64,000 bases of DNA from Paludibacter propionicigenes WB4 (GTDB lineage: Bacteria > Bacteroidota > Bacteroidia > Bacteroidales > Paludibacteraceae), in assembly GCF_000183135.1 (NCBI RefSeq), contig NC_014734.1:2976001-3040000 (forward strand). Direction: 5' to 3'. Below, in pieces: positions 1 through 64,000 of the stretch (the stretch's first letter is position 1; each line of letters opens with the position of its first letter). The notes beneath the pieces are model-generated. The model was given only the letters and a program-made list of their open reading frames with translations. It was not told the DNA's origin and did not search any database. The translations under genes were made by a program, and so were the position numbers.

Positions 1-1511
1 CGGCAGACTTATTGGCTGAAGCACAGGAGTGGAGAGATAAAATGCTCGAAATTGTTGCCGAGTACGATGATGTTTTGATGGAAAAATACTTTGATGATCC
101 TTCTACTATTACAATAGAAGAAATTCAGGTAGCTATCCGCAAAGCTACACTTTCAATGGAGATCAATCCTATGATTTGTGGTTCGGCATTTAAAAATAAA
201 GGTGTACAAACTATGCTTGATGCTGTTTGTGCTTACCTTCCAAGCCCACTGGATACTCCCGAAACTGTAGGCTTCGATCCTCGTGACGCTGAAAAGAAAG
301 TTGTACGTCATCCGAATGCTTCTGAACCATTGTGTGCTTTAGCATTTAAGATTGCAACTGACCCTTATGTAGGTCGTTTGTGTTTCTTCAGAGTTTATTC
401 AGGTAAACTTGAAGCAGGTTCATACGTATACAATACACGTTCCGAAAAGAAAGAGCGTATTTCGCGTATTTTCCAAATGCACTCTAACAAACAAAATGCC
501 GTTGAATTGATTTCAGCAGGTGATATTGGTGCCGGAGTTGGTTTTAAAGATATTCGTACCGGTGATACATTGTGTGACGAAGCTCATCCAATTACGTTGG
601 AATCAATGGACTTCCCTGCACCGGTTATTGGTATCTCTATTGAGCCTAAAACTCAAAAAGACTTGGATAAGTTAGGTCTTGGTTTGTCAAAACTTGCTGA
701 AGAAGATCCAACGTTTACAGTGCATACTCAGGAACAATCAGGACAGACTATTATTAGTGGTATGGGTGAGCTTCACCTCGAAATCATTATTGATCGTTTG
801 AAACGTGAGTTTAAAGTAGAATGTAATCAAGGACGTCCACAAGTAAACTATAAAGAAGCCATTACTCAGGCAGTTCAATTGCGTGAAACATATAAGAAAC
901 AATCGGGTGGACGTGGTAAGTTTGCTGATATGATTGTGAAAGTTGAGCCAATGGATAAAGATTTCGAAGGCGGACCATTACAATTTATCGATCAGGTAAA
1001 AGGTGGTAACATTCCAAAAGAATTTATTCCTTCTATCCAGAAAGGATTCCAAAATGCTATGAAGAATGGTGTTTTAGCCGGTTTCCCATTGGATAATCTG
1101 AAAGTAACTGTAATTGATGGTTCGTTCCACGCGGTTGACTCGGATCAATTGTCATTCGAAATTTGTGCTTCACTTGCATATAAATCGGCTTGTGCTAAAG
1201 CAAAACCTGTACTTTTGGAACCAATCATGAAAATGGAAGTGGTAACACCAGAAGAAAATATGGGTGATGTAATTGGTGACTTGAACAAACGTCGCGGACA
1301 GGTTGAAGGTATGGAATCAAGCCGTACAGGAGCAAGAATCGTAAAAGCTAAAGTTCCGTTATCTGAAACATTCGGATATGTAACAGCTTTGCGTACTATT
1401 TCTTCAGGACGTGCTACTTCTTCAATGGAGTTTGATCACTATGCTGAAGTTACTAATTCAATCGCGAAAGAGGTTGTTGCAGAAGCTAAGGGTAAAGTTG
1501 AATTGCTATAA
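1..1511 (+). CDS. fusA: Elongation factor G, 3' part (5' end outside window)
   Basis: C-terminal about 500 residues of EF-G, the GTPase that moves tRNA and mRNA through the ribosome and splits ribosomes with RRF. The reading frame is open from the first bases of the window (codons for Ala-Asp-Leu precede the TTG at 12), so the G domain with its P-loop lies upstream. Visible parts are the end of the G/G' domain, domain II, domain III (GMGELHLEI segment), domain IV (QVNYKEAI, then the GRGKFAD region) and domain V ([22 protein letters not shown] split by the usual motifs). It sits directly before rpsJ, as in str/S10 arrangements. The frr product encoded at 19557 is its recycling partner. Confidence 0.97.
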
Positions 1512-1538
1512 TTAGTCAACTGACAAAATAAAAATGAG

Positions 1539-1591
1539 AATTGCTGGGTTTTCGGATAGTGAATGACTCTTATCCGAAAACTCAAGCAATT
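1539..1591 (+). other. Strong hairpin between fusA and rpsJ
   Basis: Two arms (1539-1558 and 1571-1591) pair through GTTTTCGGATA with TATCCGAAAAC and through AATTGCT with AGCAATT, with a small internal mismatch. The loop is about 12 nt. No T-tract follows, so this is not a typical terminator. It could be an S10-operon leader structure or an RNA processing site. Confidence 0.6.
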
Positions 1592-1617
1592 AATAAATTA
1601 TAAATAAATAAACGACA

Positions 1618-1923
1618 ATGAGTCAAAAAATCCGTATCAAATTAAAATCTTACGATCACAACTTGGTTGACAAGTCAGCTGAAAAAATCGTAAAGACAGT
1701 AAAAGCTACCGGTGCAGTAGTAAGTGGTCCAATTCCATTACCTACACACAAACGTATCTTTACAGTAAACCGTGCTACTTTCGTAAACAAAAAGTCACGC
1801 GAACAATTCGAACTTTCATCTTACAAACGTCTTATCGACATTTACAGCTCAACAAGCAAAACTGTTGACGCGTTGATGAAACTTGAATTGCCAAGTGGAG
1901 TAGAAGTAGAAATCAAAGTCTAA
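1618..1923 (+). CDS. rpsJ: 30S ribosomal protein S10 (NusE)
   Basis: 101 residues, the usual S10 length. The start [14 protein letters not shown] and the motif [14 protein letters not shown] are diagnostic. S10 sits in the 30S head and, as NusE, pairs with NusB in rRNA antitermination. It opens the S10 cluster. The 94-nt gap after fusA carries a strong hairpin, and the 159-nt gap to rplC holds inverted repeats, so rpsJ is less tightly coupled to its neighbours than the later genes. Confidence 0.97.
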
Positions 1924-1929
1924 TTTAGT

Positions 1930-2021
1930 TCGAGTTACGAGTATTTAGTTACAAGTAATTCGGAAAGTAAATAAATTGTTGCGTTTTAGAGTTCTTGTAA
2001 CTCGTAACTCGTAACTTGTAA
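1930..2021. repeat. Inverted repeat of AGTTAC units in rpsJ-rplC gap
   Basis: Left arm 1930-1956 carries GAGTTACGAGT and AGTTACAAGT. Right arm 1993-2021 carries the reverse complements, including two tandem CTCGTAA units. The arms could form a long imperfect stem. This looks like a dispersed intergenic repeat inserted in the operon, not protein-coding sequence. Confidence 0.6.
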
Positions 2022-2039
2022 TAAATAAATAAACAGGCC

Positions 2040-2065
2040 GATCCCCCGCATTGGGGTTAGGGGTC
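2040..2065. repeat. GC-rich dyad (CCCC/GGGG) before rplC
   Basis: A short GC-rich island in an AT-rich leader. CCCC at 2044-2047 can pair with GGGG at 2052-2055, and GATCCCC is mirrored by GGGGTC at the far end. No T-tract follows. It resembles short GC-rich palindromes scattered in Bacteroidota intergenic regions. Function is unknown. Confidence 0.45.
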
Positions 2066-2082
2066 TTTAAACAACAATTGAA

Positions 2083-2700
2083 ATGCCAGGATTATTAGGA
2101 AAAAAAATCGGAATGACATCCGTTTTCAGTGCCGATGGTAAAAATGTACCATGCACCGTTATCGAAGCAGGTCCTTGTGTTGTTACTCAAATTAAAACTG
2201 TAGAAACTGACGGTTACGAAGCTGTACAGGTAGGTTTTCAGACTAAAACTGAAAAACACACCAACAAAGCTGAAGCCGGAATTTTCAAAGCAGCCGGAGT
2301 AGCACCTCAAAGACACTTGGTTGAGTTCAAAGGATTCGAAACTGAATTCAAATTAGGTGATGCTATCACCGTAGAATTATTTGAAGCTGATACGTTTGTC
2401 GACGTAGTTGGAACTTCAAAAGGTAAAGGATTTCAGGGCGTTGTAAAACGTCATGGTTTTGGTGGGGTAGGACAGGCTACACACGGACAACACAACCGTC
2501 TGCGTGCACCGGGTTCGTTAGGAGCTTCATCGTATCCTTCACGCGTATTTAAAGGTATGCGTATGGCAGGCCGCACCGGTGGTGACAAAGTTACCATGCA
2601 AAACCTGCAAGTATTAAAAGTTATTCCAGAACACAATTTGATTTTGATCAAAGGATCTGTTCCGGGTGCTAAAGGTTCAATCGTAATCATCAATAAATAA
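2083..2700 (+). CDS. rplC: 50S ribosomal protein L3
   Basis: 205 residues, full length. Starts [15 protein letters not shown]. The long internal extension that reaches the peptidyl transferase centre is present ([22 protein letters not shown] region). By eye, the glutamine methylated by PrmB in E. coli L3 aligns with a serine here, as expected outside Gammaproteobacteria. rplD starts 2 nt after the stop, so the two are translationally close. L3 is an early 50S assembly protein binding 23S domain VI. Confidence 0.97.
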
Positions 2701-2702
2701 CC

Positions 2703-3332
2703 ATGGAAGTTAAAGTAGTAAACACTAAAGGAGAAGACACAGGAAGAGTGGTATCGCTTAACGATACAATCTTCGGTATTGAGCCAAATGACCATGCTAT
2801 TTATTTAGATGTGAAACAATATTTGGCTAATCAACGTCAGGGAACTCACTCGTCAAAAGGCCGTAGCCAATTGTCAGGTAGTACACGTAAATTAGGTAAG
2901 CAAAAAGGCGGCGGCGGCGCTCGTCCGGGCGACATCAAATCTGGTGTACGTGTGGGTGGAGGTCGTATGTTTGGTCCAACACCACGCGACTATAGCTTCA
3001 AATTAAATAAAAAAGTAAAACAGTTGGCACGTAAATCGGCTTTGTCGTATAAAGCGTTGAACAACCTGATTACTGTTGTAGAAAACTTCAACTTTGAAGC
3101 ACCAAAAACGAAAGATTTCGTTTCAATGACAAAAAGTTTACAAGTTGCTGATAAAAAGCCGTTAATTGTTTTAGCAAATGCAAATAAAAACGTATATTTG
3201 TCGGCTCGTAATTTAGCATCGTCTAAAGTTATAACGGTTTCGGAATTAAGCACTTATGTAGTTCTTAATGCGAAATCTCTTGTGCTTACTGAAGATGCTG
3301 TTGTAGCAGTAGAACAAATTTTTAAAGCATAA
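2703..3332 (+). CDS. rplD: 50S ribosomal protein L4
   Basis: 209 residues. The globular domain is interrupted by the basic, glycine-rich loop ([13 protein letters not shown] to [10 protein letters not shown]) that lines the exit tunnel. In E. coli, L4 also represses its own operon by binding the S10 leader. Whether this happens here is unknown, although a strong hairpin lies upstream of rpsJ. It is followed 11 nt later by rplW, which has an unusually good ribosome-binding site. Confidence 0.96.
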
Positions 3333-3337
3333 GGAGG
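3331..3337 (+). promoter_or_regulatory. Canonical Shine-Dalgarno site of rplW
   Basis: AAGGAGG lies 6 nt before the rplW ATG at 3344 and overlaps the rplD stop codon region. Such strong Shine-Dalgarno matches are rare in Bacteroidota, and most genes in this operon lack one. Confidence 0.7.
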
Positions 3338-3343
3338 CAGAAT

Positions 3344-3634
3344 ATGGGAATTATTATAAAACCAATCGTTACAGAAAAGATGACTCAACTGGGCGACAAA
3401 CTGAATCGCTATGGCTTTAGAGTTCAAAAAGATGCTAACAAGATTGAGATCAAACAAGCTGTAGAAGCTATGTATAATGTAACTGTAGATGAGGTGAATA
3501 CCTTGATTGTTGCACCTAAAAAGAAAAGCCGCTTTACTAAAGGTGGTGTTATCGCAGGTAAGACTTCAGCTTATAAAAAAGCAATCGTTACAGTGAAAGA
3601 AGGAGAAAAAATTGATTTTTATAGCAATATTTAA
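3344..3634 (+). CDS. rplW: 50S ribosomal protein L23
   Basis: 96 residues, typical L23. It starts [16 protein letters not shown] and has the basic loop [11 protein letters not shown]23 surrounds the tunnel exit and docks trigger factor, SRP and SecY. The start is fixed by the AAGGAGG site 6 nt upstream. It lies in the S10 cluster between rplD and rplB, with an 8-nt gap to rplB. Confidence 0.96.
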
Positions 3635-3642
3635 ACAGAAAA

Positions 3643-4467
3643 ATGGCTGTACGTAAATTAAGACCCACAACACCGGGGCAAAGACACAAGATTATTGGTA
3701 CATTCGACACAATTACTGCGAGTGCACCAGAGAAATCTCTTGTTGTAGGCGGATCAAAATCCGGAGGTCGTAACCACGATGGTAAAATGACCATGCGCTA
3801 CTTAGGTGGCGGACACAAGAAGAAATATAGAGTAATTGACTTTAAACGCAACAAAGACGGTGTTCCCGCAACAGTAAAATCAATTGAATACGATCCGAAT
3901 CGTTCGGCACGTATTGCATTGTTGTATTATGCTGATGGGGAAAAAACATACATTCTTGCACCAAACGGATTGCAAGTTGGTCAGACAGTTGTTTCAGGAG
4001 CTGATGCAGCTCCTGAAGTTGGTAATACATTACCTTTGCAAAATATTCCATTGGGTACCATAATTCATAGTATTGAATTACGCCCGGGTCAAGGTGCCGC
4101 GATGGTACGTTCGGCCGGAACATTTGCTCAGCTCACTTCACGTGAGGAAAAATATGCCATTATCAAATTACCTTCAGGTGAAGTTCGCAAGATTCTTGCA
4201 ACTTGTAAAGCAACAATTGGTAGTGTAGGAAACTCTGATCACGGATTGGAAAGATCAGGAAAAGCAGGTCGCTCACGTTGGCTTGGACGTCGCCCACGCG
4301 TTCGTGGTGTTGCTATGAACCCGGTTGATCACCCCATGGGTGGTGGAGAAGGCCGCGCTTCTGGAGGACACCCACGTTCTCGCAAAGGCTTGTTAGCTAA
4401 GGGATACAAAACACGTGCTCCTAAAAAGCAATCAAGTCAATATATTATTGAAAGAAAGAAAAAATAA
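3643..4467 (+). CDS. rplB: 50S ribosomal protein L2
   Basis: 274 residues, full length. L2 is needed for subunit joining and peptidyl transferase activity. It has an OB-like domain, an SH3-like domain and a basic C-terminal tail ([18 protein letters not shown]). In the conserved loop, E. coli has HPH before GGGEG, while this protein has HPM (Met codon 4336-4338), so the second histidine is replaced. The rest of the loop is intact, so the protein is presumably functional. rpsS follows after 22 nt. Confidence 0.97.
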
Positions 4468-4489
4468 TCGAAAAAATTAAGTAAATAAT

Positions 4490-4756
4490 ATGAGCCGTTC
4501 ATTAAAAAAAGGACCATACATCTATCTGAAACTCGAGAATAAAGTTTTAGCCATGAATGAAAGCGGTAAAAAAACCGTAATCAAAACATGGGCTCGCGCT
4601 TCAATGATATCACCTGATTTTGTAGGTCACACAATTGCAGTTCACAATGGTAATAAGTTTATCCCCGTATATATAACCGAAAATATGGTAGGACACAAGT
4701 TAGGCGAATTTTCACCTACTCGTAACTTCCGCGGTCACGGTGGTAAGAAAAAATAA
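4490..4756 (+). CDS. rpsS: 30S ribosomal protein S19
   Basis: 88 residues. [11 protein letters not shown] and the C-terminal [17 protein letters not shown] are diagnostic. S19 sits in the 30S head with S13 and contacts the A-site finger region. It is in the conserved order rplB-rpsS-rplV. The 43-nt gap to rplV is AT-rich and holds nothing else recognisable. Confidence 0.96.
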
Positions 4757-4799
4757 TCCATTGAAATTTTAAATCAGAAAAAATAAACATTTCATAAAA

Positions 4800-5210
4800 A
4801 TGGGTGCAAGAAAAAAAATATCAGCCGAAGAAAGAAAAGAAGCCAATAAGACTCTTTACTTTGCCAAGCTCAACGGAGTACCAACATCACCACGCAAAAT
4901 GCGCCTTGTGGCCGATATGATTCGTGGCATGGAGGTAAACAAAGCTTTGAGTGTACTGAAGTTTTCGTCTAAAGAAGCTTCGGGAAGATTAGAAAAATTG
5001 CTAAAATCAGCTATTGCCAACTGGGAAAATAAAACAGAGCAAAAAGCCGATAACGCAAACTTATATGTAAGTGGAATTTCAGTGGATTCAGCAACAATGC
5101 TAAAAAGACTACGTACTGCTCCTCAGGGACGCGGCTATCGTATCCGCAAACGTTCAAACCACGTTACATTGTTTGTCGATACAAAGAATACTAACGATAA
5201 TCAAATTTAA
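4800..5210 (+). CDS. rplV: 50S ribosomal protein L22
   Basis: 136 residues, slightly longer than E. coli L22 (110), with a short extra N-terminus ([16 protein letters not shown]) and C-terminus. The core [21 protein letters not shown] and the beta-hairpin that lines the exit tunnel ([24 protein letters not shown]) are present. The hairpin is the site of known macrolide-resistance changes in other bacteria. No such deletion is evident by eye. Confidence 0.95.
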
Positions 5211-5217
5211 TTGCTCG

Positions 5218-5979
5218 ATGGGACAAAAAATTAATCCAATAAGTAACCGCTTAGGTATCATTCGTGGATGGGATTCAAACTGGTATGGTGGAAACAATTA
5301 TGGTGATACCATTCTTGAGGACAGCAAAATCAGAAAATATCTCAATGCCCGTCTAGCAAAAGCAAGTATTTCACGTATCGTTATTGAACGTACGTTGAAA
5401 CTTGTTACTATCACTGTTTGTACAGCTCGTCCCGGTATCATTATCGGTAAAGGTGGACAAGAAGTTGATAAATTGAAAGAAGAACTGAAAAAAATTACTG
5501 ATAAAGAAGTACAAATCAATATCTTCGAAGTAAAACGTCCGGAATTGGATGCTGTAATCGTTGCTAACAACGTTGCGCGTCAGGTTGAAGGAAAGATCGC
5601 TTACCGTCGTGCTACCAAGATGGCTATTGCCTCTACTATGCGCATGGGAGCTGAAGGAATCAAAATTATGTGTTCAGGTCGTCTGAATGGTGCTGAGATG
5701 GCACGTTCGGAAATGTATAAAGAAGGAAGAACTCCTCTGCATACCCTAAGAGCTGATATTGATTATGCTCATGCTGAAGCTTTGACTAAAGTAGGGCTTA
5801 TCGGTATTAAAGTATGGATTTGTCGTGGTGAAATCTACGGTAAAAAAGACTTGGCTCCAAACTTTACAGCTACCAAAGAGGCTTCTCGCGGTGGTGACCG
5901 TTACAACAACGACCGTGGAGATCGCAAAGATCGCAACGACCGTGGTGGTAAAGGAGGGTTTAAAAAGAGAAAAAATTAA
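5218..5979 (+). CDS. rpsC: 30S ribosomal protein S3
   Basis: 253 residues from the ATG at 5218, chosen because the protein then begins [14 protein letters not shown] as in the family. A start 15 codons upstream would overlap rplV. The KH domain with GxxG ([13 protein letters not shown]) is present, followed by the S3 C-terminal domain. The last about 30 residues form an Arg/Asp/Gly-rich tail ([16 protein letters not shown]) beyond the E. coli length. S3 forms part of the mRNA entry tunnel and its helicase. Confidence 0.96.
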
Positions 5980-6010
5980 CTGTTATAAATGAATTTGATT
6001 TAAGAAAGTT

Positions 6011-6445
6011 ATGTTACAACCTAAAAAAACAAAGTTCAGGAGACAGCAAAAAGGGCGCATGAAAGGAAATGCCCAAAGAGGTAATCAGTTGGCGTTCGGA
6101 TCTTTTGGAATAAAATCGTTAGAGTCTAAATGGTTAACTGGTCGTCAAATTGAAGCCGCCCGTATTGCTGTAACCCGTTATATGCAACGTCAAGGTCAAA
6201 TCTGGATTCGTGTGTTTCCTGATAAACCTATCACTAAGAAACCTGCTGAAGTACGTATGGGTAAAGGAAAGGGAGCTCCAGAAGGATTTGTTGCCCCAAT
6301 TACTCCGGGACGTATGTTGTTTGAAGTAGAAGGCGTTTCTTATGAAATTGCAAAAGAAGCATTACGCTTAGCTGCTCAAAAACTACCCGTAACTACAAAA
6401 TTTGTAGTAAGACGAGATTATGATTTCACCTCTTTAAATGTATAA
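6011..6445 (+). CDS. rplP: 50S ribosomal protein L16
   Basis: 144 residues. Starts [19 protein letters not shown] and carries the conserved [23 protein letters not shown] block. L16 is a late-assembling 50S protein near the A site and organises the central protuberance region. It is separated from rpsC by 31 nt and from rpmC by 5 nt. Confidence 0.96.
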
Positions 6446-6450
6446 GGAAA

Positions 6451-6645
6451 ATGAAAACAAGAGAAATAAAAGAATTAAACAATAAGGAAATTCAAGAACG
6501 CATGGATGCTGAAAAAGAGCACTTGGTACGTTTAAAATTGAATCACTCCATTTCTCCTCTTGATAATCCGTTGCAAATCAAAGAGGTTCGTAGAACTATC
6601 GCACGCTTTGCTACTGAGTTACGTCAGAGAGAAATTAATCAATAA
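6451..6645 (+). CDS. rpmC: 50S ribosomal protein L29
   Basis: 64 residues forming the two-helix L29 fold. The motif LVRLKLNHSISPLDNPLQIKEVRRTIARF is typical. It binds next to L23 near the tunnel exit. The gap to rpsQ is 3 nt. Confidence 0.94.
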   Translation: MKTREIKELNNKEIQERMDAEKEHLVRLKLNHSISPLDNPLQIKEVRRTIARFATELRQREINQ

Positions 6646-6648
6646 ATT

Positions 6649-6915
6649 ATGACCCTGATGGAAACAAGAAATTTAAGAAAAGAAAGAACAGGTGTCGTTT
6701 TTAGCAACAAGATGGATAAAACCATAACTATTGCTGTAAAATGGAAAGAAAAACACCCTATTTACGGAAAATTCGTAAATAAAACGAAGAAATATCATGC
6801 TCATGACGAGAAAAATGATTGCAACATTGGTGACACTGTACGCATTATGGAAACTCGCCCGCTGAGTAAATTAAAAAGATGGAGATTAACCGAAATTATC
6901 GAAAGAGTTAAGTAA
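6649..6915 (+). CDS. rpsQ: 30S ribosomal protein S17
   Basis: 88 residues from ATG 6649. A second ATG at 6658 gives [12 protein letters not shown], which matches the family start better and is equally possible. OB-fold motifs [16 protein letters not shown] and [20 protein letters not shown] are present. It is a primary 16S-binding protein of the 30S body. rplN begins 2 nt after the stop. Confidence 0.95.
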
Positions 6916-6917
6916 TT

Positions 6918-7283
6918 ATGATACAACAAGAATCAAGACTCATAGTAGCCGATAACAGTGGAGCGAAAACAGCTCTTTGTATTCGTGTATTAGGAGGAAC
7001 CAGCAAACGTTACGCCACCTTGGGTGATATCATTGTTGTTGCCGTTAAGAGTGTAATACCTTCTAGCGACATCAAAAAAGGTATCGTATCAAAAGCAGTT
7101 GTCGTTCGTACGAAAAAAGAAGTTCGTCGTGCAGACGGATCTTATATTCGCTTTGATGATAACGCCTGTGTGTTGTTAAACAATGCCGGTGAAATCCGTG
7201 GAAGCCGTATTTTCGGTCCTGTAGCACGTGAATTGCGTAATACAAATATGAAAATCATATCACTTGCACCTGAAGTGCTTTAA
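6918..7283 (+). CDS. rplN: 50S ribosomal protein L14
   Basis: 121 residues. [17 protein letters not shown] and the C-terminal [13 protein letters not shown] are diagnostic. L14 forms an intersubunit bridge to 16S rRNA and is the docking site for the silencing factor RsfS. It is the first gene of the spc section and follows rpsQ without a break. Confidence 0.96.
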
Positions 7284-7301
7284 TCTTCGAAAAATAAAAC
7301 A

Positions 7302-7616
7302 GTGATGAGTAAATTACACATAAAAAAAGGTGATACCGTTTACGTTAATACCGGAGTTGACAAAGGCAAAACCGGTCGCGTGTTGGAAGTTCTTGTGAAA
7401 GAACAACGCGCTATTGTAGAAGGTGTTAATATGGTCTCAAAGAGTACCAAGCCTAACGCGAAAAGCCCTCAGGGTGGAATAATCAAGAAAGAAGCTACAA
7501 TTCATATCTCAAATTTGAACCCGGTAGAAGGCGGAAAGCCAGTTCGCGTAGGTCGCAAATTAAATGCAGAAGGTAAATTGGTGCGCATTTCTAAAAAATC
7601 AGGAGGAGAGATTTAA
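7302..7616 (+). CDS. rplX: 50S ribosomal protein L24
   Basis: 104 residues from ATG 7302. ATG 7305 directly after it is equally plausible. The KOW motif is seen in [24 protein letters not shown]24 initiates 50S assembly and lies near the tunnel exit. The stop is 2 nt before rplE, and the purine-rich end (caggaggagag) may serve as the rplE ribosome-binding site. Confidence 0.95.
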
Positions 7617-7618
7617 GA

Positions 7619-8164
7619 ATGAATACAGCAAGTTTAAAACAAGATTACAGAGAACGTATCGTTCCTATCTTACTGAAAGAGTTTGGTTATAGCTCAGTAA
7701 TGCAAGCGCCAAAACTCGAAAAAATTGTTCTTAACCAAGGACTTGGAATTGCAGTTGCTGATAAAAAAATTATCGAGGTTGCAATCAACGAAATGACTAC
7801 TATTACTGGTCAGAAAGCCGTTGCTACTATTTCTAAAAAAGATATTTCTAACTTCAAATTACGTAAGAAAATGCCTATCGGTGTTCGTGTTACGTTGCGT
7901 GGAGACAGAATGTACGAATTTTTAGAACGCCTTATCCGTGTTGCTTTACCTCGTGTACGTGACTTTAAAGGTATTGAAAACAAATTGGATGGACGCGGAA
8001 ACTATACGCTGGGTATCACCGAGCAGATTATTTTCCCTGAAATCAATATCGATGGTATTACTCGTTTGTTAGGTATGAACATTACGTTTGTAACTACTGC
8101 CCAAACCGACGAAGAAGGTTATGCTTTATTGAAAGAATTCGGATTACCATTTAAGAAAAACTAA
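7619..8164 (+). CDS. rplE: 50S ribosomal protein L5
   Basis: 181 residues. Typical motifs are [35 protein letters not shown] and [17 protein letters not shown]5 binds 5S rRNA and contacts P-site tRNA and S13. It lies between rplX and rpsN in the usual order. Confidence 0.96.
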
Positions 8165-8171
8165 ACAAGAT

Positions 8172-8441
8172 ATGGCAAAAGAATCAATGAAAGCCCGCGA
8201 GGTGAAAAGAGCCAAACTGGTAGCTAAATTTGCAGATAAAAGAGCAAAATTAATAGCCGAAGGTAATTATGATGGCCTGCAAGCAATTCCAAAAAACGCT
8301 TCACCTGTACGTTTGCACAATCGTTGCAAACTCACAGGACGTCCAAAAGGATATATGCGTCAATTCGGAATTTCTCGTATTCAATTTCGTGAAATGGCAT
8401 CAAACGGTTTAATCCCCGGAGTTAAAAAGGCAAGCTGGTAA
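8172..8441 (+). CDS. rpsN: 30S ribosomal protein S14, zinc-free type
   Basis: 89 residues, the long S14 form. A single cysteine ([12 protein letters not shown]) remains, so the CxxC pairs of the zinc-binding short form are missing. S14 helps assemble the 30S head. It shares the zinc-independent state with L36 encoded at 13414. A 71-nt gap with a hairpin follows. Confidence 0.95.
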
Positions 8442-8474
8442 TCAATCGGCATGCAAAATAGAGAAAAATTAAAT

Positions 8475-8498
8475 ATTGTCCCGATGGTCGGGATCAAT
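8475..8498 (+). other. Hairpin in rpsN-rpsH gap
   Basis: TCCCGA (8479-8484), loop TGG, TCGGGA (8488-8493), extended by ATTG/CAAT with one bulged base. There is no T-tract long enough for a terminator. It may be a short dispersed palindrome or a processing site in the operon mRNA. Confidence 0.5.
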
Positions 8499-8512
8499 TT
8501 AAAAACAATTAT

Positions 8513-8908
8513 ATGACAGATCCAATAGCAGATTATCTAACCAGACTGCGGAATGCCATTAAGGCAAACCACCGTGTGGTTGAAGTTCCAGCATCGAACT
8601 TAAAAAAAGAATTGACCAGGATATTGCATGAGAAAGGCTATATCCTTAACTACAAATTTGTAGAAGAAGGTCCACAAGGTACAATTAAAATTGCTTTGAA
8701 GTACGATTCGGTTAATAAAGTTAACTCAATCAAAAAAATGATCAGAGTTTCTACTCCGGGTCTTCGTCAGTATGTAGGCTACAAAGATATGCCACGCGTA
8801 TTGAACGGATTGGGTATAGCAATTCTTTCTACTTCTAAAGGTGTTATGACCAACAAAGAAGCACTCGACTTGAAAGTGGGTGGTGAAGTTATTTGTTACA
8901 TTTATTAA
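8513..8908 (+). CDS. rpsH: 30S ribosomal protein S8
   Basis: 131 residues. MTDPIADYLTRLRNAI and the C-terminal GLGIAILSTSKGVMTNKEA are family hallmarks. S8 is a primary 16S binder in the platform, and in E. coli it is the translational repressor of the spc operon through a site in the rplE message. No obvious mimic was searched for here. Confidence 0.96.
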   Translation: MTDPIADYLTRLRNAIKANHRVVEVPASNLKKELTRILHEKGYILNYKFVEEGPQGTIKIALKYDSVNKVNSIKKMIRVSTPGLRQYVGYKDMPRVLNGLGIAILSTSKGVMTNKEALDLKVGGEVICYIY

Positions 8909-8909
8909 T

Positions 8910-8915
8910 AGGAGG
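8910..8915 (+). promoter_or_regulatory. Canonical Shine-Dalgarno site of rplF
   Basis: AGGAGG ends 8 nt before the rplF ATG at 8924. With rplW this is one of the two clear Shine-Dalgarno sites in the ribosomal operon. Confidence 0.65.
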
Positions 8916-8923
8916 AAAGAAGA

Positions 8924-9475
8924 ATGTCAAGAATAGGAAAATTACCCATTAGCGTACCTGCAGGTGTAACTATCACCGTGCAAGATACCTTGGTTACTGT
9001 GAAAGGACCAAAAGGAGTTTTGACTCAAGAGATTGATCCAAATATTACTGTAACAGTTGAAGGTGGCGAATGTATTGTAACACGCCAAAATGATGAAAAA
9101 CAAAATCGCGCATTCCACGGTTTGTATCGTTCATTAATCAGCAACATGGTTGTTGGTGTATCTGAAGGTTACAAGAAAACATTGGAATTAGTTGGTGTTG
9201 GTTACCGTGTATCCAATCAGGGTCAGGTATTGGAGTTTGCTTTAGGCTACACTCACAATATCTTTTTGAGTTTACCTGCCGAAATCAAAATCGAAACTAA
9301 AAGTGAGCGTAACCAGAATCCTGTAGTTATTTTGGAAAGTTGCGACAAACAACTGATTGGGCAAGTTTGCGCAAAAATCCGTTCATTCCGTAAACCGGAA
9401 CCATACAAAGGGAAAGGTGTTAAATTCGCGGGTGAAGTACTTCGTCGCAAAGCAGGTAAATCTGCTGGTAAATAA
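8924..9475 (+). CDS. rplF: 50S ribosomal protein L6
   Basis: 183 residues with the two L6 repeats. MSRIGKLPISVPAGV starts the first, and the C-terminal signature RKPEPYKGKGVKF ends the second. L6 lies near the factor-binding centre and the sarcin-ricin loop. It has a strong ribosome-binding site and is followed 21 nt later by rplR. Confidence 0.96.
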   Translation: MSRIGKLPISVPAGVTITVQDTLVTVKGPKGVLTQEIDPNITVTVEGGECIVTRQNDEKQNRAFHGLYRSLISNMVVGVSEGYKKTLELVGVGYRVSNQGQVLEFALGYTHNIFLSLPAEIKIETKSERNQNPVVILESCDKQLIGQVCAKIRSFRKPEPYKGKGVKFAGEVLRRKAGKSAGK

Positions 9476-9496
9476 TTTACGTAAACTTGTGAGATC

Positions 9497-9841
9497 ATGA
9501 TAACAAATTTAAATAGAAGAACAAGAATAAAAGCACATATCCGTCACAAAGTGACAGGAACTGCTCAAAAACCACGTATGACCGTATTCAGAAGTAATAC
9601 TCAAATTTACGCTCAGCTTATTGACGACGTAAACGGTGTTACTTTAGCTTCAGCTTCATCACTTGGTCTTAAAGAAAAAGTAACTAAAATAGAACAAGCT
9701 GCTAAGGTAGGCGCGTTAGTAGCTAAAGTTGCTCAGGAAGCCGGAATTACAGAAGTGGTATTTGACCGTAACGGTTATTTATATCATGGTAGAGTTAAAC
9801 AATTAGCTGACGCTGCTCGTGAAGCTGGTCTTAAATTTTAA
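9497..9841 (+). CDS. rplR: 50S ribosomal protein L18
   Basis: 114 residues. The motif [30 protein letters not shown] and the C-terminal [24 protein letters not shown] are diagnostic. L18 binds 5S rRNA together with L5. It starts 21 nt after rplF and is followed 6 nt later by rpsE. Confidence 0.96.
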
Positions 9842-9847
9842 TCAAGT

Positions 9848-10366
9848 ATGGCGACAAATATGAATAAAGTTAAATCAACTAACGATTTAGAATTGAAAGA
9901 TAGATTGGTAGCTGTTAACCGTGTAACTAAAGTTACTAAAGGTGGACGTACCTTCAGCTTTTCAGCAATCGTAGTAGTTGGGAATGAAGATGGAATTGTA
10001 GGTTGGGGACTTGGAAAAGCAGGTGAAGTTACAGCTGCTATTGCCAAAGGAACTGAAGCTGCTAAGAAAAACTTGATTAAGGTACCGGTTTTGAATGGAA
10101 CTATCCCTCACGAACAAATTGCGAAATTTGGTGGTGCTCAAGTATTCATTAGCCCTGCATCGCATGGTACCGGAGTAAAAGCCGGTGGTGCTATGCGTGC
10201 TGTACTTGAAAGTGTTGGTGTAACCGACGTATTAGCAAAATCTAAAGGTTCATCAAATCCTCACAACTTGGTAAAAGCTACTATTGTGGCTTTGGGTGAA
10301 CTTCGTGATGCGCACACTGTTGCTCAAAACAGAGGTGTTTCACTTGATACAGTGTTTAACGGATAA
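9848..10366 (+). CDS. rpsE: 30S ribosomal protein S5
   Basis: 172 residues. A short N-terminal extension precedes the double-stranded-RNA-binding-like domain ([21 protein letters not shown]), followed by the S5 C-terminal domain ([22 protein letters not shown]). S5 acts in decoding fidelity and in the mRNA entry channel with S3 and S4. rpmD starts 10 nt downstream. Confidence 0.96.
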
Positions 10367-10376
10367 AACGAAAATT

Positions 10377-10553
10377 ATGGCAACGATAAAAATTAAACAA
10401 GTTAGAAGTAAAATCAAATCTCCTAAAGTTCAAAAACTTACTTTAGAGGCATTGGGTTTGAAAAAAATGAATGCCGTAGTTGAACACGAAGCCACTCCTC
10501 AAATTTTGGGAATGGTGGCTAAAGTGAAACACTTGGTAGAAGTGATCAAATAA
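10377..10553 (+). CDS. rpmD: 50S ribosomal protein L30
   Basis: 58 residues from ATG 10377, the family length. Upstream in-frame sequence overlaps rpsE and does not look like L30. The motif IKIKQVRSKIKSPKVQKLTLEALGL is typical. It lies in the expected place between rpsE and rplO. Confidence 0.94.
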   Translation: MATIKIKQVRSKIKSPKVQKLTLEALGLKKMNAVVEHEATPQILGMVAKVKHLVEVIK

Positions 10554-10584
10554 TATTATTCTAAGACTCTTTAAATAAAAAGAT

Positions 10585-11031
10585 ATGAATTTAAGTAATT
10601 TAACCCCTGCAGCAGGCTCCGTTAAAACCAGAAAAAGAATCGGTCGTGGTACCGGTTCTGGATTAGGTGGAACTTCTACAAAAGGGCACAAAGGACAGAA
10701 ATCACGCTCAGGTTATTCTAAAAAAATCGGTTTCGAAGGTGGTCAGATGCCAATTCAACGTCGTTTACCTAAATTTGGTTTCAAAAACGTTAACCGTGTT
10801 GAATATAAAGCTATCAACCTTGATACTTTGCAAATTCTTGCAGAAACAAAAAAACTGTCTAAAATTGGTTTAGTTGAATTGAGAGAAGCTGGTTTTCTTT
10901 CTAAAACAGCCTTAGTTAAGATTTTGGGCAATGGTGTTTTGACTGTAAAAATTGAAGTTGAAGCAAATGGATTTTCTAAATCGGCAGAAGAAGCAATCGT
11001 TGCCGCAGGTGGAACTGTAGTAAAACTATAA
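10585..11031 (+). CDS. rplO: 50S ribosomal protein L15
   Basis: 148 residues. The basic glycine-rich N-terminus (RKRIGRGTGSGLGGTSTKGHKGQ) wraps into 23S rRNA, and the C-terminal globular domain ends VEANGFSKSAEEAIVAAGG. It is followed 4 nt later by secY, the standard spc order. Confidence 0.96.
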   Translation: MNLSNLTPAAGSVKTRKRIGRGTGSGLGGTSTKGHKGQKSRSGYSKKIGFEGGQMPIQRRLPKFGFKNVNRVEYKAINLDTLQILAETKKLSKIGLVELREAGFLSKTALVKILGNGVLTVKIEVEANGFSKSAEEAIVAAGGTVVKL

Positions 11032-11035
11032 TCCC

Positions 11036-12376
11036 ATGAAGAAACTCATAGAGACAATCAAAAATATCTGGAAAATTGAAGATCTCCGTTCGAGATTATT
11101 GACAACATTTTTATTTGTGTTGATTTATAGGTTCGGATCATATATAGTTCTTCCCGGTATTGACCCAACTGCTTTATCTGCATTAAAATCTCAAACTAGT
11201 GGCGGTCTTTTGGCTTTGCTTGATATGTTCTCGGGTGGTGCTTTTGCAAATGCTTCGGTGTTTGCATTAGGTATCATGCCGTACATTTCTGCATCTATTG
11301 TTATTCAGTTATTGACCATAGCTGTTCCATATTTCCAAAAAATGCAACGCGAAGGCGAAAGTGGAAGACGCAAAATGAATCAGTTAACCCGTTATCTGAC
11401 TGTTGCTATTCTGCTATTGCAAGGTCCTTCATACTTAATCAATTTAAGTGTGCAATTAGGACACGCAGGAGCTGCATTTCCTAGCGGATTTTGGTTTACA
11501 GTTTCTTCAACTATAATTTTGTGTGGTGGAAGTATGTTTGTAATGTGGTTGGGTGAGCGTATAACCGATAAAGGAATTGGTAATGGTATATCATTTATCA
11601 TTCTTGTAGGTATTATCGCTCGTTTCCCAGGTGCAATTATCAAAGAGTTTGCATCTCGCTTAAATGCAGGTGGAGGTTTGGTTATGTTTATTGGTGAGCT
11701 TATCTTCTTATTAATAGTTATTGCAGCTAGTATCTTATTGGTACAGGGAACAAGAAAAATTCCTGTACAATATGCGAAACGAGTTGTTGGAAACAAACAA
11801 TATGGTGGTGTTCGTCAATATATCCCATTGAAAATAAATGCAGCTGGTGTTATGCCAATCATTTTTGCCCAGGCAATCATGTTTATCCCATTGACACTGG
11901 TAAGTTATTCTAAATCCGAATCAATAAAGGGATTTATGGGTGCATTTCTGGATAATAACGGATTTTGGTACAACTTAGTATTTGGCCTTTTGATTGTTGT
12001 GTTTACGTATTTCTATACCGCGATCACAATTAATCCAACCCAAATGGCAGAGGAAATGAAACGTAATAACGGTTTTATTCCAGGTATTAAACCAGGAAAA
12101 AGAACCGCTGAATATTTAGACTTGATTATGTCGCGCATTACATTGCCTGGTTCTATATTTTTGGCTATAGTTGCTATTTTACCTGCTTTTGCAAAAGTTG
12201 CAGGTATTGATCAGGCTTTTGCAGCATTCTTTGGTGGTACATCTTTGTTGATTTTAGTAGGTGTTGTTCTTGACACTCTTCAACAAATTGAAAGCCATTT
12301 ATTGATGCGTCACTATGATGGTTTGCTAAAATCGGGACGTATTAAAGGACGTACCGGTGGCGCTTCAGCTTATTAA
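11036..12376 (+). CDS. secY: Preprotein translocase subunit SecY
   Basis: 446 residues, a polytopic inner-membrane protein with about ten hydrophobic segments. Signature stretches are the plug/TM2 region (GGAFANASVFALGIMPYISASIVIQLL) and the cytoplasmic loops (GTRKIPVQYAKRVVG and NPTQMAEEMKRNNGFIPG) that contact SecA and the ribosome. SecY forms the channel for export and membrane insertion, needed for every signal-peptide protein later in this window. It is the first non-ribosomal gene of the spc section. Confidence 0.97.
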   Translation: MKKLIETIKNIWKIEDLRSRLLTTFLFVLIYRFGSYIVLPGIDPTALSALKSQTSGGLLALLDMFSGGAFANASVFALGIMPYISASIVIQLLTIAVPYFQKMQREGESGRRKMNQLTRYLTVAILLLQGPSYLINLSVQLGHAGAAFPSGFWFTVSSTIILCGGSMFVMWLGERITDKGIGNGISFIILVGIIARFPGAIIKEFASRLNAGGGLVMFIGELIFLLIVIAASILLVQGTRKIPVQYAKRVVGNKQYGGVRQYIPLKINAAGVMPIIFAQAIMFIPLTLVSYSKSESIKGFMGAFLDNNGFWYNLVFGLLIVVFTYFYTAITINPTQMAEEMKRNNGFIPGIKPGKRTAEYLDLIMSRITLPGSIFLAIVAILPAFAKVAGIDQAFAAFFGGTSLLILVGVVLDTLQQIESHLLMRHYDGLLKSGRIKGRTGGASAY

Positions 12377-12388
12377 AAAACGAATCGA

Positions 12389-13174
12389 ATGATTTTCTTG
12401 AAATCTGACGAAGAAATTGAACTGCTTCGTATCAGTAATCAAATAGTAGCTAAAACGTTAGCCGAACTTGCTAAAATAATTGCACCGGGCGTAAGCACGA
12501 TGCAATTAGATAAAATAGCCGACGAATTTATCCGGGATCACGGAGCCGTTCCAAATTTTCTTAATTATGGAGGGTACCCAAATTCAATATGTGCGTCAGT
12601 GAATGAGCAGGTTGTTCACGGAATACCATCAGACAAAGTATTTTTGGAAGATGGTGATATTATTTCGGTAGATTGTGGAGCTTTGATCAATGGCTTTCAT
12701 GGAGATTCAGCTTACACTTTTTGTGTAGGTGATGTAAAACAGGAAGTGAAGGATTTATTGCGAACTACAAAGGAATCTTTATACAAAGGTATAGAGCAGG
12801 CTGAGGAAGGTCGTCGGCTAGGTGATATTGGGAATGCTATTCAACGTCATTGTGAAGATCGCGGATACTCAGTGGTACGTGAAATGATCGGACACGGAGT
12901 AGGACGTAAACTACACGAAGCGCCTGAAGTTCCCAATTATGGAAGAAAAGGTAATGGTATAATGCTCAAATCAGGCATGACCATAGCCATTGAACCCATG
13001 ATAAACTTAGGAAGCCGGCACTTAGTGTTTGAAAAAGACGGTTGGACAACCCGAACATTGGATCGGAAACCATCAGCTCACTTTGAACATTCGGTGGCAA
13101 TACGACGTGGCAAAGCCGATATTTTATCGAGTTTTGAATATATAGAACAAGTTTTAGGTAACAAAGCAATATAA
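12389..13174 (+). CDS. map: Methionine aminopeptidase, type I
   Basis: 261 residues. Removes the initiator methionine from nascent proteins. The metal ligands of the pita-bread fold are visible: Asp in ISVDCGA and HGDSAYTF, His in GHGVGRKLHEAPEVPNYG, Glu in AIEPM, and Glu in the C-terminal FEHSVAI. There is no N-terminal zinc-finger extension. It lies between secY and infA with gaps of 12 and 3 nt, the common spc arrangement. Confidence 0.97.
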   Translation: MIFLKSDEEIELLRISNQIVAKTLAELAKIIAPGVSTMQLDKIADEFIRDHGAVPNFLNYGGYPNSICASVNEQVVHGIPSDKVFLEDGDIISVDCGALINGFHGDSAYTFCVGDVKQEVKDLLRTTKESLYKGIEQAEEGRRLGDIGNAIQRHCEDRGYSVVREMIGHGVGRKLHEAPEVPNYGRKGNGIMLKSGMTIAIEPMINLGSRHLVFEKDGWTTRTLDRKPSAHFEHSVAIRRGKADILSSFEYIEQVLGNKAI

Positions 13175-13177
13175 TTT

Positions 13178-13396
13178 ATGGCCAAACAAACAGCAATTGA
13201 ACAAGATGGGAAGATAATCGAAGCATTATCTAATGCCATGTTTCGTGTAGAACTGGAAAACGGTCACGTTATTACGGCTCATATTTCCGGTAAAATGCGC
13301 ATGCATTATATTAAAATTTTACCGGGCGATAAAGTAAAAGTCGAAATGTCGCCTTATGATTTGTCAAAAGGAAGAATTTCTTTTAGATATAAATAA
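13178..13396 (+). CDS. infA: Translation initiation factor IF-1
   Basis: 72 residues, one OB-fold (S1-like). Contains [41 protein letters not shown]. Binds the 30S A site during initiation. Its place between map and rpmJ is conserved in many bacteria. Confidence 0.97.
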
Positions 13397-13413
13397 AAAA
13401 AAATATTTTCAAC

Positions 13414-13530
13414 ATGAAAGTAAGAGCATCTGTAAAAAAGCGTACAGACGATTGTAAAATCGTTCGTAGAAAAGGTCGCTTGTATGTTATCAACAAAAAA
13501 AATCCTAAGTTTAAACAACGCCAAGGGTAA
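13414..13530 (+). CDS. rpmJ: 50S ribosomal protein L36, zinc-free form
   Basis: 38 codons, [17 protein letters not shown] to NPKFKQRQG. Of the usual Zn ligands C-C-C-H, only one cysteine (residue 14) remains. The other positions carry Asp, Asn and Phe, so this is a C-minus form that cannot bind zinc. It is placed between infA and rpsM as expected. Confidence 0.95.
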
Positions 13531-13558
13531 TTAATTTATTTTAGAAAAAGAATAGTTT

Positions 13559-13939
13559 ATGGCTATAAGAATTGTCGGAGTAGATTTACCCCAAAACAAA
13601 AGAGGGGAAGTTGGATTGACTTATATCTACGGAATAGGTCGCAGTAGTGCAAAAAAGATTTTAGAATCAGCCGGTGTTGATATTGACATCAAGGTGAAAG
13701 ATTGGACTGACGACCAAGCAGCTAAAATCCGCGAAATCATTGGAGCAGGATTCAAAGTGGAGGGTGACCTTCGCTCTGAGGTACAAACCAACATCAAACG
13801 ATTGATGGATATCGGTTGTTACCGCGGTGTACGTCACCGTATTGGTCTTCCATTGAGAGGTCAAAGTACGAAGAACAACGCTCGTACTCGTAAAGGTAAA
13901 AAGAAAACAGTTGCTAACAAGAAAAAAGCAACTAAATAA
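13559..13939 (+). CDS. rpsM: 30S ribosomal protein S13
   Basis: 126 residues. [27 protein letters not shown] and the C-terminal [25 protein letters not shown] are diagnostic. A lysine-rich tail follows. S13 sits at the top of the 30S head, touching P-site tRNA and L5. It opens the alpha section (rpsM, rpsK, rpsD, rpoA, rplQ). Confidence 0.96.
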
Positions 13940-13988
13940 GGTTTAACTGTTAGCGAATTTTAGAAAAGCTAAATAATATTAGAATAAT

Positions 13989-14378
13989 ATGGCAAAGAAA
14001 ACAGTTGCAGCCAAGAAAAGAGTCGTTAAAGTTGATGGTGTAGGTCAATTACATGTACACTCATCTTTTAATAACATTATTGTTACTCTTACAAACAGCG
14101 ATGGTCAGGTAATTTCTTGGTCTTCTGCAGGTAAGATGGGATTCCGTGGCTCAAAGAAAAACACTCCTTATGCTGCTCAGATGGCTGCTCAGGATTGCTC
14201 AAAAATTGCATTGGACTTAGGTTTAAGAAAAGTAAAAGCCTATGTAAAAGGACCAGGTAACGGACGTGAATCAGCTATTCGTACTGTACATGGTGCAGGT
14301 ATTGAAGTAACTGAAATTATAGATGTTACTCCACTTCCACACAACGGTTGTCGTCCTCCTAAACGTCGTAGAGTGTAA
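13989..14378 (+). CDS. rpsK: 30S ribosomal protein S11
   Basis: 129 residues. Motifs [32 protein letters not shown] and the C-terminal [16 protein letters not shown] are typical. S11 lines the platform at the mRNA exit. A 146-nt leader with stem-loops separates it from rpsD. Confidence 0.96.
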
Positions 14379-14524
14379 TTCTTAAAAGGGTTTCCTCGGT
14401 AGTCGAATAGGTGAACTAAAGAAAAAGATTGCATTTAAACCTCTCTGCAATCGCGGCTGTAAAAAGTTTCGACCCATTTGTGTACGTGGAACACATAAAT
14501 AATTTTAAATTTAAATAATAAAAA
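14379..14524 (+). promoter_or_regulatory. Structured leader before rpsD
   Basis: The longest gap in the alpha section. It can form GATTGCA (14427-14433) with TGCAATC (14446-14452), and ATTTGTGT (14476-14483) with ACACATAAAT (14491-14500). Because S4 is the classical repressor of the alpha operon, this is a reasonable candidate for an S4-type autoregulatory leader. That role is inference from position and folding by eye. Confidence 0.35.
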
Positions 14525-15130
14525 ATGGCAAGATATATTGGACCAAAGTCAAGAATAGCTCGTAAATTTGGTGAAGCTATTTTCGGACCAGATAAGGTGT
14601 TGGCTAAAAAGAATTATCCTCCAGGACAACATGGTCAGGGACGTCGTAAAAAAACTTCGGAATACGGTATTCAGTTACGTGAAAAACAAAAAGCCAAATA
14701 TACTTATGGTGTATTGGAAAAACAATTCCGTAACATGTACGAGAAAGCTCAACGTACCAAAGGTGTTACCGGTGAAGTATTGTTGCAATTATTGGAATCA
14801 AGATTGGACAACATCGTTTATCGTTTAGGATTTGCTCCTACACGTTCAGGTGCTCGTCAGTTGGTTAGCCACAAGCACATTACCGTTGATGGTAAAGTTG
14901 TGAACATTGCTTCTTATCATGTACGTGCCGGTCAGGTTATTGCTGTACGCGAAAAAGATAAATCTATGGAAGTAATTGCTGCTTCATTGAATGGATTTAA
15001 TCACAGCAAATATCCTTGGATTGAATGGAATGCAGCTTCTTTATCAGGTGTTTATTTACATATCCCTGAACGTGAAGATATTCCGGAAAATATCAAAGAA
15101 CAATTAATCGTTGAGTTGTACTCTAAATAA
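14525..15130 (+). CDS. rpsD: 30S ribosomal protein S4
   Basis: 201 residues. [24 protein letters not shown] precedes the S4 RNA-binding fold ([35 protein letters not shown]). S4 starts 30S body assembly and affects decoding fidelity. No cysteine knot is present at the N-terminus. It is 11 nt before rpoA. Confidence 0.97.
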
Positions 15131-15141
15131 TAAGTGAAACC

Positions 15142-16134
15142 ATGGCTATATTAGCATTTCAAAAGCCTGAAAAGGTAATCATGTTGGAAGCTGACGCTTT
15201 TCAAGGAAAGTTTGAATTTCGTCCGTTGGAACCCGGTTACGGTATTACAATAGGTAATGCTTTACGCCGTATCCTTTTATCTTCATTGGAAGGTTTCGCT
15301 ATTACTTCCATCAAAATTGAAGGAATTGACCACGAGTATTCTACAATTCCGGGAGTAATTGACGATGTTACCAACATTATTTTGAACTTGAAACAGGTTC
15401 GTTTCAAACAAATAGTGGAAGATATCGAAAACGAGAAAGTAACAATTAATGTTTCTGGAACAACTTCATTCAAAGCTGGTGATATAGGAAAGTATTTTAC
15501 CGGATTTGAGGTGCTTAATCCAAAATTGGTTATTTGTGAACTTGATCCTTCAGCTAGTTTCCAGATTGATATAACAGTGAATAAAGGTCGTGGTTACGCA
15601 CCTTCGGAAGAAAACAAACCGGCTAATGCCGAAATAGGATTAATTCCGATTGATGCTATCTTTACACCAATTCGTAACGTAAAATATTCTATCGAAAATT
15701 ATCGTGTAGAACAGGTTACCGACTACGAAAAATTGGTGTTGGAAATCAGTACCGATGGTTCTATTCACCCGAAAGAGGCTTTGAAAGAATCAGCTAAAAT
15801 TTTGATTCACCACTTTATGCTATTCTCTGATGAAAAAATTTCATTAGAAGTAACAGAAGGTGAAGGCAGCGATGAGTTTGATGAAGAAATTCTGCACATG
15901 CGTCAATTGCTTAAAACAAAACTTACAGATCTCGAACTTTCTGTTCGTGCTCTTAATTGCTTGAAAGCAGCTGATGTTGATACATTAGGTCAATTGGCCG
16001 GTTATCATAAGCATGATTTGCTGAAGTTCCGTAATTTCGGTAAAAAATCACTCACTGAGTTAGAAGAAAAATTAGAAAGTTTGAATCTGTCCTTCGGAAT
16101 GGATATTGCCAAATATAAATTAGATAAAGAGTAA
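15142..16134 (+). CDS. rpoA: RNA polymerase alpha subunit
   Basis: 330 residues. The N-terminal dimerisation domain ([26 protein letters not shown]) is followed by a linker and a C-terminal domain with helix-hairpin-helix ([39 protein letters not shown]) that binds UP elements and activators. Located between rpsD and rplQ as in nearly all bacteria. Confidence 0.98.
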
Positions 16135-16138
16135 AGAG

Positions 16139-16645
16139 ATGAGACATAATAAAAAATTCAACCACTTAGGCCGTACAACATCTCACAGAAAGGCAATGTT
16201 GTCTAATATGGCTTCTTCTCTTATTCAACATAAGAGAATTGCTACTACGCTTGCTAAAGCTAAAGCTTTACAAGTTTATGTAGAACCGCTTTTGACAAAA
16301 TCGAAAGAAGATACCACTCACTCACGTCGTATGGTATTCAGTCACTTGCAAAATAAAGAAATGGTAACAGAACTATTTCAAAATGTATCAGTAAAAATTG
16401 CTAACCGTCCAGGTGGTTATACCCGTATTTTACGTACAGGTTTCCGTTTAGGTGATAATGCAGAAATGTGTATTATTGAGTTAGTTGATTATAACGAAAA
16501 CATGTTGAAAGAAAAAGTTGCTAAGAAAGCTGCACGTACTCGTCGTGCCGGGTCTGCCAAGAAAGCCGAAGCTGCTACTGAAGTAGCTCCAGCTGTTGAA
16601 GCTCCTGTTGCTGCAGCTGAAGAAACTCCAGCGTCTGCAGAGTAA
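16139..16645 (+). CDS. rplQ: 50S ribosomal protein L17
   Basis: 168 residues. The core ([20 protein letters not shown] to [10 protein letters not shown]) is followed by a tail of about 40 residues rich in Ala, Glu, Pro and Lys that is absent from E. coli L17 (127 residues). The tail is low-complexity and probably surface-exposed. This is the last gene of the superoperon and is closed by a clear terminator 32 nt after the stop. Confidence 0.96.
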
Positions 16646-16676
16646 TTCAAAATAAAATACAACTTGTATTGAAAAG

Positions 16677-16707
16677 AGGAATAAGCCACGGCTTGTTCCT
16701 TTTTTTT
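16677..16707 (+). terminator. Intrinsic terminator of the ribosomal operon
   Basis: AGGAATAAGC pairs with GCTTGTTCCT (10 bp with one T-G pair, loop CACG), followed by T8 at 16700-16707. It lies 32 nt after rplQ. Confidence 0.85.
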
Positions 16708-16762
16708 GTGCAAGAAAATGGATAATACTCTGCTGAAATGTTGTATTTGTCAGTGAAAAATC

Positions 16763-16828
16763 GCACACTTATAAATGAAATGTGCATTATTTATGAAGAA
16801 ATTGCACATTTATAAAAAAAATGTGTAA
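16763..16828 (+). promoter_or_regulatory. Two copies of a dyad operator-like element
   Basis: Copy 1 starts at 16763 and copy 2 at 16804. Each reads GCACAyTTATAAA then 3 bases, then AAATGTGy. Each is itself an inverted repeat (CACAy, 11-nt spacer, ATGTG). The copies are in direct orientation 41 bp apart. Copy 2 spans the -33 to -7 region of the promoter of the downstream outer membrane protein gene, so a dimeric repressor is plausible. The binding protein is unknown. Confidence 0.55.
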
Positions 16829-16833
16829 TTTTG
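16802..16833 (+). promoter_or_regulatory. Bacteroidota-type promoter of the FadL-like gene
   Basis: TTG at 16802-16804, 21-nt spacer, and TAATTTTG (TAnnTTTG) at 16826-16833, 44 nt before the ATG at 16878. Confidence 0.65.
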
Positions 16834-16877
16834 CAGCTCGAAAAAGTACTTCATTTATAAAAACTAAAAAACACTTT

Positions 16878-18512
16878 ATGACGAAGAAATTCTTAATCAT
16901 TACACTTTTATCATTGGCAGCAGGTTCTGCATTTGCAGGTGGTTTGTTGACTAATACCAATCAAAGTGCACATTTTTTGCGTAATCCGGCACTTGATGCT
17001 TCTACTGAAATTGATGCTGTGTACACTAATCCTGCAGGATTAATTTTTCTGACTAACGGTTTTCACCTTTCTCTGAGTAATCAAAGTGTATATCAAACAC
17101 GTACAATTACTTCTACCTTCGCTCCGTTTGCCGTAAATAATGACGGAGATCAAACTAAAATATTCAAAGGAACAGCATCAGCGCCTTTGGTTCCAAGTTT
17201 TCAGTTCGCTTACAAGAAAGACCGCTATGCTATTTCTGCCGGTTTTGCCATTTCGGGCGGTGGTGGAAAAGCTGTTTTTAATAAAGGTTTGCCGTCATTT
17301 GAAGCTCCAATTTCGATGTTACCTTTATCGCTTTCGTCTAAGGGAGTTCCTACCTCAAAATATACTGTAGACAGTTATATGGAAGGTAAACAGTTTATTT
17401 TCGGAGTTCAGCTGAATGGTACATATAAAATAAACGATGCTTTGTCGGCTGCATTAGGTATGCGTCTAAACATTGTGAGCAATGCGTATGTAGGTCACTT
17501 GAAGAATATAATGATTAATCCAAATCAACCTGCTTTTGGACCTTTATACACTGGATCGGCAATGGTTTCAGCACCAAAATTCTTTACAGATGCCGCAACA
17601 GCTTTAAGTGGTTGGTCTGCAGGTGCAACAAGTTATGCAGCCGGCTTACAGCCGATTGTCACAGGAGGTGGCGGCACAGTATTATTGGCAAATGGTACGT
17701 CTGCTGGTTTGACTACAACTCAAATTGCTCAGATTCAGGGATTGTTGGGAGCGGCAGGTTTAACTCAAGCGCAAATAGCTGCCGTTAATATTCAGACAGC
17801 TCAGGGCACATTAGCTGCAGCTGCTCCTGTTTTTGCAGGAAAAGCCGCTGCTATGACAACAAATGCAGGATCTACTGCTGACAAACAATTGGATTGTACA
17901 CAAACCGGGTGGGGGGTTACACCAATATTGAGTTTAAACTATCACGTGGCAGGCTTAAATCTAGCTGCTAAATATGAATTCAAGAGTACCCTGAACGTTC
18001 AGAATAATACTGTAATTGATGATACCGGTTTATATGCTGATGGTGTAAATACTCCTCATGATATTCCGGCTTTATTGACACTGGGTGCAGAGTATCAGTT
18101 GTGTGATAAATGGAAAGTTTCAGGGGGTTATCACCATTTCTTCGATTCAGATGCTAAAATGGCTAATAACAAACAGCAATATATTAATGGCGGAGTAAGT
18201 GAATATCTTCTGGGTTCTGAATATCAACTGAATGATATATTTCTGATTAGTGCAGGAGGACAAATTACACGCACCGGAGTTACAGATGCTTATCAGACGG
18301 ACATGAGCTACAGCTTAAACTCGTATTCAATTGGTTTTGGTGGTGCTATCAGGATTACTCCGGATTTACGCCTCAACCTGTCTTATTTCTTCACCAATTA
18401 TGATAAGTGGACAAAAGCTTCGACAAATTATAACGGAACTACATTGGCGGGAACTGATGTGTATAACAGAACTAACAAAGTGTTTGGTATCGGACTTGAA
18501 TATAAGTTTTGA
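16878..18512 (+). CDS. FadL/OmpP1/TodX-family outer membrane transporter
   Basis: 544 residues from ATG 16878. The upstream in-frame TTG region is not used because a clean signal peptide (MTKKFLIITLLSLAAGSAFA) begins here. After cleavage come the family's N-terminal features (NPALDASTEIDAVYTNPAGLIFL) and a beta-barrel ending in an aromatic-rich strand (VFGIGLEYKF). Members carry long-chain fatty acids or other hydrophobic compounds through long barrels with an N-terminal hatch. The substrate here is unknown. The middle, residues about 250-340, has an unusual Gly/Ala/Gln-rich insertion. It is monocistronic, with its own promoter and terminator. Confidence 0.8.
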   Translation: MTKKFLIITLLSLAAGSAFAGGLLTNTNQSAHFLRNPALDASTEIDAVYTNPAGLIFLTNGFHLSLSNQSVYQTRTITSTFAPFAVNNDGDQTKIFKGTASAPLVPSFQFAYKKDRYAISAGFAISGGGGKAVFNKGLPSFEAPISMLPLSLSSKGVPTSKYTVDSYMEGKQFIFGVQLNGTYKINDALSAALGMRLNIVSNAYVGHLKNIMINPNQPAFGPLYTGSAMVSAPKFFTDAATALSGWSAGATSYAAGLQPIVTGGGGTVLLANGTSAGLTTTQIAQIQGLLGAAGLTQAQIAAVNIQTAQGTLAAAAPVFAGKAAAMTTNAGSTADKQLDCTQTGWGVTPILSLNYHVAGLNLAAKYEFKSTLNVQNNTVIDDTGLYADGVNTPHDIPALLTLGAEYQLCDKWKVSGGYHHFFDSDAKMANNKQQYINGGVSEYLLGSEYQLNDIFLISAGGQITRTGVTDAYQTDMSYSLNSYSIGFGGAIRITPDLRLNLSYFFTNYDKWTKASTNYNGTTLAGTDVYNRTNKVFGIGLEYKF

Positions 18513-18554
18513 TTTCATGGCTTATTGTCCAAAACATAGATAATGAATTTTTAG

Positions 18555-18590
18555 AAAAGAGGAATAAGTAGACATACTTATTCCTCTTTT
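18555..18590. terminator. Intrinsic terminator after the FadL-like gene
   Basis: Perfect 16-bp stem AAAAGAGGAATAAGTA with its reverse complement, loop GACA. It ends in a T-run on both strands. The stem shares AGAGGAATAAG with the rplQ terminator. Confidence 0.85.
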
Positions 18591-18693
18591 CGTGTTTCAA
18601 CTCAGAGAAAGGAGTTAGTAAGCGTGAAGAGTATTTTCTCATAAGTGAGACGCTATTTTTCAACTCTCTGTATATATTAAGAATTGCGAATTG

Positions 18694-18725
18694 TTTGCAG
18701 ATTCAAATCAAATTATCTACTTTTG
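18694..18725 (+). promoter_or_regulatory. Promoter of pyrH
   Basis: TTTG at 18694-18697, 20-nt spacer, TACTTTTG at 18718-18725, 15 nt before the ATG at 18741. The leader is therefore very short. Confidence 0.7.
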
Positions 18726-18740
18726 CTAAAAAATAATGGT

Positions 18741-19451
18741 ATGGCAGCATTTAAACGCATTTTGTTGAAATTGAGCGGTGAATCGCTTATGGGCGAAAAG
18801 CAATATGGCATAGATGAAAAAAGATTGAGCGAATACGCTTCTCAAATTGCTGAAATAGCAGCATTGGGCGTGCAGGTTGGTATTGTAATAGGCGGTGGAA
18901 ATATCTTTCGCGGATTAACTGGTACCTCTAAGGGCTTTGATCGTGTTCAGGGCGACCAAATGGGCATGTTGGCTACAGTTATCAATAGCTTGGCTTTAAA
19001 TTCGGCTTTGCAGGCGGCAGGAGTGAAATCACGCGTTCTTACAGCGATTCGTATGGAGCCGATTGGTGAGTTTTATAGTAAACAAAAAGCCATAAGCAGC
19101 TTAGAGCAGGGTGAGGTGGTAATTCTTTCGGCCGGAACAGGTAATCCGTTTTTTACGACTGACACAGGTTCTTCGCTTCGTGCTATCGAAATTGAAGCTG
19201 ATGTTATGCTCAAAGGAACCCGCGTTGATGGAATTTATACTGCCGATCCAGAGAAAGATAAAACTGCAACCAAGTTTGATGAGATTACATATGATGAGAT
19301 TTATAACAGGAATCTTAAAGTGATGGATCTTACAGCTACTACTATGTGTAAGGAAAACAATATGCCGATTTATGTCTTTGACATGGATACGGTGGGTAAC
19401 CTGAAAAAGGTTATCACTGGCGAGAAAATCGGCACTCTGGTAAGAAACTAG
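18741..19451 (+). CDS. pyrH: UMP kinase
   Basis: 236 residues from ATG 18741. A longer frame starting at 18684 would place the start upstream of the promoter -7 box. Phosphorylates UMP to UDP in pyrimidine synthesis. It is an amino-acid-kinase-fold hexamer. Motifs are KRILLKLSGESLMG, IGGGNIFRG, GTGNPFFTTDTGSSLRAIE and MLKGTRVDGIYTADPEKD. frr follows 105 nt later, as in many genomes. Confidence 0.96.
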   Translation: MAAFKRILLKLSGESLMGEKQYGIDEKRLSEYASQIAEIAALGVQVGIVIGGGNIFRGLTGTSKGFDRVQGDQMGMLATVINSLALNSALQAAGVKSRVLTAIRMEPIGEFYSKQKAISSLEQGEVVILSAGTGNPFFTTDTGSSLRAIEIEADVMLKGTRVDGIYTADPEKDKTATKFDEITYDEIYNRNLKVMDLTATTMCKENNMPIYVFDMDTVGNLKKVITGEKIGTLVRN

Positions 19452-19509
19452 ATATGGTGTCGTGATAGAATGAAACAATAGAAACTAAAGATAAATATAT
19501 AATTAACTG

Positions 19510-19536
19510 CCCCTTATGATCATCGTGATTGAGGGG
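19510..19536 (+). other. Hairpin upstream of frr
   Basis: CCCCT (19510-19514) pairs with AGGGG (19532-19536) and encloses ATCA/TGAT. An A-rich stretch follows, so it is not a terminator. It may shape the frr leader in a pyrH-frr transcript. Confidence 0.4.
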
Positions 19537-19556
19537 ATGAAAACAAAATAAAAATT

Positions 19557-20117
19557 ATGCAAGACATCAAACCAATTCTGAAACAAGCCGAAGATAGCAT
19601 GGAAGCGACCTTATTATTTTTGGATGAATCATTGGCGCATATCCGTGCAGGCAAAGCTAATCCTCGAATCCTTGATGGCGTTCGAGTAGAATATTATGGT
19701 CAGATTGTACCGATATCGGGTGTTGCAACTGTTACTACCCCTGATGCAAAGACTATTACCATTCAACCTTGGGAAAAAGCATTAATTCCCATTATTGAGA
19801 AAGCTCTTTTGAACTCAGATATTGGTATAACACCTATGAACAATGGTGAGACAATTCGTTTGGGGATACCACCTCTGACAGAAGATCGTCGTCGTCAACT
19901 GGCTAAACAATCAAAAGCAGAATGTGAAGATGCTAAGATTTCGGTTAGAAACGCCCGTCGTGATGCTATTGAACATCTGAAGAAAATGATTAAAGAAGGA
20001 TTGCCCGAGGATATGGAAAAAGACGCAGAAGTCAGCGTTCAGAAAATTCATGATAAATATATCAAACGAATTGAAGACCAATACTTGGCGAAAGAAAAAG
20101 AAATTATGACCGTTTAA
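19557..20117 (+). CDS. frr: Ribosome recycling factor
   Basis: 186 residues, full length. The three-helix bundle with motif LAHIRAGKANPRILDGVRVEYYG and the C-terminal KKMIKEGLPEDMEKDAEVSVQKIHDKYIKRIE are diagnostic. It releases mRNA and tRNA from post-termination ribosomes with EF-G. It starts 105 nt after pyrH and is closed by a terminator. Confidence 0.97.
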   Translation: MQDIKPILKQAEDSMEATLLFLDESLAHIRAGKANPRILDGVRVEYYGQIVPISGVATVTTPDAKTITIQPWEKALIPIIEKALLNSDIGITPMNNGETIRLGIPPLTEDRRRQLAKQSKAECEDAKISVRNARRDAIEHLKKMIKEGLPEDMEKDAEVSVQKIHDKYIKRIEDQYLAKEKEIMTV

Positions 20118-20145
20118 GGTAACAGTGATTCATACTTCATACTAT

Positions 20146-20184
20146 TTCAGTCATCTCATATTATTGGGATGACTGAAGCTTTTT
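20146..20184 (+). terminator. Intrinsic terminator after frr
   Basis: TTCAGTCATCTC pairs with GGGATGACTGAA (12 bp with one T-G pair), loop of 8, followed by GC and T5. It lies close upstream of the rsgA start at 20195, so rsgA is probably transcribed by read-through or from a promoter not recognised. Confidence 0.7.
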
Positions 20185-20194
20185 AATAACTCTC

Positions 20195-21118
20195 ATGGTT
20201 GGATTAGTCGTAAAAAACACAGGCAGTTGGTATCAGGTAAAAACTGATATGGGCGAATTGTTTGAGTGCAAGATCAAAGGTCATTTTCGCATGCAGGAGA
20301 TTCGTAGCACCAATCCTATTGCAGTGGGCGACTATGTGGAATTTGAGAAGAATGATGATGGAACAGCAATGATTCATGCCATTTCCGACCGTAAGAATTA
20401 TATAGTTCGGCGTTCCTCCAACTTATCCAAACACTCCCAGATTTTGGCTGCTAACCTTGATTTGGTAACCTTGGTTGTTACGATAAATTATCCTGAAACT
20501 TCCACTGTGTTTATTGACAGGTTCTTGGCTACAGCCGAGGCATATCGAGTTCCTGCCTGTATCGTGTTCAACAAAATTGACCGGTATTCCGAGTCGGAAA
20601 TGGAATATCTCGTTGGTTTAGAGAATCTTTATCATTTGTTGAGATATCCGGTGTTTAAGATTTCGGCACTTTTGTCTGAGAACATCGAGGAACTGATAAC
20701 CTTCCTGAGTGGAAAGACTACATTGTTTTCAGGTAATTCAGGTGTTGGAAAATCAACGTTGATAAATGCTATTGCTCCTCATTCTCTGGCCAAAACGGGT
20801 GAAATTTCTTCCTATCATAACAAAGGTATGCATACCACAACTTTTTCGGAAATGTTTGAGCTTCTGTCCGGAGGACATATTATTGACACTCCCGGTATTA
20901 AAGGTTTTGGAACGATAGATATGGAAGTAGCTGAAATTGGGCATTATTTTAAAGAAATATTTGAATTTTCAAAAGATTGTAAGTTTGCCAATTGCACCCA
21001 TGTGCACGAACCTGATTGTGCAGTACTCCATGCAGTTGACAAACAATATATCAGTACCTCTCGTTATCAAAGCTACCTGAGTGTGCTGAAAGATTGTAAT
21101 GAAGGAAAATATCGTTAA
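20195..21118 (+). CDS. rsgA: Ribosome small-subunit-dependent GTPase A
   Basis: 307 residues. It has an N-terminal OB-fold and a circularly permuted GTPase with motifs in the order G4 (NKID, 126-129), G1 (GNSGVGKS, 180-187), G3 (DTPG, 231-234). A C-terminal zinc-binding segment with Cys-His-Cys (CKFANCTHVHEPDC) follows. RsgA checks late 30S maturation and releases RbfA. It starts 77 nt after frr with a terminator hairpin in between. Confidence 0.95.
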   Translation: MVGLVVKNTGSWYQVKTDMGELFECKIKGHFRMQEIRSTNPIAVGDYVEFEKNDDGTAMIHAISDRKNYIVRRSSNLSKHSQILAANLDLVTLVVTINYPETSTVFIDRFLATAEAYRVPACIVFNKIDRYSESEMEYLVGLENLYHLLRYPVFKISALLSENIEELITFLSGKTTLFSGNSGVGKSTLINAIAPHSLAKTGEISSYHNKGMHTTTFSEMFELLSGGHIIDTPGIKGFGTIDMEVAEIGHYFKEIFEFSKDCKFANCTHVHEPDCAVLHAVDKQYISTSRYQSYLSVLKDCNEGKYR

Positions 21119-21160
21119 AATGAATATTTTTGCACTAATTGCTATCAATTTATTGGAAAA

Positions 21161-21194
21161 TTTGACGGAAATACGAAATTATTAAATACATTTG
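21161..21194 (+). promoter_or_regulatory. Promoter of the Lrp/AsnC-type gene
   Basis: TTTG at 21161-21164, 22-nt spacer, TACATTTG at 21187-21194, 57 nt before the ATG at 21251. Confidence 0.65.
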
Positions 21195-21250
21195 CAAAAA
21201 AAAGCTATAATTAAAACTAAACGATTAATATTGAAGAAAAATAACGCATC

Positions 21251-21754
21251 ATGGCACAACATCAAATAGACAGATTAGACAAAAAAATTCTTCAGCTCAT
21301 TTCGCAGGATGCACGTATTCCTTTTTTGGAAGTGGCACGCGAATGTAATGTTTCAGGAGCTGCTATTCATCAACGCATTCAAAAACTTCGGAATACAGGT
21401 ATTATAAAAGGTTCTGAATTCGTTGTAGATACGTACAAAGTAGGTTTTCAGACTTGTGCTTATATTGGAATCACGTTGAGTGATATTAAAATGTTTAACG
21501 CAGTGGTAGAGGAGTTGAAAAAGGTTCCTGAAGTCGTAGAATGTCATTACGCAACAGGCAAATACTCTATGTTCGTGAAAATCTATGCAAAAGACAATCG
21601 TCATTTGTTGCAAATAATTCTGGAACATCTGACATTGATTCCTGGCATAGCGCACACCGAAACATTCCAGATTTCGTTGGATGAAATTTTCCGTCGCCAG
21701 CTTTCTGTATTTGAAATTGAATCGACAATTGATGTTATTGATGAGGAAGAGTAA
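21251..21754 (+). CDS. Lrp/AsnC-family transcriptional regulator
   Basis: 167 residues. N-terminal winged helix-turn-helix (IDRLDKKILQLISQDARIPFLEVARECNVSGAAIHQRIQKL, residues about 6-48), then the ligand-binding RAM domain (residues about 65-145, TCAYIGITL to CHYATGKYSMFVKIYAKD). Such proteins sense amino acids and form octamers on DNA. The effector and targets cannot be read from the sequence. It has its own promoter and terminator, with a convergent lipoprotein gene downstream. Confidence 0.9.
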   Translation: MAQHQIDRLDKKILQLISQDARIPFLEVARECNVSGAAIHQRIQKLRNTGIIKGSEFVVDTYKVGFQTCAYIGITLSDIKMFNAVVEELKKVPEVVECHYATGKYSMFVKIYAKDNRHLLQIILEHLTLIPGIAHTETFQISLDEIFRRQLSVFEIESTIDVIDEEE

Positions 21755-21780
21755 AACAGATTCAGTTTAAACGAAAAAAC

Positions 21781-21815
21781 AAAACGTCCAACAGATAATT
21801 TCTGTTGGACGTTTT
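21781..21815. terminator. Bidirectional intrinsic terminator
   Basis: Perfect 15-bp stem (AAAACGTCCAACAGA and reverse complement), loop of 5. T-rich on the plus side after 21811 and on the minus side through the A-run before 21785. It lies between the convergent lrp-like and lipoprotein genes and can serve both. Confidence 0.88.
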
Positions 21816-21850
21816 GTTTTTTTGTCAAGAGAAGTATTGTGTCCAGATAA

Positions 21851-22993
21851 TCAATATCTGCTATAAGCAGATCGAACGTATGAAACGGCTTGTGAGTAAA
21901 TAGGTTTGGTGAACTCTATAAATAAATCTTGTTGCGAAGGAGGCATTTGAGGCTCCCTGTTGCACATTTTCCTTTGCTCGGCATTTAAAGCTCTGTCATC
22001 ACCTTTGAAGTTAGCCCAACTTGTATTCCAAACATAGGTGCCTTCAAAATTCTGTCGTTGTAATTCCTGATTGTTTCCAGCGTCAATAATTCGCAAGCTT
22101 AGAACGCCTCCGGAGCTAATTTCTCGCCGAAATGTAGTGAGTGTGGCTTTAACCGTATTGTACGAATTGTAAGTTTTACCTTCTACTTTTACAGTTCCCA
22201 CAATAACACTATCCCGTTTTTCTTCGGTAGTTTCGGATGACTCCCGAACATTCCCCACCGAAAAATCTTCGAAATTCAGTACAATGTACTGATGAGGGTT
22301 TCTCATGTTTTCTTTTCGAGCCTCTTCCTGTGTATAATATCTTATAAATCGGTTTTGGGCATTCTGACGAATTTCAGCCAATAAATTATTGAAAAAGAAA
22401 TCCGCTGAATACTGGAAATTTGCGTTGGTGAATGGTTTTTGAACAATAACTCTGAGTGTTGCGAAATACCGTGCATCACTTATTTTATTCAATACGTCCT
22501 TGTATCCGGGCACATACCTGTTGGCGTTTTGGAAGTATTGATAAGCAGCTCTGGCTTGATCCAGCGTGCCGTAGTTCAGTGCTTTCACGCCTGCCGCATA
22601 AGCCTGCTCAGCAGCCATTTGTTTGGCTTTGCTTAGCTCAGCAATATATTCTTTGGGCTGTGGAATAAGTTCAAGGGCTTTGGGGCAGTTGAAAATCTGA
22701 TTGGCTAACTGATTTATCCTTTCGTATTGATATACAATTATATCATACTTGTCAGGTTGATTGGCAACAAGTGCATTGTCAATATCCCGTTGAGCTGTCT
22801 TTAATGCTAATGGGTAGGCGTTTAAAAGTACTGACTGTGATTTGTCATTTTTTGGGTTTGATCGTAACCGGTCAATTGACTCCAGACATGCCTTGTAATA
22901 GTCGCCGTGTTTATATGCGCTACTACCCGTAGAACAAGAAACAACCAGAATGCTGAGAAGACAAAGAAATAGAAAATAGTTAGCTTTTTTCAT
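21851..22993 (-). CDS. Lipoprotein of unknown function
   Basis: 380 residues from the ATG at 22993, chosen for the lipoprotein signal MKKANYFLFLCLLSILVVSC (lipid Cys20). A longer frame to 23026 adds 11 residues before the signal. The mature part has an alpha-helical N-terminal half that looks repeat-like (YYKACLESIDRLRSN; AYAAGVKALNYGTLDQARAAYQYFQNANRYVPGYKDV), reminiscent of TPR helices. A beta-rich half follows (VIVGTVKVEGKTYNSYNTVKATL). No enzyme motif is seen. It lies 44 nt after argS and is probably cotranscribed with it. Function is not recognised. Confidence 0.75.
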   Translation of the reverse strand: MKKANYFLFLCLLSILVVSCSTGSSAYKHGDYYKACLESIDRLRSNPKNDKSQSVLLNAYPLALKTAQRDIDNALVANQPDKYDIIVYQYERINQLANQIFNCPKALELIPQPKEYIAELSKAKQMAAEQAYAAGVKALNYGTLDQARAAYQYFQNANRYVPGYKDVLNKISDARYFATLRVIVQKPFTNANFQYSADFFFNNLLAEIRQNAQNRFIRYYTQEEARKENMRNPHQYIVLNFEDFSVGNVRESSETTEEKRDSVIVGTVKVEGKTYNSYNTVKATLTTFRREISSGGVLSLRIIDAGNNQELQRQNFEGTYVWNTSWANFKGDDRALNAEQRKMCNREPQMPPSQQDLFIEFTKPIYSQAVSYVRSAYSRY

Positions 22994-23037
22994 ATTACTA
23001 CATTTTATATTATAAACGTTCGACAACTCAATGGTTC

Positions 23038-24831
23038 TTACATGCGTTCAGGAACATCTATTCCCAATAGTCCCATACCGGTTTTTATGACTGAAGCAAT
23101 TGATTCAGACAGAATAAGTCTGAACTGCTTTAACGCTGCATTTTCTTCTTTCAGTATAGTAAAATCATGATAGAATTGGTTATATTCCTTTACCAAATCA
23201 TAAATGTAATTGGCAATTAAAGCAGGACTAAATTCGTCTCCGGCTTGTTTTACCACGGCAGGAAACTCGGTGAGAGACTGAACCAGATAGCTTTCTTTTT
23301 CCGAAATTTCGAGCTGCGTATTGTTTATTGAGCCAAATTCCAATCCTTGTTCTGATGCTTTGCGAAGAACGGACTTTATTCTGGCATGCGTATACTGTAT
23401 GAACGGACCTGTATTACCATTGAAATCAATTGATTCTTTCGGGTTGAAAGTCATGTTTTTTCGTGGATCCACTTTCAAAATAAAGTATTTAAGTGATCCC
23501 AGACCAACCATTCTTACTATAGTTTCTATTTCTTCGGGTGTGCAATTGTCTAACTTGCCCAACTCCTGCGAAGTTTCTCTGGCGGTTTCAATCATTTCCG
23601 ACATTAAATCGTCTGCATCAACAACTGTGCCTTCGCGGCTCTTCATTTTGCCTTCGGGTAATTCTACCATGCCATAAGAGAAATGTACCAAACTCTTTCC
23701 CCACTCAAATCCCAGTTTGTCTAATAAAATAGAAAGTACCTGAAAATGGTAGTTTTGTTCATTCCCAACTACGTAAACCATCTTATTGATAGGATAATCG
23801 TCGTAACGAAGTTTAGCCGTGCCTATGTCCTGAGTCATATACACCGAAGTGCCATCGGCGCGCAAAAGAAGCTTCTCATCGAGGCCATCCCCTGTCAAAT
23901 CTGCCCATACAGAGCCATCTTCTCTGCGATAAAAAACTCCGTTGGCCAGTCCTTCTTCTACTTTATCTTTACCTTCGAGGTATGTTTCAGATTCGTAGTA
24001 TATTTTATCAAAACTTACACCCATTTGCGTATAAGTCTTATCAAATCCGGCATATACCCAACCATTCATGGTTTCCCATAGCTGACGAACTTCAGGGTCG
24101 TTGTTTTCCCATGCCAAAAGCATTTTTTGCGCTTCGAGGATGAGCGGTGCCGATTTTTTGGCTTCCTCTTCGCTCATGCCTTTTTCGATGAGTTCCTTGA
24201 TTTCTGCCTTGTAATGCTTATCGAAAATAACGTAATACTTTCCAACCAGATGATCTCCTTTCAAACCTGAACTGTCTGGAGTTTCTCCATTTCCGAAAAG
24301 TTTCCATGCAAGCATGGATTTACAAATATGGATACCACGGTCATTTACAATATTGGTTTTTATTACTTTCCATCCGTTTGCTTTCTGAATTTCAGCAATG
24401 CTGTGACCGAGTAAATTATTGCGGATGTGACCTAAATGGAGAGGTTTGTTTGTGTTGGGCGATGAGTATTCAATCATCATTAATTCAGCATCATCGGTTG
24501 CAGTTTTTGTCCCGAATGCAGGGGTGGAATGAATCAGATTCAACGTTTCGAGCCAATAACTTTTACTGATGCTCAAATTCAGAAATCCTTTGATGACATT
24601 ATATTTTGAAACCACAGGATTGTTTTGCAGAAGATATTCGCCAATTTCTTGTCCTGTTTGTTCGGGCGATTTGCGTGCAGCTTTCACGAATGGGAAAATA
24701 ACCACCGTGAGGTCGCCCTCAAATTCTTTCTTTGTTTTTTGAAGTTGTATTTGATTTGGTTCGGTTTCCAATCCGTAAAGAGTTTTTACGGCATTGGCTA
24801 CTACAGTTCCAAGAATTGTTTCTAAATTCAT
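23038..24831 (-). CDS. argS: Arginyl-tRNA synthetase
   Basis: 597 residues from the ATG at 24831, which gives the typical start MNLETILGTVVANAVKTLYG. An upstream extension to 24924 would overrun the promoter. Contains the Arg-S N-terminal domain (residues 1-90), the class I HIGH-type motif in SSPNTNKPLHLGHIRNN, the KMSKS-equivalent in EGKMKSREGTVV, and the C-terminal DALR anticodon-binding helices. Charges tRNA-Arg. Standalone apart from the lipoprotein gene downstream. Confidence 0.97.
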   Translation of the reverse strand: MNLETILGTVVANAVKTLYGLETEPNQIQLQKTKKEFEGDLTVVIFPFVKAARKSPEQTGQEIGEYLLQNNPVVSKYNVIKGFLNLSISKSYWLETLNLIHSTPAFGTKTATDDAELMMIEYSSPNTNKPLHLGHIRNNLLGHSIAEIQKANGWKVIKTNIVNDRGIHICKSMLAWKLFGNGETPDSSGLKGDHLVGKYYVIFDKHYKAEIKELIEKGMSEEEAKKSAPLILEAQKMLLAWENNDPEVRQLWETMNGWVYAGFDKTYTQMGVSFDKIYYESETYLEGKDKVEEGLANGVFYRREDGSVWADLTGDGLDEKLLLRADGTSVYMTQDIGTAKLRYDDYPINKMVYVVGNEQNYHFQVLSILLDKLGFEWGKSLVHFSYGMVELPEGKMKSREGTVVDADDLMSEMIETARETSQELGKLDNCTPEEIETIVRMVGLGSLKYFILKVDPRKNMTFNPKESIDFNGNTGPFIQYTHARIKSVLRKASEQGLEFGSINNTQLEISEKESYLVQSLTEFPAVVKQAGDEFSPALIANYIYDLVKEYNQFYHDFTILKEENAALKQFRLILSESIASVIKTGMGLLGIDVPERM

Positions 24832-24858
24832 AAATTGATCGTTATTTTGTTCGGGATG

Positions 24859-24892
24859 CAAAGATACAAAAATTAGTGATAAGTGTGAACAA
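24859..24892 (-). promoter_or_regulatory. Promoter of argS
   Basis: On the minus strand: TTG (24892-24890), 23-nt spacer, TATCTTTG (24866-24859), 27 nt before the argS ATG. Confidence 0.65.
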
Positions 24893-24930
24893 GTTAGTGG
24901 TTGGAGGTCTTTATCCGGCTGCAAAATAGA

Positions 24931-24962
24931 AACGCCTGCTTCTCTTTCGAAAAACAGGCGTT
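24931..24962 (-). terminator. Terminator after the beta-barrel gene
   Basis: AACGCCTG and CAGGCGTT form an 8-bp stem around a 16-nt loop, with TCTATTTT following on the minus strand. It lies 22 nt after the 24985 gene end. Confidence 0.55.
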
Positions 24963-24984
24963 AATAGAAAAATTAAGAGTTGAT

Positions 24985-25656
24985 TTAGAGTAATTTCCAA
25001 CCCAATGAAATAACAAAGGTATTTGCTCTGATATTATCAATAGTAGTACTGTTTAGTTTTGTTTGATACATGTCTTTAATCAAATTGAGACGGGCATCCA
25101 ACGTGAACATCAAAACATCAACACCGACACCGGCTTCCAGACCTAGTTGCGCGGCTTTAATATCTTTTTCTAACTGATCCTGAGTGACACTGCCGCCTGT
25201 AGTAAGGTTGCTGTAATCGAGCGAAGAACCTGCATTGAAACGAAGTTTCGGACCGGCAAATGCACGTAGATTTACGACTTTCAAATCCAACAACTTATAT
25301 CCAAGAAGTAATGGTACATCAAGTGTGCTAACAGTTACATTTTTATTAAAGGTCGTTACTACGCTGCTATTGGAATTCGCTTGAAATGATATTTTATCCG
25401 TTTTCTTTCCCATGTTGTAAAGAAACTCCGGTTGAAAGTACAGTTTGTTGAATCCGAAACGTGCAAAAACCCCGGCTTGAAAGCCGTTCGATAATTCTGA
25501 ATTGACAGAATTCAGATTATAACTTCCAGAGGTCACAGAGCTCAAATTGTTCATGCTGAGTGAAGAGTTATAACTCGCTTTAATACCAAAATTGACTTGT
25601 GCATAAGTGAAAGTAACAGAGAGTAACAGCACAGATGCAATAATAATTTTTTTCAT
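24985..25656 (-). CDS. Porin-family outer membrane beta-barrel protein
   Basis: 223 residues from the ATG at 25656, chosen for the signal peptide MKKIIIASVLLLSVTFTYAQ. The mature part begins VNFGIKASYNSS and consists of alternating hydrophobic strands typical of small 8-strand barrels of the OmpA-like/PorT-like group common in Bacteroidota (LGYKLLDLKVVNLRAFAGPKLRFNAGSS; C-terminus FVISLGWKLL with terminal aromatic-like strand). The exact function is unknown, and a role in envelope integrity is only a guess. It is flanked by weak terminators and is probably its own unit. Confidence 0.75.
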   Translation of the reverse strand: MKKIIIASVLLLSVTFTYAQVNFGIKASYNSSLSMNNLSSVTSGSYNLNSVNSELSNGFQAGVFARFGFNKLYFQPEFLYNMGKKTDKISFQANSNSSVVTTFNKNVTVSTLDVPLLLGYKLLDLKVVNLRAFAGPKLRFNAGSSLDYSNLTTGGSVTQDQLEKDIKAAQLGLEAGVGVDVLMFTLDARLNLIKDMYQTKLNSTTIDNIRANTFVISLGWKLL

Positions 25657-25693
25657 ACTTGTAATTTTTAACGGTAAATAACACATAATAAAT

Positions 25694-25714
25694 AAACGCC
25701 GATTTCTCGCGTTT
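25694..25714 (-). terminator. Possible terminator after the lytic transglycosylase
   Basis: AAACGC and GCGTTT with a 9-nt loop, followed on the minus strand by ATTTATT. Short stem, so weak. Confidence 0.35.
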
Positions 25715-25730
25715 CGTATTTCGTTTCAGA

Positions 25731-26648
25731 TTAATAGCTAATCCATGTAGGATTGTGAATCTTTATTTTATCAGGATTAAATGTAATGTCTTCTTTGTTT
25801 GGTATTTGGATAGTATATTTTTTACTGTCTTTATTGGTGAGTTTTCTTCCTCTGATCCAAATATTGAAATCTTTAAGTTGATAGTAACTTATGCCTTTGC
25901 GTTGCGCCCATACCGTCCAATCTTCGACAGCCGAATTTATGATAGTGTCTTTTGTTCCAACGGTTTGATAAAAATGATTACGCTCGAGAATGTAGCCAAA
26001 TGCTTTTGGATTTTCAAGAAAACGTTTCATGGCGAGAAGGCGGAATACATACCTGCTGCTTTCTGAACTTAGCAGCATGTCGAATGAATCCTCAACCTGT
26101 TGATTTTCCTTTTCGGTAGATATTCTTCCCATCCCGGCATTGTACGATGCAGCAACTGTTGTCCAGTTTTTGAATTTTGCATACGCGCTTTTCAGGTACT
26201 TGCAGGTGGCAATTGTAGATTTTTCAATGTGATAGCGTTCGTCAATCTCGTCATTTACTTCCAGTCCGAATTGCTGGGCTGTTTTTGGGAGTAGCTGCCA
26301 TAAGCCGGCGGCCTGAGCCGGTGAAACAGCACGCGGATCAAGATTACTTTCTATTACGGCTAGATATTTAAAATCGTCAGGGATGCCATTTTCTTTGAGA
26401 ATAGGCTCAATAATAGGGAAATACCGGTTGGCTCGTTTGATAATGGCAAAACTTACGGAGTGATTGTACGCAATTATTATTTGTTCCCGATCATAGCGCT
26501 CGCGCATGTCATACCTTTCAAGCGAGATTGTTTTATCGGCAAAAGTTGTTTTGTCAGGAATCGGAAAAGAATAAACAGGTTCGATACTAAATACTGATTG
26601 TTGAATGCATCCGATCAGAAGCAATATGATAGCAGTTCTTTTCTTCAT
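25731..26648 (-). CDS. Lytic transglycosylase (SLT domain, MltD-like)
   Basis: 305 residues with an N-terminal signal peptide (MKKRTAIILLLIGCIQQSVFS). The SLT fold covers residues about 85-215. Catalytic Glu100 is in LAVIESNLDP, followed by GLWQLLPKTAQQFGL, the substrate-groove motif AASYNAG, and helices to residue 240. It cleaves peptidoglycan glycan strands to 1,6-anhydro products in the periplasm. No LysM repeats are seen, unlike E. coli MltD. The C-terminal 60 residues have no recognised domain. Divergent from coaD. Confidence 0.88.
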   Translation of the reverse strand: MKKRTAIILLLIGCIQQSVFSIEPVYSFPIPDKTTFADKTISLERYDMRERYDREQIIIAYNHSVSFAIIKRANRYFPIIEPILKENGIPDDFKYLAVIESNLDPRAVSPAQAAGLWQLLPKTAQQFGLEVNDEIDERYHIEKSTIATCKYLKSAYAKFKNWTTVAASYNAGMGRISTEKENQQVEDSFDMLLSSESSRYVFRLLAMKRFLENPKAFGYILERNHFYQTVGTKDTIINSAVEDWTVWAQRKGISYYQLKDFNIWIRGRKLTNKDSKKYTIQIPNKEDITFNPDKIKIHNPTWISY

Positions 26649-26691
26649 GTTGTTTTTATAATTGTTTTTGAAATGGGCTGTTTATTCAGTA

Positions 26692-26699
26692 CAAAGATA
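26692..26699 (-). promoter_or_regulatory. -7 box before the lytic transglycosylase
   Basis: TATCTTTG on the minus strand, 43 nt before the ATG at 26648. No good -33 TTG was found. Confidence 0.5.
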
Positions 26700-26781
26700 C
26701 TTATTAAGCAGAAATATCGATTGAAAAACTAAAAAATACAAACTTAGTGGACTATTTTCAGCAGGCGAAGTTAAATTCATC

Positions 26782-26789
26782 TATCTTTG
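26782..26789 (+). promoter_or_regulatory. -7 box before coaD
   Basis: TATCTTTG on the plus strand, 45 nt before the coaD ATG. The -33 element is weak. Confidence 0.55.
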
Positions 26790-26834
26790 CAGATATTTTT
26801 CCATCAACGTTTGTTTTTTATATAAAACACATAT

Positions 26835-27287
26835 ATGAAAAGAGCAATTTTTCCAGGAACATTCGATCCGTTTACTATCGGACATTATAGCATTGTGCAG
26901 CGCGGGTTATCTTTTTTTGACGAAATAGTGATAGGCATTGGTCTTAATCAGTCAAAAAAGACACTTTTCTCGGTCGATAAGCGGCTCGATATTATACGGC
27001 AGGCTTTTATAGATGATTCCAGAGTGAAGGTGGCATCGTATGATAGCCTGACGGTAGATTTTGCTCTTTCAGTCGATGCCAACTTTGTGTTGAGAGGACT
27101 TCGCTCGGTGGTGGATTTTGAGTACGAGCGATCGATAGCCGATGCCAACCGAAAACTTACAGGCATTGAAACTGTTATACTTTTTACCGAATCGGAATAC
27201 TCCTTTATATCATCTACAGTTACACGCGATTTAATTGCATTTGGAAAAGATATATCTACATTTCTTCCTCCTAATGTAAAGCTGTAG
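26835..27287 (+). CDS. coaD: Phosphopantetheine adenylyltransferase
   Basis: 150 residues, typical for PPAT. The nucleotidyltransferase motif is [11 protein letters not shown] (TxGH type), and the C-terminal [21 protein letters not shown] is characteristic. It adenylates 4'-phosphopantetheine to dephospho-CoA, the penultimate step of CoA synthesis. It is 33 nt before the S41 protease and probably cotranscribed with it. Confidence 0.96.
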
Positions 27288-27320
27288 TGTGCTGAAAAAT
27301 AGACAATTTAATCCACTCTT

Positions 27321-28967
27321 ATGAAGAAAATAATACAACTTTCCATTTTTGTTTTTTGCTTTAGCACTGTGATTTACGGAGCTTCAAAGCCCGAACAACG
27401 GACATTCAGAATCAGCAAAAACCTTACTATATTCAATTCGGTGTTTCGTGACCTGGATATACACTATGTAGATACCTTGAATTACGATAAAATGATAAAG
27501 ACCTCTATTGATAATATGTTGGAGAAGCTCGATCCGTACACCGTTTATATGCCCGAAGAGGAAACCGACGACTTGAAATTTATGACTACCGGTGAGTATG
27601 CCGGAATTGGTGCGCTTATTTCTAAAAGTGACAGAGGAGTTGTAATTTCTGAACCTTACGAAGGTAAACCTGCGCAGCGAAACGGGGTTCGTGCCGGAGA
27701 TATTATCCTTCAGATCGATGGTAAGTATGTGAATGGATTGACTGTTAGCGAGGTAAGTGCGCTGCTCAAAGGAACTCCCAATACGACTATTAAGCTAAGG
27801 TTGGATAGACCGGGAGGTAAGGCGCCGATTGAAATATCGTTCCTAAGAGAGAAAATACAGATGAATCCGGTATCGTACTCTGCTGTTGTTGCCGATAAAG
27901 TGGGATATGTGCTGTTGAATGAATTTACCGAAAGAGCAGCTATCGAATTGAAAGATGCTATTTCAGATCTTGTTAAGCAACATCAAATTGAGTCTTTGGT
28001 ATTGGATATTCGCAATAATGGCGGTGGACTAATTGATGAGGCTGTGAAGATTGTCGGCTATTTTGTGCCTAAAGGTACGGCTGTAGTTACCACCAAAGGT
28101 AAGAATAAAGAATCGGAGAGAACATACAAAACACCTACTGAACCGATATTTCCACAGATGAAACTGGTAGTGCTGGCCAATCGTTCTTCTGCATCCGCTT
28201 CCGAAATATTAGCCGGTTCTCTTCAGGATTTGGATAGAGCTGTGATAGTAGGTGAACGAACTTTCGGTAAAGGTTTGGTTCAAAACATCCTCCCTATAAG
28301 CTATGGCGGACACTTAAAAGTTACTACGGCTAAATACTATATCCCAAGCGGTCGGTGTATTCAGGCTATTGATTATAGTCACAGAAATGAAGACGGTAGT
28401 GTAGGTCATATTCCGGATAGCCTCACTTCGGAGTTTAAAACCAAAAATGGTCGTAAAGTGCGCGATGGAGGCGGTATTGTACCGGATACGCTTACCAAGG
28501 ATGATCGTAAGGTAAACATTGCGTACTATATTTATTCACAAAATCTGTATTTCGAGTTTGCCACTCAGTATGTTTTGAAACATCCGCATATTGCTTCTCC
28601 AGCCGAGTTTAAATTATCTGATGAAGATTTTAAAGCTTTTACTGATTACTTGATTGAAAAGAAATTCACTTATACTACACAAACTGAAAAGTACTATAAA
28701 GAATTGATTAATATCGCCAAAATAGAAGGTTTGGACAAAAGAGCAAGTGATGAATTTGATGCGTTGAAAGCCAAATTGATACCAGATATTTCAAAAAGTA
28801 TAGAGGAGAATAGAGAGGAAGTTGCGGAATTGTTGAGTCTCGAAATTATTAAAAGATATTATTATCAAAAAGGAGAAATTCAATATTCACTTCGTACAGA
28901 CAAAGATTTGAAAGTAGCGTTGGGTTTGCTGATGCCTCAGGGTGGTTATGATAAGATATTGAAATAA
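27321..28967 (+). CDS. S41-family C-terminal processing protease
   Basis: 548 residues. Signal peptide MKKIIQLSIFVFCFSTVIYG. An N-terminal helical segment (to about residue 85) is followed by a PDZ domain (about 90-165, GVRAGDIILQIDGKYVNG) and the peptidase S41 core with the Ser-Lys dyad: Ser292 in RSSASASEILAG and Lys317 in GERTFGKG, 25 residues apart as in CtpA. The DIRNNGGGL motif is present. Degrades or trims periplasmic proteins at C-termini. A long C-terminal helical extension (about 430-548) is typical of Bacteroidota members. Confidence 0.92.
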   Translation: MKKIIQLSIFVFCFSTVIYGASKPEQRTFRISKNLTIFNSVFRDLDIHYVDTLNYDKMIKTSIDNMLEKLDPYTVYMPEEETDDLKFMTTGEYAGIGALISKSDRGVVISEPYEGKPAQRNGVRAGDIILQIDGKYVNGLTVSEVSALLKGTPNTTIKLRLDRPGGKAPIEISFLREKIQMNPVSYSAVVADKVGYVLLNEFTERAAIELKDAISDLVKQHQIESLVLDIRNNGGGLIDEAVKIVGYFVPKGTAVVTTKGKNKESERTYKTPTEPIFPQMKLVVLANRSSASASEILAGSLQDLDRAVIVGERTFGKGLVQNILPISYGGHLKVTTAKYYIPSGRCIQAIDYSHRNEDGSVGHIPDSLTSEFKTKNGRKVRDGGGIVPDTLTKDDRKVNIAYYIYSQNLYFEFATQYVLKHPHIASPAEFKLSDEDFKAFTDYLIEKKFTYTTQTEKYYKELINIAKIEGLDKRASDEFDALKAKLIPDISKSIEENREEVAELLSLEIIKRYYYQKGEIQYSLRTDKDLKVALGLLMPQGGYDKILK

Positions 28968-29019
28968 TACAGCATTTTTTCTTTTCGACTTCCAACTTGG
29001 AACGGAAAGCTGTATTTTT
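28966..29019 (+). terminator. Intrinsic terminator after the S41 protease
   Basis: AATACAGC (28966-28973) pairs with GCTGTATT (29009-29016). An inner TTCC/GGAA pair shapes the loop. T6 spans 29014-29019. Confidence 0.6.
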
Positions 29020-29029
29020 CTGATCATTT

Positions 29030-29077
29030 AAAAGGTTTTCTGCTGAAATTGTGATAAGTTTCAATAGAAAACCTTTT
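29030..29077 (+). terminator. Second hairpin after the S41 protease
   Basis: AAAAGGTTTTCT pairs with AGAAAACCTTTT, with GAAA/TTTC inside the loop and a T6 run at the 3' side. It may work as a tandem terminator isolating the next promoter. Confidence 0.6.
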
Positions 29078-29095
29078 TTCATGAAAGATTTTATT

Positions 29096-29103
29096 TATTT
29101 TTG
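29096..29103 (+). promoter_or_regulatory. -7 box before the XRE-cupin gene
   Basis: TATTTTTG, 37 nt before the ATG at 29141. Located directly after the tandem terminators. Confidence 0.55.
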
Positions 29104-29140
29104 CGCCCTGTAAATTTAATATAGTACTCAGCGTAAAAAC

Positions 29141-29713
29141 ATGAAAAAAATCATTGTCGGAGAAAAAATCAGTACCTTATGTGCTGACAAAAACATTTCA
29201 AAAGAGGAGCTCGCCGAACGTTCAGGCCTTACTGTAGCTCAGATTGAGTTTATAGAAAACAGCGATACTGTACCATCTTTATCGCCACTGATAAAAATTG
29301 CCCGTGCGTTGGGTGTTCGTCTTGGTACTTTCCTTGATGACAGCGATGAATTGGGTCCTGTTGTTCATCGTCAAACCGATAGCCAAAAACCGGCTACATT
29401 CTCAAGCCAACTTTCAAGTGCTAATTCCCATCTCGACTTTTTCTCTTTGGCTGCCAGCAAAACAGGACGCCATATGGAGCCATTTCTAATTGACATCAAA
29501 GCTTCTCCGACAAACGAACCTATTTTGTCTTCGCATGAAGGGGAAGAGTTTATTTTTGTGTTAGAAGGTTCGGTGAGAATAAATTATGGAAAAGAAACTC
29601 ATATTCTTCATAAGGGCGACAGTATTTATTATGATTCTATTGTCGACCATTTGGTTAGCGCCCTGAATGATACACCGGCAAAGATTGTTGCAGTTGTTTA
29701 TACGCCACTTTAA
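29141..29713 (+). CDS. XRE-family regulator with C-terminal cupin
   Basis: 190 residues. An N-terminal Cro/C1-type helix-turn-helix covers residues about 6-60 ([22 protein letters not shown]). A single cupin_2 barrel covers about 115-188 ([22 protein letters not shown], then [14 protein letters not shown]). This architecture usually binds a small metabolite in the cupin and controls a neighbouring pathway. The acyl-CoA ligase starts 14 nt downstream, so the pair is one operon and the regulator may sense a carboxylic acid or acyl product. That last point is inference. Confidence 0.9.
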
Positions 29714-29727
29714 TTATTAAATCTGAT

Positions 29728-31377
29728 ATGAAATTATTTGATAGAACATTAGGTGATTGGCTTGAACACTGGGCTGCCGAAACTCCCGATCATGAATACA
29801 TAGTTTATTCAGACCGTAACCTGAGGTTTTCATGGTCAGCCTTTAATGAGCGTGTTGACAATATGGCAAAGGGACTGTTGGCTGTTGGGGTGACTAAAGG
29901 ATGTCATGTAGGCATCTGGGCTCAAAACGTTCCGGACTGGTTGACTTTTTTATATGCTTGCGCTAAACTTGGTGCTGTGGCTGTGACGGTAAATACAAAT
30001 TACAAAGATCATGAGCTGGCGTTTGTGTTAGAAAACTCCGATATGCATACACTTTGCATAACCGATGGAATTTCAGGAAGTGATTACGTAGAGATGGTTT
30101 ATTCTCTGATTCCCGAACTGAAAACAAATCAACGTGGACATTTAAAAAGTGAGCGTTTCCCCGAACTGAAAAATGTAATTTATATCGGACAGGAAAAGCA
30201 CAGAGGTATGTATAATACTGCCGAAGTATTGTTGTTGGGAGATAATCAACCCAATGATGCTTTTCTGAAAATAAAAAAGTCTGTAAGCTGTCATGAGGTA
30301 GTCAATATGCAATATACTTCGGGTACTACAGGGTTTCCTAAAGGAGTAATGCTTTCGCATCATAATATTGCGAATAACGGTTATCTTACCGGCGAACACA
30401 TGAAATTCACACAAGCTGACAAGTTGTGTGTTTGTGTGCCGTTATTTCATTGTTTTGGGGTTGTTTTGGCTACTATGAATTGCCTTACTCACGGTTGTAC
30501 GCAGGTAATGGTCGAAAAGTTTGACCCGTTGATTACCCTTGCTTCCATTCACAAAGAGCGTTGTACGGCGGTTTATGGAGTGCCTACGATGTTTATTGCC
30601 GAGTTGAATCATCCCATGTTTGAGTTGTTTGATATGAGCTCATTGCGAACCGGAATTATGGCAGGGGCCTTGTGTCCTATTGAGCTTATGCGTCAGGTTA
30701 GTGAGAAAATGTTTATGACTATTACCAGCGTCTACGGACTTACCGAGACCTCGCCCGGTATGACTCAAACAAGGCTTGAAGATTCGTTTGAAGTACGTTG
30801 CACTACAGTGGGGAGTGACTATGAGTTCACCGAAGTGGCCGTTATTAATCCGGAAACAGGCGAAATCTGTCCGGATGGAGTGCAGGGGGAGATGTGTTGT
30901 AGGGGGTACAATGTGATGAAAGGCTATTATAAAAATCCTCAAGCGACCTCAGAGGTAATCGATAAGAATGGATATTTGCGTTCTGGCGATTTAGGCGTGA
31001 AAGACCTTGATGGGAATTACCGCATAACCGGAAGAATAAAAGATATGATTATTCGCGGAGGAGAGAATATCTCACCACGAGAAATTGAAGAATTTTTATA
31101 TCATATGCCCGGTGTGAAAGATGCTCAAATTGTAGCGCTTGCTTCCCCGCGTTATGGAGAAGATGTAGCGGCTTTCATTATACAGCATGCTGGTTATCAG
31201 CTTACACTTGAAGATGTACGTGATTTCTGTAAAGATAAAATAGCACGATACAAAATACCTCGTTATGTGTTCTTTGTCTCCGAATATCCGCTTACCGGTA
31301 GCGGTAAAATTCAAAAATTTAAGCTCAGAGAAATGGCTATCGAATTATGCCAAGAACAAGGAATAGAGATTGTTTAA
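29728..31377 (+). CDS. AMP-dependent acyl-CoA synthetase (fatty-acid CoA ligase type)
   Basis: 549 residues. The ANL superfamily core motif A3 is [19 protein letters not shown]5 is [13 protein letters not shown]7 is [12 protein letters not shown]8 is [23 protein letters not shown], and the A10 lysine is in [15 protein letters not shown]. Converts a carboxylic acid to its CoA thioester through an acyl-AMP. The similarity is to medium/long-chain acyl-CoA ligases, but chain length cannot be decided here. Cytoplasmic. In an operon with the XRE-cupin regulator and closed by a strong terminator. Confidence 0.9.
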
Positions 31378-31448
31378 AGTGTAGTTTTGTAGATGAAAAA
31401 TGATTAGAAACGTGATTAATCAGAAATAGAATAGTACTGGTTTTACAT

Positions 31449-31484
31449 CGCAAAAGAAGAGGCTGAAAAGCCTCTTCTTTTGCG
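31449..31484. terminator. Intrinsic terminator after the acyl-CoA ligase
   Basis: Perfect 15-bp stem CGCAAAAGAAGAGGC with its reverse complement, loop TGAAAA. A-rich and T-rich arms make it usable in both directions. Confidence 0.8.
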
Positions 31485-31565
31485 ATTAATGATACTGGAA
31501 TTTGTTTTTGAAATAATAGCATAAAAAAATGTCCGTATATAGTTAATGATGCCAATTTATTTTCC

Positions 31566-31573
31566 TATTTTTG
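31566..31573 (+). promoter_or_regulatory. -7 box directly before the methyltransferase gene
   Basis: TATTTTTG ends only 7 nt before the ATG at 31581, so the mRNA would be leaderless or nearly so if this start codon is right. Confidence 0.45.
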
Positions 31574-31580
31574 TGACATT

Positions 31581-32360
31581 ATGAAGCAATTGCGATTATT
31601 GTACAAGTATATCATTCATTTTTTTTCAGCTCGAAATACAAAGGGACATGGAGTTCATTCTCCTTTTCTGTTTAATTTTACGACTTTCATCTTAAATAAC
31701 AGAGGTTTATATTATATATTCCCTAAAATTGAGTGGGTCAGAACCACTTTGTTACACGATAAAAGGACTATAAGTATTCTCGACTATGGAACGGGCAGCG
31801 ACAGAGAGAGAACTGTTTCCGATATTGCAAAAAGTTCGTTGAAATCAGCGAAGTATGGGCAGCTTCTGTTCAGGATAACTAATTACTTGAAAATAAAAAC
31901 CGTTTTGGAGTTAGGAACCTCGTTAGGTGTGACCACATCGTATTTAGCCTCATCGTCGTCAGATATTCGCTGTGTCAGTTTAGAAGGCTGTCCGCAGATT
32001 GCAAAAGTAGCACAGGAGAATTTTAAAAAGTTGAAGCTTCACAATATTGAACTTGTGGTAGGGAACATAGATAATACTTTATCTGAAGTGTTGGATGGTA
32101 TTGAAGAGTTGGGCTTGATATTTTTTGATGCCAATCATCGCTCCCAGTCAGTGTTGAATTATTTCAACCAGTGTATCCCGAAAATAAATGATAGTACCGT
32201 TATGGTAATTGATGATATCTATTGGTCTGCTGATATGGAGTATGCCTGGGAAATGATAAAGAAATCATCGAAGGTGACATCTACGATAGACTTGTTTCAG
32301 GTTGGAATCGTTTTCTTTAATCCGAATTTGCACAAGAAGCATTATAAAATGCATTATTAA
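31581..32360 (+). CDS. SAM-dependent methyltransferase, O-methyltransferase-like
   Basis: 259 residues. An N-terminal part with HGVHSPFLFNF is followed by a Rossmann-type core: motif I in TVLELGTSLGVTTSYLA (about residue 110), the acidic residue after beta2 in RCVSLEGCPQIAKVA, a DANHR loop, and VIDDIYW. This is the class I methyltransferase pattern of the Methyltransf_24 type found beside housekeeping genes in Bacteroidota. The substrate is not known. The next gene begins soon after, so the two may share a transcript. Confidence 0.8.
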   Translation: MKQLRLLYKYIIHFFSARNTKGHGVHSPFLFNFTTFILNNRGLYYIFPKIEWVRTTLLHDKRTISILDYGTGSDRERTVSDIAKSSLKSAKYGQLLFRITNYLKIKTVLELGTSLGVTTSYLASSSSDIRCVSLEGCPQIAKVAQENFKKLKLHNIELVVGNIDNTLSEVLDGIEELGLIFFDANHRSQSVLNYFNQCIPKINDSTVMVIDDIYWSADMEYAWEMIKKSSKVTSTIDLFQVGIVFFNPNLHKKHYKMHY

Positions 32361-32416
32361 AAGCTAAATCAATGACAAATCCAATTCGATATTGGATTTT
32401 AAAGCAACACATTAAA

Positions 32417-32968
32417 ATGAAATTATATACTAAAACAGGAGATAAAGGCCAGACCGGACTTATCGGAGGTACCCGAGTACCTAAAAATGATATAAGAATT
32501 GAAGCTTACGGTACAGTCGATGAGCTAAATTCGTTCATTGGTGCCCTTACAACATTCCATATTCCGGATGTTGACAGAGACTTTTTGAGATCAATTCAAA
32601 ATAATCTTTTTATAATAGGATCTTATCTGGCTACTGATACGTCGAAAGTAGCATTGCAAAAAGCGTCCATCCTTAAAATGGACGTTATTGATGCAATTGA
32701 AAAAGAAATTGATCGGCTGGATGCCATGTTACCGGCTCTGAATTCGTTTATTTTACCGGGAGGCTCTCAAACAGGGGCTTTTAGTCATATTTGTAGAACA
32801 ATTTCAAGAAGAGTAGAAAGAAGACTTTTGGATGTTGGGAATGTGTATTTTATAGATAATGAGGTGTTTGTATATATTAATCGTCTGTCGGACTACTTTT
32901 TTGCTCTCGCACGCTATTTGACGGTAGAGAAAGGAGAGGAAGAAATTTATTGGAAAAAGCAGGATTAA
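32417..32968 (+). CDS. Cob(I)alamin adenosyltransferase, PduO type
   Basis: 183 residues from ATG 32417, giving the canonical start MKLYTKTGDKGQTGLIGG. A longer frame from 32372 adds 15 poorly conserved residues. ATP-binding motifs include the N-terminal loop and SRRVERRLL (conserved Arg and Glu). The enzyme transfers adenosyl from ATP to cob(I)alamin to make coenzyme B12. It suggests that the cell uses adenosylcobalamin, for example in methylmalonyl-CoA mutase, but that enzyme is not in the window. Confidence 0.92.
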   Translation: MKLYTKTGDKGQTGLIGGTRVPKNDIRIEAYGTVDELNSFIGALTTFHIPDVDRDFLRSIQNNLFIIGSYLATDTSKVALQKASILKMDVIDAIEKEIDRLDAMLPALNSFILPGGSQTGAFSHICRTISRRVERRLLDVGNVYFIDNEVFVYINRLSDYFFALARYLTVEKGEEEIYWKKQD

Positions 32969-32981
32969 TAAAAAAAATTCC

Positions 32982-32989
32982 TATTTTTG
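32982..32989 (+). promoter_or_regulatory. -7 box before the DUF2795 gene
   Basis: TATTTTTG, 53 nt before the ATG at 33043. No convincing -33 element. Confidence 0.5.
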
Positions 32990-33042
32990 CACAAAATTAA
33001 AAAATTACGCTAAACTTATTTACTTAAAACTTTGAGCTGACT

Positions 33043-33264
33043 ATGTATTGGACTTTAGAATTAGCGTCTAAAATAGAGGATGCGCCTTGGCCGGCCACAA
33101 AAGATGAACTTATTGACTACGCTATGCGTTCAGGTTCGCCTCTGGAAGTTATTGAAAACTTGCAAGAAATAGAGGACGAGGGTGAAATTTATGAATGTAT
33201 TGAAGATATTTGGCCTGACTATCCAAGTAAAGAAGACTTTTTCTTCAACGAGGAGGAATATTAA
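33043..33264 (+). CDS. DUF2795-family small acidic protein
   Basis: 73 residues, MYWTLELASKIEDAPWPATKDELIDYAMRSG, strongly acidic at the C-terminus (EDIWPDYPSKEDFFFNEEEY). This highly conserved small cytoplasmic protein of Bacteroidota resembles the DUF2795 fold. No signal peptide, no known function. Single gene between the cobalamin transferase and the type IX secretion cluster. Confidence 0.85.
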   Translation: MYWTLELASKIEDAPWPATKDELIDYAMRSGSPLEVIENLQEIEDEGEIYECIEDIWPDYPSKEDFFFNEEEY

Positions 33265-33290
33265 TCAATTGTAAAATAACAATTTAATGA

Positions 33291-33311
33291 CTCAAGACGG
33301 TGAGTTTTGAG
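33291..33311 (+). terminator. Hairpin after the DUF2795 gene
   Basis: CTCAAGAC pairs with GTTTTGAG (8 bp, one G-T pair), loop GGTGA. A T8 run begins 12 nt later, inside a second A/T-rich inverted repeat around 33319-33341. Weak terminator candidate. Confidence 0.35.
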
Positions 33312-33446
33312 AGAAATATTTGTTTTTTTTGAAACAAATAGGTTAATGTAAACAATTTTTTTGATGATTTAGAGTTTGATTAAAGGTGTCTTAGCTTTAA
33401 TCGTTCTTTGTTGAGTAAAGTAGAGTGAAAAATAGCTGAAATTCCT

Positions 33447-34394
33447 ATGAAAAAAGTAGTATTCTGTTTTCTTATTTTACTCCTTAATATAGGTTCGGCT
33501 TATTCACAATTTGATGTTCAACTAAGTCAATATATGTTTCACAATTCATCATTTAATCCTGCGGCGGTAGGTGAAAGTGGAATGATTCAGATTGTTGGGC
33601 AGCACAGAATTCAGTGGGTGGGAATGCCAAATGCACCACGAACAACTGTCTTTAGTGTAAATTCTCCCTTAAAAATAGGGAATGTACTACAGGGCGTTGG
33701 TATTAGATTTATCGATGATAAGGCAGGACTTTTTACCAATCAAAGCGCGCATTTGCAATATGCATACAAACGGAAATTGGGAACTGGCTTGGTAAGTGTT
33801 GGTGCGGACTTTGGATTCGTGAGTTTAGGATTTCGCGGAGATAGTGTGCGTTCTATAACGGGCGAGTATCACAATATAACCGCTGACCCTGAGATTCCGA
33901 AAACAGCTGTAGTTGGGATGAGCTTTGACTTGAATTTAGGTGCGTTTTATTCTACACCAAGTTTTTATGCCGGTGTATCGTATTTGCATTTAAATAATCC
34001 AACAGTATCGTGGGGTACAAAAACCAAATTCAAACAGACTGGTTCTTTATTCGTTACCGGAGGATATAACTGGATTTTACCAAACCCTAAATATGTTTTT
34101 AAACCCTCGACGTTGATTAAAACTGATATGTCTTCAGTACAATGCGACCTGACCGGGCGGATGGAGTATGACAACAAATACTGGGGAGGATTATCGTATA
34201 GATTTCAGGATGCTGTTGTTTTTTTGGCGGGAGTGAATATTGCGAGTGGATTATCAATAGGGTATTCATATGATCTTCCTACTTCTCAAATTATTAGAGT
34301 TAGTTCAGGGTCGCATGAGATACTACTAATGTACAGTTTTGAATATATATTCAGCAAGAAAAATAGCAAATACAAGAGTATAAGGATATTATAG
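33447..34394 (+). CDS. porP: PorP/SprF-family type IX secretion membrane protein
   Basis: 315 residues. Signal peptide ending SAYS, then the family start QFDVQLSQYMFHNSSFNPAAVGESGMIQIVGQHRIQWVGMPNAP. The remainder is a predicted outer-membrane barrel. PorP binds the secretion machine and, in P. gingivalis, helps anchor or shuttle substrates. It precedes porK by 78 nt, the classical porPKLMN order, so one operon is likely. Many Bacteroidota have several PorP/SprF paralogs, so the symbol is by position and similarity. Confidence 0.88.
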   Translation: MKKVVFCFLILLLNIGSAYSQFDVQLSQYMFHNSSFNPAAVGESGMIQIVGQHRIQWVGMPNAPRTTVFSVNSPLKIGNVLQGVGIRFIDDKAGLFTNQSAHLQYAYKRKLGTGLVSVGADFGFVSLGFRGDSVRSITGEYHNITADPEIPKTAVVGMSFDLNLGAFYSTPSFYAGVSYLHLNNPTVSWGTKTKFKQTGSLFVTGGYNWILPNPKYVFKPSTLIKTDMSSVQCDLTGRMEYDNKYWGGLSYRFQDAVVFLAGVNIASGLSIGYSYDLPTSQIIRVSSGSHEILLMYSFEYIFSKKNSKYKSIRIL

Positions 34395-34472
34395 AGTGTT
34401 GAACTCTTTTTTGTAAGAAACGAAAACTACTAAGATTAAAATTTTTATTTTAAAAAATAAAATCACATAAGA

Positions 34473-35837
34473 ATGAAAAAAAATCTGCCAATTATTGTAC
34501 TGACTTTGTTGTTGGTTGCTTGCAACAAACCTGCAGGTGAAGTGACGGGTCTTGGAACCAAAGGCTCATTTGTTGAAGCTCAGCCATATGGAATGGTGTT
34601 CATAAAAAGAGGATCATTTATGATGGGGCCAAACGATCAATCAGCTCTTGGAGAAATAAATAAGAAATCAATAAATGTAACAGTTGATGCATTCTGGATG
34701 GATGAAACTGAAATAACTAATGACAAATACAAACAATTTGTTTATTATGTTCGTGATTCTATTGCTTTACGCTCTTTAGTAGTGGCAGGAAAAGATGAAT
34801 TTCGCCAGAAATTTAAAAACCAGAACGATGATGCCTCTCCTGAGACTGCCCGATTGAACTGGAAAACAAAAATACCATGGAACTCTAAGGATGAAGAAGT
34901 TCAAACCGTTTTAGCAAGTTTGTACTATCAAAACGAAAATGGATTACACGGTAAAAGACAAATCGATCCCGGAAAGTTGCAATACAAGTACGAATGGATT
35001 AACTATGATCAGGCAGCTTTACCAAGAAACAAATATAATGTAAATACAGGTGCATATCCGGCTAATGCTAAGGCGCGTGTAGATACTTCTTATGTGGAAA
35101 ACGGTATTATCGTCAATAAAACTATTGAGAGAAAATTGACAACCCGAAGAGACTTGATTTCTACCCGCATTGTAAATGTATATCCTGATACGATCATGTG
35201 GCTTCGCGATTTCCAATTCTCGTATAATGACCCTAAGATGCACATGTACTTCTCTCACCCGGGATTCTCACAATATCCGGTTGTAGGTGTAACCTGGGAA
35301 CAGGCTCAAGCATTTTCTCAATGGAGAACAAGATTATTCAATAATGTAAATACAATTGGAGGTCAGGATTATCGCTTACCTACAGAGGCTGAATGGGAAT
35401 ATGCAGCTCGTGGTGGCCGTAAAATGGCTTTTTATCCATGGGGAGGAAACTATGTTCGCGACAAGAAAGGTTGCTACTTAGCCAACTTCAAACCAATGAG
35501 AGGTAGTTATACCGACGATATGGGAGCTACAACAATGAAAGTTGCTTCGTACCCTCCTAATAATTTCGGATTGTATGATATGGCAGGTAATGTGGCTGAA
35601 TGGACTTCTTCTGCTTATGATGGTTCAAGTAGCTTAGTTGTATCGGATATGAATCCAAGTTTCCAATATAATGCTAAGAACAGTGATCCGGATGTGATGA
35701 AGCGCAAAGTAATCAAGGGAGGTTCGTGGAAAGATATTGCATACTTTCTGCAATGTGGTGTCAGAGATTACGAGTACCAAAATGAAAGCCGACCTTATAT
35801 TGGTTTCCGTTGCGTTCGCTCATATAACGGTGAATAA
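34473..35837 (+). CDS. porK: GldK/PorK type IX secretion lipoprotein
   Basis: 454 residues. Lipoprotein signal MKKNLPIIVLTLLLVAC with lipid Cys17. The mature part has the formylglycine-generating-enzyme-like fold (MVFIKRGSFMMGPNDQSA, DAFWMDETEITNDKYKQF, WRLPTEAEWEYAARGGR-type motif near residue 305, AGNVAEWTSSAYDG, then KVIKGGSWKD and RPYIGFRCVRS), used here structurally, not catalytically. PorK and PorN form the periplasmic ring under the outer membrane in the type IX secretion system. Confidence 0.95.
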   Translation: MKKNLPIIVLTLLLVACNKPAGEVTGLGTKGSFVEAQPYGMVFIKRGSFMMGPNDQSALGEINKKSINVTVDAFWMDETEITNDKYKQFVYYVRDSIALRSLVVAGKDEFRQKFKNQNDDASPETARLNWKTKIPWNSKDEEVQTVLASLYYQNENGLHGKRQIDPGKLQYKYEWINYDQAALPRNKYNVNTGAYPANAKARVDTSYVENGIIVNKTIERKLTTRRDLISTRIVNVYPDTIMWLRDFQFSYNDPKMHMYFSHPGFSQYPVVGVTWEQAQAFSQWRTRLFNNVNTIGGQDYRLPTEAEWEYAARGGRKMAFYPWGGNYVRDKKGCYLANFKPMRGSYTDDMGATTMKVASYPPNNFGLYDMAGNVAEWTSSAYDGSSSLVVSDMNPSFQYNAKNSDPDVMKRKVIKGGSWKDIAYFLQCGVRDYEYQNESRPYIGFRCVRSYNGE

Positions 35838-35866
35838 TCTAAATTGATCTAATAAACAAGAATTAT

Positions 35867-36763
35867 ATGTCTGAAAATGTTTCAAAATTTGATTTGTGGT
35901 GGAATTCCCCTGAAACAAAGCAGAAAGTAGGTGCCGCTTATAGTTTAGGAGCTTCTGTTGTAATTATCGGGGCTATGTTTAAGATTCTACACTTAACAGG
36001 AGCCGGTACTATGTTGGGTATAGGTATGTCCGTGGAAGCTTTTCTTTTTGCTCTAGGTATCTTTGATAAACCGCATAAGGAATTTGATTGGGATAAAGTG
36101 TATGATTTTGATGGAAACGGAACAGTAGGTGCTAATAATCAGGTATCTCAAAACGTAAATACAGGAACATCAGCAGCACCTGCAAGAGCAGTTGGACTCA
36201 ATTATAATCAAACAATTGATGATGAAGATGTTCAGAAACTCTCAGAAGGAATAAAAAATCTTACTGCTACAGCACAGCAATTTTCAAGTCTTTCAAGTGT
36301 AATTGGTGCTACTGAACAATTCGTAAAGAATATTGATGAGGCGTCAGCAACTACAGGCAAGTTTATCAAGAGTCAGGAATCTCTTAATGGAGCCACAGGT
36401 ACGTTAGCCACTTCATATCAGGGAATTTCGGCCAGTATGGATGCCGTTGAGAAAAATACTAAATTGTATGCCGGAAAAGTTGAGGATATTAATAAGAATC
36501 TGGCTTCAATAAATTCTATTTATGAAATTCAACTGAAAAATATTCAGGCACAGTCGGAAGGATTAACTCAGCAAACTGAACGAATCCGCCTGGTGAATGA
36601 GGATTTGAATGTAGTAGTTAGAGACGTTCAAAAAATGAAAACAGCAACAACTGTTGCTGCTGAAGAAACAGAAAACTTCAAGACAGGCACATCGAAGCTT
36701 GCTAAACAGGTTGCCGACTTAAATCAGGTTTACGGTAATATGCTAAACGCTTTAAGTAACTAA
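35867..36763 (+). CDS. porL: GldL/PorL type IX secretion motor protein
   Basis: 298 residues. Two adjacent N-terminal transmembrane segments (about residues 22-42, YSLGASVVIIGAMFKILHLT, and 44-68, GTMLGIGMSVEAFLFALGIF) are followed by a cytoplasmic part with predicted coiled coil. The conserved Glu in GMSVEAF of TM2 is the residue linked to proton use in GldL. With GldM it forms the proton-driven motor in the inner membrane. 29 nt after porK and 40 nt before porM. Confidence 0.94.
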   Translation: MSENVSKFDLWWNSPETKQKVGAAYSLGASVVIIGAMFKILHLTGAGTMLGIGMSVEAFLFALGIFDKPHKEFDWDKVYDFDGNGTVGANNQVSQNVNTGTSAAPARAVGLNYNQTIDDEDVQKLSEGIKNLTATAQQFSSLSSVIGATEQFVKNIDEASATTGKFIKSQESLNGATGTLATSYQGISASMDAVEKNTKLYAGKVEDINKNLASINSIYEIQLKNIQAQSEGLTQQTERIRLVNEDLNVVVRDVQKMKTATTVAAEETENFKTGTSKLAKQVADLNQVYGNMLNALSN

Positions 36764-36803
36764 TGTTGATTTTTTTTGATCTTAAATTTTAAAGAGTTTT
36801 CTA

Positions 36804-38339
36804 ATGAGTGGAGCAAAAAATTGTCCTGAAACGCCCAGACAAAAAATGATTGGTATGATGTATTTGGTGCTTACAGCAATGTTGGCATTGAATGTATCAA
36901 GCGAAATCCTGAATGGGTTTACTATGGTGGATAATAGTTTACATAAAACCATTGAGTCTTCAGACGCCAGAAATAAATCTTTATATGCCGATTTTGAAGC
37001 TTTAAATGCTGATAATCCTCAAAAAGTGAAAGAATGGCTTGATAAAGCCAAGGTGGTAAAGCAGAAATCGGATGAAATTTATAAATATATAGAGGATTTC
37101 AAAAAAAAGATTATCAAACTTGCCGACAGCGATGAGGCTAATGACAGCGCCTATGTGAAGCAGATTATCGCAAAAGATAATCTGGATAAAGCTGCGGAAT
37201 ACGGGATTAATAATGGCAACGGAAAGATACTTCAAAAGAAGATTGAGGATTATAGAGATTTTTTGATTAAGTTATCGGCGGATAACCCCTCTAAGAAAAA
37301 GATGTATGAAGCCATATTCTCGACTAAAAAAACCAAAGATGGTAAACCTTGGGATGTTGCTCTCTTTGAGGGAATGCCGCTTTCGGCAGTGGTTACGATA
37401 TTGACTAAGTATCAGAGTGATATACGTACATCGGAAGCTGAAGTGGTACAATATCTGAAAGGACAAACCGATGCGTTGGATTTCAGGGTAAATAAAATTA
37501 CGGCTTTAGTGGTGCCGAATTCGAGGTATGTAATTCGCGGAGGAAAATATAGTTCAAGAATAGTTCTTTCGGCTGTGGATTCGACAAAAACACCTGAATA
37601 TTACATTGGGTCAACAAGAATTAAAGACGGCATCTACGATATAAATTGTGCTAAATCCGGTTCATTTAATTATTCCGGATTTATAAAGTTACCAATGACT
37701 GATGGATCGATAAAGACGTATCCATTCAAGAGTGATTATATTGTTGGTGATCCTTCGGCAACAGTTTCGAATGAAGATTTGAATGTAGTCTATCGCGGGA
37801 TTGATAATAAATTTGGTATCTCTGTACCGGGTGTAGCTTCAGATAATGTATCAGTAAGGGTCAGTGGTGGAACAGTTCAAAAAGTGGCCGGAAGATATAT
37901 TATTCGTCCGACACAGGATGGTGAAATTAATATCTCTGTATATGCGAAGATAGACGGAAAAGAATTACCAATGGGTGGTGGAGCGTATCGGGTAAAATAT
38001 ATCCCCGATCCAAAATCATTTTTACAATATACTGATGCCGGTGGTGTTGTCAGATTACTTCAGGATGGTGCGCTAACCAAGAGAGTCTTAAAGTCCGGAG
38101 TGGGTATTGTCGCAAGTTATGGAGCTGATGAATTGATAAAAGCCAACTTCACGGTACAATCGTTCACGATGGTGACTCCAGTAGGGTCAGCGTCAACGAG
38201 TGGATCAAGATTATCTGCGAGAATGCTAAGTGATATTGACAGACTGGAAGGTGGAGATCTGATAACCTTTAAAAATATAAAAGCAGTAGGACCCGATGGA
38301 AAAGTCCGGAGCTTAGGATTAATACAAGTACAAATTTAG
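36804..38339 (+). CDS. porM: GldM/PorM type IX secretion motor protein
   Basis: 511 residues. One N-terminal transmembrane helix (MIGMMYLVLTAMLALNVSSEIL, about residues 13-34) follows a short cytoplasmic start SGAKNCPETPRQK. The periplasmic part has a helical first domain (to about 220) and several beta domains (DFRVNKITALVVPNSRYVIRGGKYSSRIVLSA onward). It couples PorL to the PorK-PorN ring. The family signature KNCPETPRQKMIGMMYLVLTAMLALNVS is unmistakable. Confidence 0.95.
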   Translation: MSGAKNCPETPRQKMIGMMYLVLTAMLALNVSSEILNGFTMVDNSLHKTIESSDARNKSLYADFEALNADNPQKVKEWLDKAKVVKQKSDEIYKYIEDFKKKIIKLADSDEANDSAYVKQIIAKDNLDKAAEYGINNGNGKILQKKIEDYRDFLIKLSADNPSKKKMYEAIFSTKKTKDGKPWDVALFEGMPLSAVVTILTKYQSDIRTSEAEVVQYLKGQTDALDFRVNKITALVVPNSRYVIRGGKYSSRIVLSAVDSTKTPEYYIGSTRIKDGIYDINCAKSGSFNYSGFIKLPMTDGSIKTYPFKSDYIVGDPSATVSNEDLNVVYRGIDNKFGISVPGVASDNVSVRVSGGTVQKVAGRYIIRPTQDGEINISVYAKIDGKELPMGGGAYRVKYIPDPKSFLQYTDAGGVVRLLQDGALTKRVLKSGVGIVASYGADELIKANFTVQSFTMVTPVGSASTSGSRLSARMLSDIDRLEGGDLITFKNIKAVGPDGKVRSLGLIQVQI

Positions 38340-38376
38340 ATACATGAAATTGTTGAACAAATTAAGAGATATAAAT

Positions 38377-39285
38377 ATGAAAAAATATTTGATTGTTCCT
38401 TTAATCATACTCTTTACAGCTATACCAAGCGTAATGAAAGCGCAGCTTAACCAAGTGCCATTCTTTGATAGTAAAGGAAACGTAAGGCTCCAGACTACTG
38501 AGTTGGATGCTTTGGCTGATACTATTGCTAAAGTAAATCACCGAGCCGATGATGTTAGGTGGTCTCGGGTGGTATATAGGGTAATAGATATGCGTGAAAA
38601 GCAGAACTATCAACTTTACTTTCCAATGCGTGCAAGTGACGAGTATCGTAGTTTGTTTCGTGTAATGCTTGATGCTATTACTGATGGAATTACTGTCTAC
38701 AGACGTAATGCAAGAGACTTGAAGCCGCAGTTTCATGAAGAAGATAAACTTGTAGGTGATGAACTGTCAAAAGTGTTTGCCTACGATAATGATAATGATA
38801 ATAATCTCATTCAACAAGATTCTGTATCAAAAGAACTTAAAGTAAACACTGACCAATACTATAACTACGTAAAGAATCAGTTTAAATTTTTAGTACAAGA
38901 GATTGTTTTCTTTGATAAACATACATCCAGAATGTATTCTCAGATAATGGCTATAGCTCCATTATATGCATTGCATCCGGATAATACCAAATCAAAAAAA
39001 TCGATAAAATACTTTCAGGAATCAGTTTTATGTTGGTTCTTGTTTGATGAACTTCGTCCGTATTTAGCAAAACAGTATGTCATTCCTAACGGTAATGAGA
39101 CTCAACGTTTGACTTATGATGAGTTTTTTGCTCAAAAGCTATATTCAAGTTATTTGCTCGGTGATAGTAATATGTTCAACAGAATGCTTTTAGATTATGT
39201 TGTTGATCCGGTTAAGATTAAAAAAGAACAAGATCGATTAGAAACCGAATTGATGAACTTTGAACAGGATCTTTGGGAGTATTAA
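38377..39285 (+). CDS. porN: GldN/PorN type IX secretion ring protein
   Basis: 302 residues from ATG 38377, chosen because it yields a signal peptide (MKKYLIVPLIILFTAIPSVMKAQ). An in-frame ATG at 38344, 4 nt after porM, would add 11 residues and would make coupling closer. Typical stretches are DDVRWSRVVYRVIDMREKQNYQLYFP and SKKSIKYFQESVLCWFLFDELRPYLAKQYVIP. Partner of PorK in the periplasmic ring. Last gene of the cluster, closed by a terminator. Confidence 0.93.
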   Translation: MKKYLIVPLIILFTAIPSVMKAQLNQVPFFDSKGNVRLQTTELDALADTIAKVNHRADDVRWSRVVYRVIDMREKQNYQLYFPMRASDEYRSLFRVMLDAITDGITVYRRNARDLKPQFHEEDKLVGDELSKVFAYDNDNDNNLIQQDSVSKELKVNTDQYYNYVKNQFKFLVQEIVFFDKHTSRMYSQIMAIAPLYALHPDNTKSKKSIKYFQESVLCWFLFDELRPYLAKQYVIPNGNETQRLTYDEFFAQKLYSSYLLGDSNMFNRMLLDYVVDPVKIKKEQDRLETELMNFEQDLWEY

Positions 39286-39329
39286 TGGTATAAATTTGTT
39301 TCCACAAATTAGAAAACATTATAAAATAT

Positions 39330-39362
39330 AAAAAAAGACGACTGTTTGTCGTCTTTTTTTAT
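39330..39362. terminator. Intrinsic terminator after porN
   Basis: AAAAAAAGACGAC pairs with GTCGTCTTTTTTT, loop TGTTT, T7 at 39354-39360. Confidence 0.88.
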
Positions 39363-39392
39363 ATTGATAGGATTTAAACACGTAGAAAACAG

Positions 39393-39400
39393 TACTTTTG
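39393..39400 (+). promoter_or_regulatory. -7 box before the LuxR-type regulator
   Basis: TACTTTTG, 79 nt before the ATG at 39480 and just after the porN terminator. Confidence 0.5.
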
Positions 39401-39479
39401 CAGCTGTATTCGTAATTATATTATTGTGGATATTCAACGCATTGCGTTTTTAAGCATAACTTTAAATAAATATCTATAA

Positions 39480-40133
39480 ATGAGAAATGTAATTCTTGCT
39501 GATAATCAGGATATTTCTATTGCCGGTTGGTACTATCTTTTTCAGGGGATATCGGACGGGCAGGTGATAGCCGAAGCAACGGATAAAAAAGACTTAATCT
39601 CACTACTGGTCAATTATCCAAATGCTCTGGTTATACTTGATTATACCTTATTCGATTTTGAAAGCGCAAACGAATTATTGATACTTCAGGCGAGATTCGA
39701 GAATGTTGATTGGATATTGTTTTCGGACGCACTGAGCGATGAATTTATGCGTACTTTGCTTTATAACACGCAATCTTTTAGTGTGTTGATGAAGGATGGC
39801 TCAAAGGATGAGATATTGAGTGCTTTGAAGGAAGCTTTAAAAGGAAATCGTTTTATTTGTAATCATGTGAGTAATATATTACTTGATAACAGCAGAAATA
39901 TACAAAATCAAGGCTTCAAAAACTTGCTGACTGCTACTGAACAAGAGATTTTGAAGGAGATGGCGTTAGGAAAAACTACTAAAGAGATAGCGTCCAAAAG
40001 ACATGTTAGTGTTCATACCATTATGACTCACCGCAAGAATATCTTTCGCAAAATAGAAGTAAATAATGTACACGAAGCTACCAAGTATGCTATGCGAGCA
40101 GGTATAGTGGATATGGCTGAGTATTATATTTGA
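39480..40133 (+). CDS. Response regulator with LuxR-type DNA-binding domain
   Basis: 217 residues. Receiver domain about residues 1-118 with acidic residues Asp8/Asp11, phospho-acceptor Asp54 in LVILDYTLFDF and Lys near residue 105 (SVLMKDGS). LuxR helix-turn-helix is about 148-212 (LTATEQEILKEMALGKTTKEIASKRHVSVHTIMTHRKNIFRKI). No histidine kinase gene is adjacent, so it is an orphan here. It lies between the type IX cluster and mnmA with its own -7 box. It is not PorX, which has a different output domain. Confidence 0.9.
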   Translation: MRNVILADNQDISIAGWYYLFQGISDGQVIAEATDKKDLISLLVNYPNALVILDYTLFDFESANELLILQARFENVDWILFSDALSDEFMRTLLYNTQSFSVLMKDGSKDEILSALKEALKGNRFICNHVSNILLDNSRNIQNQGFKNLLTATEQEILKEMALGKTTKEIASKRHVSVHTIMTHRKNIFRKIEVNNVHEATKYAMRAGIVDMAEYYI

Positions 40134-40182
40134 TATTAAGCATGGAACAAACCATGCATTATAAGAACAGGATAAATTTAGA

Positions 40183-41244
40183 ATGAATATAGCTACTTTA
40201 CTATCAGGAGGAGTTGATAGCTCGGTGGTGGTGCATATGTTGAAAGAGTCAGGATATACACCATCGTTGTTTTACATAAAGATAGGTATGGATGATGATG
40301 AGCTATTGCATTGTACATCGGAAGAAGACATTGAAATGGCATCGCTCATTGCCCGTAAGTATGGTTGTAGTCTTGATGTGGTTGATTTACATAAGGATTA
40401 CTGGGACAATGTGGTTTCATATACCATCGAAAAAGTGAAACAGGGATTGACTCCCAATCCGGATGTGATGTGTAACAAGCTCATTAAGTTTGGTGTGTTT
40501 GAACAGCGGGTAGGTAAAGATTTTGATAAAACGGCTACCGGACATTATGCCACTACGCTTGAGAAGAACGGAAAAGTTTACCTTTCTACCGCGAAAGATC
40601 CGATAAAAGACCAGACCGATTTTCTTGCTCAGATCAATTCGTTACAAGTCTCAAAGCTCATGTTTCCGATTGGACACCTGATGAAGAATGAAGTGCGTGA
40701 TATAGCCACCAAAGCGAATCTACCCAGTGCTAAGCGTCAGGATAGTCAGGGCATTTGCTTCCTGGGGAAGGTGAATTACAATGATTTTATTCGTCGTTAT
40801 CTAGGCGAGAAGTCTGGACCCATTGTGGAATTGGAAACAGGCAAAATTCTAGGGAAGCATAACGGCTATTGGTTTCATACGGTTGGGCAACGCAAGGGGC
40901 TTGGACTTTCGGGAGGCCCATGGTATGTGATAAAGAAGGATGTAGCGGCTAATATAGTGTACGCCTCAAAAGGATTTGATGCTGAAGCGCAGTATGGTTA
41001 CGAATTCTCTATGCGCGACTTTCATTTTATTACCGACAATCCGTGGGAAAATCGGCGATCTGAAATTGATGTGACTTTTAAAATAAGACATACGCCCGAC
41101 TTTACGAAGGGGAAAATTATTCAGACCCCCGAGGGTTATCGTTTAATATCAACAGAGCGATTGCAGGGGATTGCACCGGGACAGTTTGGGGTGGTGTACG
41201 ATGCCGAATCGCGGATTTGTGTGGGAAGCGGTGAGATAATGTAA
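40183..41244 (+). CDS. mnmA: tRNA 2-thiouridylase MnmA
   Basis: 353 residues. ATP pyrophosphatase P-loop SGGVDSS (8-14). The two catalytic cysteines are Cys94 in PNPDVMCN and Cys189 in SQGICFLG. C-terminal beta domains follow ([14 protein letters not shown] and [15 protein letters not shown]). It thiolates U34 of Lys, Glu and Gln tRNAs. Bacteroidota often carry two MnmA paralogs, and only this one is in the window. It starts 49 nt after the LuxR-type gene. Confidence 0.95.
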
Positions 41245-41264
41245 ACGATAATACAAGAGAAGGT

Positions 41265-41299
41265 AAACAGGTTGATAATTCTAATCAACCTGTTTTTTT
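41265..41299 (+). terminator. Intrinsic terminator after mnmA
   Basis: AAACAGGTTGAT pairs with ATCAACCTGTTT (12 bp), loop of 7, T7 at 41293-41299. Confidence 0.88.
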
Positions 41300-41673
41300 G
41301 TTTCCAGAGAATCAACTGCTTTTTATGGATAGAAGATACCCTTTTTAAGGTAGGCAAATTACCTCATAGAGGTTATTGCCCCTTTTTGTATTTGGGTGTA
41401 ATTTTGGACTTGGAGTAGAGCCTGTTTCAGACTATGCATTTATCGGTTAGTAGATAGTTTTGTCAGGATTTATTTCCTGGGTTAGTGAATTGTTTCATTG
41501 GTACTATATCCTCAATTTGAATAATTGCTAGATGGAGAATAGATAGTCCAATAATATAGAAATAGTGGTAGATGAGCGATAGATGAGCGGTAAATGAATA
41601 GAAGATGAGTATACAATAAACGAGTTATTCTTATTTCTATTATCTTTATGGTCGATTTATAAAAAGTCTCCTA
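41300..41673. other. Gene-free stretch with a degenerate 11-nt tandem repeat
   Basis: No ORF with recognisable similarity. At 41569-41612 four units of about 11 nt follow each other (TAGATGAGCGA, TAGATGAGCGG, TAAATGAATAG, AAGATGAGTAT). TATCTTTA at 41641-41648, one base off the -7 consensus, is the best promoter candidate for the next gene. Confidence 0.5.
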
Positions 41674-42243
41674 ATGGCACGATCAAAGAGTAACATAGTT
41701 ATCGAAGGACTGAGTGGCAAAATAGGCAATCTGGTATTTCGTCGACGCAAGAAGGATGGAAAGGTATTTGTGTCGGCGGCTCCTTCGCCGCATAAAGTCG
41801 CTCCGACTGAAGCAAAAAAGAAAGTGAATGATAGATTTCAGCAGGCTGTGATGTACGGAAAGTCTGTCGTAGCAAATCCAGACCTAAAGTCACTTTATGC
41901 TCAAAAAACATCGGGCGGACAAACGGCTTTCAACGTAGCTGTTGCTGATTATCTGAATGCGCCTACTATTGAGGAAATTGACCTTAGTAACTATACCGGG
42001 CAGGTTGGCTCTGTAATCAGGGTTAAAGCAACGGATAATTTTAAAGTTGCCAGAGTTCTTGTGACTATCAAAGGTGCTAATGGGGTGTTACTGGAATCAG
42101 ATGAGGCTGTGGAGGATATTGAAAATGAATTTTATTGGACGTATACTGCTACAGAACAGAATAGTTTGCCCGGAGGAACCAGGGTAACTGTTATTGCAAG
42201 TGATCTTCCTCAAAATAAAACGACACTGGAAAAGGTATTGTAG
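41674..42243 (+). CDS. Uncharacterised protein with a predicted Ig-like C-terminal domain
   Basis: 189 residues without signal peptide. The N-terminal half is basic and contains SNIVIEGLSGKIGNLVFRRRKKDGKVFVS, a pattern seen in Bacteroidota hypothetical proteins of this type. The C-terminal 90 residues (GSVIRVKATDNFKVARVLVTIKG to GTRVTVIASDLPQNKT) look like a bacterial Ig-like beta-sandwich. No enzyme motif is seen. It stands alone between mnmA and the first sigma gene, behind a repeat-bearing intergenic region. Function not recognised. Confidence 0.7.
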   Translation: MARSKSNIVIEGLSGKIGNLVFRRRKKDGKVFVSAAPSPHKVAPTEAKKKVNDRFQQAVMYGKSVVANPDLKSLYAQKTSGGQTAFNVAVADYLNAPTIEEIDLSNYTGQVGSVIRVKATDNFKVARVLVTIKGANGVLLESDEAVEDIENEFYWTYTATEQNSLPGGTRVTVIASDLPQNKTTLEKVL

Positions 42244-42357
42244 TTGTTGTGTTCTTGTTAGTGTCATTTTTTAGTTATTAAGGTCGTATTACTTGTCATA
42301 TTTACGATAAAAATAGTTATAGCGTGGCAAAAGAATAAGCAAATCGAGAATAATTAG

Positions 42358-42365
42358 TAATTTTG
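42358..42365 (+). promoter_or_regulatory. -7 box before sigma gene A
   Basis: TAATTTTG, 33 nt before the ATG at 42399. Suggests that the locus A sigma factor is transcribed by the housekeeping polymerase. Confidence 0.55.
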
Positions 42366-42398
42366 CGCATTCAGAATTGATTTTCTGTAAGGTTTAAG

Positions 42399-43019
42399 AT
42401 GAATATAAAGGGTAAAAACAGTCAACAAAGAAGTACGGAAGCCGAACTTCTTTTACGTCTCCAACAAGGAGACGAGGAGGCTTTTGCCAGCTTGTTTTAT
42501 GCCTATAAAGATAAATTGTTGGGTTTTGCAATGGTTCTTACAAATTCATCGGTTCGTGCAGAAGATATGGTTCAGGATGTTTTTATGAAGCTGTGGCAAA
42601 ACAGAGCCAATATTGCCGACATCGAAAATATTAATGCGTTCATTTTTCGCATGGCACAGAATCAGGCAATTGATGAACTTCGCCGATTCTCAAAAGAAAC
42701 GCTTGCACATTCCTCTGAATTTATAAATGAGGAAGCTCTTAGTCCGAATCCTGCAGAATCTTTGTTAAATAAAGAAATTCGCGAAAAAATAAAAGAAGCA
42801 GTTGATCAACTGCCGCCTCAGCAAAAACGTATTTACATTCTTCATAACGAAGATGGTTATAAATATGAGGAAATAGCCTCAGAATTAAATCTTTCTGTTT
42901 CTACTATCCGAAACCATATGAGTCAGGCAATGGGAAATATCCGTAAACTTCTCTCATATTCTTACCCCGGAAATATCTTCATTTATTGGATTTTTTTAGC
43001 CGGATTTAGTTTATTCTAG
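42399..43019 (+). CDS. ECF sigma factor A (FecI-like)
   Basis: 206 residues. Region 2 (FASLFYAYKDKLLGFAMVLTNSSVRAEDMVQDVFMKLWQNR, about residues 30-72), region 4 with helix-turn-helix (LPPQQKRIYILHNEDGYKYEEIASELNLSVSTIRNHMSQA, about 135-180). After region 4 the protein ends in a hydrophobic tail (NIFIYWIFLAGFSLF). Strongly similar to sigma B at 53955, with long near-identical DNA stretches around 42449-42516. It should direct RNA polymerase to locus A and be held by the FecR protein that follows. Confidence 0.92.
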   Translation: MNIKGKNSQQRSTEAELLLRLQQGDEEAFASLFYAYKDKLLGFAMVLTNSSVRAEDMVQDVFMKLWQNRANIADIENINAFIFRMAQNQAIDELRRFSKETLAHSSEFINEEALSPNPAESLLNKEIREKIKEAVDQLPPQQKRIYILHNEDGYKYEEIASELNLSVSTIRNHMSQAMGNIRKLLSYSYPGNIFIYWIFLAGFSLF

Positions 43020-43076
43020 AAAAATATCTACAATAGACTAGACATTATCTCTTTTCATCCGTCTTAATAGTAAATG

Positions 43077-43097
43077 CAAAGGTATAATAACCTTTTG
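43077..43097. other. Dyad in the sigma A / anti-sigma A gap
   Basis: CAAAGGT and ACCTTT(T)G flank ATAATA. Short stem with no long T-run. Could be an operator or a weak attenuator. On the minus strand it contains TACCTTTG, a -7-like box without a matching -33. Confidence 0.3.
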
Positions 43098-43145
43098 TAT
43101 TAAAATTTCCTGTTTTAATACCAATTTGCTAATAGAACTTTTGTA

Positions 43146-44177
43146 ATGAAAAGCGATAGATTAAATTATTTGATGCAGCGATACTTTGCTCAGGAGTGTA
43201 CTGCCGAAGAGAAAGAAGAACTGGCTTTGCTTATTGATGCTGTTAGAAATGAAGAACTAAAATCGCAGCTGTTAGAGCAATGGGAAAACTACAATTCTAA
43301 ATCAGTTTTGTCTGAGAATAAGACCCAACGGATATTACATGGTATTCTGACTTCTTCTGCCGCTGAGGAAACAGCGCCATTGAAAAATAAACCGCTCATA
43401 TTCCGATTCAGGACGATTGCTGCCGTAGCAGCTTCTGTTGTGATTTTATTATCGCTGGGACTATTCTTGCAGAAATCGGGAAACCCCGCTTCGGAGAAGA
43501 TAGTTGCAAAGACTCCAATGATTTCACCTCAACAACCTGCTTCATTTACCCGTAATGTTGTATTATCTGATGGTAGTACTGTGGTGCTGCGTGCCGGAAG
43601 TACAATCAATTATCCTCAGGCTTTTACAGGAAAAACCCGCGAAATAACCCTTGTGGGTGAAGCCTATTTCGACATAAAGCATGATTCCAGAAAACCTTTT
43701 ATCATTCACACCGGGTCGGTAAAAACTACTGTTCTAGGTACTGCTTTCGATATAAAGGCATGGGCAGGCCAAAAAGATGTAACCGTATCAGTGACACGCG
43801 GACGGGTAAAAGTGGAAAACGACTCGCGCTTACTGGCTGTGCTGAGTGTAAATCAAAGTGTGAGCTATAATACCGAAGCTAGTACAGCGAAACATGAAAC
43901 GGTGGATGCCGGAACGATTGTCAATACGTGGACCAAGCAAGATTTAGAATTCGACCATGTGCCATTCTCTTCCATCGCGTCTGCGCTGAGTAAACGATAC
44001 GGTGTAAACATTGAAATACCCGATCAAAAGATAGCCGGTACTTCCATTGTAACTTCATTTAGCGGAACGGAAAGTATTGAAGATGTATTGACCGTATTGT
44101 GTAAGATTACTTCCAATTGTGATTTTGAAATAAATAAGAATAATGTAACAATAAAAAGAACAGATAATACTAACTAA
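43146..44177 (+). CDS. FecR-family anti-sigma factor A
   Basis: 343 residues. A cytoplasmic sigma-binding N-terminus (about 1-85) is followed by a transmembrane segment at about 90-108 (TIAAVAASVVILLSLGLFL), a periplasmic FecR domain (about 140-240, LSDGSTVVLRAGSTINYP to VTRGRVKVEN) and a C-terminal DUF4974-type domain (about 262-343) that contacts the STN domain of the partner receptor. It should hold sigma A until the SusC-type receptor at 44347 signals substrate. 126 nt after sigma A. Confidence 0.92.
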   Translation: MKSDRLNYLMQRYFAQECTAEEKEELALLIDAVRNEELKSQLLEQWENYNSKSVLSENKTQRILHGILTSSAAEETAPLKNKPLIFRFRTIAAVAASVVILLSLGLFLQKSGNPASEKIVAKTPMISPQQPASFTRNVVLSDGSTVVLRAGSTINYPQAFTGKTREITLVGEAYFDIKHDSRKPFIIHTGSVKTTVLGTAFDIKAWAGQKDVTVSVTRGRVKVENDSRLLAVLSVNQSVSYNTEASTAKHETVDAGTIVNTWTKQDLEFDHVPFSSIASALSKRYGVNIEIPDQKIAGTSIVTSFSGTESIEDVLTVLCKITSNCDFEINKNNVTIKRTDNTN

Positions 44178-44249
44178 TAAAAGGGTGTCACAAAATGCAG
44201 TATAATTAAACTCAATAAGAATGTCGGCAACAATAGCCTCAAACGACAC

Positions 44250-44334
44250 TAAAAAAAATCCCTCCGCCCTGAGAAGCATTGGAGGGATTTAAAAAGGAGG
44301 TAAGAAAAAACAGTGCATTACTATTTTTTAAACT
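44250..44334 (-). ncRNA. Predicted antisense small RNA A over the susC A leader
   Basis: Predicted RNA of about 84 nt, opposite to the leader of the receptor gene. Its start is inferred about 7 nt after a minus-strand promoter (TTG 44371-44369, 21-nt spacer, TATCTTTG 44347-44340). It ends at an intrinsic terminator (stem 44290-44281 / 44265-44256, then a U-run made by A44258-A44251). The T-run exists only on the minus strand. It contains ACCTCCTT, complementary to an AAGGAGGT in the sense leader. Position and size fit the DonS-type antisense RNAs of Bacteroides loci. No expression evidence is available. Confidence 0.45.
44251..44290 (-). terminator. Minus-strand terminator between anti-sigma A and susC A
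   Basis: 10-bp stem AAATCCCTCC / GGAGGGATTT with a 15-nt loop. On the minus strand it is followed by T8, three of which lie in the stem. On the plus strand it is followed by AAAAAGG, so it is poor as a plus-strand terminator. Confidence 0.65.
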
Positions 44335-44339
44335 CATTG

Positions 44340-44371
44340 CAAAGATATGAAAAAGAAAAAGATAATATCAA
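44340..44371 (-). promoter_or_regulatory. Minus-strand promoter overlapping the susC A start
   Basis: TTG (44371-44369), 21-nt spacer, TATCTTTG (44347-44340), on the minus strand. It overlaps the ATG at 44347. Confidence 0.55.
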
Positions 44372-47300
44372 TTTTATTTGAATTTGTAATCAATAAAAAG
44401 ACGTTTTCAACTAGGGCTAATCATAGAGCTTATCGTTACAATGTTACACCCCCGATGCGTATAACCAGAATAAGTTTTCTTCTTGTTATGATGCTGTCTC
44501 TACACATAGGATTAAGTGCTCAGAGCTTGACGGACAAAGTTTCGTTTGGAATTAAACACCAAACGCTCGACAATGGACTTCAAACACTCGGTGAGCTTTC
44601 GGGATTTAAAATGTCCTATTCTGCCGATCAGGTTAGTCAGTATAAAAACATATCGGTGGAGAAGAAAACCCGAACGGTTGAAGCCACATTGAATCTCTTG
44701 CTTGCCAACACCACCTTAACTTTCGAAGCCGCTGGTAAAAACATTCTCATCGTAAAAAAGAATAAAGAGCAGGCTGCAAATTCTTCCTCCATTTTAATTT
44801 CGGGAACTGTAACTGATGCAGGGTCAGAATTATTACCCGGAGTTAGCATCCGCGTAAAAGGCAGTAATACAGGAACCATTACGGATGTGGATGGTAAATA
44901 TTCAATTGAAGTAGTAAAGGGAGACGTTCTGATACTATCATATCTGGGCTATAATCCAAAAGAGGTACAAGCAACGGCTAGTGGGGTGATCAATGTTTCA
45001 TTAACTCCAAACAGTGTACTCCTTTCCGAAGTTTCTGTTGTTTCAAATGGTTACCAGGTTGTTTCAAAGGAACGATCTACCGGATCGTTTGGTCATATAG
45101 GCAAAGAAAAGCTGTCAATTGCCAAATCGCCGGGAGTATTAGACAAAATTAAAGGTCAGGTTGCGGGATTACTTGTTGATACGCGCCATGGTGATGGAAC
45201 TTTTACTTATCGAAACGAACATACCGAAGGGTCTGCTTTGAATATAAGGGGGATTAATTCCTTACAATCGTTTTACGCTGACAGTTCTCCTTTAGTAGTT
45301 ATTGATGGGTTTCCAACCAGTTTTGACCTGACAACTTTAAACCCTGAAAACATTGAAGATATAACCTTTTTGAAAGATGCATCAGCAGCTTCAATTTGGG
45401 GAGCACGCGCGGCTAACGGTGTTATTGTTATTCGTACCAAAAAGGGCAATAAAAACACTCCTGTGTCTATCAACTTCTCAACAGTTTTATCTATGTCAGG
45501 AAAACCTGACTTGAAAAAATTTTCAACTTTGAACTCTTCTCAAACAATAGATTATGTTCAGGAAATGATTGGTTTGGGTAGAATTCAAGATCAAATAAAT
45601 GTGCCGCAACCCTTACCTTTGGATCAAGCTTCTGAACTTATTTTCCAAAATAAAAGAGGAGAAATAGACGATGCAACCTTGAATGCGAAACTCAATATTC
45701 TGCGCAATAGAAATGGTCTTAATCAGGTAGATAAATATTTGCTGAACAACCCATGGATGCAGCAATATAATATTTCTCTTACGGGAGGAAACGAAAATTC
45801 CAGCTATTATGTAAATGGTTCGTATGCCAAAGAGGCGCAAAGCACAAAAGGCAATCAATCGGATAGAGCTACAATAACAGCTAATAACGATTTCAAATTC
45901 TATGACCGTTTTACATTAACTACAAGGATTAATGCTACCTGGTTGAAGGATAAAAAAAATGGTATCGGACTAAACGCGTTGAATTCTGCAAATAAAACAT
46001 TGCATCCTTTTGATCAAATTGTAGATGAAACAGGAAAGCGGGTTCAACGATACCCCGCATATTTTTCGGGACGCGTAAAAAACCTTGAAAGCCTGGGTTA
46101 TCTACCTTGGGGATATAACGAACTCGATGAATTAGATAATAGTGACAACACCTCTAATCAGGATCTTATACAGGTTTCGACCAATCTGAATACAAAAATA
46201 GCAAAAGGATTAACGCTCGATTTGACTTACCGTTATGAAAGTAACGTTTATTCGACAGATAACTATTCCAATCAGTATACGTATGCAGCCCGCGACTTAG
46301 TAAACCACTATACATCACTAAATGCAGATAATGAATTGGTGTATGGTCTGCCAAAAGGAGGCTTATTCGATAATTCAATTGAGTCTTCAAAACAAAAAAG
46401 TTACAGGGCTCAATTAAATTTTGATAATACCTGGAAGGACCACATGTTTACAGCTATTGCCGGAACGGAACTGAGAAGTGTTGATGGTAAAGGCAAAACT
46501 TTTCGCTATTATGGTTACAACGATCAAACACAAACGCACTCGCCTATTGATTATGGAATCACAAATGCCTCCATGCCCTATAATGTAGACGGCTATCAGG
46601 AACCTGTTATTGATTATACTAACACCTCTGCTAATGTAGAGCGTTATTTATCTTATTATTCTAACGCTGCCTATACATACAAAAACAAATACACCGCTAG
46701 TGGAAGCATCCGTTTAGATGATTATAATTATTACGGAAGAAATGCAAATAACAATCCTAAACCCATGTACTCTACAGGATTGGCGTGGATGATAGGGAAA
46801 GAGGAATTTCTATCGAAGGCAAGCTTTATTGACCAGTTGAAACTTCGATTGTCCTATGGATTTAACGGCAACATTGTTCGCAATGTTTTTCCCTATACTG
46901 CAATGAGAATGGGGAATTATGACCCATACTCCAATGCTGTGGCAGGTATGATATACAGTGCTGCAAATCCGAATTTGAAATGGGAAAAAACAAAACAATT
47001 AAATTTTGGAATTGACTTTGCCTTTTTCAACAATATCCTTTCGGGTACAGTTGAATATTACGACAAACATAGTTCTGATTTAATTAAAGATGTTCTGGTG
47101 AACCCAACAAACGGTTTTGTTTCTATTCAAAAAAATGCATCATCAATGCAAGGTCATGGTGTTGATGTAACATTAAACCTTAAGGCTCTTGACCTAAAAA
47201 ATTATGGTTTGACGATAAACGCAAATTTTGCCTATAATACCCACAAAGTAACAGATGGCGATTTAATAGCTCCTTCTTATGTCTTCTATTCCAATATTCC

Positions 47301-47961
47301 CAACCTTTACGGATACCCTATTGATAATTTATTTGTATATCGATTTGCGGGTTTAGATGCGCAAGGTCAAAGTCAGGTGCTTGATAAAAATGGTAAGATA
47401 CTCACAATTAACGATGACGCTTCCACTATAAACGAACGTGTTTATGCCGGACGTACTTCCCCCCCCTATTTTGGAGGTGCTCAATTTTCTGCCAGAATCT
47501 ATAATTTCGATATCTCATTAATGACCTCATACAAATTCGGTCATAAGGCTTTGCGGAATGCATTGTTGGGAGTGCAGGCAGATTCTCAATACAGAGGTTA
47601 TCTGGTCGCAGATGCATCGTTAAACGACCGTTGGCGTAAGCCCGGTGACGAACAAAACACAAATGTTCCGGGGATGGAATATCTTACTGCTGCATCATTA
47701 ACCCGTTATCAGGAATCGGATATTAATGTTTTAAATGCCAGCCAAATTCGCTTAGAACAACTTAGTGTAAGCTATACTTTGCCAGAGAAACTTATCAATA
47801 AAAAAGTAATTAAAGGCATGAGTTTATCTGCTTCAGTTAGAAATCTGGGTGTCATTGTTTTCAACAAATATGGAATAGATACTGATTATCAATCCAGTTT
47901 AATTTCAGGCGTTTTACCCTTAGCTAAAACCTATGTGTTTAGTTTAAATATTAATTTATAA
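44347..47961 (+). CDS. SusC/RagA-type TonB-dependent receptor A with STN domain
   Basis: 1204 residues. A long basic N-region precedes the hydrophobic signal core, with cleavage near Gln59 (LSAQ). A start at ATG 44455 (MRITRISFLLVMM) would give an ordinary signal. The upstream start is preferred by analogy with receptor B. After cleavage come an STN secretin/TonB signalling domain (about 63-135), a carboxypeptidase-regulatory-like domain (about 148-230, SGTVTDAGSELLPGVSIRVKG), a plug (about 240-380, ALNIRGINSL then LVVIDGFP and AASIWGARAANGVIVIRTKKG) and a TonB-dependent barrel ending LNINL. Imports a bulky substrate with the SusD partner and signals to FecR A. Confidence 0.93.
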   Translation: MKKKKIISILFEFVINKKTFSTRANHRAYRYNVTPPMRITRISFLLVMMLSLHIGLSAQSLTDKVSFGIKHQTLDNGLQTLGELSGFKMSYSADQVSQYKNISVEKKTRTVEATLNLLLANTTLTFEAAGKNILIVKKNKEQAANSSSILISGTVTDAGSELLPGVSIRVKGSNTGTITDVDGKYSIEVVKGDVLILSYLGYNPKEVQATASGVINVSLTPNSVLLSEVSVVSNGYQVVSKERSTGSFGHIGKEKLSIAKSPGVLDKIKGQVAGLLVDTRHGDGTFTYRNEHTEGSALNIRGINSLQSFYADSSPLVVIDGFPTSFDLTTLNPENIEDITFLKDASAASIWGARAANGVIVIRTKKGNKNTPVSINFSTVLSMSGKPDLKKFSTLNSSQTIDYVQEMIGLGRIQDQINVPQPLPLDQASELIFQNKRGEIDDATLNAKLNILRNRNGLNQVDKYLLNNPWMQQYNISLTGGNENSSYYVNGSYAKEAQSTKGNQSDRATITANNDFKFYDRFTLTTRINATWLKDKKNGIGLNALNSANKTLHPFDQIVDETGKRVQRYPAYFSGRVKNLESLGYLPWGYNELDELDNSDNTSNQDLIQVSTNLNTKIAKGLTLDLTYRYESNVYSTDNYSNQYTYAARDLVNHYTSLNADNELVYGLPKGGLFDNSIESSKQKSYRAQLNFDNTWKDHMFTAIAGTELRSVDGKGKTFRYYGYNDQTQTHSPIDYGITNASMPYNVDGYQEPVIDYTNTSANVERYLSYYSNAAYTYKNKYTASGSIRLDDYNYYGRNANNNPKPMYSTGLAWMIGKEEFLSKASFIDQLKLRLSYGFNGNIVRNVFPYTAMRMGNYDPYSNAVAGMIYSAANPNLKWEKTKQLNFGIDFAFFNNILSGTVEYYDKHSSDLIKDVLVNPTNGFVSIQKNASSMQGHGVDVTLNLKALDLKNYGLTINANFAYNTHKVTDGDLIAPSYVFYSNIPNLYGYPIDNLFVYRFAGLDAQGQSQVLDKNGKILTINDDASTINERVYAGRTSPPYFGGAQFSARIYNFDISLMTSYKFGHKALRNALLGVQADSQYRGYLVADASLNDRWRKPGDEQNTNVPGMEYLTAASLTRYQESDINVLNASQIRLEQLSVSYTLPEKLINKKVIKGMSLSASVRNLGVIVFNKYGIDTDYQSSLISGVLPLAKTYVFSLNINL

Positions 47962-47973
47962 AGCGATAATAAG

Positions 47974-49365
47974 ATGAAAACAAAATATATTTTTAGCATA
48001 TTCTTTTTAGCCGTTTTTATGGCTTTGCCTTCGTGCAAATCATTTGTTGAAGAAAACCCGAAAGGACAGATGATTCCCGAGAACACTGAAGATTACCGAT
48101 ATCTACTGAACTATTCAGCTGTTTTTGTCAACGGGTACGGAAACAATGAATTCGGAACTGATGATATTGATTTGAACCAAGAAAATGTAACGGGTATTCT
48201 TAGTGGAATAGAATCTTCTGTAAACTATTATACATTCAAAAAAGATTTATTTACAGCTGCTTTATCTGACGAAGAATGGACTTTTTTATATCAACAGGTT
48301 TTTTATTGTAACGTTGTTCTCACCGAGGTTATGAATTCTAAGAATGGAACTGATGCCGAGAAAAACGAATTATATGCCGAAGCTCTTGTGCATCGTGCTT
48401 ATGCATATTGGGTATTGGTAAATCAATATTCTAAAATGTATAATGCTTCTACTGCAGCAACGGATGCAGGTGTACCAATGCCTACAGAACCGGTAATAAA
48501 TAAAAATTTAACCCGCGCTTCCGTTAAAACTGTTTACGATGCTATTTTAAAAGATGTTCTATACGCTGCCGAAATTTTACCAAACAAACAGCCGAACAAA
48601 CTTTATCCGTCTAAAGCTGCAGCTTACGCACTTCTTTCCCGCATCTATCTTATTATGGATAATTACTCGCAATCGGCTATTTACGCCGAAAAGACACTGT
48701 CCATACAAGATTCATTGACAAATCTGAACGACTTTGTAGATGATCCTTCGTTGTTGCCTCGCAAAATAGCAAACCCTGAATTATTGATCATAAAAAACTC
48801 ATCATTCAATGTATATGCTTTACCATTTCGCTTAAGCGAAGATTTGCTTAATACTTATACTGATGGTGATTTGCGTTATCAGCTTCTTATACAAGATGGA
48901 CAAACAGGAGCAAATATTGGCTCTTTAAATTTCGATGGAAAAGCCTTTGTGCGTTCAAAACTTAATGGCGAAGATATGAACACAGGACTTACCATTCCCG
49001 AAGTGTATCTGAACCTGGCCGAATGCTATGCCCGTCTTGGAGATATGGACAAAAGTCTGCATTACCTAAACAAACTGCTGGTGAACAGATATTCGACAGA
49101 TTCATTTACCGATGTTACTGCTACTTCAAAGGAAGAATTACTTGCTACAGTTCTTCTCGAACGTAGAAAGGAGTTACTCGGCAATGGAATGCGTTGGTTT
49201 GATTTGCGTCGATTGAATAAAGAACCTCAATTTGCCAAAACGGTTACACATATCTACCGGGGTACTAGTTACACACTTGAGCCTAATTCGGCAAATTACA
49301 TTTTCCCAATAGATACGAAAGTTATAAAGCTGAATCCCGAAATAACACAAAACGAGCGTAATTAA
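47974..49365 (+). CDS. SusD/RagB-family nutrient-binding lipoprotein A
   Basis: 463 residues. Lipoprotein signal with Cys21 (VFMALPSC), a helical TPR-like scaffold, and typical stretches NTEDYRYLLNYSAVF, AEALVHRAYAYWVLVNQYSKMY, PSKAAAYALLSRIYL and ERRKELLGNGMRWFDLRRL. It forms a lid over the SusC-type receptor on the cell surface and binds substrate. Starts 12 nt after the receptor gene, so cotranscribed. The ligand cannot be told from sequence, but locus content points to peptides. Confidence 0.92.
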   Translation: MKTKYIFSIFFLAVFMALPSCKSFVEENPKGQMIPENTEDYRYLLNYSAVFVNGYGNNEFGTDDIDLNQENVTGILSGIESSVNYYTFKKDLFTAALSDEEWTFLYQQVFYCNVVLTEVMNSKNGTDAEKNELYAEALVHRAYAYWVLVNQYSKMYNASTAATDAGVPMPTEPVINKNLTRASVKTVYDAILKDVLYAAEILPNKQPNKLYPSKAAAYALLSRIYLIMDNYSQSAIYAEKTLSIQDSLTNLNDFVDDPSLLPRKIANPELLIIKNSSFNVYALPFRLSEDLLNTYTDGDLRYQLLIQDGQTGANIGSLNFDGKAFVRSKLNGEDMNTGLTIPEVYLNLAECYARLGDMDKSLHYLNKLLVNRYSTDSFTDVTATSKEELLATVLLERRKELLGNGMRWFDLRRLNKEPQFAKTVTHIYRGTSYTLEPNSANYIFPIDTKVIKLNPEITQNERN

Positions 49366-49386
49366 TAAATAATTCACACACCCTAT

Positions 49387-50493
49387 ATGAAATTTTCAAT
49401 TAAAGCAGCATGCTTGCTGCTTATACTACTTAATACTGCCGGTTTATCAGCGCAAAATGCTAAAAACTACGTTGTTAATACGTCGCTTTCGAATAAAAAA
49501 GGAGGATATGTCAAACTTTTTTATAACTACAACAACGCAATTCAAACTGATTCAATTGTCTTTAAAGATGGGCTATTCTCCTTTAATATTAAAGGAGAAA
49601 AAGATAAAAAAGCGATTTTAAATTTGTATGTAGATAACGCAGAAGCAAAAGCGTACAATTTTTATCTCGACAAAGACACTATTAATATTAAAATAGAGAG
49701 TCCGGATGAATTACCAAAGGTTGATGGAGGAGCTCTGAATGCTCAATGGACCAATCTTCAGCTACAAACAAGCCCATTTTTAGCTCAATTTAAAGAGATT
49801 GATGCTGAATATTATGCTGCCGATTCGATAAAGCAAAAAAGTGAACCGTTTCTGGACGCATTGGTTGAAAGATCGAGATCTATAAAGAATAAAATAAACG
49901 AGGTTTACAAAGCTTTTATAAAAGAAAACCCTACTTCACAGGTTAGTCCCGAAATTTTCCTGGACATTTATTCAACCGACGAAAAGGATGGATTATATCC
50001 TTATTATAAAATGCTTCCGGAGGAATATCGAAACGATGATTTTATGAAAATTGTTGGTGAAGATTTAAGCGCTTACGAGAAAACTGCAATAGGTAATCTA
50101 GCTCCTGATTTTAAAAGCGTAGACTCTAATGGAAAACCGGTTACGCTATCAAACTTTCGGGGTAAATATGTATTATTAGATTTTTGGGCATCCTGGTGTG
50201 TTCCTTGCCGCAAAGAAAATCCCGAAGTAGTGAAAGCTTACGCACAATGGAAAGACAAGAAATTTACTGTTATCAGTGTTTCCATAGATGTTGCGGAAGG
50301 CGATAAAGCATGGAGAGCTGCATTTACAAAAGATAAACTTGTATGGACAAATATCCGCGAACCGAAGATTGGAACGAGTTATAGTGTAAGCTCCATACCT
50401 CAAAACTTTCTTATCGACCCCAATGGAAAGATTATTGCCAAAGAACTCAGAGGTAAATATCTGCACCAAGAACTAGAAGAAATTCTAAAATAA
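49387..50493 (+). CDS. TlpA-like thioredoxin-fold protein A
   Basis: 368 residues. Signal peptide (MKFSIKAACLLLILLNTAGLSAQ). An N-terminal DUF4369-like beta domain (about 28-115) is followed by a helical linker and a C-terminal AhpC/TSA-TlpA domain (about 235-368) with redox motif Cys271-Val-Pro-Cys274 in DFWASWCVPCRKENPEV and the cis-Pro loop SIPQNFLIDPNG. Predicted periplasmic thiol-disulfide oxidoreductase. It may reduce disulfides in imported peptides, which is inference from the M16 peptidase next door. 21 nt after susD A. Confidence 0.88.
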   Translation: MKFSIKAACLLLILLNTAGLSAQNAKNYVVNTSLSNKKGGYVKLFYNYNNAIQTDSIVFKDGLFSFNIKGEKDKKAILNLYVDNAEAKAYNFYLDKDTINIKIESPDELPKVDGGALNAQWTNLQLQTSPFLAQFKEIDAEYYAADSIKQKSEPFLDALVERSRSIKNKINEVYKAFIKENPTSQVSPEIFLDIYSTDEKDGLYPYYKMLPEEYRNDDFMKIVGEDLSAYEKTAIGNLAPDFKSVDSNGKPVTLSNFRGKYVLLDFWASWCVPCRKENPEVVKAYAQWKDKKFTVISVSIDVAEGDKAWRAAFTKDKLVWTNIREPKIGTSYSVSSIPQNFLIDPNGKIIAKELRGKYLHQELEEILK

Positions 50494-50510
50494 AGAAAAC
50501 CATTTCAAGA

Positions 50511-50547
50511 ACTTTACATTTAGGCTCTTTGAGCTTAAATGTAAAGT
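50511..50547 (+). other. Long hairpin between the TlpA-like and M16 genes
   Basis: ACTTTACATTTA (50511-50522) pairs with TAAATGTAAAGT (50536-50547), and an inner GCTC/GAGC caps a TTT loop. One mismatch only. No T-run follows. Could stop exonucleases or mark processing so that the upstream and downstream messages have different stability. Confidence 0.6.
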
Positions 50548-50703
50548 AGCTTCCAGATTCCAAAGACTTGAATGTACATAGCCACTGACTAGTGACTTGT
50601 TATCCCGAGCTCTTATTAATTACAATAAGCACCTTCATGCTGCTTTGTGTGAATTCTTATTTTGTTGATTCTCTATTGACAACAAACAATTAAAACTAAA
50701 TAA

Positions 50704-53511
50704 ATGAAAACAAATAAACTACTTGCGATACTGACAACTGTTACCATATTACTTGGTAGCTCAGGCAGCTTGTTGGCACAATCGCCTGCTCTGTTGCCTC
50801 TTGACTCCGCCGTCACTGTTGGTCATCTGCCTAACGGTTTCACCTATTACATCCGCAAAAATGCAGAGCCTCAAAACCGGGTTGTTCTGTATCTCGCAAA
50901 CAAAGTGGGTTCTATTCTCGAAGATGACGACCAACAAGGTCTGGCTCACTTTGTTGAACACATGAGTTTTAATGGAACCAAACATTTTCCTAAAAACGAA
51001 TTGGTCAGCTATCTGCAAAAAGCCGGAGTTCGTTTTGGCGGTGACTTGAATGCCTACACCAGTTTTGACGAAACTGTATATCAATTGCCTTTGCCAACTG
51101 ATAATCCTGAATTACTAAAGAACGGTTTCCAAATTATGCGCGACTGGGCTCACGAAGCCTTATTCGATTCGTTGGAAATTGAAAAAGAACGTGGTGTTAT
51201 CCTGGAAGAAAAGCGGTTGGGTAAAAGTGCACAAGAACGCATGCAAAATAAATACTTCCCGTTTATTATGAATCAATCAAAATACAGTAAACGTATTCCG
51301 ATTGGTACAGAAGAGATTTTGAAAAATTTTAAACCTGCCACAATCCGTCGATTCTATAATGACTGGTACAGACCCGATTTGCAAGCATTAATTGTTGTAG
51401 GGAATATTGATGTCAAAGAAACAGAGAAAACGATTATCGAATTGTTCTCAGATCTTAAAGCACCTGCACATCCAAGAGCTCGTACAGAATACACTATTCC
51501 GCTTAGTCAGAAAAATCAGTTTCTAACGGTTACTGATAAAGAATTTCCGGTTACTGCCATTCAGGTAATGAGCAAATTCACAGGAAATCAATTAAAAACT
51601 ACCGTAGACTATCATCAAACCATTCTGAGAGCGTTATACAATCAAATCATTGGTGCCCGTTATAATGAATTGAGTCAACAACCTAATCCACCTTTTCTTC
51701 AAGCTGAAAACTATATAAATAATTTTATGGCCAATCTTCTTACAACTTCTACTACAATAGTTGGAAAGCAAGGTGAACTGGAGAAAGGATTTAAAGCTGC
51801 CTGGACTGAAATAGAACGTGCAAAAAAATACGGATTTACAGAAACAGAACTAGCCCGTGCTAAAGATGTTTTACTATCTGGTATGGAGTCGGCATACAAC
51901 GAACGAGACAAAACGGCTTCAGTAAGTTATGCTAATGAATACCTGAATTTATTTCTTAAAGGTGAGGCTTCGCCCGGCGTTGGTTACGAGTATAATTACT
52001 ATAAAAATGACCTGAGCAAAATAACGCTCTCGGAAATAAATGAGCTTATCAAAGAATACCTGACAGATAAAAACCGGGATATTCTGGTTTTAAGTTCAGA
52101 ACAGGAAAAAGCGAACTTGCCAACTGACGAAACAGTCTATAAATGGATAACAGATGTGCAAAATAGTAATATCAGTGCTTATGTGGATAATGTTTCTGAA
52201 AAGCCATTGCTCTCGCAAAAAATCGCTGGCGGTAAAATCATTTCAGAAAAGAAAGATGAAAAAATTGGAATTACTACTCTGTCTCTTAGTAATGGTGTGA
52301 AAGTAGTTCTCAAACCTACTAATTATAAGAATGATGAAATCCATTTCTATGCGTATAGTCCCGGAGGTTATTCTCTGTGTAAAGATTCCGAATACGAATC
52401 GGCTATACATGCATCTTCCCTTGCCAGCTATGGTGGCGTTGCCGATTATAGTTTAAATCAATTAGAAAAATATCTGTCAGGTAAAAAAGTTAGCGTTTCT
52501 CCATTCATTGGTGCTCGTTACGAAGGTTTCACCGGTTTTAGTTCTCCTAAAGAATTAGAGACCGCTCTTCAATTGGTTTATTTATATTTCACACAACCAC
52601 GGAAAGATACAGCAGTTTACAAAGGAATGATTCAACTGGAAAGAGAAAGCTTAATAAACCGCAATAGCGATCCGTCCACTGTATTTTCAGATACTATTTC
52701 GGCTGTTTTGGGATGTTACAACTTTAGATATACTCCGCCAAGCAACGAAAAACTGGACAAAATAAATCTCGATCGTGCTTTCGAAATCTATAAAGATAGA
52801 TTTGCGGATGCCAGCGATTTCAATTTTATACTTGTGGGTAATTTTGATGTTACTACCATTAAACCGCTTCTTGAACAATACCTGGGTGCACTACCTACAA
52901 TTAAACGTGTCGAAAAGGCCCGCGATTTGAAGATTGTTATTCCTTCAGGAAAAATTGAGAAAAAAGTATTCAAAGGAGAAGAACAAAAATCAACAGTTCA
53001 GTTGGTATTTAGCGGTGATTATCAATATAACATCACAGAGAACGATAACCTTCTGGCACTTTCTGAAGTTCTTGACATTAGATTGATAAACCGTTTGCGC
53101 GAAGATGAGAGTGGCGTTTACGGTGTTGGCGTTAATGCTTCTTACGAGAAATATCCGCGAAACCGTTACACATTTACTGTTGCTTTTGGCTGTGCTCCCG
53201 AAAATGTGGATAAGCTAATTAATTCAACTCTCGATGAAATTAGAAAAATCAGAGAAAACGGAGCTACTCAGGAGGAGATAAATAAAGTTATAGCTGAAGA
53301 ACGACGCGCAATCGAAGTTCAATCAAAAGAGAACGGCTTCTGGATAAATTATTTATCAGATAAATATCAAAATAATGAGAACCCGGATAAGATTCTTGCA
53401 ATTCAGGATCGCCTTAATAAAATAACAACTAAAACAGTAAAACTATCAGCTAATAAACATTTATCAGGAAAAAACCTCATTCGTTTTGTGCTCTATCCTG
53501 AGAAAAAATAA
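50704..53511 (+). CDS. M16-family zinc metallopeptidase (pitrilysin type)
   Basis: 935 residues. Signal peptide ends near LLAQ (residue 26). The inverted zinc motif HFVEH (His82, His86, base Glu85) is in the first M16 unit, with further acidic ligands in the ERGVILEE segment (residues 162-169). The second half repeats the M16 fold without zinc ligands, as usual for single-chain clamshell members. It cleaves oligopeptides enclosed in its chamber, probably in the periplasm. The 210-nt gap after the TlpA-like gene holds a hairpin, so it may be expressed partly independently. Confidence 0.92.
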   Translation: MKTNKLLAILTTVTILLGSSGSLLAQSPALLPLDSAVTVGHLPNGFTYYIRKNAEPQNRVVLYLANKVGSILEDDDQQGLAHFVEHMSFNGTKHFPKNELVSYLQKAGVRFGGDLNAYTSFDETVYQLPLPTDNPELLKNGFQIMRDWAHEALFDSLEIEKERGVILEEKRLGKSAQERMQNKYFPFIMNQSKYSKRIPIGTEEILKNFKPATIRRFYNDWYRPDLQALIVVGNIDVKETEKTIIELFSDLKAPAHPRARTEYTIPLSQKNQFLTVTDKEFPVTAIQVMSKFTGNQLKTTVDYHQTILRALYNQIIGARYNELSQQPNPPFLQAENYINNFMANLLTTSTTIVGKQGELEKGFKAAWTEIERAKKYGFTETELARAKDVLLSGMESAYNERDKTASVSYANEYLNLFLKGEASPGVGYEYNYYKNDLSKITLSEINELIKEYLTDKNRDILVLSSEQEKANLPTDETVYKWITDVQNSNISAYVDNVSEKPLLSQKIAGGKIISEKKDEKIGITTLSLSNGVKVVLKPTNYKNDEIHFYAYSPGGYSLCKDSEYESAIHASSLASYGGVADYSLNQLEKYLSGKKVSVSPFIGARYEGFTGFSSPKELETALQLVYLYFTQPRKDTAVYKGMIQLERESLINRNSDPSTVFSDTISAVLGCYNFRYTPPSNEKLDKINLDRAFEIYKDRFADASDFNFILVGNFDVTTIKPLLEQYLGALPTIKRVEKARDLKIVIPSGKIEKKVFKGEEQKSTVQLVFSGDYQYNITENDNLLALSEVLDIRLINRLREDESGVYGVGVNASYEKYPRNRYTFTVAFGCAPENVDKLINSTLDEIRKIRENGATQEEINKVIAEERRAIEVQSKENGFWINYLSDKYQNNENPDKILAIQDRLNKITTKTVKLSANKHLSGKNLIRFVLYPEKK

Positions 53512-53542
53512 GATTTAATAGAAAGGGACGAAGCGAAATAAA

Positions 53543-53644
53543 TCGTTTCCTCAGAACTTTCTGATTAATCCGGAAGGTAAGATCATAGCTAAAAGCCTTC
53601 TTGGAGAGAATTTACTGCTAAAATTGAAAGAGATCTTTAAATAA
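53543..53644 (+). pseudogene. Relic of a TlpA-like thioredoxin gene (C-terminal 33 codons)
   Basis: An open frame without start codon encodes SFPQNFLINPEGKIIAKS and ends LKEIFK before TAA. Codon by codon it aligns without gaps to the last 33 codons plus stop of the intact TlpA-like gene (50392-50493, SIPQNFLIDPNGKIIAKE to EEILK). DNA divergence is large, so it derives from a separate paralog, not a recent copy of that gene. The CxxC part is missing, so the fragment is not functional. Confidence 0.75.
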
Positions 53645-53690
53645 TCATTCTTTCTCGTAGTTTGATTATTTAATCTTCGTCTTTCTTTAG

Positions 53691-53729
53691 ACTCCCTGCT
53701 GAGGCTCATAACTCGGCAGGGAGTTTTTT
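53691..53729 (+). terminator. Intrinsic terminator at the end of locus A
   Basis: ACTCCCTGC pairs with GCAGGGAGT (9 bp), loop 16 nt, T6 at 53724-53729. It follows the TlpA-like relic and not the M16 gene directly, which suggests that it once ended that lost gene. Confidence 0.8.
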
Positions 53730-53912
53730 ATTTGCTGTTATTCATGTTGCGTAAAATATTATTATTCGGTATGTTTATACCATGAAAGAGGTATTTCAAT
53801 ATCGCAAAATACTCCCTAAATTTGCATGGGTAAGAAAATGCATATTATTACCATTTTTAATCAAAAACGAAGTTTTAAGTTTGCAATATATACGATATTG
53901 AATATATAATTG

Positions 53913-53920
53913 TACTTTTG
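53913..53920 (+). promoter_or_regulatory. -7 box before sigma gene B
   Basis: TACTTTTG, 34 nt before the ATG at 53955, mirroring the box before sigma gene A. Confidence 0.55.
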
Positions 53921-53954
53921 CAATCATTACAATTATTTTGCTTCCAAAAAGATA

Positions 53955-54581
53955 ATGAAAACCGACTTTAATAATATAAAGCAACAGGAAAGAGAGCTTC
54001 TTTTACGTCTCCGGGATGGAGATGAGAAGGCTTTTGCCAGCTTGTTTTATGCATATAAAGATAAGTTGTATGGTTTTCTTTTTGGTATGACTAAGTCGGA
54101 TGCGAAAGCTAAAGATCTGGTTCAGGATGTTTTTCTTAAAGTCTGGCAAAACAGAGCTAATATGGCTGAAATAGACAATTTCAATGCTTATATTTATTCT
54201 GTAGCTCAGAATCAGGCTGTTGATCAGTTTCGTAAATCTTCCAAAGAGTTGTTTTCCAACGTAGAACTGTTGAACTCGCAGGAAGCCGATGTAACTCCTG
54301 ACCCTGTCAGTGCCCTGATAAATAAGGAAACCCGGGAAAAAATAGATGAAGCGGTAAACCAATTGCCGCCGCAACAAAAGAAAATATTCGTTCTTCATAA
54401 CGAATATGGATTCAAGCATCATGAAATTGCCGAGCAATTAAATATCTCCGTTTCTACAACTCAGAATCACATGAGGGAAGCTTTAAAGAATATTCGTATT
54501 TTTCTTTCTCATTCTTATTTTTTCTTTACGATTCTTGCCCTTAATGTAATTCATCTTCTCTCCGTTTTATTCCAAAAATGA
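53955..54581 (+). CDS. ECF sigma factor B (FecI-like)
   Basis: 208 residues from ATG 53955, which lies downstream of the -7 box. The longer frame starts inside the promoter. Region 2 is FASLFYAYKDKLYGFLFGMTKSDAKAKDLVQDVFLKVWQNR and region 4 is LPPQQKKIFVLHNEYGFKHHEIAEQLNISVSTTQNHM. It also ends in a hydrophobic tail (YFFFTILALNVIHLLSVLF, about 187-206). Close paralog of sigma A. Region 4.2 recognition helix differs (STTQNHMREA against STIRNHMSQA), which suggests different promoters. Confidence 0.92.
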   Translation: MKTDFNNIKQQERELLLRLRDGDEKAFASLFYAYKDKLYGFLFGMTKSDAKAKDLVQDVFLKVWQNRANMAEIDNFNAYIYSVAQNQAVDQFRKSSKELFSNVELLNSQEADVTPDPVSALINKETREKIDEAVNQLPPQQKKIFVLHNEYGFKHHEIAEQLNISVSTTQNHMREALKNIRIFLSHSYFFFTILALNVIHLLSVLFQK

Positions 54582-54649
54582 CTTTCCTTCTTATTGATAA
54601 AAAGCTCCTATAATATAATTTTTGTAGCTTATTTGTCGGGTTGGCGGTC

Positions 54650-54657
54650 TACTTTTG
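54650..54657 (+). promoter_or_regulatory. Possible -7 box in the sigma B / anti-sigma B gap
   Basis: TACTTTTG, 150 nt before the anti-sigma gene. TTTG at 54621 would give a spacer of 25, slightly long. The rest of the 226-nt gap holds nothing recognised. Confidence 0.3.
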
Positions 54658-54807
54658 TTCTATTTTTTGCTAAAAAGCATATTTTTCAAACAAATAATCA
54701 ATTTTGACTAGGTGTATTTTTTATTCTGTACGTCTTACAGATAATTAAAGCATATTAGTTTCTATTTGAATACAAAACAAATAAATTCATAATCCTTTTA
54801 TTTTAAC

Positions 54808-55842
54808 ATGACCAACACAATGGAAACAGGTAGAATTCAGTACTTATTGAAAAAGTATCTTTCTCAGAATTGTAACTCCGACGAGAAAAAAGAACTTAAT
54901 TTATTGATTAATTCCTTGCAGGATGAAGATCTTAAAGCTGAGTTTCGGGCACTCTGGACTAATTATTCTTCTGAACTGACTTTGTCGGAAGAAGATTCGC
55001 AGGATATATTAGCTAATATTCTATCCGAAAAGAAAAATCTGAATCTGGATCAACGAAGAACTAACAGGCGTTCTGTTTACCTCAGGGCTATCTCCGTGGC
55101 AGCTTCATTGCTAATTCTGGTTTCAATCGGAATTTACGTTCGGAAGAATAAGGGTTTGAACGAATCAGGTGCTGTAATAGCCAAAGCTGTTCTGGTTTCG
55201 CCCGACAAGGCAACTACCTATACACGTACTATTGTTTTACCTGACGGAAGTAGTGTGGTTTTACATGCCGGTAGTACTATTGACTATCCGAGGACATTTG
55301 GAGGGAAAACCCGCGAGATAACTCTAGTTGGTGAAGCTTACTTTGATGTGAAGCACGACTCCCAAAGACCATTTATTATTCATACAGGCGCTGTAAAAAC
55401 CACCGTTTTGGGAACTGCCTTTGATATTAAGGCCTGGCCTGATCACAAGAATATTATAGTTTCTGTAACCCGTGGAAAGGTTCGGGTGGAGAATGATAAG
55501 AAAGTATTAGCTGTGTTGACCATTAACCAGCAGATTAACTACGATGTTCAGAATACAACGGCTAAACAACACAAAGTTAATAGTGATGAGATTGTTAGTA
55601 GTTGGGCGAAACAAGATCTTGACTTTGATGGAGCAACATTTGAATCGATTGCTCAGGTGTTGAGTAAACGTTATGGAAAAGATATATCTATTGGTAATGT
55701 TCAATTAGCCAAAACGCAAATTGTATCTTCATTTGCCGGTACAGAATCTCTGGAAAATATACTTGATGTGCTTTGTACTATTAACTCCGATGCACAATTT
55801 GAAGAGAAAAATAATGAAATTATTATATCGAATAAAAATTAA
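54808..55842 (+). CDS. FecR-family anti-sigma factor B
   Basis: 344 residues from ATG 54808. ATG 54820 (METGRIQYLLKKYL) is equally likely. Cytoplasmic N-terminus, transmembrane segment about 94-111 (AISVAASLLILVSIGIYV), periplasmic FecR domain (LPDGSSVVLHAGSTIDYPRTF to VTRGKVRVEN), and a C-terminal DUF4974-type domain. Closely similar to anti-sigma A, especially in the FecR domain (TREITLVGEAYFD.KHDS). Partner of sigma B and receptor B. Confidence 0.92.
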   Translation: MTNTMETGRIQYLLKKYLSQNCNSDEKKELNLLINSLQDEDLKAEFRALWTNYSSELTLSEEDSQDILANILSEKKNLNLDQRRTNRRSVYLRAISVAASLLILVSIGIYVRKNKGLNESGAVIAKAVLVSPDKATTYTRTIVLPDGSSVVLHAGSTIDYPRTFGGKTREITLVGEAYFDVKHDSQRPFIIHTGAVKTTVLGTAFDIKAWPDHKNIIVSVTRGKVRVENDKKVLAVLTINQQINYDVQNTTAKQHKVNSDEIVSSWAKQDLDFDGATFESIAQVLSKRYGKDISIGNVQLAKTQIVSSFAGTESLENILDVLCTINSDAQFEEKNNEIIISNKN

Positions 55843-55896
55843 ACAACCAAAGAATGAATGGTAAAAGCGATACATCTTAGTTTAAATAAAAGGAAT

Positions 55897-55935
55897 AAAA
55901 AAAATCCCTCTGCCGTAGGAAGCTCCGAGGGATTT
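55897..55935 (-). terminator. Minus-strand terminator between anti-sigma B and susC B
   Basis: 9-bp stem AAATCCCTC / GAGGGATTT with a 16-nt loop, followed on the minus strand by T8 (complement of A55897-A55904, three in the stem). The plus side continues AAGTC without a T-run. Same design as at 44251-44290. Confidence 0.65.
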
Positions 55936-55969
55936 AAGTCAAAAAAATCCATAATAAATTTTTATAACT
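55897..55969 (-). ncRNA. Predicted antisense small RNA B over the susC B leader
   Basis: Predicted RNA of about 73 nt, start inferred from the minus-strand promoter at 55975-56002 and end from the terminator at 55897-55935. The minus strand resembles RNA A in layout: TATCTTTG box, an AU-rich middle with AAAAAT and ATG, then U6-7, then the AAATCCCTC hairpin and U8. Complementary to the receptor B leader. Confidence 0.42.
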
Positions 55970-55974
55970 GCATA

Positions 55975-56002
55975 CAAAGATATGAAAAAAAAGATTATAC
56001 AA
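55975..56002 (-). promoter_or_regulatory. Minus-strand promoter overlapping the susC B start
   Basis: TTG (56002-56000), 17-nt spacer, TATCTTTG (55982-55975) on the minus strand. It overlaps the ATG at 55982 exactly as in locus A. Confidence 0.5.
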
Positions 56003-59000
56003 GCGGTATATACGTTAGATTTTTTAGGTAAATTAGTAGACTTAAGTTCTGCAATCAATTTTAAGCGCAAACGGTTTTATGTGCTATTGTGCTTGATGCT
56101 TGCAGGTCAACTGTTTTTCACAACAACGGGTTATGCTCAGTCGTTGGAAACTAAAATTACATTTGAATTACATGATAAAACTTTACAGCAGGGACTTAAT
56201 GAATTAGCAAAACGTTCCGGTTTTAGGGTGGCATATACATTGCCTCAGGTTTCAAGTTATACCAACATTACGGTACCAAAAGACAATCGTACTGTAAGAG
56301 AAACGTTGGGATTATTATTGGCAAATACCTCGCTTACATATACTTTGAAGGGTAAAAGTATTTTGGTTTTTGAAAAAGCGAGAGCCAAGTCGACGTCGGA
56401 TAACTCTAAGTTTTTACTGTTTGGAACTGTGACCGATTTGGAATCAGATCCTTTACCCGGAGTAAGTGTTCGGGTAAGGGGCAGTGACAAAGGAACTATT
56501 ACAGATGAAAATGGAAGATATTCAATTGAAGTAGAAAAAGGAGATATAATACTCCTTTCTTATATAGGCTTTAATCCAAGAGAGATTATGGCAAAAACCG
56601 ATGGTGAATTTAATGTTTCGTTGACTCCAAATCAAATTTCGCTGTCAGAGGTTTCGGTGGTGTCTACAGGTTATCAAACACTTCCTAAGGAAAGAGCAAC
56701 AGGATCTTTTGGAACAATCAGTGCCAAAGATTTGGGCAAAAGTTCAAATGCTAATATCCTACAACGGATAGAAGGTTTGGTTCCCGGTATGCAGATATCA
56801 CTAACCGGAGGAGACCGCTCTTTTGATTATAACACTAATGGGAAATCAATAAGTTCGGATGTGCGAACTGTAGGGGCGACCGATTACAACGTAATAATAA
56901 GGGGAAGCAGTACGTTTTCAGGAGAAAAATTTCCCTTGCTTGTAGTGGATGGAGCTATTTCAGAAATGGATATTTCTAACTTCAACCCAAACGATATTGA
57001 AAATATCACGGTGTTGAAAGATGCTGCTGCAGCTTCGATATGGGGAGTTCGTGCTGCCAATGGAGTTATTGTGCTTACAACAAAGAAAGGTGTAATGAAC
57101 CATGCTCCTCAGATAAACTTTTCATCCAGCTTTATGGTTGCAGATAAGCCTGATTTAGGATATCTGAAAACGATGAATTCCGCTCAGCAGCTTAGTTATG
57201 AGAAAGAGTTAGTAGATAGGGGATTCATTACTTCTATGCCTGCTACATCCTATTATACAGCTCAATATCTGATGAGTGATGGAACAAATTTAGCGCTTAA
57301 GCTAAAATCCGGTGCGATTAGTCAATCTGACTATGATGCAGCTATAAAAAACATGAGCAGTATTGACAATAAGTCTCAAATAAATAAATATCTACTTCAA
57401 CCGGCAACCAGTCAGCAGTATAACTTATCGGTAAGTGGTGGTACAAATAATTCACGTTATTTCTATTCGACATCATACAGCAATGAAAACCCTAATATCA
57501 AAGGTAACTCTGCAGATCGGATTACTCTGACGTTGAATAATAGTTGGAAATTATTTAATTGGGCGACTTTTTCTACTAATCTAAAAGGAACTTTCTTTAC
57601 CTATAAGAATAATGGTTTAGGACTTTCTTCTTTATTTCTTCCAAGTGCTAGCACACTCATGCCGTATAGTCTATTGGCAGATAATAACAATAAAAGTATA
57701 TCGTACGCTAGATTAGATCCGACCTGGACGGGTGCGTTATCTCCGGTTTATAAAGACTGGACTTATAATTATCTGGACGAACTGGCAAATGCGGATAATC
57801 TTCAGAAAAATGATAATTACCTTGGTACGATAAATTTGCAGATGCCTCTTTTGTTTGGTGTAAAGGCTTCGTTGCAATATACGTTGGAAAGAACCTATAG
57901 CCAAGCACAAAACTTTCTCAATCAGAATACCTATTATTTCCGAAATTTAGTTAACTATTATACTTATTCAACGGCCGCTAACAATAGCTTAGGAATTACA
58001 AATGGAGGTGTTTTAAAGCAAAGTAATACGAACGAAAACAATCATAGTTTACGTGGGCAATTAGACTACGACCACCTTTTCAATGGTATCCATCAAATTT
58101 CGGCTTTAGCCGGTATGGAGATGCGTGAAACCAATATGAGCCAATCAGGTTTTTCCTTATACGGTTATAATAAGGAAACAGGGTTCACGAACTCCAATAT
58201 TAACTACAGTAATACACCTACTTATGCATACGTAGCCGGATCTACACCTACTTCGTATACTACATTTACAGATGGTGGTTATCCATCTCAATACGATAAA
58301 AGACGTAGATTTTTATCGTACTATAGCAATGTAGCATATGCTTTACTGGATCGCTATTCTTTGTCAGCGAGTGTTCGTTACGATGATTATAACAATTTTG
58401 GATTGGATAGAAAATACAGAGCAACTCCTTTGTGGTCTTCAGGGCTGAAGTGGATATTGAGCAAAGAATCATTTATTCAGAAGCAATCGTGGATAAATAA
58501 TCTGGCTTTCCGCAGTTCCTTTGGGGTGAACGGTAATTTATCATTATCCACTTATCCATTTACAAATATTGGGATGTCAAGTTCCGATCAAGCTACAGGA
58601 CAAGCATATGCAACCTTAATTGCAATGGCGAATCCTCAGTTGAGATGGGAAAAAACCTATGTAACTAATTTAGGACTGGATTTCAGTTTATTTAGTCGCA
58701 GACTAAATGGAGGAATCGATTTTTATAACAAAAGAGGTAAAGATTTACTATATTCCTATTACCCTATTAGTAGTGTTTATGTAGGTACTGTTGCTGGTGG
58801 TACACTTACCCGCAATATGCTTTCAATGAATTCGAAAGGTGTTGATCTGAACTTAAATGGTATTGTTCTGACTAATAAGGACTGGCAATGGAATGTTGGA
58901 GGAACATTTTCGTATAATACCAATAAAGTAACGGATGCACGTTTTATTCCAAGTCTCTATACAAGCTCCTACAGTATGTCACCTATGAGTATTGGTGTTT

Positions 59001-59674
59001 TAACTGGTTATCCTACCGATAAGTTGTTAGTGTATCGGAACGCAGGCTTAGATGCTAATGGACTTACCCAGGTATATGATGAAAAAGGTGGGATTATTAA
59101 GGCAACCACAAACACCATTACTTCTTTTGATGTGTTTAAAAATGCAGGTCGTACCACTGCTCCTTTTTATGGAAGCTTTAATACAACATTGAAATATAAA
59201 CAGTTTAGCCTGTATGCGTTTTTGACGTATCAATTTGGGAGTGTGTTTCTTAAACCAACCATTTCAAACTATATAACATCTTCTTATTCTACTAAATATG
59301 ATTTAAGTGCAGATATAGCAAACAGATGGACAAAGCCTGGTGATGAGGCTATAACGAACACTCCGGGACTTAATGGAAGTGCTATGGCAGTTACCTACAG
59401 TCAGTATCGATATCAATATTCAGATATCAATGTTTTATCGGGTGATTATATTCGCCTGAGACAAATATCGCTTAATTATGAACTGCCTTCTGCATTAATG
59501 ACTAAATGTCATTTGAAGAGTGCTCAGTTAGGTTTTTCGGTAAATAACCTGGGTTTACTTTGGACAGCTAACAAACAAGGTTATGATCCTGATTATGTTT
59601 CATCTGTAAGTAGCTCATCATACAGTCTGCCTGCGTCAACCTCTTATACAGTTTCTTTGAATATTAATTTATAA
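55982..59674 (+). CDS. SusC/RagA-type TonB-dependent receptor B with STN domain
   Basis: 1230 residues. Extended N-region (about 30 residues) before the signal core, cleavage near residue 53 (GYAQ). STN domain (about 57-130), carboxypeptidase-regulatory-like domain (about 145-225, FGTVTDLESDPLPGVSVRVRG), plug with YNVIIRGSSTFSG, LLVVDGAISEMD and AASIWGVRAANGVIVLTTKKG, then a TonB-dependent barrel ending VSLNINL. The stop overlaps the next start by one base (TAATG), so susC B and susD B are translationally coupled. The STN domain implies signalling to FecR B. Confidence 0.93.
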   Translation: MKKKIIQAVYTLDFLGKLVDLSSAINFKRKRFYVLLCLMLAGQLFFTTTGYAQSLETKITFELHDKTLQQGLNELAKRSGFRVAYTLPQVSSYTNITVPKDNRTVRETLGLLLANTSLTYTLKGKSILVFEKARAKSTSDNSKFLLFGTVTDLESDPLPGVSVRVRGSDKGTITDENGRYSIEVEKGDIILLSYIGFNPREIMAKTDGEFNVSLTPNQISLSEVSVVSTGYQTLPKERATGSFGTISAKDLGKSSNANILQRIEGLVPGMQISLTGGDRSFDYNTNGKSISSDVRTVGATDYNVIIRGSSTFSGEKFPLLVVDGAISEMDISNFNPNDIENITVLKDAAAASIWGVRAANGVIVLTTKKGVMNHAPQINFSSSFMVADKPDLGYLKTMNSAQQLSYEKELVDRGFITSMPATSYYTAQYLMSDGTNLALKLKSGAISQSDYDAAIKNMSSIDNKSQINKYLLQPATSQQYNLSVSGGTNNSRYFYSTSYSNENPNIKGNSADRITLTLNNSWKLFNWATFSTNLKGTFFTYKNNGLGLSSLFLPSASTLMPYSLLADNNNKSISYARLDPTWTGALSPVYKDWTYNYLDELANADNLQKNDNYLGTINLQMPLLFGVKASLQYTLERTYSQAQNFLNQNTYYFRNLVNYYTYSTAANNSLGITNGGVLKQSNTNENNHSLRGQLDYDHLFNGIHQISALAGMEMRETNMSQSGFSLYGYNKETGFTNSNINYSNTPTYAYVAGSTPTSYTTFTDGGYPSQYDKRRRFLSYYSNVAYALLDRYSLSASVRYDDYNNFGLDRKYRATPLWSSGLKWILSKESFIQKQSWINNLAFRSSFGVNGNLSLSTYPFTNIGMSSSDQATGQAYATLIAMANPQLRWEKTYVTNLGLDFSLFSRRLNGGIDFYNKRGKDLLYSYYPISSVYVGTVAGGTLTRNMLSMNSKGVDLNLNGIVLTNKDWQWNVGGTFSYNTNKVTDARFIPSLYTSSYSMSPMSIGVLTGYPTDKLLVYRNAGLDANGLTQVYDEKGGIIKATTNTITSFDVFKNAGRTTAPFYGSFNTTLKYKQFSLYAFLTYQFGSVFLKPTISNYITSSYSTKYDLSADIANRWTKPGDEAITNTPGLNGSAMAVTYSQYRYQYSDINVLSGDYIRLRQISLNYELPSALMTKCHLKSAQLGFSVNNLGLLWTANKQGYDPDYVSSVSSSSYSLPASTSYTVSLNINL

Positions 59675-61098
59675 TGAAATCGAAAATGAAATCTCAATTA
59701 TATATTATACTGTCCGCATTTCTCTGTCTGTCATTCGTTGGGTGTGAAAAATACGTGGACATCAAAACTCAGGGAAAATTAGTTCCCGGGGATATTGATA
59801 ATTATCGTTATTTACTGAATAATACTTCTGGGTATGAAATGGGGCCAAGGTTAACAGATATTGCCTCTGATGATGTTGAACTTGTCGATGGTAGTACACA
59901 GTATCTAGCATTGAGCAGTAGTGATAATTATGGCTATTGGCCAAAAGCATATACATGGCAAGCAGTTATTTATCCGATTGGAAATTATCAGTCGGACGAT
60001 GACTGGAATTCCATGTACAATACAGTAACATATTCGAATGTAGTGATTAATGAAGTGCCTACGAGCAAAGGGGGAACAGAATCTCAAAAAGCTGCACTGA
60101 TAGCAGAAGCTCTTGTACACAGAGCAGATGCATACTTAATGTTGGTAAATAAATATGCAAAACCATATAAAGCAAGTACAGCAGTCAGCGATTTAGGTGT
60201 GCCAATGATATTGACGGAAACAACCGAGCAGTCACTTAAGCGTCCGTCAATTCAAGCTGTTTACGATCAGATTATTGCGGATTTGAAAAAAGCGATTCCT
60301 TCATTGCCTCTCAAGCAGTTATACACTACTTTACCGTCAAAACCTTCGGCTTACGGTGAACTAGCCCGTACATATTTGTGCATGAATGATTATGCCAATG
60401 CCAAACTATATGCCGATAGCGCTTTGTTGTATAGAAGTACGCTGAATGATTTGAGCACTATTACAGCACTATCCTCTACTACTTATCCAAGGAGGATCAG
60501 TGATCCTGAAATTCTATTGTCAAAGACAGTATATGGTGGTGTTTCTGCTTATACACCCTATGCTTTGAGGTTGAGCAGTAGCTTATTGACATTATTGGGA
60601 ACGAAAGACCAACGGTATAACTTGTTTACTACGGCAGCAGCAAATATATCAAGCTCATACACTGCTGCGGGCGGACGTTTTTTCTATAAAGACAGAGCTT
60701 TGAACGAAGGACGCAATATAGGCCCCAGCGTTCCGGAAATGATGCTTATTGAGGCTGAGTATTATGCTCGTAATAACAAACCGGAAATAGCAATGGATTG
60801 GCTGAACGCTTTACGGAAAAAACGATTTAAAGCTGCTGATTATGTGGATTTGTCTGCAACAGATTTGAACGATGCGCTTAAAAAGGTGATAGATGAACGT
60901 CATCGTGAGTTCTTCTGTCGTATGCTGCGTTGGTGGGATATGAGACGATTGAAAGATGATCCGATGTTTGCGCAGACATATACCAGAACGTTAGCAGGAA
61001 TAACCTATACGCTTGCTCCAACTAGTAATCGTTACATATTCTCTATTCCAGCTTATCAAATAAAGCTAAGTCCTGAAATGGAGCAAAATCCGGAATGA
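59674..61098 (+). CDS. SusD/RagB-family nutrient-binding lipoprotein B
   Basis: 474 residues. Lipoprotein signal with Cys24 (CLSFVGC). The start overlaps the susC B stop by one base. Typical stretches are PGDIDNYRYLLNNTSGYEM, AEALVHRADAYLMLVNKYAKPY, PSKPSAYGELARTYLCMNDY and DERHREFFCRMLRWWDMRRL. Surface lid and ligand binder of receptor B. Moderately similar to SusD A, again without any CAZyme neighbour in view. Confidence 0.92.
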   Translation: MKSKMKSQLYIILSAFLCLSFVGCEKYVDIKTQGKLVPGDIDNYRYLLNNTSGYEMGPRLTDIASDDVELVDGSTQYLALSSSDNYGYWPKAYTWQAVIYPIGNYQSDDDWNSMYNTVTYSNVVINEVPTSKGGTESQKAALIAEALVHRADAYLMLVNKYAKPYKASTAVSDLGVPMILTETTEQSLKRPSIQAVYDQIIADLKKAIPSLPLKQLYTTLPSKPSAYGELARTYLCMNDYANAKLYADSALLYRSTLNDLSTITALSSTTYPRRISDPEILLSKTVYGGVSAYTPYALRLSSSLLTLLGTKDQRYNLFTTAAANISSSYTAAGGRFFYKDRALNEGRNIGPSVPEMMLIEAEYYARNNKPEIAMDWLNALRKKRFKAADYVDLSATDLNDALKKVIDERHREFFCRMLRWWDMRRLKDDPMFAQTYTRTLAGITYTLAPTSNRYIFSIPAYQIKLSPEMEQNPE

Positions 61099-61125
61099 TA
61101 CATAAATGTTTAAATTAAATATAAA

Positions 61126-63117
61126 ATGACCAGAATAAAAATGGTGCTACTTCACTTAAGTTTGGCCTTGGGGCTAAGCTTAAGTGCGTTTGCACAGACA
61201 GAAAAGGCTGTTGTACTAAATCCCGAAAAACCACAGCCCGGGGGAAAGCTTGAAATAAGCTATAATGCAAAAGAGAGTTCACTTGGCGATTCTAAAGACG
61301 TCAAGGGAACGGTTTATCTGTATTGTAATTACAAATGGATAACTAAAGATTTATCGCTGAATTATGAATCCAACAACTGGAAAGGAACATTGGATGTTCC
61401 TTCTGATTGCGGACTTCTTGCCCTTAAATTTAAATCAAATGGTAAGATAGACAATAATGGGAATAATGGATACGTGTGGATGCTTCAAAAAGCAGATCAG
61501 TCTTCTATGCCTGGTGCTAATGCGGCGTGGGGATTAATGCGCTCTCCCGATTACGGATATGCAATTCCAAATTATATCGATTTAGAAAAGTTTGCTGTAA
61601 ACGATACCGTTACTTATATGTGGATAAATAACGAAATTGTCAAAAATTCCGTGTCTGCAGCTCCTATGGCTATGCTTTTTGCTAATTCTTTATACAGAAG
61701 TCATGTTGATGGTGCTGAGCAACGTATGAAGAATATAGCTGCCTTTTTGATAAAGCAAAATACAGAAGAAAGCCTTGTTAACGCTGCTGTTATTTACAAA
61801 AACCTGCTGGGAATGGCGCAGCCTGCCGATTCGCTGACTAAAGTAATACTGGGAAGATATCCAAAGGGATCCATTGCACGATTAAATGCTTACAGAGCTG
61901 CAAGTAAACAAACAGATATGAAGAAAAAACGCCAGGCGTTGGCTCAATTTCTGATAGATTTCCCTGAATCACCGGCGGATGCTCAATACAACGAAAACAA
62001 TATGATTAATTACGATAAAGCATACGAAATGATTGTTCTTATTGATACTATGGATAAGAATTACAGTAGTTTGCAAACGTATTTAAATCAGCTTTCGTTT
62101 GGTGCGTCTATAACCTTATTTTACAAACTGATTCAAATTCCTCATGATAGGAAAGATATTCCCGATCAGGAGTTGTACCAGTATGCTAAATTACTTGTAG
62201 ACCACATGGAAAGCATTAAGTCTGTAAAACCTGCCCGATACTATTATTTATCTCCGAATGAGTGGGAAGAACAATGGCAGGATGATATGGCAAGAACTGT
62301 TTTGATTACGTATATTGATTTACTGAAAAATGTTGGCAAAAACAAAGAAGCACTGTCTTACGCGTTGCAGGCTCAGCAATCGTTCAATTATACTGTGGCC
62401 GATGTGAATAATAGCATGATTTCATTGTTGACTGAAACAGGTGATAAAGAAGGGCTCAAAAAGCTACTGATTGGAGCCTTGTATAATAACCAGGTAACGC
62501 CTCTGATGCTTGATTTGCTGAAGAAAGAATACGTTGCAGAACATAATTCAGAAGCAGGTTTTGATGAATTTGTCAAATCGCACAAAGACCCGAAGCTGGT
62601 TGCTAAAGAGTTGAAATCGTTGGACGGAAATAGACGTGAAGGTGTAATGCCGGCCTGGAAAATGATGGATATTGATGGAAAGTTGATAGATTCTAATAAT
62701 ATAAAAGGAAAGACTTATGTACTTGACTTTTGGTCCTCTTGGTGCGTACCTTGTAAAGCATCTTTCCCCGGAATGAAGTTAGCTGTAGAAAGATACAAAA
62801 ACGATCCTAGTGTGGAATTTTATTTTGTCGATACAGAAGAACACAGTGCTGATTATAAAGCGGCAGCCATAAAGTATATTAAAGACAATAACTATCCGTT
62901 CCATGTTCTGTTTGACAATAAGGTAAAGGGAGCCAAAATAAATGATGAGGTTTTTAGTCGTATAGCTAAAGCTTTTACCATATCCGGAATTCCACAGAAG
63001 ATTTTTGTTGATGGCAATGGCAATGTTCAGTTCATTTCTATAGGTTATAAAGGTAGCCCTAGCGAATTGGCCGATGAAATATCAGGAATGGTAGAACTAA
63101 CAAAAAGTATCAAATAA
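61126..63117 (+). CDS. TlpA-like thioredoxin-fold protein B, long form
   Basis: 663 residues, much longer than the locus A protein. Signal peptide (MVLLHLSLALGLSLSAFAQ core, start at 61126 or 61141). An N-terminal beta domain (about 25-130) is followed by a long helical middle (about 170-500) that looks TPR-like and a C-terminal TlpA domain with Cys540-Val-Pro-Cys543 in DFWSSWCVPCKASFPG and cis-Pro in ISGIPQKIFVDGNG. Predicted periplasmic disulfide reductase. The middle may bind a partner or peptide. 27 nt after susD B. Confidence 0.85.
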   Translation: MTRIKMVLLHLSLALGLSLSAFAQTEKAVVLNPEKPQPGGKLEISYNAKESSLGDSKDVKGTVYLYCNYKWITKDLSLNYESNNWKGTLDVPSDCGLLALKFKSNGKIDNNGNNGYVWMLQKADQSSMPGANAAWGLMRSPDYGYAIPNYIDLEKFAVNDTVTYMWINNEIVKNSVSAAPMAMLFANSLYRSHVDGAEQRMKNIAAFLIKQNTEESLVNAAVIYKNLLGMAQPADSLTKVILGRYPKGSIARLNAYRAASKQTDMKKKRQALAQFLIDFPESPADAQYNENNMINYDKAYEMIVLIDTMDKNYSSLQTYLNQLSFGASITLFYKLIQIPHDRKDIPDQELYQYAKLLVDHMESIKSVKPARYYYLSPNEWEEQWQDDMARTVLITYIDLLKNVGKNKEALSYALQAQQSFNYTVADVNNSMISLLTETGDKEGLKKLLIGALYNNQVTPLMLDLLKKEYVAEHNSEAGFDEFVKSHKDPKLVAKELKSLDGNRREGVMPAWKMMDIDGKLIDSNNIKGKTYVLDFWSSWCVPCKASFPGMKLAVERYKNDPSVEFYFVDTEEHSADYKAAAIKYIKDNNYPFHVLFDNKVKGAKINDEVFSRIAKAFTISGIPQKIFVDGNGNVQFISIGYKGSPSELADEISGMVELTKSIK

Positions 63118-63134
63118 CCGATTAATAATAAAAG

Positions 63135-64000
63135 ATGAAAATTATATTATCAACAAGAATCCTTGTTGTAGTTTGCTTTGCTTTAGCCTTCAATGCAATC
63201 AATCAGGTAAAGGCTCAGAATGCTTCTGGCGAAAAGGCAACATCTCTGCCTTATATATCAAAAGATATACAATTTAGCAATGAAGATAACTCCATTAAGT
63301 TTGGAGCTACTCTTACTATACCGGATACGTTGAATAATCATCAGGCGGTTATTCTCGTTTCAGGAACCGGAGAGCAGGATCGGGATGGTACTATGGCGGG
63401 ACATAAGATGTTTGCAGCCATTGCAGATAACCTGACTCGTAGAGGCATTGCCGTTCTTCGTGTTGACGATAGAGGAGTGGGGCAGACTACCGGTGTGTAT
63501 GAGACTTCAACAACCGGTGATTTTGCAAAGGATGTGATGGCTTTTATTCGCTTTTTGAAATCTCAGAAAGGAATTGACCCCAAAGATATCGGATTGATTG
63601 GGCATAGCGAAGGAGGTGCAGTGATTTCTATTGTAACAGCACAATCCAACGATGTTGCTTTTATGATTAGTATTGCAGGTTTGGCTACAGATGGGTTGAC
63701 AGCGCTAAAAAAACAGAACAGAGATATTGTTGATGCTTCTTCATTGCCTAGCTACGATAAGGGTCGTTCGAACGACATCAATGAGTTGATGTTTAATACA
63801 GCCTACGCGTATGCAAATTCAGATAGTATGGAAGCCAAACTGAACGAAACTTATAATAAGTGGAAAATAAAAGATGATGCTTATTTTAAAACGCTAAATG
63901 TCAAGTTTGATCATTTCCGTTTCCCTATATATAGTTACGTTAAATTTGCTTCAGGGCCTTGGTATCGTTATTTTATTCAATATGATCCGGCCAAATACCT
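63135..64000 (+). CDS. Secreted alpha/beta hydrolase, 3' end outside window
   Basis: 288 codons visible with no stop before the window edge. Signal peptide near MKIILSTRILVVVCFALAFN, probably cleaved after VKAQ (residue 28). Alpha/beta hydrolase motifs are LVSGTGEQDRDG (oxyanion region), GIAVLRVDDRGVG and the nucleophile elbow GHSEGG with Ser158. The Asp and His of the triad lie beyond the edge. It could be an esterase or a serine peptidase of the S9/S33-like type. The locus suggests peptide processing, but this is not decided. 17 nt after the TlpA-like gene. Confidence 0.85.
   Translation, partial: MKIILSTRILVVVCFALAFNAINQVKAQNASGEKATSLPYISKDIQFSNEDNSIKFGATLTIPDTLNNHQAVILVSGTGEQDRDGTMAGHKMFAAIADNLTRRGIAVLRVDDRGVGQTTGVYETSTTGDFAKDVMAFIRFLKSQKGIDPKDIGLIGHSEGGAVISIVTAQSNDVAFMISIAGLATDGLTALKKQNRDIVDASSLPSYDKGRSNDINELMFNTAYAYANSDSMEAKLNETYNKWKIKDDAYFKTLNVKFDHFRFPIYSYVKFASGPWYRYFIQYDPAKY

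Follow-up and report, generated by a model that had tools for sequence, protein, structure and literature searches.

We consider it likely that the leader of a SusC-type receptor gene (susC A) of Paludibacter propionicigenes WB4 carries, on the minus strand, a gene for a DonS-type cis-antisense RNA which would keep a FecR-controlled receptor operon silent. The reading is drawn from sequence. A promoter-like box is placed exactly on the start codon of the receptor gene, a strand-specific terminator co-occurs with it, and the element is better kept than its flanks, a pattern that argues for selection. Coordinates refer to the window, which is the whole stretch of 64,000 nucleotides that was analysed. 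The element at susC A has the following parts (B and C are paralogous loci of the same genome, G012 and G013 two further genomes of the genus):

44340 to 44347, minus strand: antisense -7 box TATCTTTG (TAnnTTTG), read directly, overlapping the susC A start codon
44369 to 44371, minus strand: TTG, a candidate -33 element separated from the -7 box by 21 nt; paralogues and relatives do not conserve it
44251 to 44334, minus strand: predicted antisense RNA A of about 84 nt, 5' end inferred from the box spacing
44256 to 44290, minus strand: terminator hairpin, read directly, stem kept with a two-sided change in G013
44251 to 44258, minus strand only: T8 tract; T8 occurs in all five homologous elements (A, B, C, G012, G013)

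The first base of TATCTTTG is, on the minus strand, the complement of the A of the ATG at 44347. An earlier note on this DNA had proposed a complete minus-strand promoter over the start codon, and both the box and a TTG 21 nt upstream of it are present. However, the TTG is not conserved: it is absent at B and C and, among the matches listed for genus and order, is found at a spacing of 20-21 nt in 2 of 23 box-bearing sites, which counts against the antisense RNA reading. The promoter call is thus carried by the -7 box, which is of the Bacteroidota housekeeping type. At most sites this box is immediately preceded by a T-rich stretch, owing to the A-rich first codons of these receptors. A generic promoter scan returned a weak sigma-70-like match at 44371-44342, among 61 found versus 43.4 expected; the generic scan omits the antisense terminator of susC A, probably because loops are limited to 8 nt.

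The terminator that the same note had placed on the minus strand is there, with the hairpin at 44290-44256 and T8 at 44258-44251. At this hairpin, the plus strand has only TTT, then AAAAA, and the T-run is therefore strand-specific. The proposed size of about 84 nt also holds by geometry, counted from the inferred start at 44334 to 44251. Predicted RNA A folds into two hairpins (-22.9 kcal/mol, z -3.4). It is the promoter box and not the RNA that covers the start codon: the predicted RNA begins about 13 nt before the ATG of susC A, extends to about 96 nt before it and leaves the ATG itself uncovered. The first in-frame ATG was used as the start codon; as A and C have a downstream ATG before the signal-peptide core, the true susC start is an assumption. 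When the 64 kb window was scanned with Rfam 15 at gathering scores, no family was found at the antisense element, and the only one listed was an S4-Bacteroidia ribosomal protein leader (RF03139, 47.5 bits) at 14427-14459 on the plus strand.

The annotated genes of locus A, and the genes and antisense cassette of locus B, are:

42399 to 43019, plus strand: ECF sigma factor gene A (Pfam and NCBIfam)
43146 to 44177, plus strand: FecR anti-sigma factor gene A (Pfam PF04773 and PF16344)
44347 to 47961, plus strand: susC A, TonB-dependent receptor (TIGR04056, 586.6 bits)
47974 to 49365, plus strand: susD A (domain search)
49387 to 50493, plus strand: TlpA/AhpC-like thioredoxin protein with DUF4369 (domain search)
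50704 to 53511, plus strand: M16 peptidase (domain search)
53910 to 54581, plus strand: ECF sigma factor gene B (start codon provisional)
54808 to 55842, plus strand: FecR anti-sigma factor gene B (FecR search)
55982 to 59674, plus strand: susC B (SusC search)
55975 to 55982, minus strand: antisense -7 box of the paralogous cassette B (sequence)
55897 to 55969, minus strand: predicted antisense RNA B of about 73 nt (5' end inferred, fold z -3.3)

The ECF sigma factor, FecR, SusC and SusD are encoded in this order at A, B and C. The match of SusC A to the STN domain is weak (25.1 bits, below the cut-off of 28.4). Of 50 SusC matches in the genome, 20 are homologues that exceed the family cut-off. 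There are also four FecR genes, three of which lie behind an ECF sigma gene and are followed by a susC gene. All three FecR-followed susC genes carry the cassette, versus none of the 17 others; among the latter, one has a weak minus-strand hairpin that lacks a box, and in two others a box with no terminator lies 11-12 nt into the gene. In each of the three carriers, the first base of the box coincides with the A of the ATG, and the terminator is present. Receptor protein identity is 39% between A and B and 34% between A and C, and the leader DNA is 71% identical over 118 nt (A-B) and 73% over 116 nt (A-C). The inferred RNAs have lengths of 84 nt (A), 73 nt (B) and 74 nt (C), each folds better than its shuffles (z -3.3 to -4.2), and they have the 3' hairpin and its loop GCTT in common. 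An antisense RNA gene, as the earlier note had predicted, is still the best reading of the element at susC A, box and terminator being kept together in paralogues and relatives; the amendment is that it is one of three such cassettes in the genome. The fourth FecR gene (L038:979-3573, genome 2626978-2629572) is followed by a gene for a protein of 341 aa which has no Pfam match at 1e-5 and, by eye, a signal peptide and an STN-like part; this protein may be a minimal FecR partner.

The hairpin and loop shared by the three RNAs would fit a role mainly in trans, in which they cross-regulate the three paralogous receptors or act on other mRNAs. However, pairing with the cognate leader has a predicted net interaction energy of -80 to -100 kcal/mol, compared with only -17 to -27 kcal/mol for the other two leaders. 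Action should therefore be mainly in cis, and we regard a trans role as very improbable.

It was also considered whether an AT-rich leader yields a promoter-like box and a hairpin by chance. Boxes alone are common (the two strands of the window hold 93 TAnnTTTG), and in AT-rich genomes some antisense promoters can be mere noise, according to PMC7366714. A strict definition was used for the combination: TAnnTTTG, then within about 125 nt a stem of 8 bp or more, including four or more GC pairs, and a run of six or more T. The 64 kb window has three such pairs on both strands together, at susC A, at susC B (55982) and at 39291 on the plus strand, versus none in any of 20 windows resampled by a first-order Markov model. 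In the adjoining 18 kb (L039), the sole pair is that at susC C. As the cassette occurs at all three FecR-linked receptors and also in two other species of the genus, chance is hardly a credible explanation. The pair on the plus strand (39291-39365) consists of a TAnnTTTG box and, beyond it, a strong hairpin with A7 on one side and T7 on the other; it lies just after an ORF at 38344-39285. It is probably a bidirectional terminator and less likely a small RNA.

Close relatives of the cassette are few. A sequence-structure model of the three cassettes detected them in two further genomes, G012 and G013, among 48 of the genus, and in none beyond the own genome in a family sample of 150, where stricter filters apply over 40 genomes. 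A degenerate exact-pattern scan of the contig collection returned two loci, L190 (G013) and L191 (G012), both from MAGs, and a close-relative protein scan of the same collection with SusC A found none. The sequence family of the cassette is thus narrow, and any wider claim therefore rests on geometry and not on homology.

Within this narrow family the element is well kept. In a gapped alignment of locus C with G012, 84 of 87 positions are identical in the noncoding element (the 87 nt before the ATG), as are 26 of 27 nt in codons 1-9 and 129 of 153 in codons 10-60. The next 300 nt match in 227 of 302 columns (75%) and the 600 after that in 346 of 646; upstream, the leader before the element matches in 34 of 56 columns (61%) and the last 300 nt of fecR in 223 of 306. 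As the flanks match less, conservation peaks from T8 to about the expected -33 region. Codons 1-60 differ by 10 silent and 11 replacement codons. TATCTTTG is identical in A, B, C, G012 and G013. A comparison of the sequences revealed that G013 has the stem ATCCCCCTT/AAGGGGGAT in place of ATCCCTCC/GGAGGGAT, with one T-A pair changed to C-G, and that T8 and TATCTTTG are kept despite the changed stem. On the other hand, its RNA folds only modestly better than shuffles (z -1.8), which counts against the RNA reading. In a SusC tree with midpoint root, the five carriers and genome G023 group together (SH-aLRT 97). In G023 the box reads TATCTTTA and the hairpin is weak and without a long T-run; box and hairpin are both decayed in this clade member, which likewise counts against the RNA reading.

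Further upstream, susC A and G013 have a block AATGTCGG..ACGACAC in common, which lies before the A-run (window 44220-44250; about 1628-1657 in L042), and B, C, G012 and G023 carry ATAC(A/T)TC instead. Both blocks are candidate sense promoters for ECF sigma factors. The first was rejected as the ECF promoter of the sense mRNA, being absent from B, C and G012. Its two-end pattern was likewise set aside: it has three matches in the window, with two mismatches each and 1.6 expected, and the spacing misfits A's own copy.

The geometry of a box on the SusC start codon extends beyond this family. The genus set comprised 48 genomes, 47 of them with FecR, and the 141 loci among the matches listed gave 147 FecR frames, 120 FecR-SusC pairs and 116 unique leaders (117 in an alternative pairing). 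Among these matches, 11 of 116 leaders have the box at offset 0 relative to the first ATG, versus 25 boxes at the 120 other offsets within 60 nt; one further leader (L096) has it at a later in-frame ATG, which brings the box leaders of the genus matches listed to 12. With the own genome and the model hits removed, 6 of 111 leaders among the matches listed still have the box at offset 0 (shuffle mean 0.57, maximum 4 in 2000). For the order Bacteroidales, FecR occurs in 103 of 149 genomes, and 70 loci among the matches listed gave 60 unique leaders. The box is at offset 0 from the SusC ATG in 11 of these, and 120 other offsets together account for 6 boxes. A phylum sample of 30 loci gave 19 leaders, with the box at offset 0 in one (L270) and elsewhere in one; L270 is of the same class and comes from another order. 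It counts against a general role that a box placed exactly at the start is missing from 105 of 117 genus and 49 of 60 order leaders (among the matches listed) and from 18 of 19 phylum leaders. As most sampled FecR-SusC pairs lack it, the exact cassette is not obligatory. On the SusC tree, the 12 carriers among 115 rows (among the matches listed) require 8 changes, 7 of them forced by supported branches. This is fewer than the shuffled mean of 11.6, so that the geometry is clustered, yet with repeated gain, loss or relocation.

Box and minus-strand terminator also go together in the wider class. Among the genus matches listed, 9 of the 12 leaders with a box have a minus-strand terminator within 140 nt, versus 8 of the 76 without (Fisher 7e-6); with the own genome and the model hits left out, the numbers are 4 of 7 versus 8 of 76 (Fisher 0.007). 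The window for terminators was extended from 140 to 200 nt after two had been seen further out, and it is the 140 nt genus count that serves as evidence; at 200 nt, the numbers are 11 of 12 versus 10 of 76 for the genus and 10 of 11 versus 5 of 21 for the order (both among the matches listed), and 1 of 1 versus 1 of 13 for the phylum sample. The counts for leaders with no box omit those that are too short (29 of 105 in the genus, 28 of 49 in the order, 5 of 18 in the phylum sample). In FecR-SusC leaders of two further genomes, G038 (L168) and G042 (L163), TATCTTTG precedes the ATG by 11 and 31 nt, and a minus-strand terminator (T7 and T8, respectively) lies further upstream; this is possibly the same device with the promoter off the start codon.

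These leaders have to be weighed against a reading in which the element serves the plus strand only, as a 5' mRNA hairpin (stabiliser, attenuator or protein site) together with an A-rich ribosome-entry stretch CAAAGATATG, the minus-strand promoter look being a by-product. In its favour, the plus strand can form the hairpin as well (-13.5 kcal/mol), and translation in Bacteroidota is aided by A-rich sequence ahead of the start codon. Yet T-runs follow the hairpin on the minus strand alone, and box and minus-strand terminator co-occur. Plus-strand terminators were found in 0 of 12 box leaders versus 8 of 76 others in the genus, and in 0 of 11 and 0 of 21 in the order (among the matches listed). 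In AAAnnTATG leaders, the C which completes TTTG is present in 11 of 13 cases in the order and 11 of 17 in the genus (among the matches listed) and in 1 of 2 in the phylum sample, although C makes up only 15-19% of the leaders across the sets (18% in the order and 15% in the genus, among the matches listed). This enrichment speaks against a plus-strand reading because a ribosome-entry signal would not need that C. Finally, no antisense box was found at FecR start codons (0 of 137 in the genus, 0 of 70 in the order, 0 of 207 together, among the matches listed). We consider it improbable that the element serves the plus strand only.

An alternative that accepts the antisense promoter is that it works through transcription, by collision or promoter occlusion, and not through pairing of the RNA with the mRNA. 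The promoter faces the sense unit and sits over the start codon, which the RNA leaves uncovered, and no common terminator stem sequence was seen in the wider class, so that a specific RNA surface may be unneeded. Against this, the RNA body is conserved within the clade (the 84 of 87 positions between C and G012), RNAs A, B and C fold better than shuffles, and papers citing the DonS study credit the RNA with lowering susC (available excerpts of PMC7366714 and PMC10994844). Interference by transcription is therefore a less favoured, though not negligible, explanation.

By analogy to DonS, we infer that the predicted RNA would repress susC by pairing. In such a scheme, the housekeeping sigma factor would make the RNA of about 84 nt by default, and the RNA would pair over its whole length with the susC leader. 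The pairing might block ribosome loading or cause leader RNA to be degraded, and this would include transcripts that read through from the sigma-fecR genes. Silencing of such read-through is plausible, as inspection of the fecR-susC interval revealed no plus-strand terminator at any of the three loci. When the ligand of the receptor frees the ECF sigma factor, strong sense transcription would run through the antisense promoter, overcome the RNA and shut the antisense promoter down. The outcome would be a sharper off/on switch.

As for the substrate, the earlier note had pointed to a TlpA-like protein and an M16 peptidase in place of glycan enzymes, and this agrees with the Pfam results for locus A; no glycan enzymes were found by Pfam among the proteins scanned at A, B and C. 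At locus B, the genes for SusC, SusD, a TlpA-like protein and a hydrolase that is cut by the window end are followed by those for an M16 peptidase and a TlpA-like protein. At locus C, the order is SusC, SusD, TlpA-like protein, an enzyme of the serine-dehydratase-alpha family and DsbD. The locus in G013 encodes SusD, a TlpA-like protein, a protein with a PNGase F C-terminal domain, a further TlpA-like protein and a member of the serine-dehydratase-alpha family. With TlpA-like thioredoxins, M16 peptidases, DsbD and the serine-dehydratase-family enzyme as neighbours, uptake of peptides (perhaps cysteine-rich) or thiols at these loci is plausible. A box-bearing locus in another genome (G034, L165/L178) encodes a GH20 enzyme, and the antisense device is therefore not tied to one kind of substrate. 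From 42399 to 64000 of the window and through positions 1-18000 of L039, three sigma/FecR/SusCD units follow one another. The same stretch encodes four TlpA-like proteins, two M16 peptidases, DsbD and a serine-dehydratase-alpha-family protein, and it is a possible island for acquisition of peptides, cysteine or disulfides.

A more general reading is offered with more doubt than confidence. An antisense promoter may be locked on the start codon of FecR-controlled receptor genes throughout the Bacteroidales and, in at least one case, beyond this order, with CAAAnnTATG as box and start at the same time. It would insulate the operon from sigma/anti-sigma read-through, would be switched off by sense induction, and would occur at peptide/thiol as well as glycan loci.

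The comparison with known systems is based on excerpts of the papers cited. DonS was described in Bacteroides fragilis by Cao et al. 2016 (via PMC7366714, PMC10994844 and PMC9723704) and is one of a family of antisense RNAs of 78-128 nt that are divergent to susC homologues and lower them (PMC7366714); one DonS-like RNA was shown to repress its PUL in B. fragilis (PMC7366714, PMC10994844, PMC9723704). As the earlier note had suggested, RNA A agrees with the description in PMC7366714 in position, orientation and size: it is a short divergent RNA, antisense to a susC start, and its 84 nt are within the range of 78-128 nt, while the inferred 73-74 nt of RNAs B and C are just below it. Another difference is that DonS, in these sources, is found at mucosal-glycan PULs and the Paludibacter element at TlpA/M16 loci; association with mucosal-glycan PULs is a property of the described DonS examples rather than of the mechanism. 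Among the papers listed by literature searches, with excerpts of PMC11697453, PMC10861873, PMC9788703 and PMC13370916 consulted as well, none was recognised as reporting such an RNA outside Bacteroides or the exact overlap of antisense box and susC start codon, though the original DonS paper may well describe this overlap already.

In B. thetaiotaomicron, ten further DonS-like RNAs were reported, five of them shown by Northern blot (PMC7366714), and the number of PUL-associated antisense RNAs has been raised to 32 (PMC10994844). They have the same orientation at susC homologues as the Paludibacter RNAs, but were seen as transcripts, while ours are predicted from sequence; the excerpts say nothing about a box that overlaps the start codon exactly, nor about conservation of such an overlap. 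Pairs of antisense RNA and PUL in this organism exhibit both anticorrelation and positive correlation (PMC10994844), and the canonical sigma-ABfr motif accompanies 52% of all its cis-antisense candidates, PUL-linked or not (PMC7366714). Antisense RNAs are reported for 15 PULs of B. fragilis, and 287 antisense regions are listed for Flavobacterium psychrophilum (PMC9723704). FopS pairs close to the start codon and thereby represses translation of SusC (PMC11697453). FopS and GibS (same source) nevertheless represent a different arrangement: FopS is a multicopy family that acts on several PUL mRNAs, whereas each predicted Paludibacter RNA is fully complementary to the leader of its own locus.

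Those who mapped the antisense RNAs at Bacteroides nutrient loci raised the question of whether they are functional or partly transcriptional noise, and cautioned that some may be noise (available excerpt of PMC7366714). The comparative pattern described here gives a simple rule for predicting such RNAs from genome sequence. It also places the antisense device at loci for thioredoxin-like proteins and peptidases in a rice-field anaerobe, outside gut glycan use.
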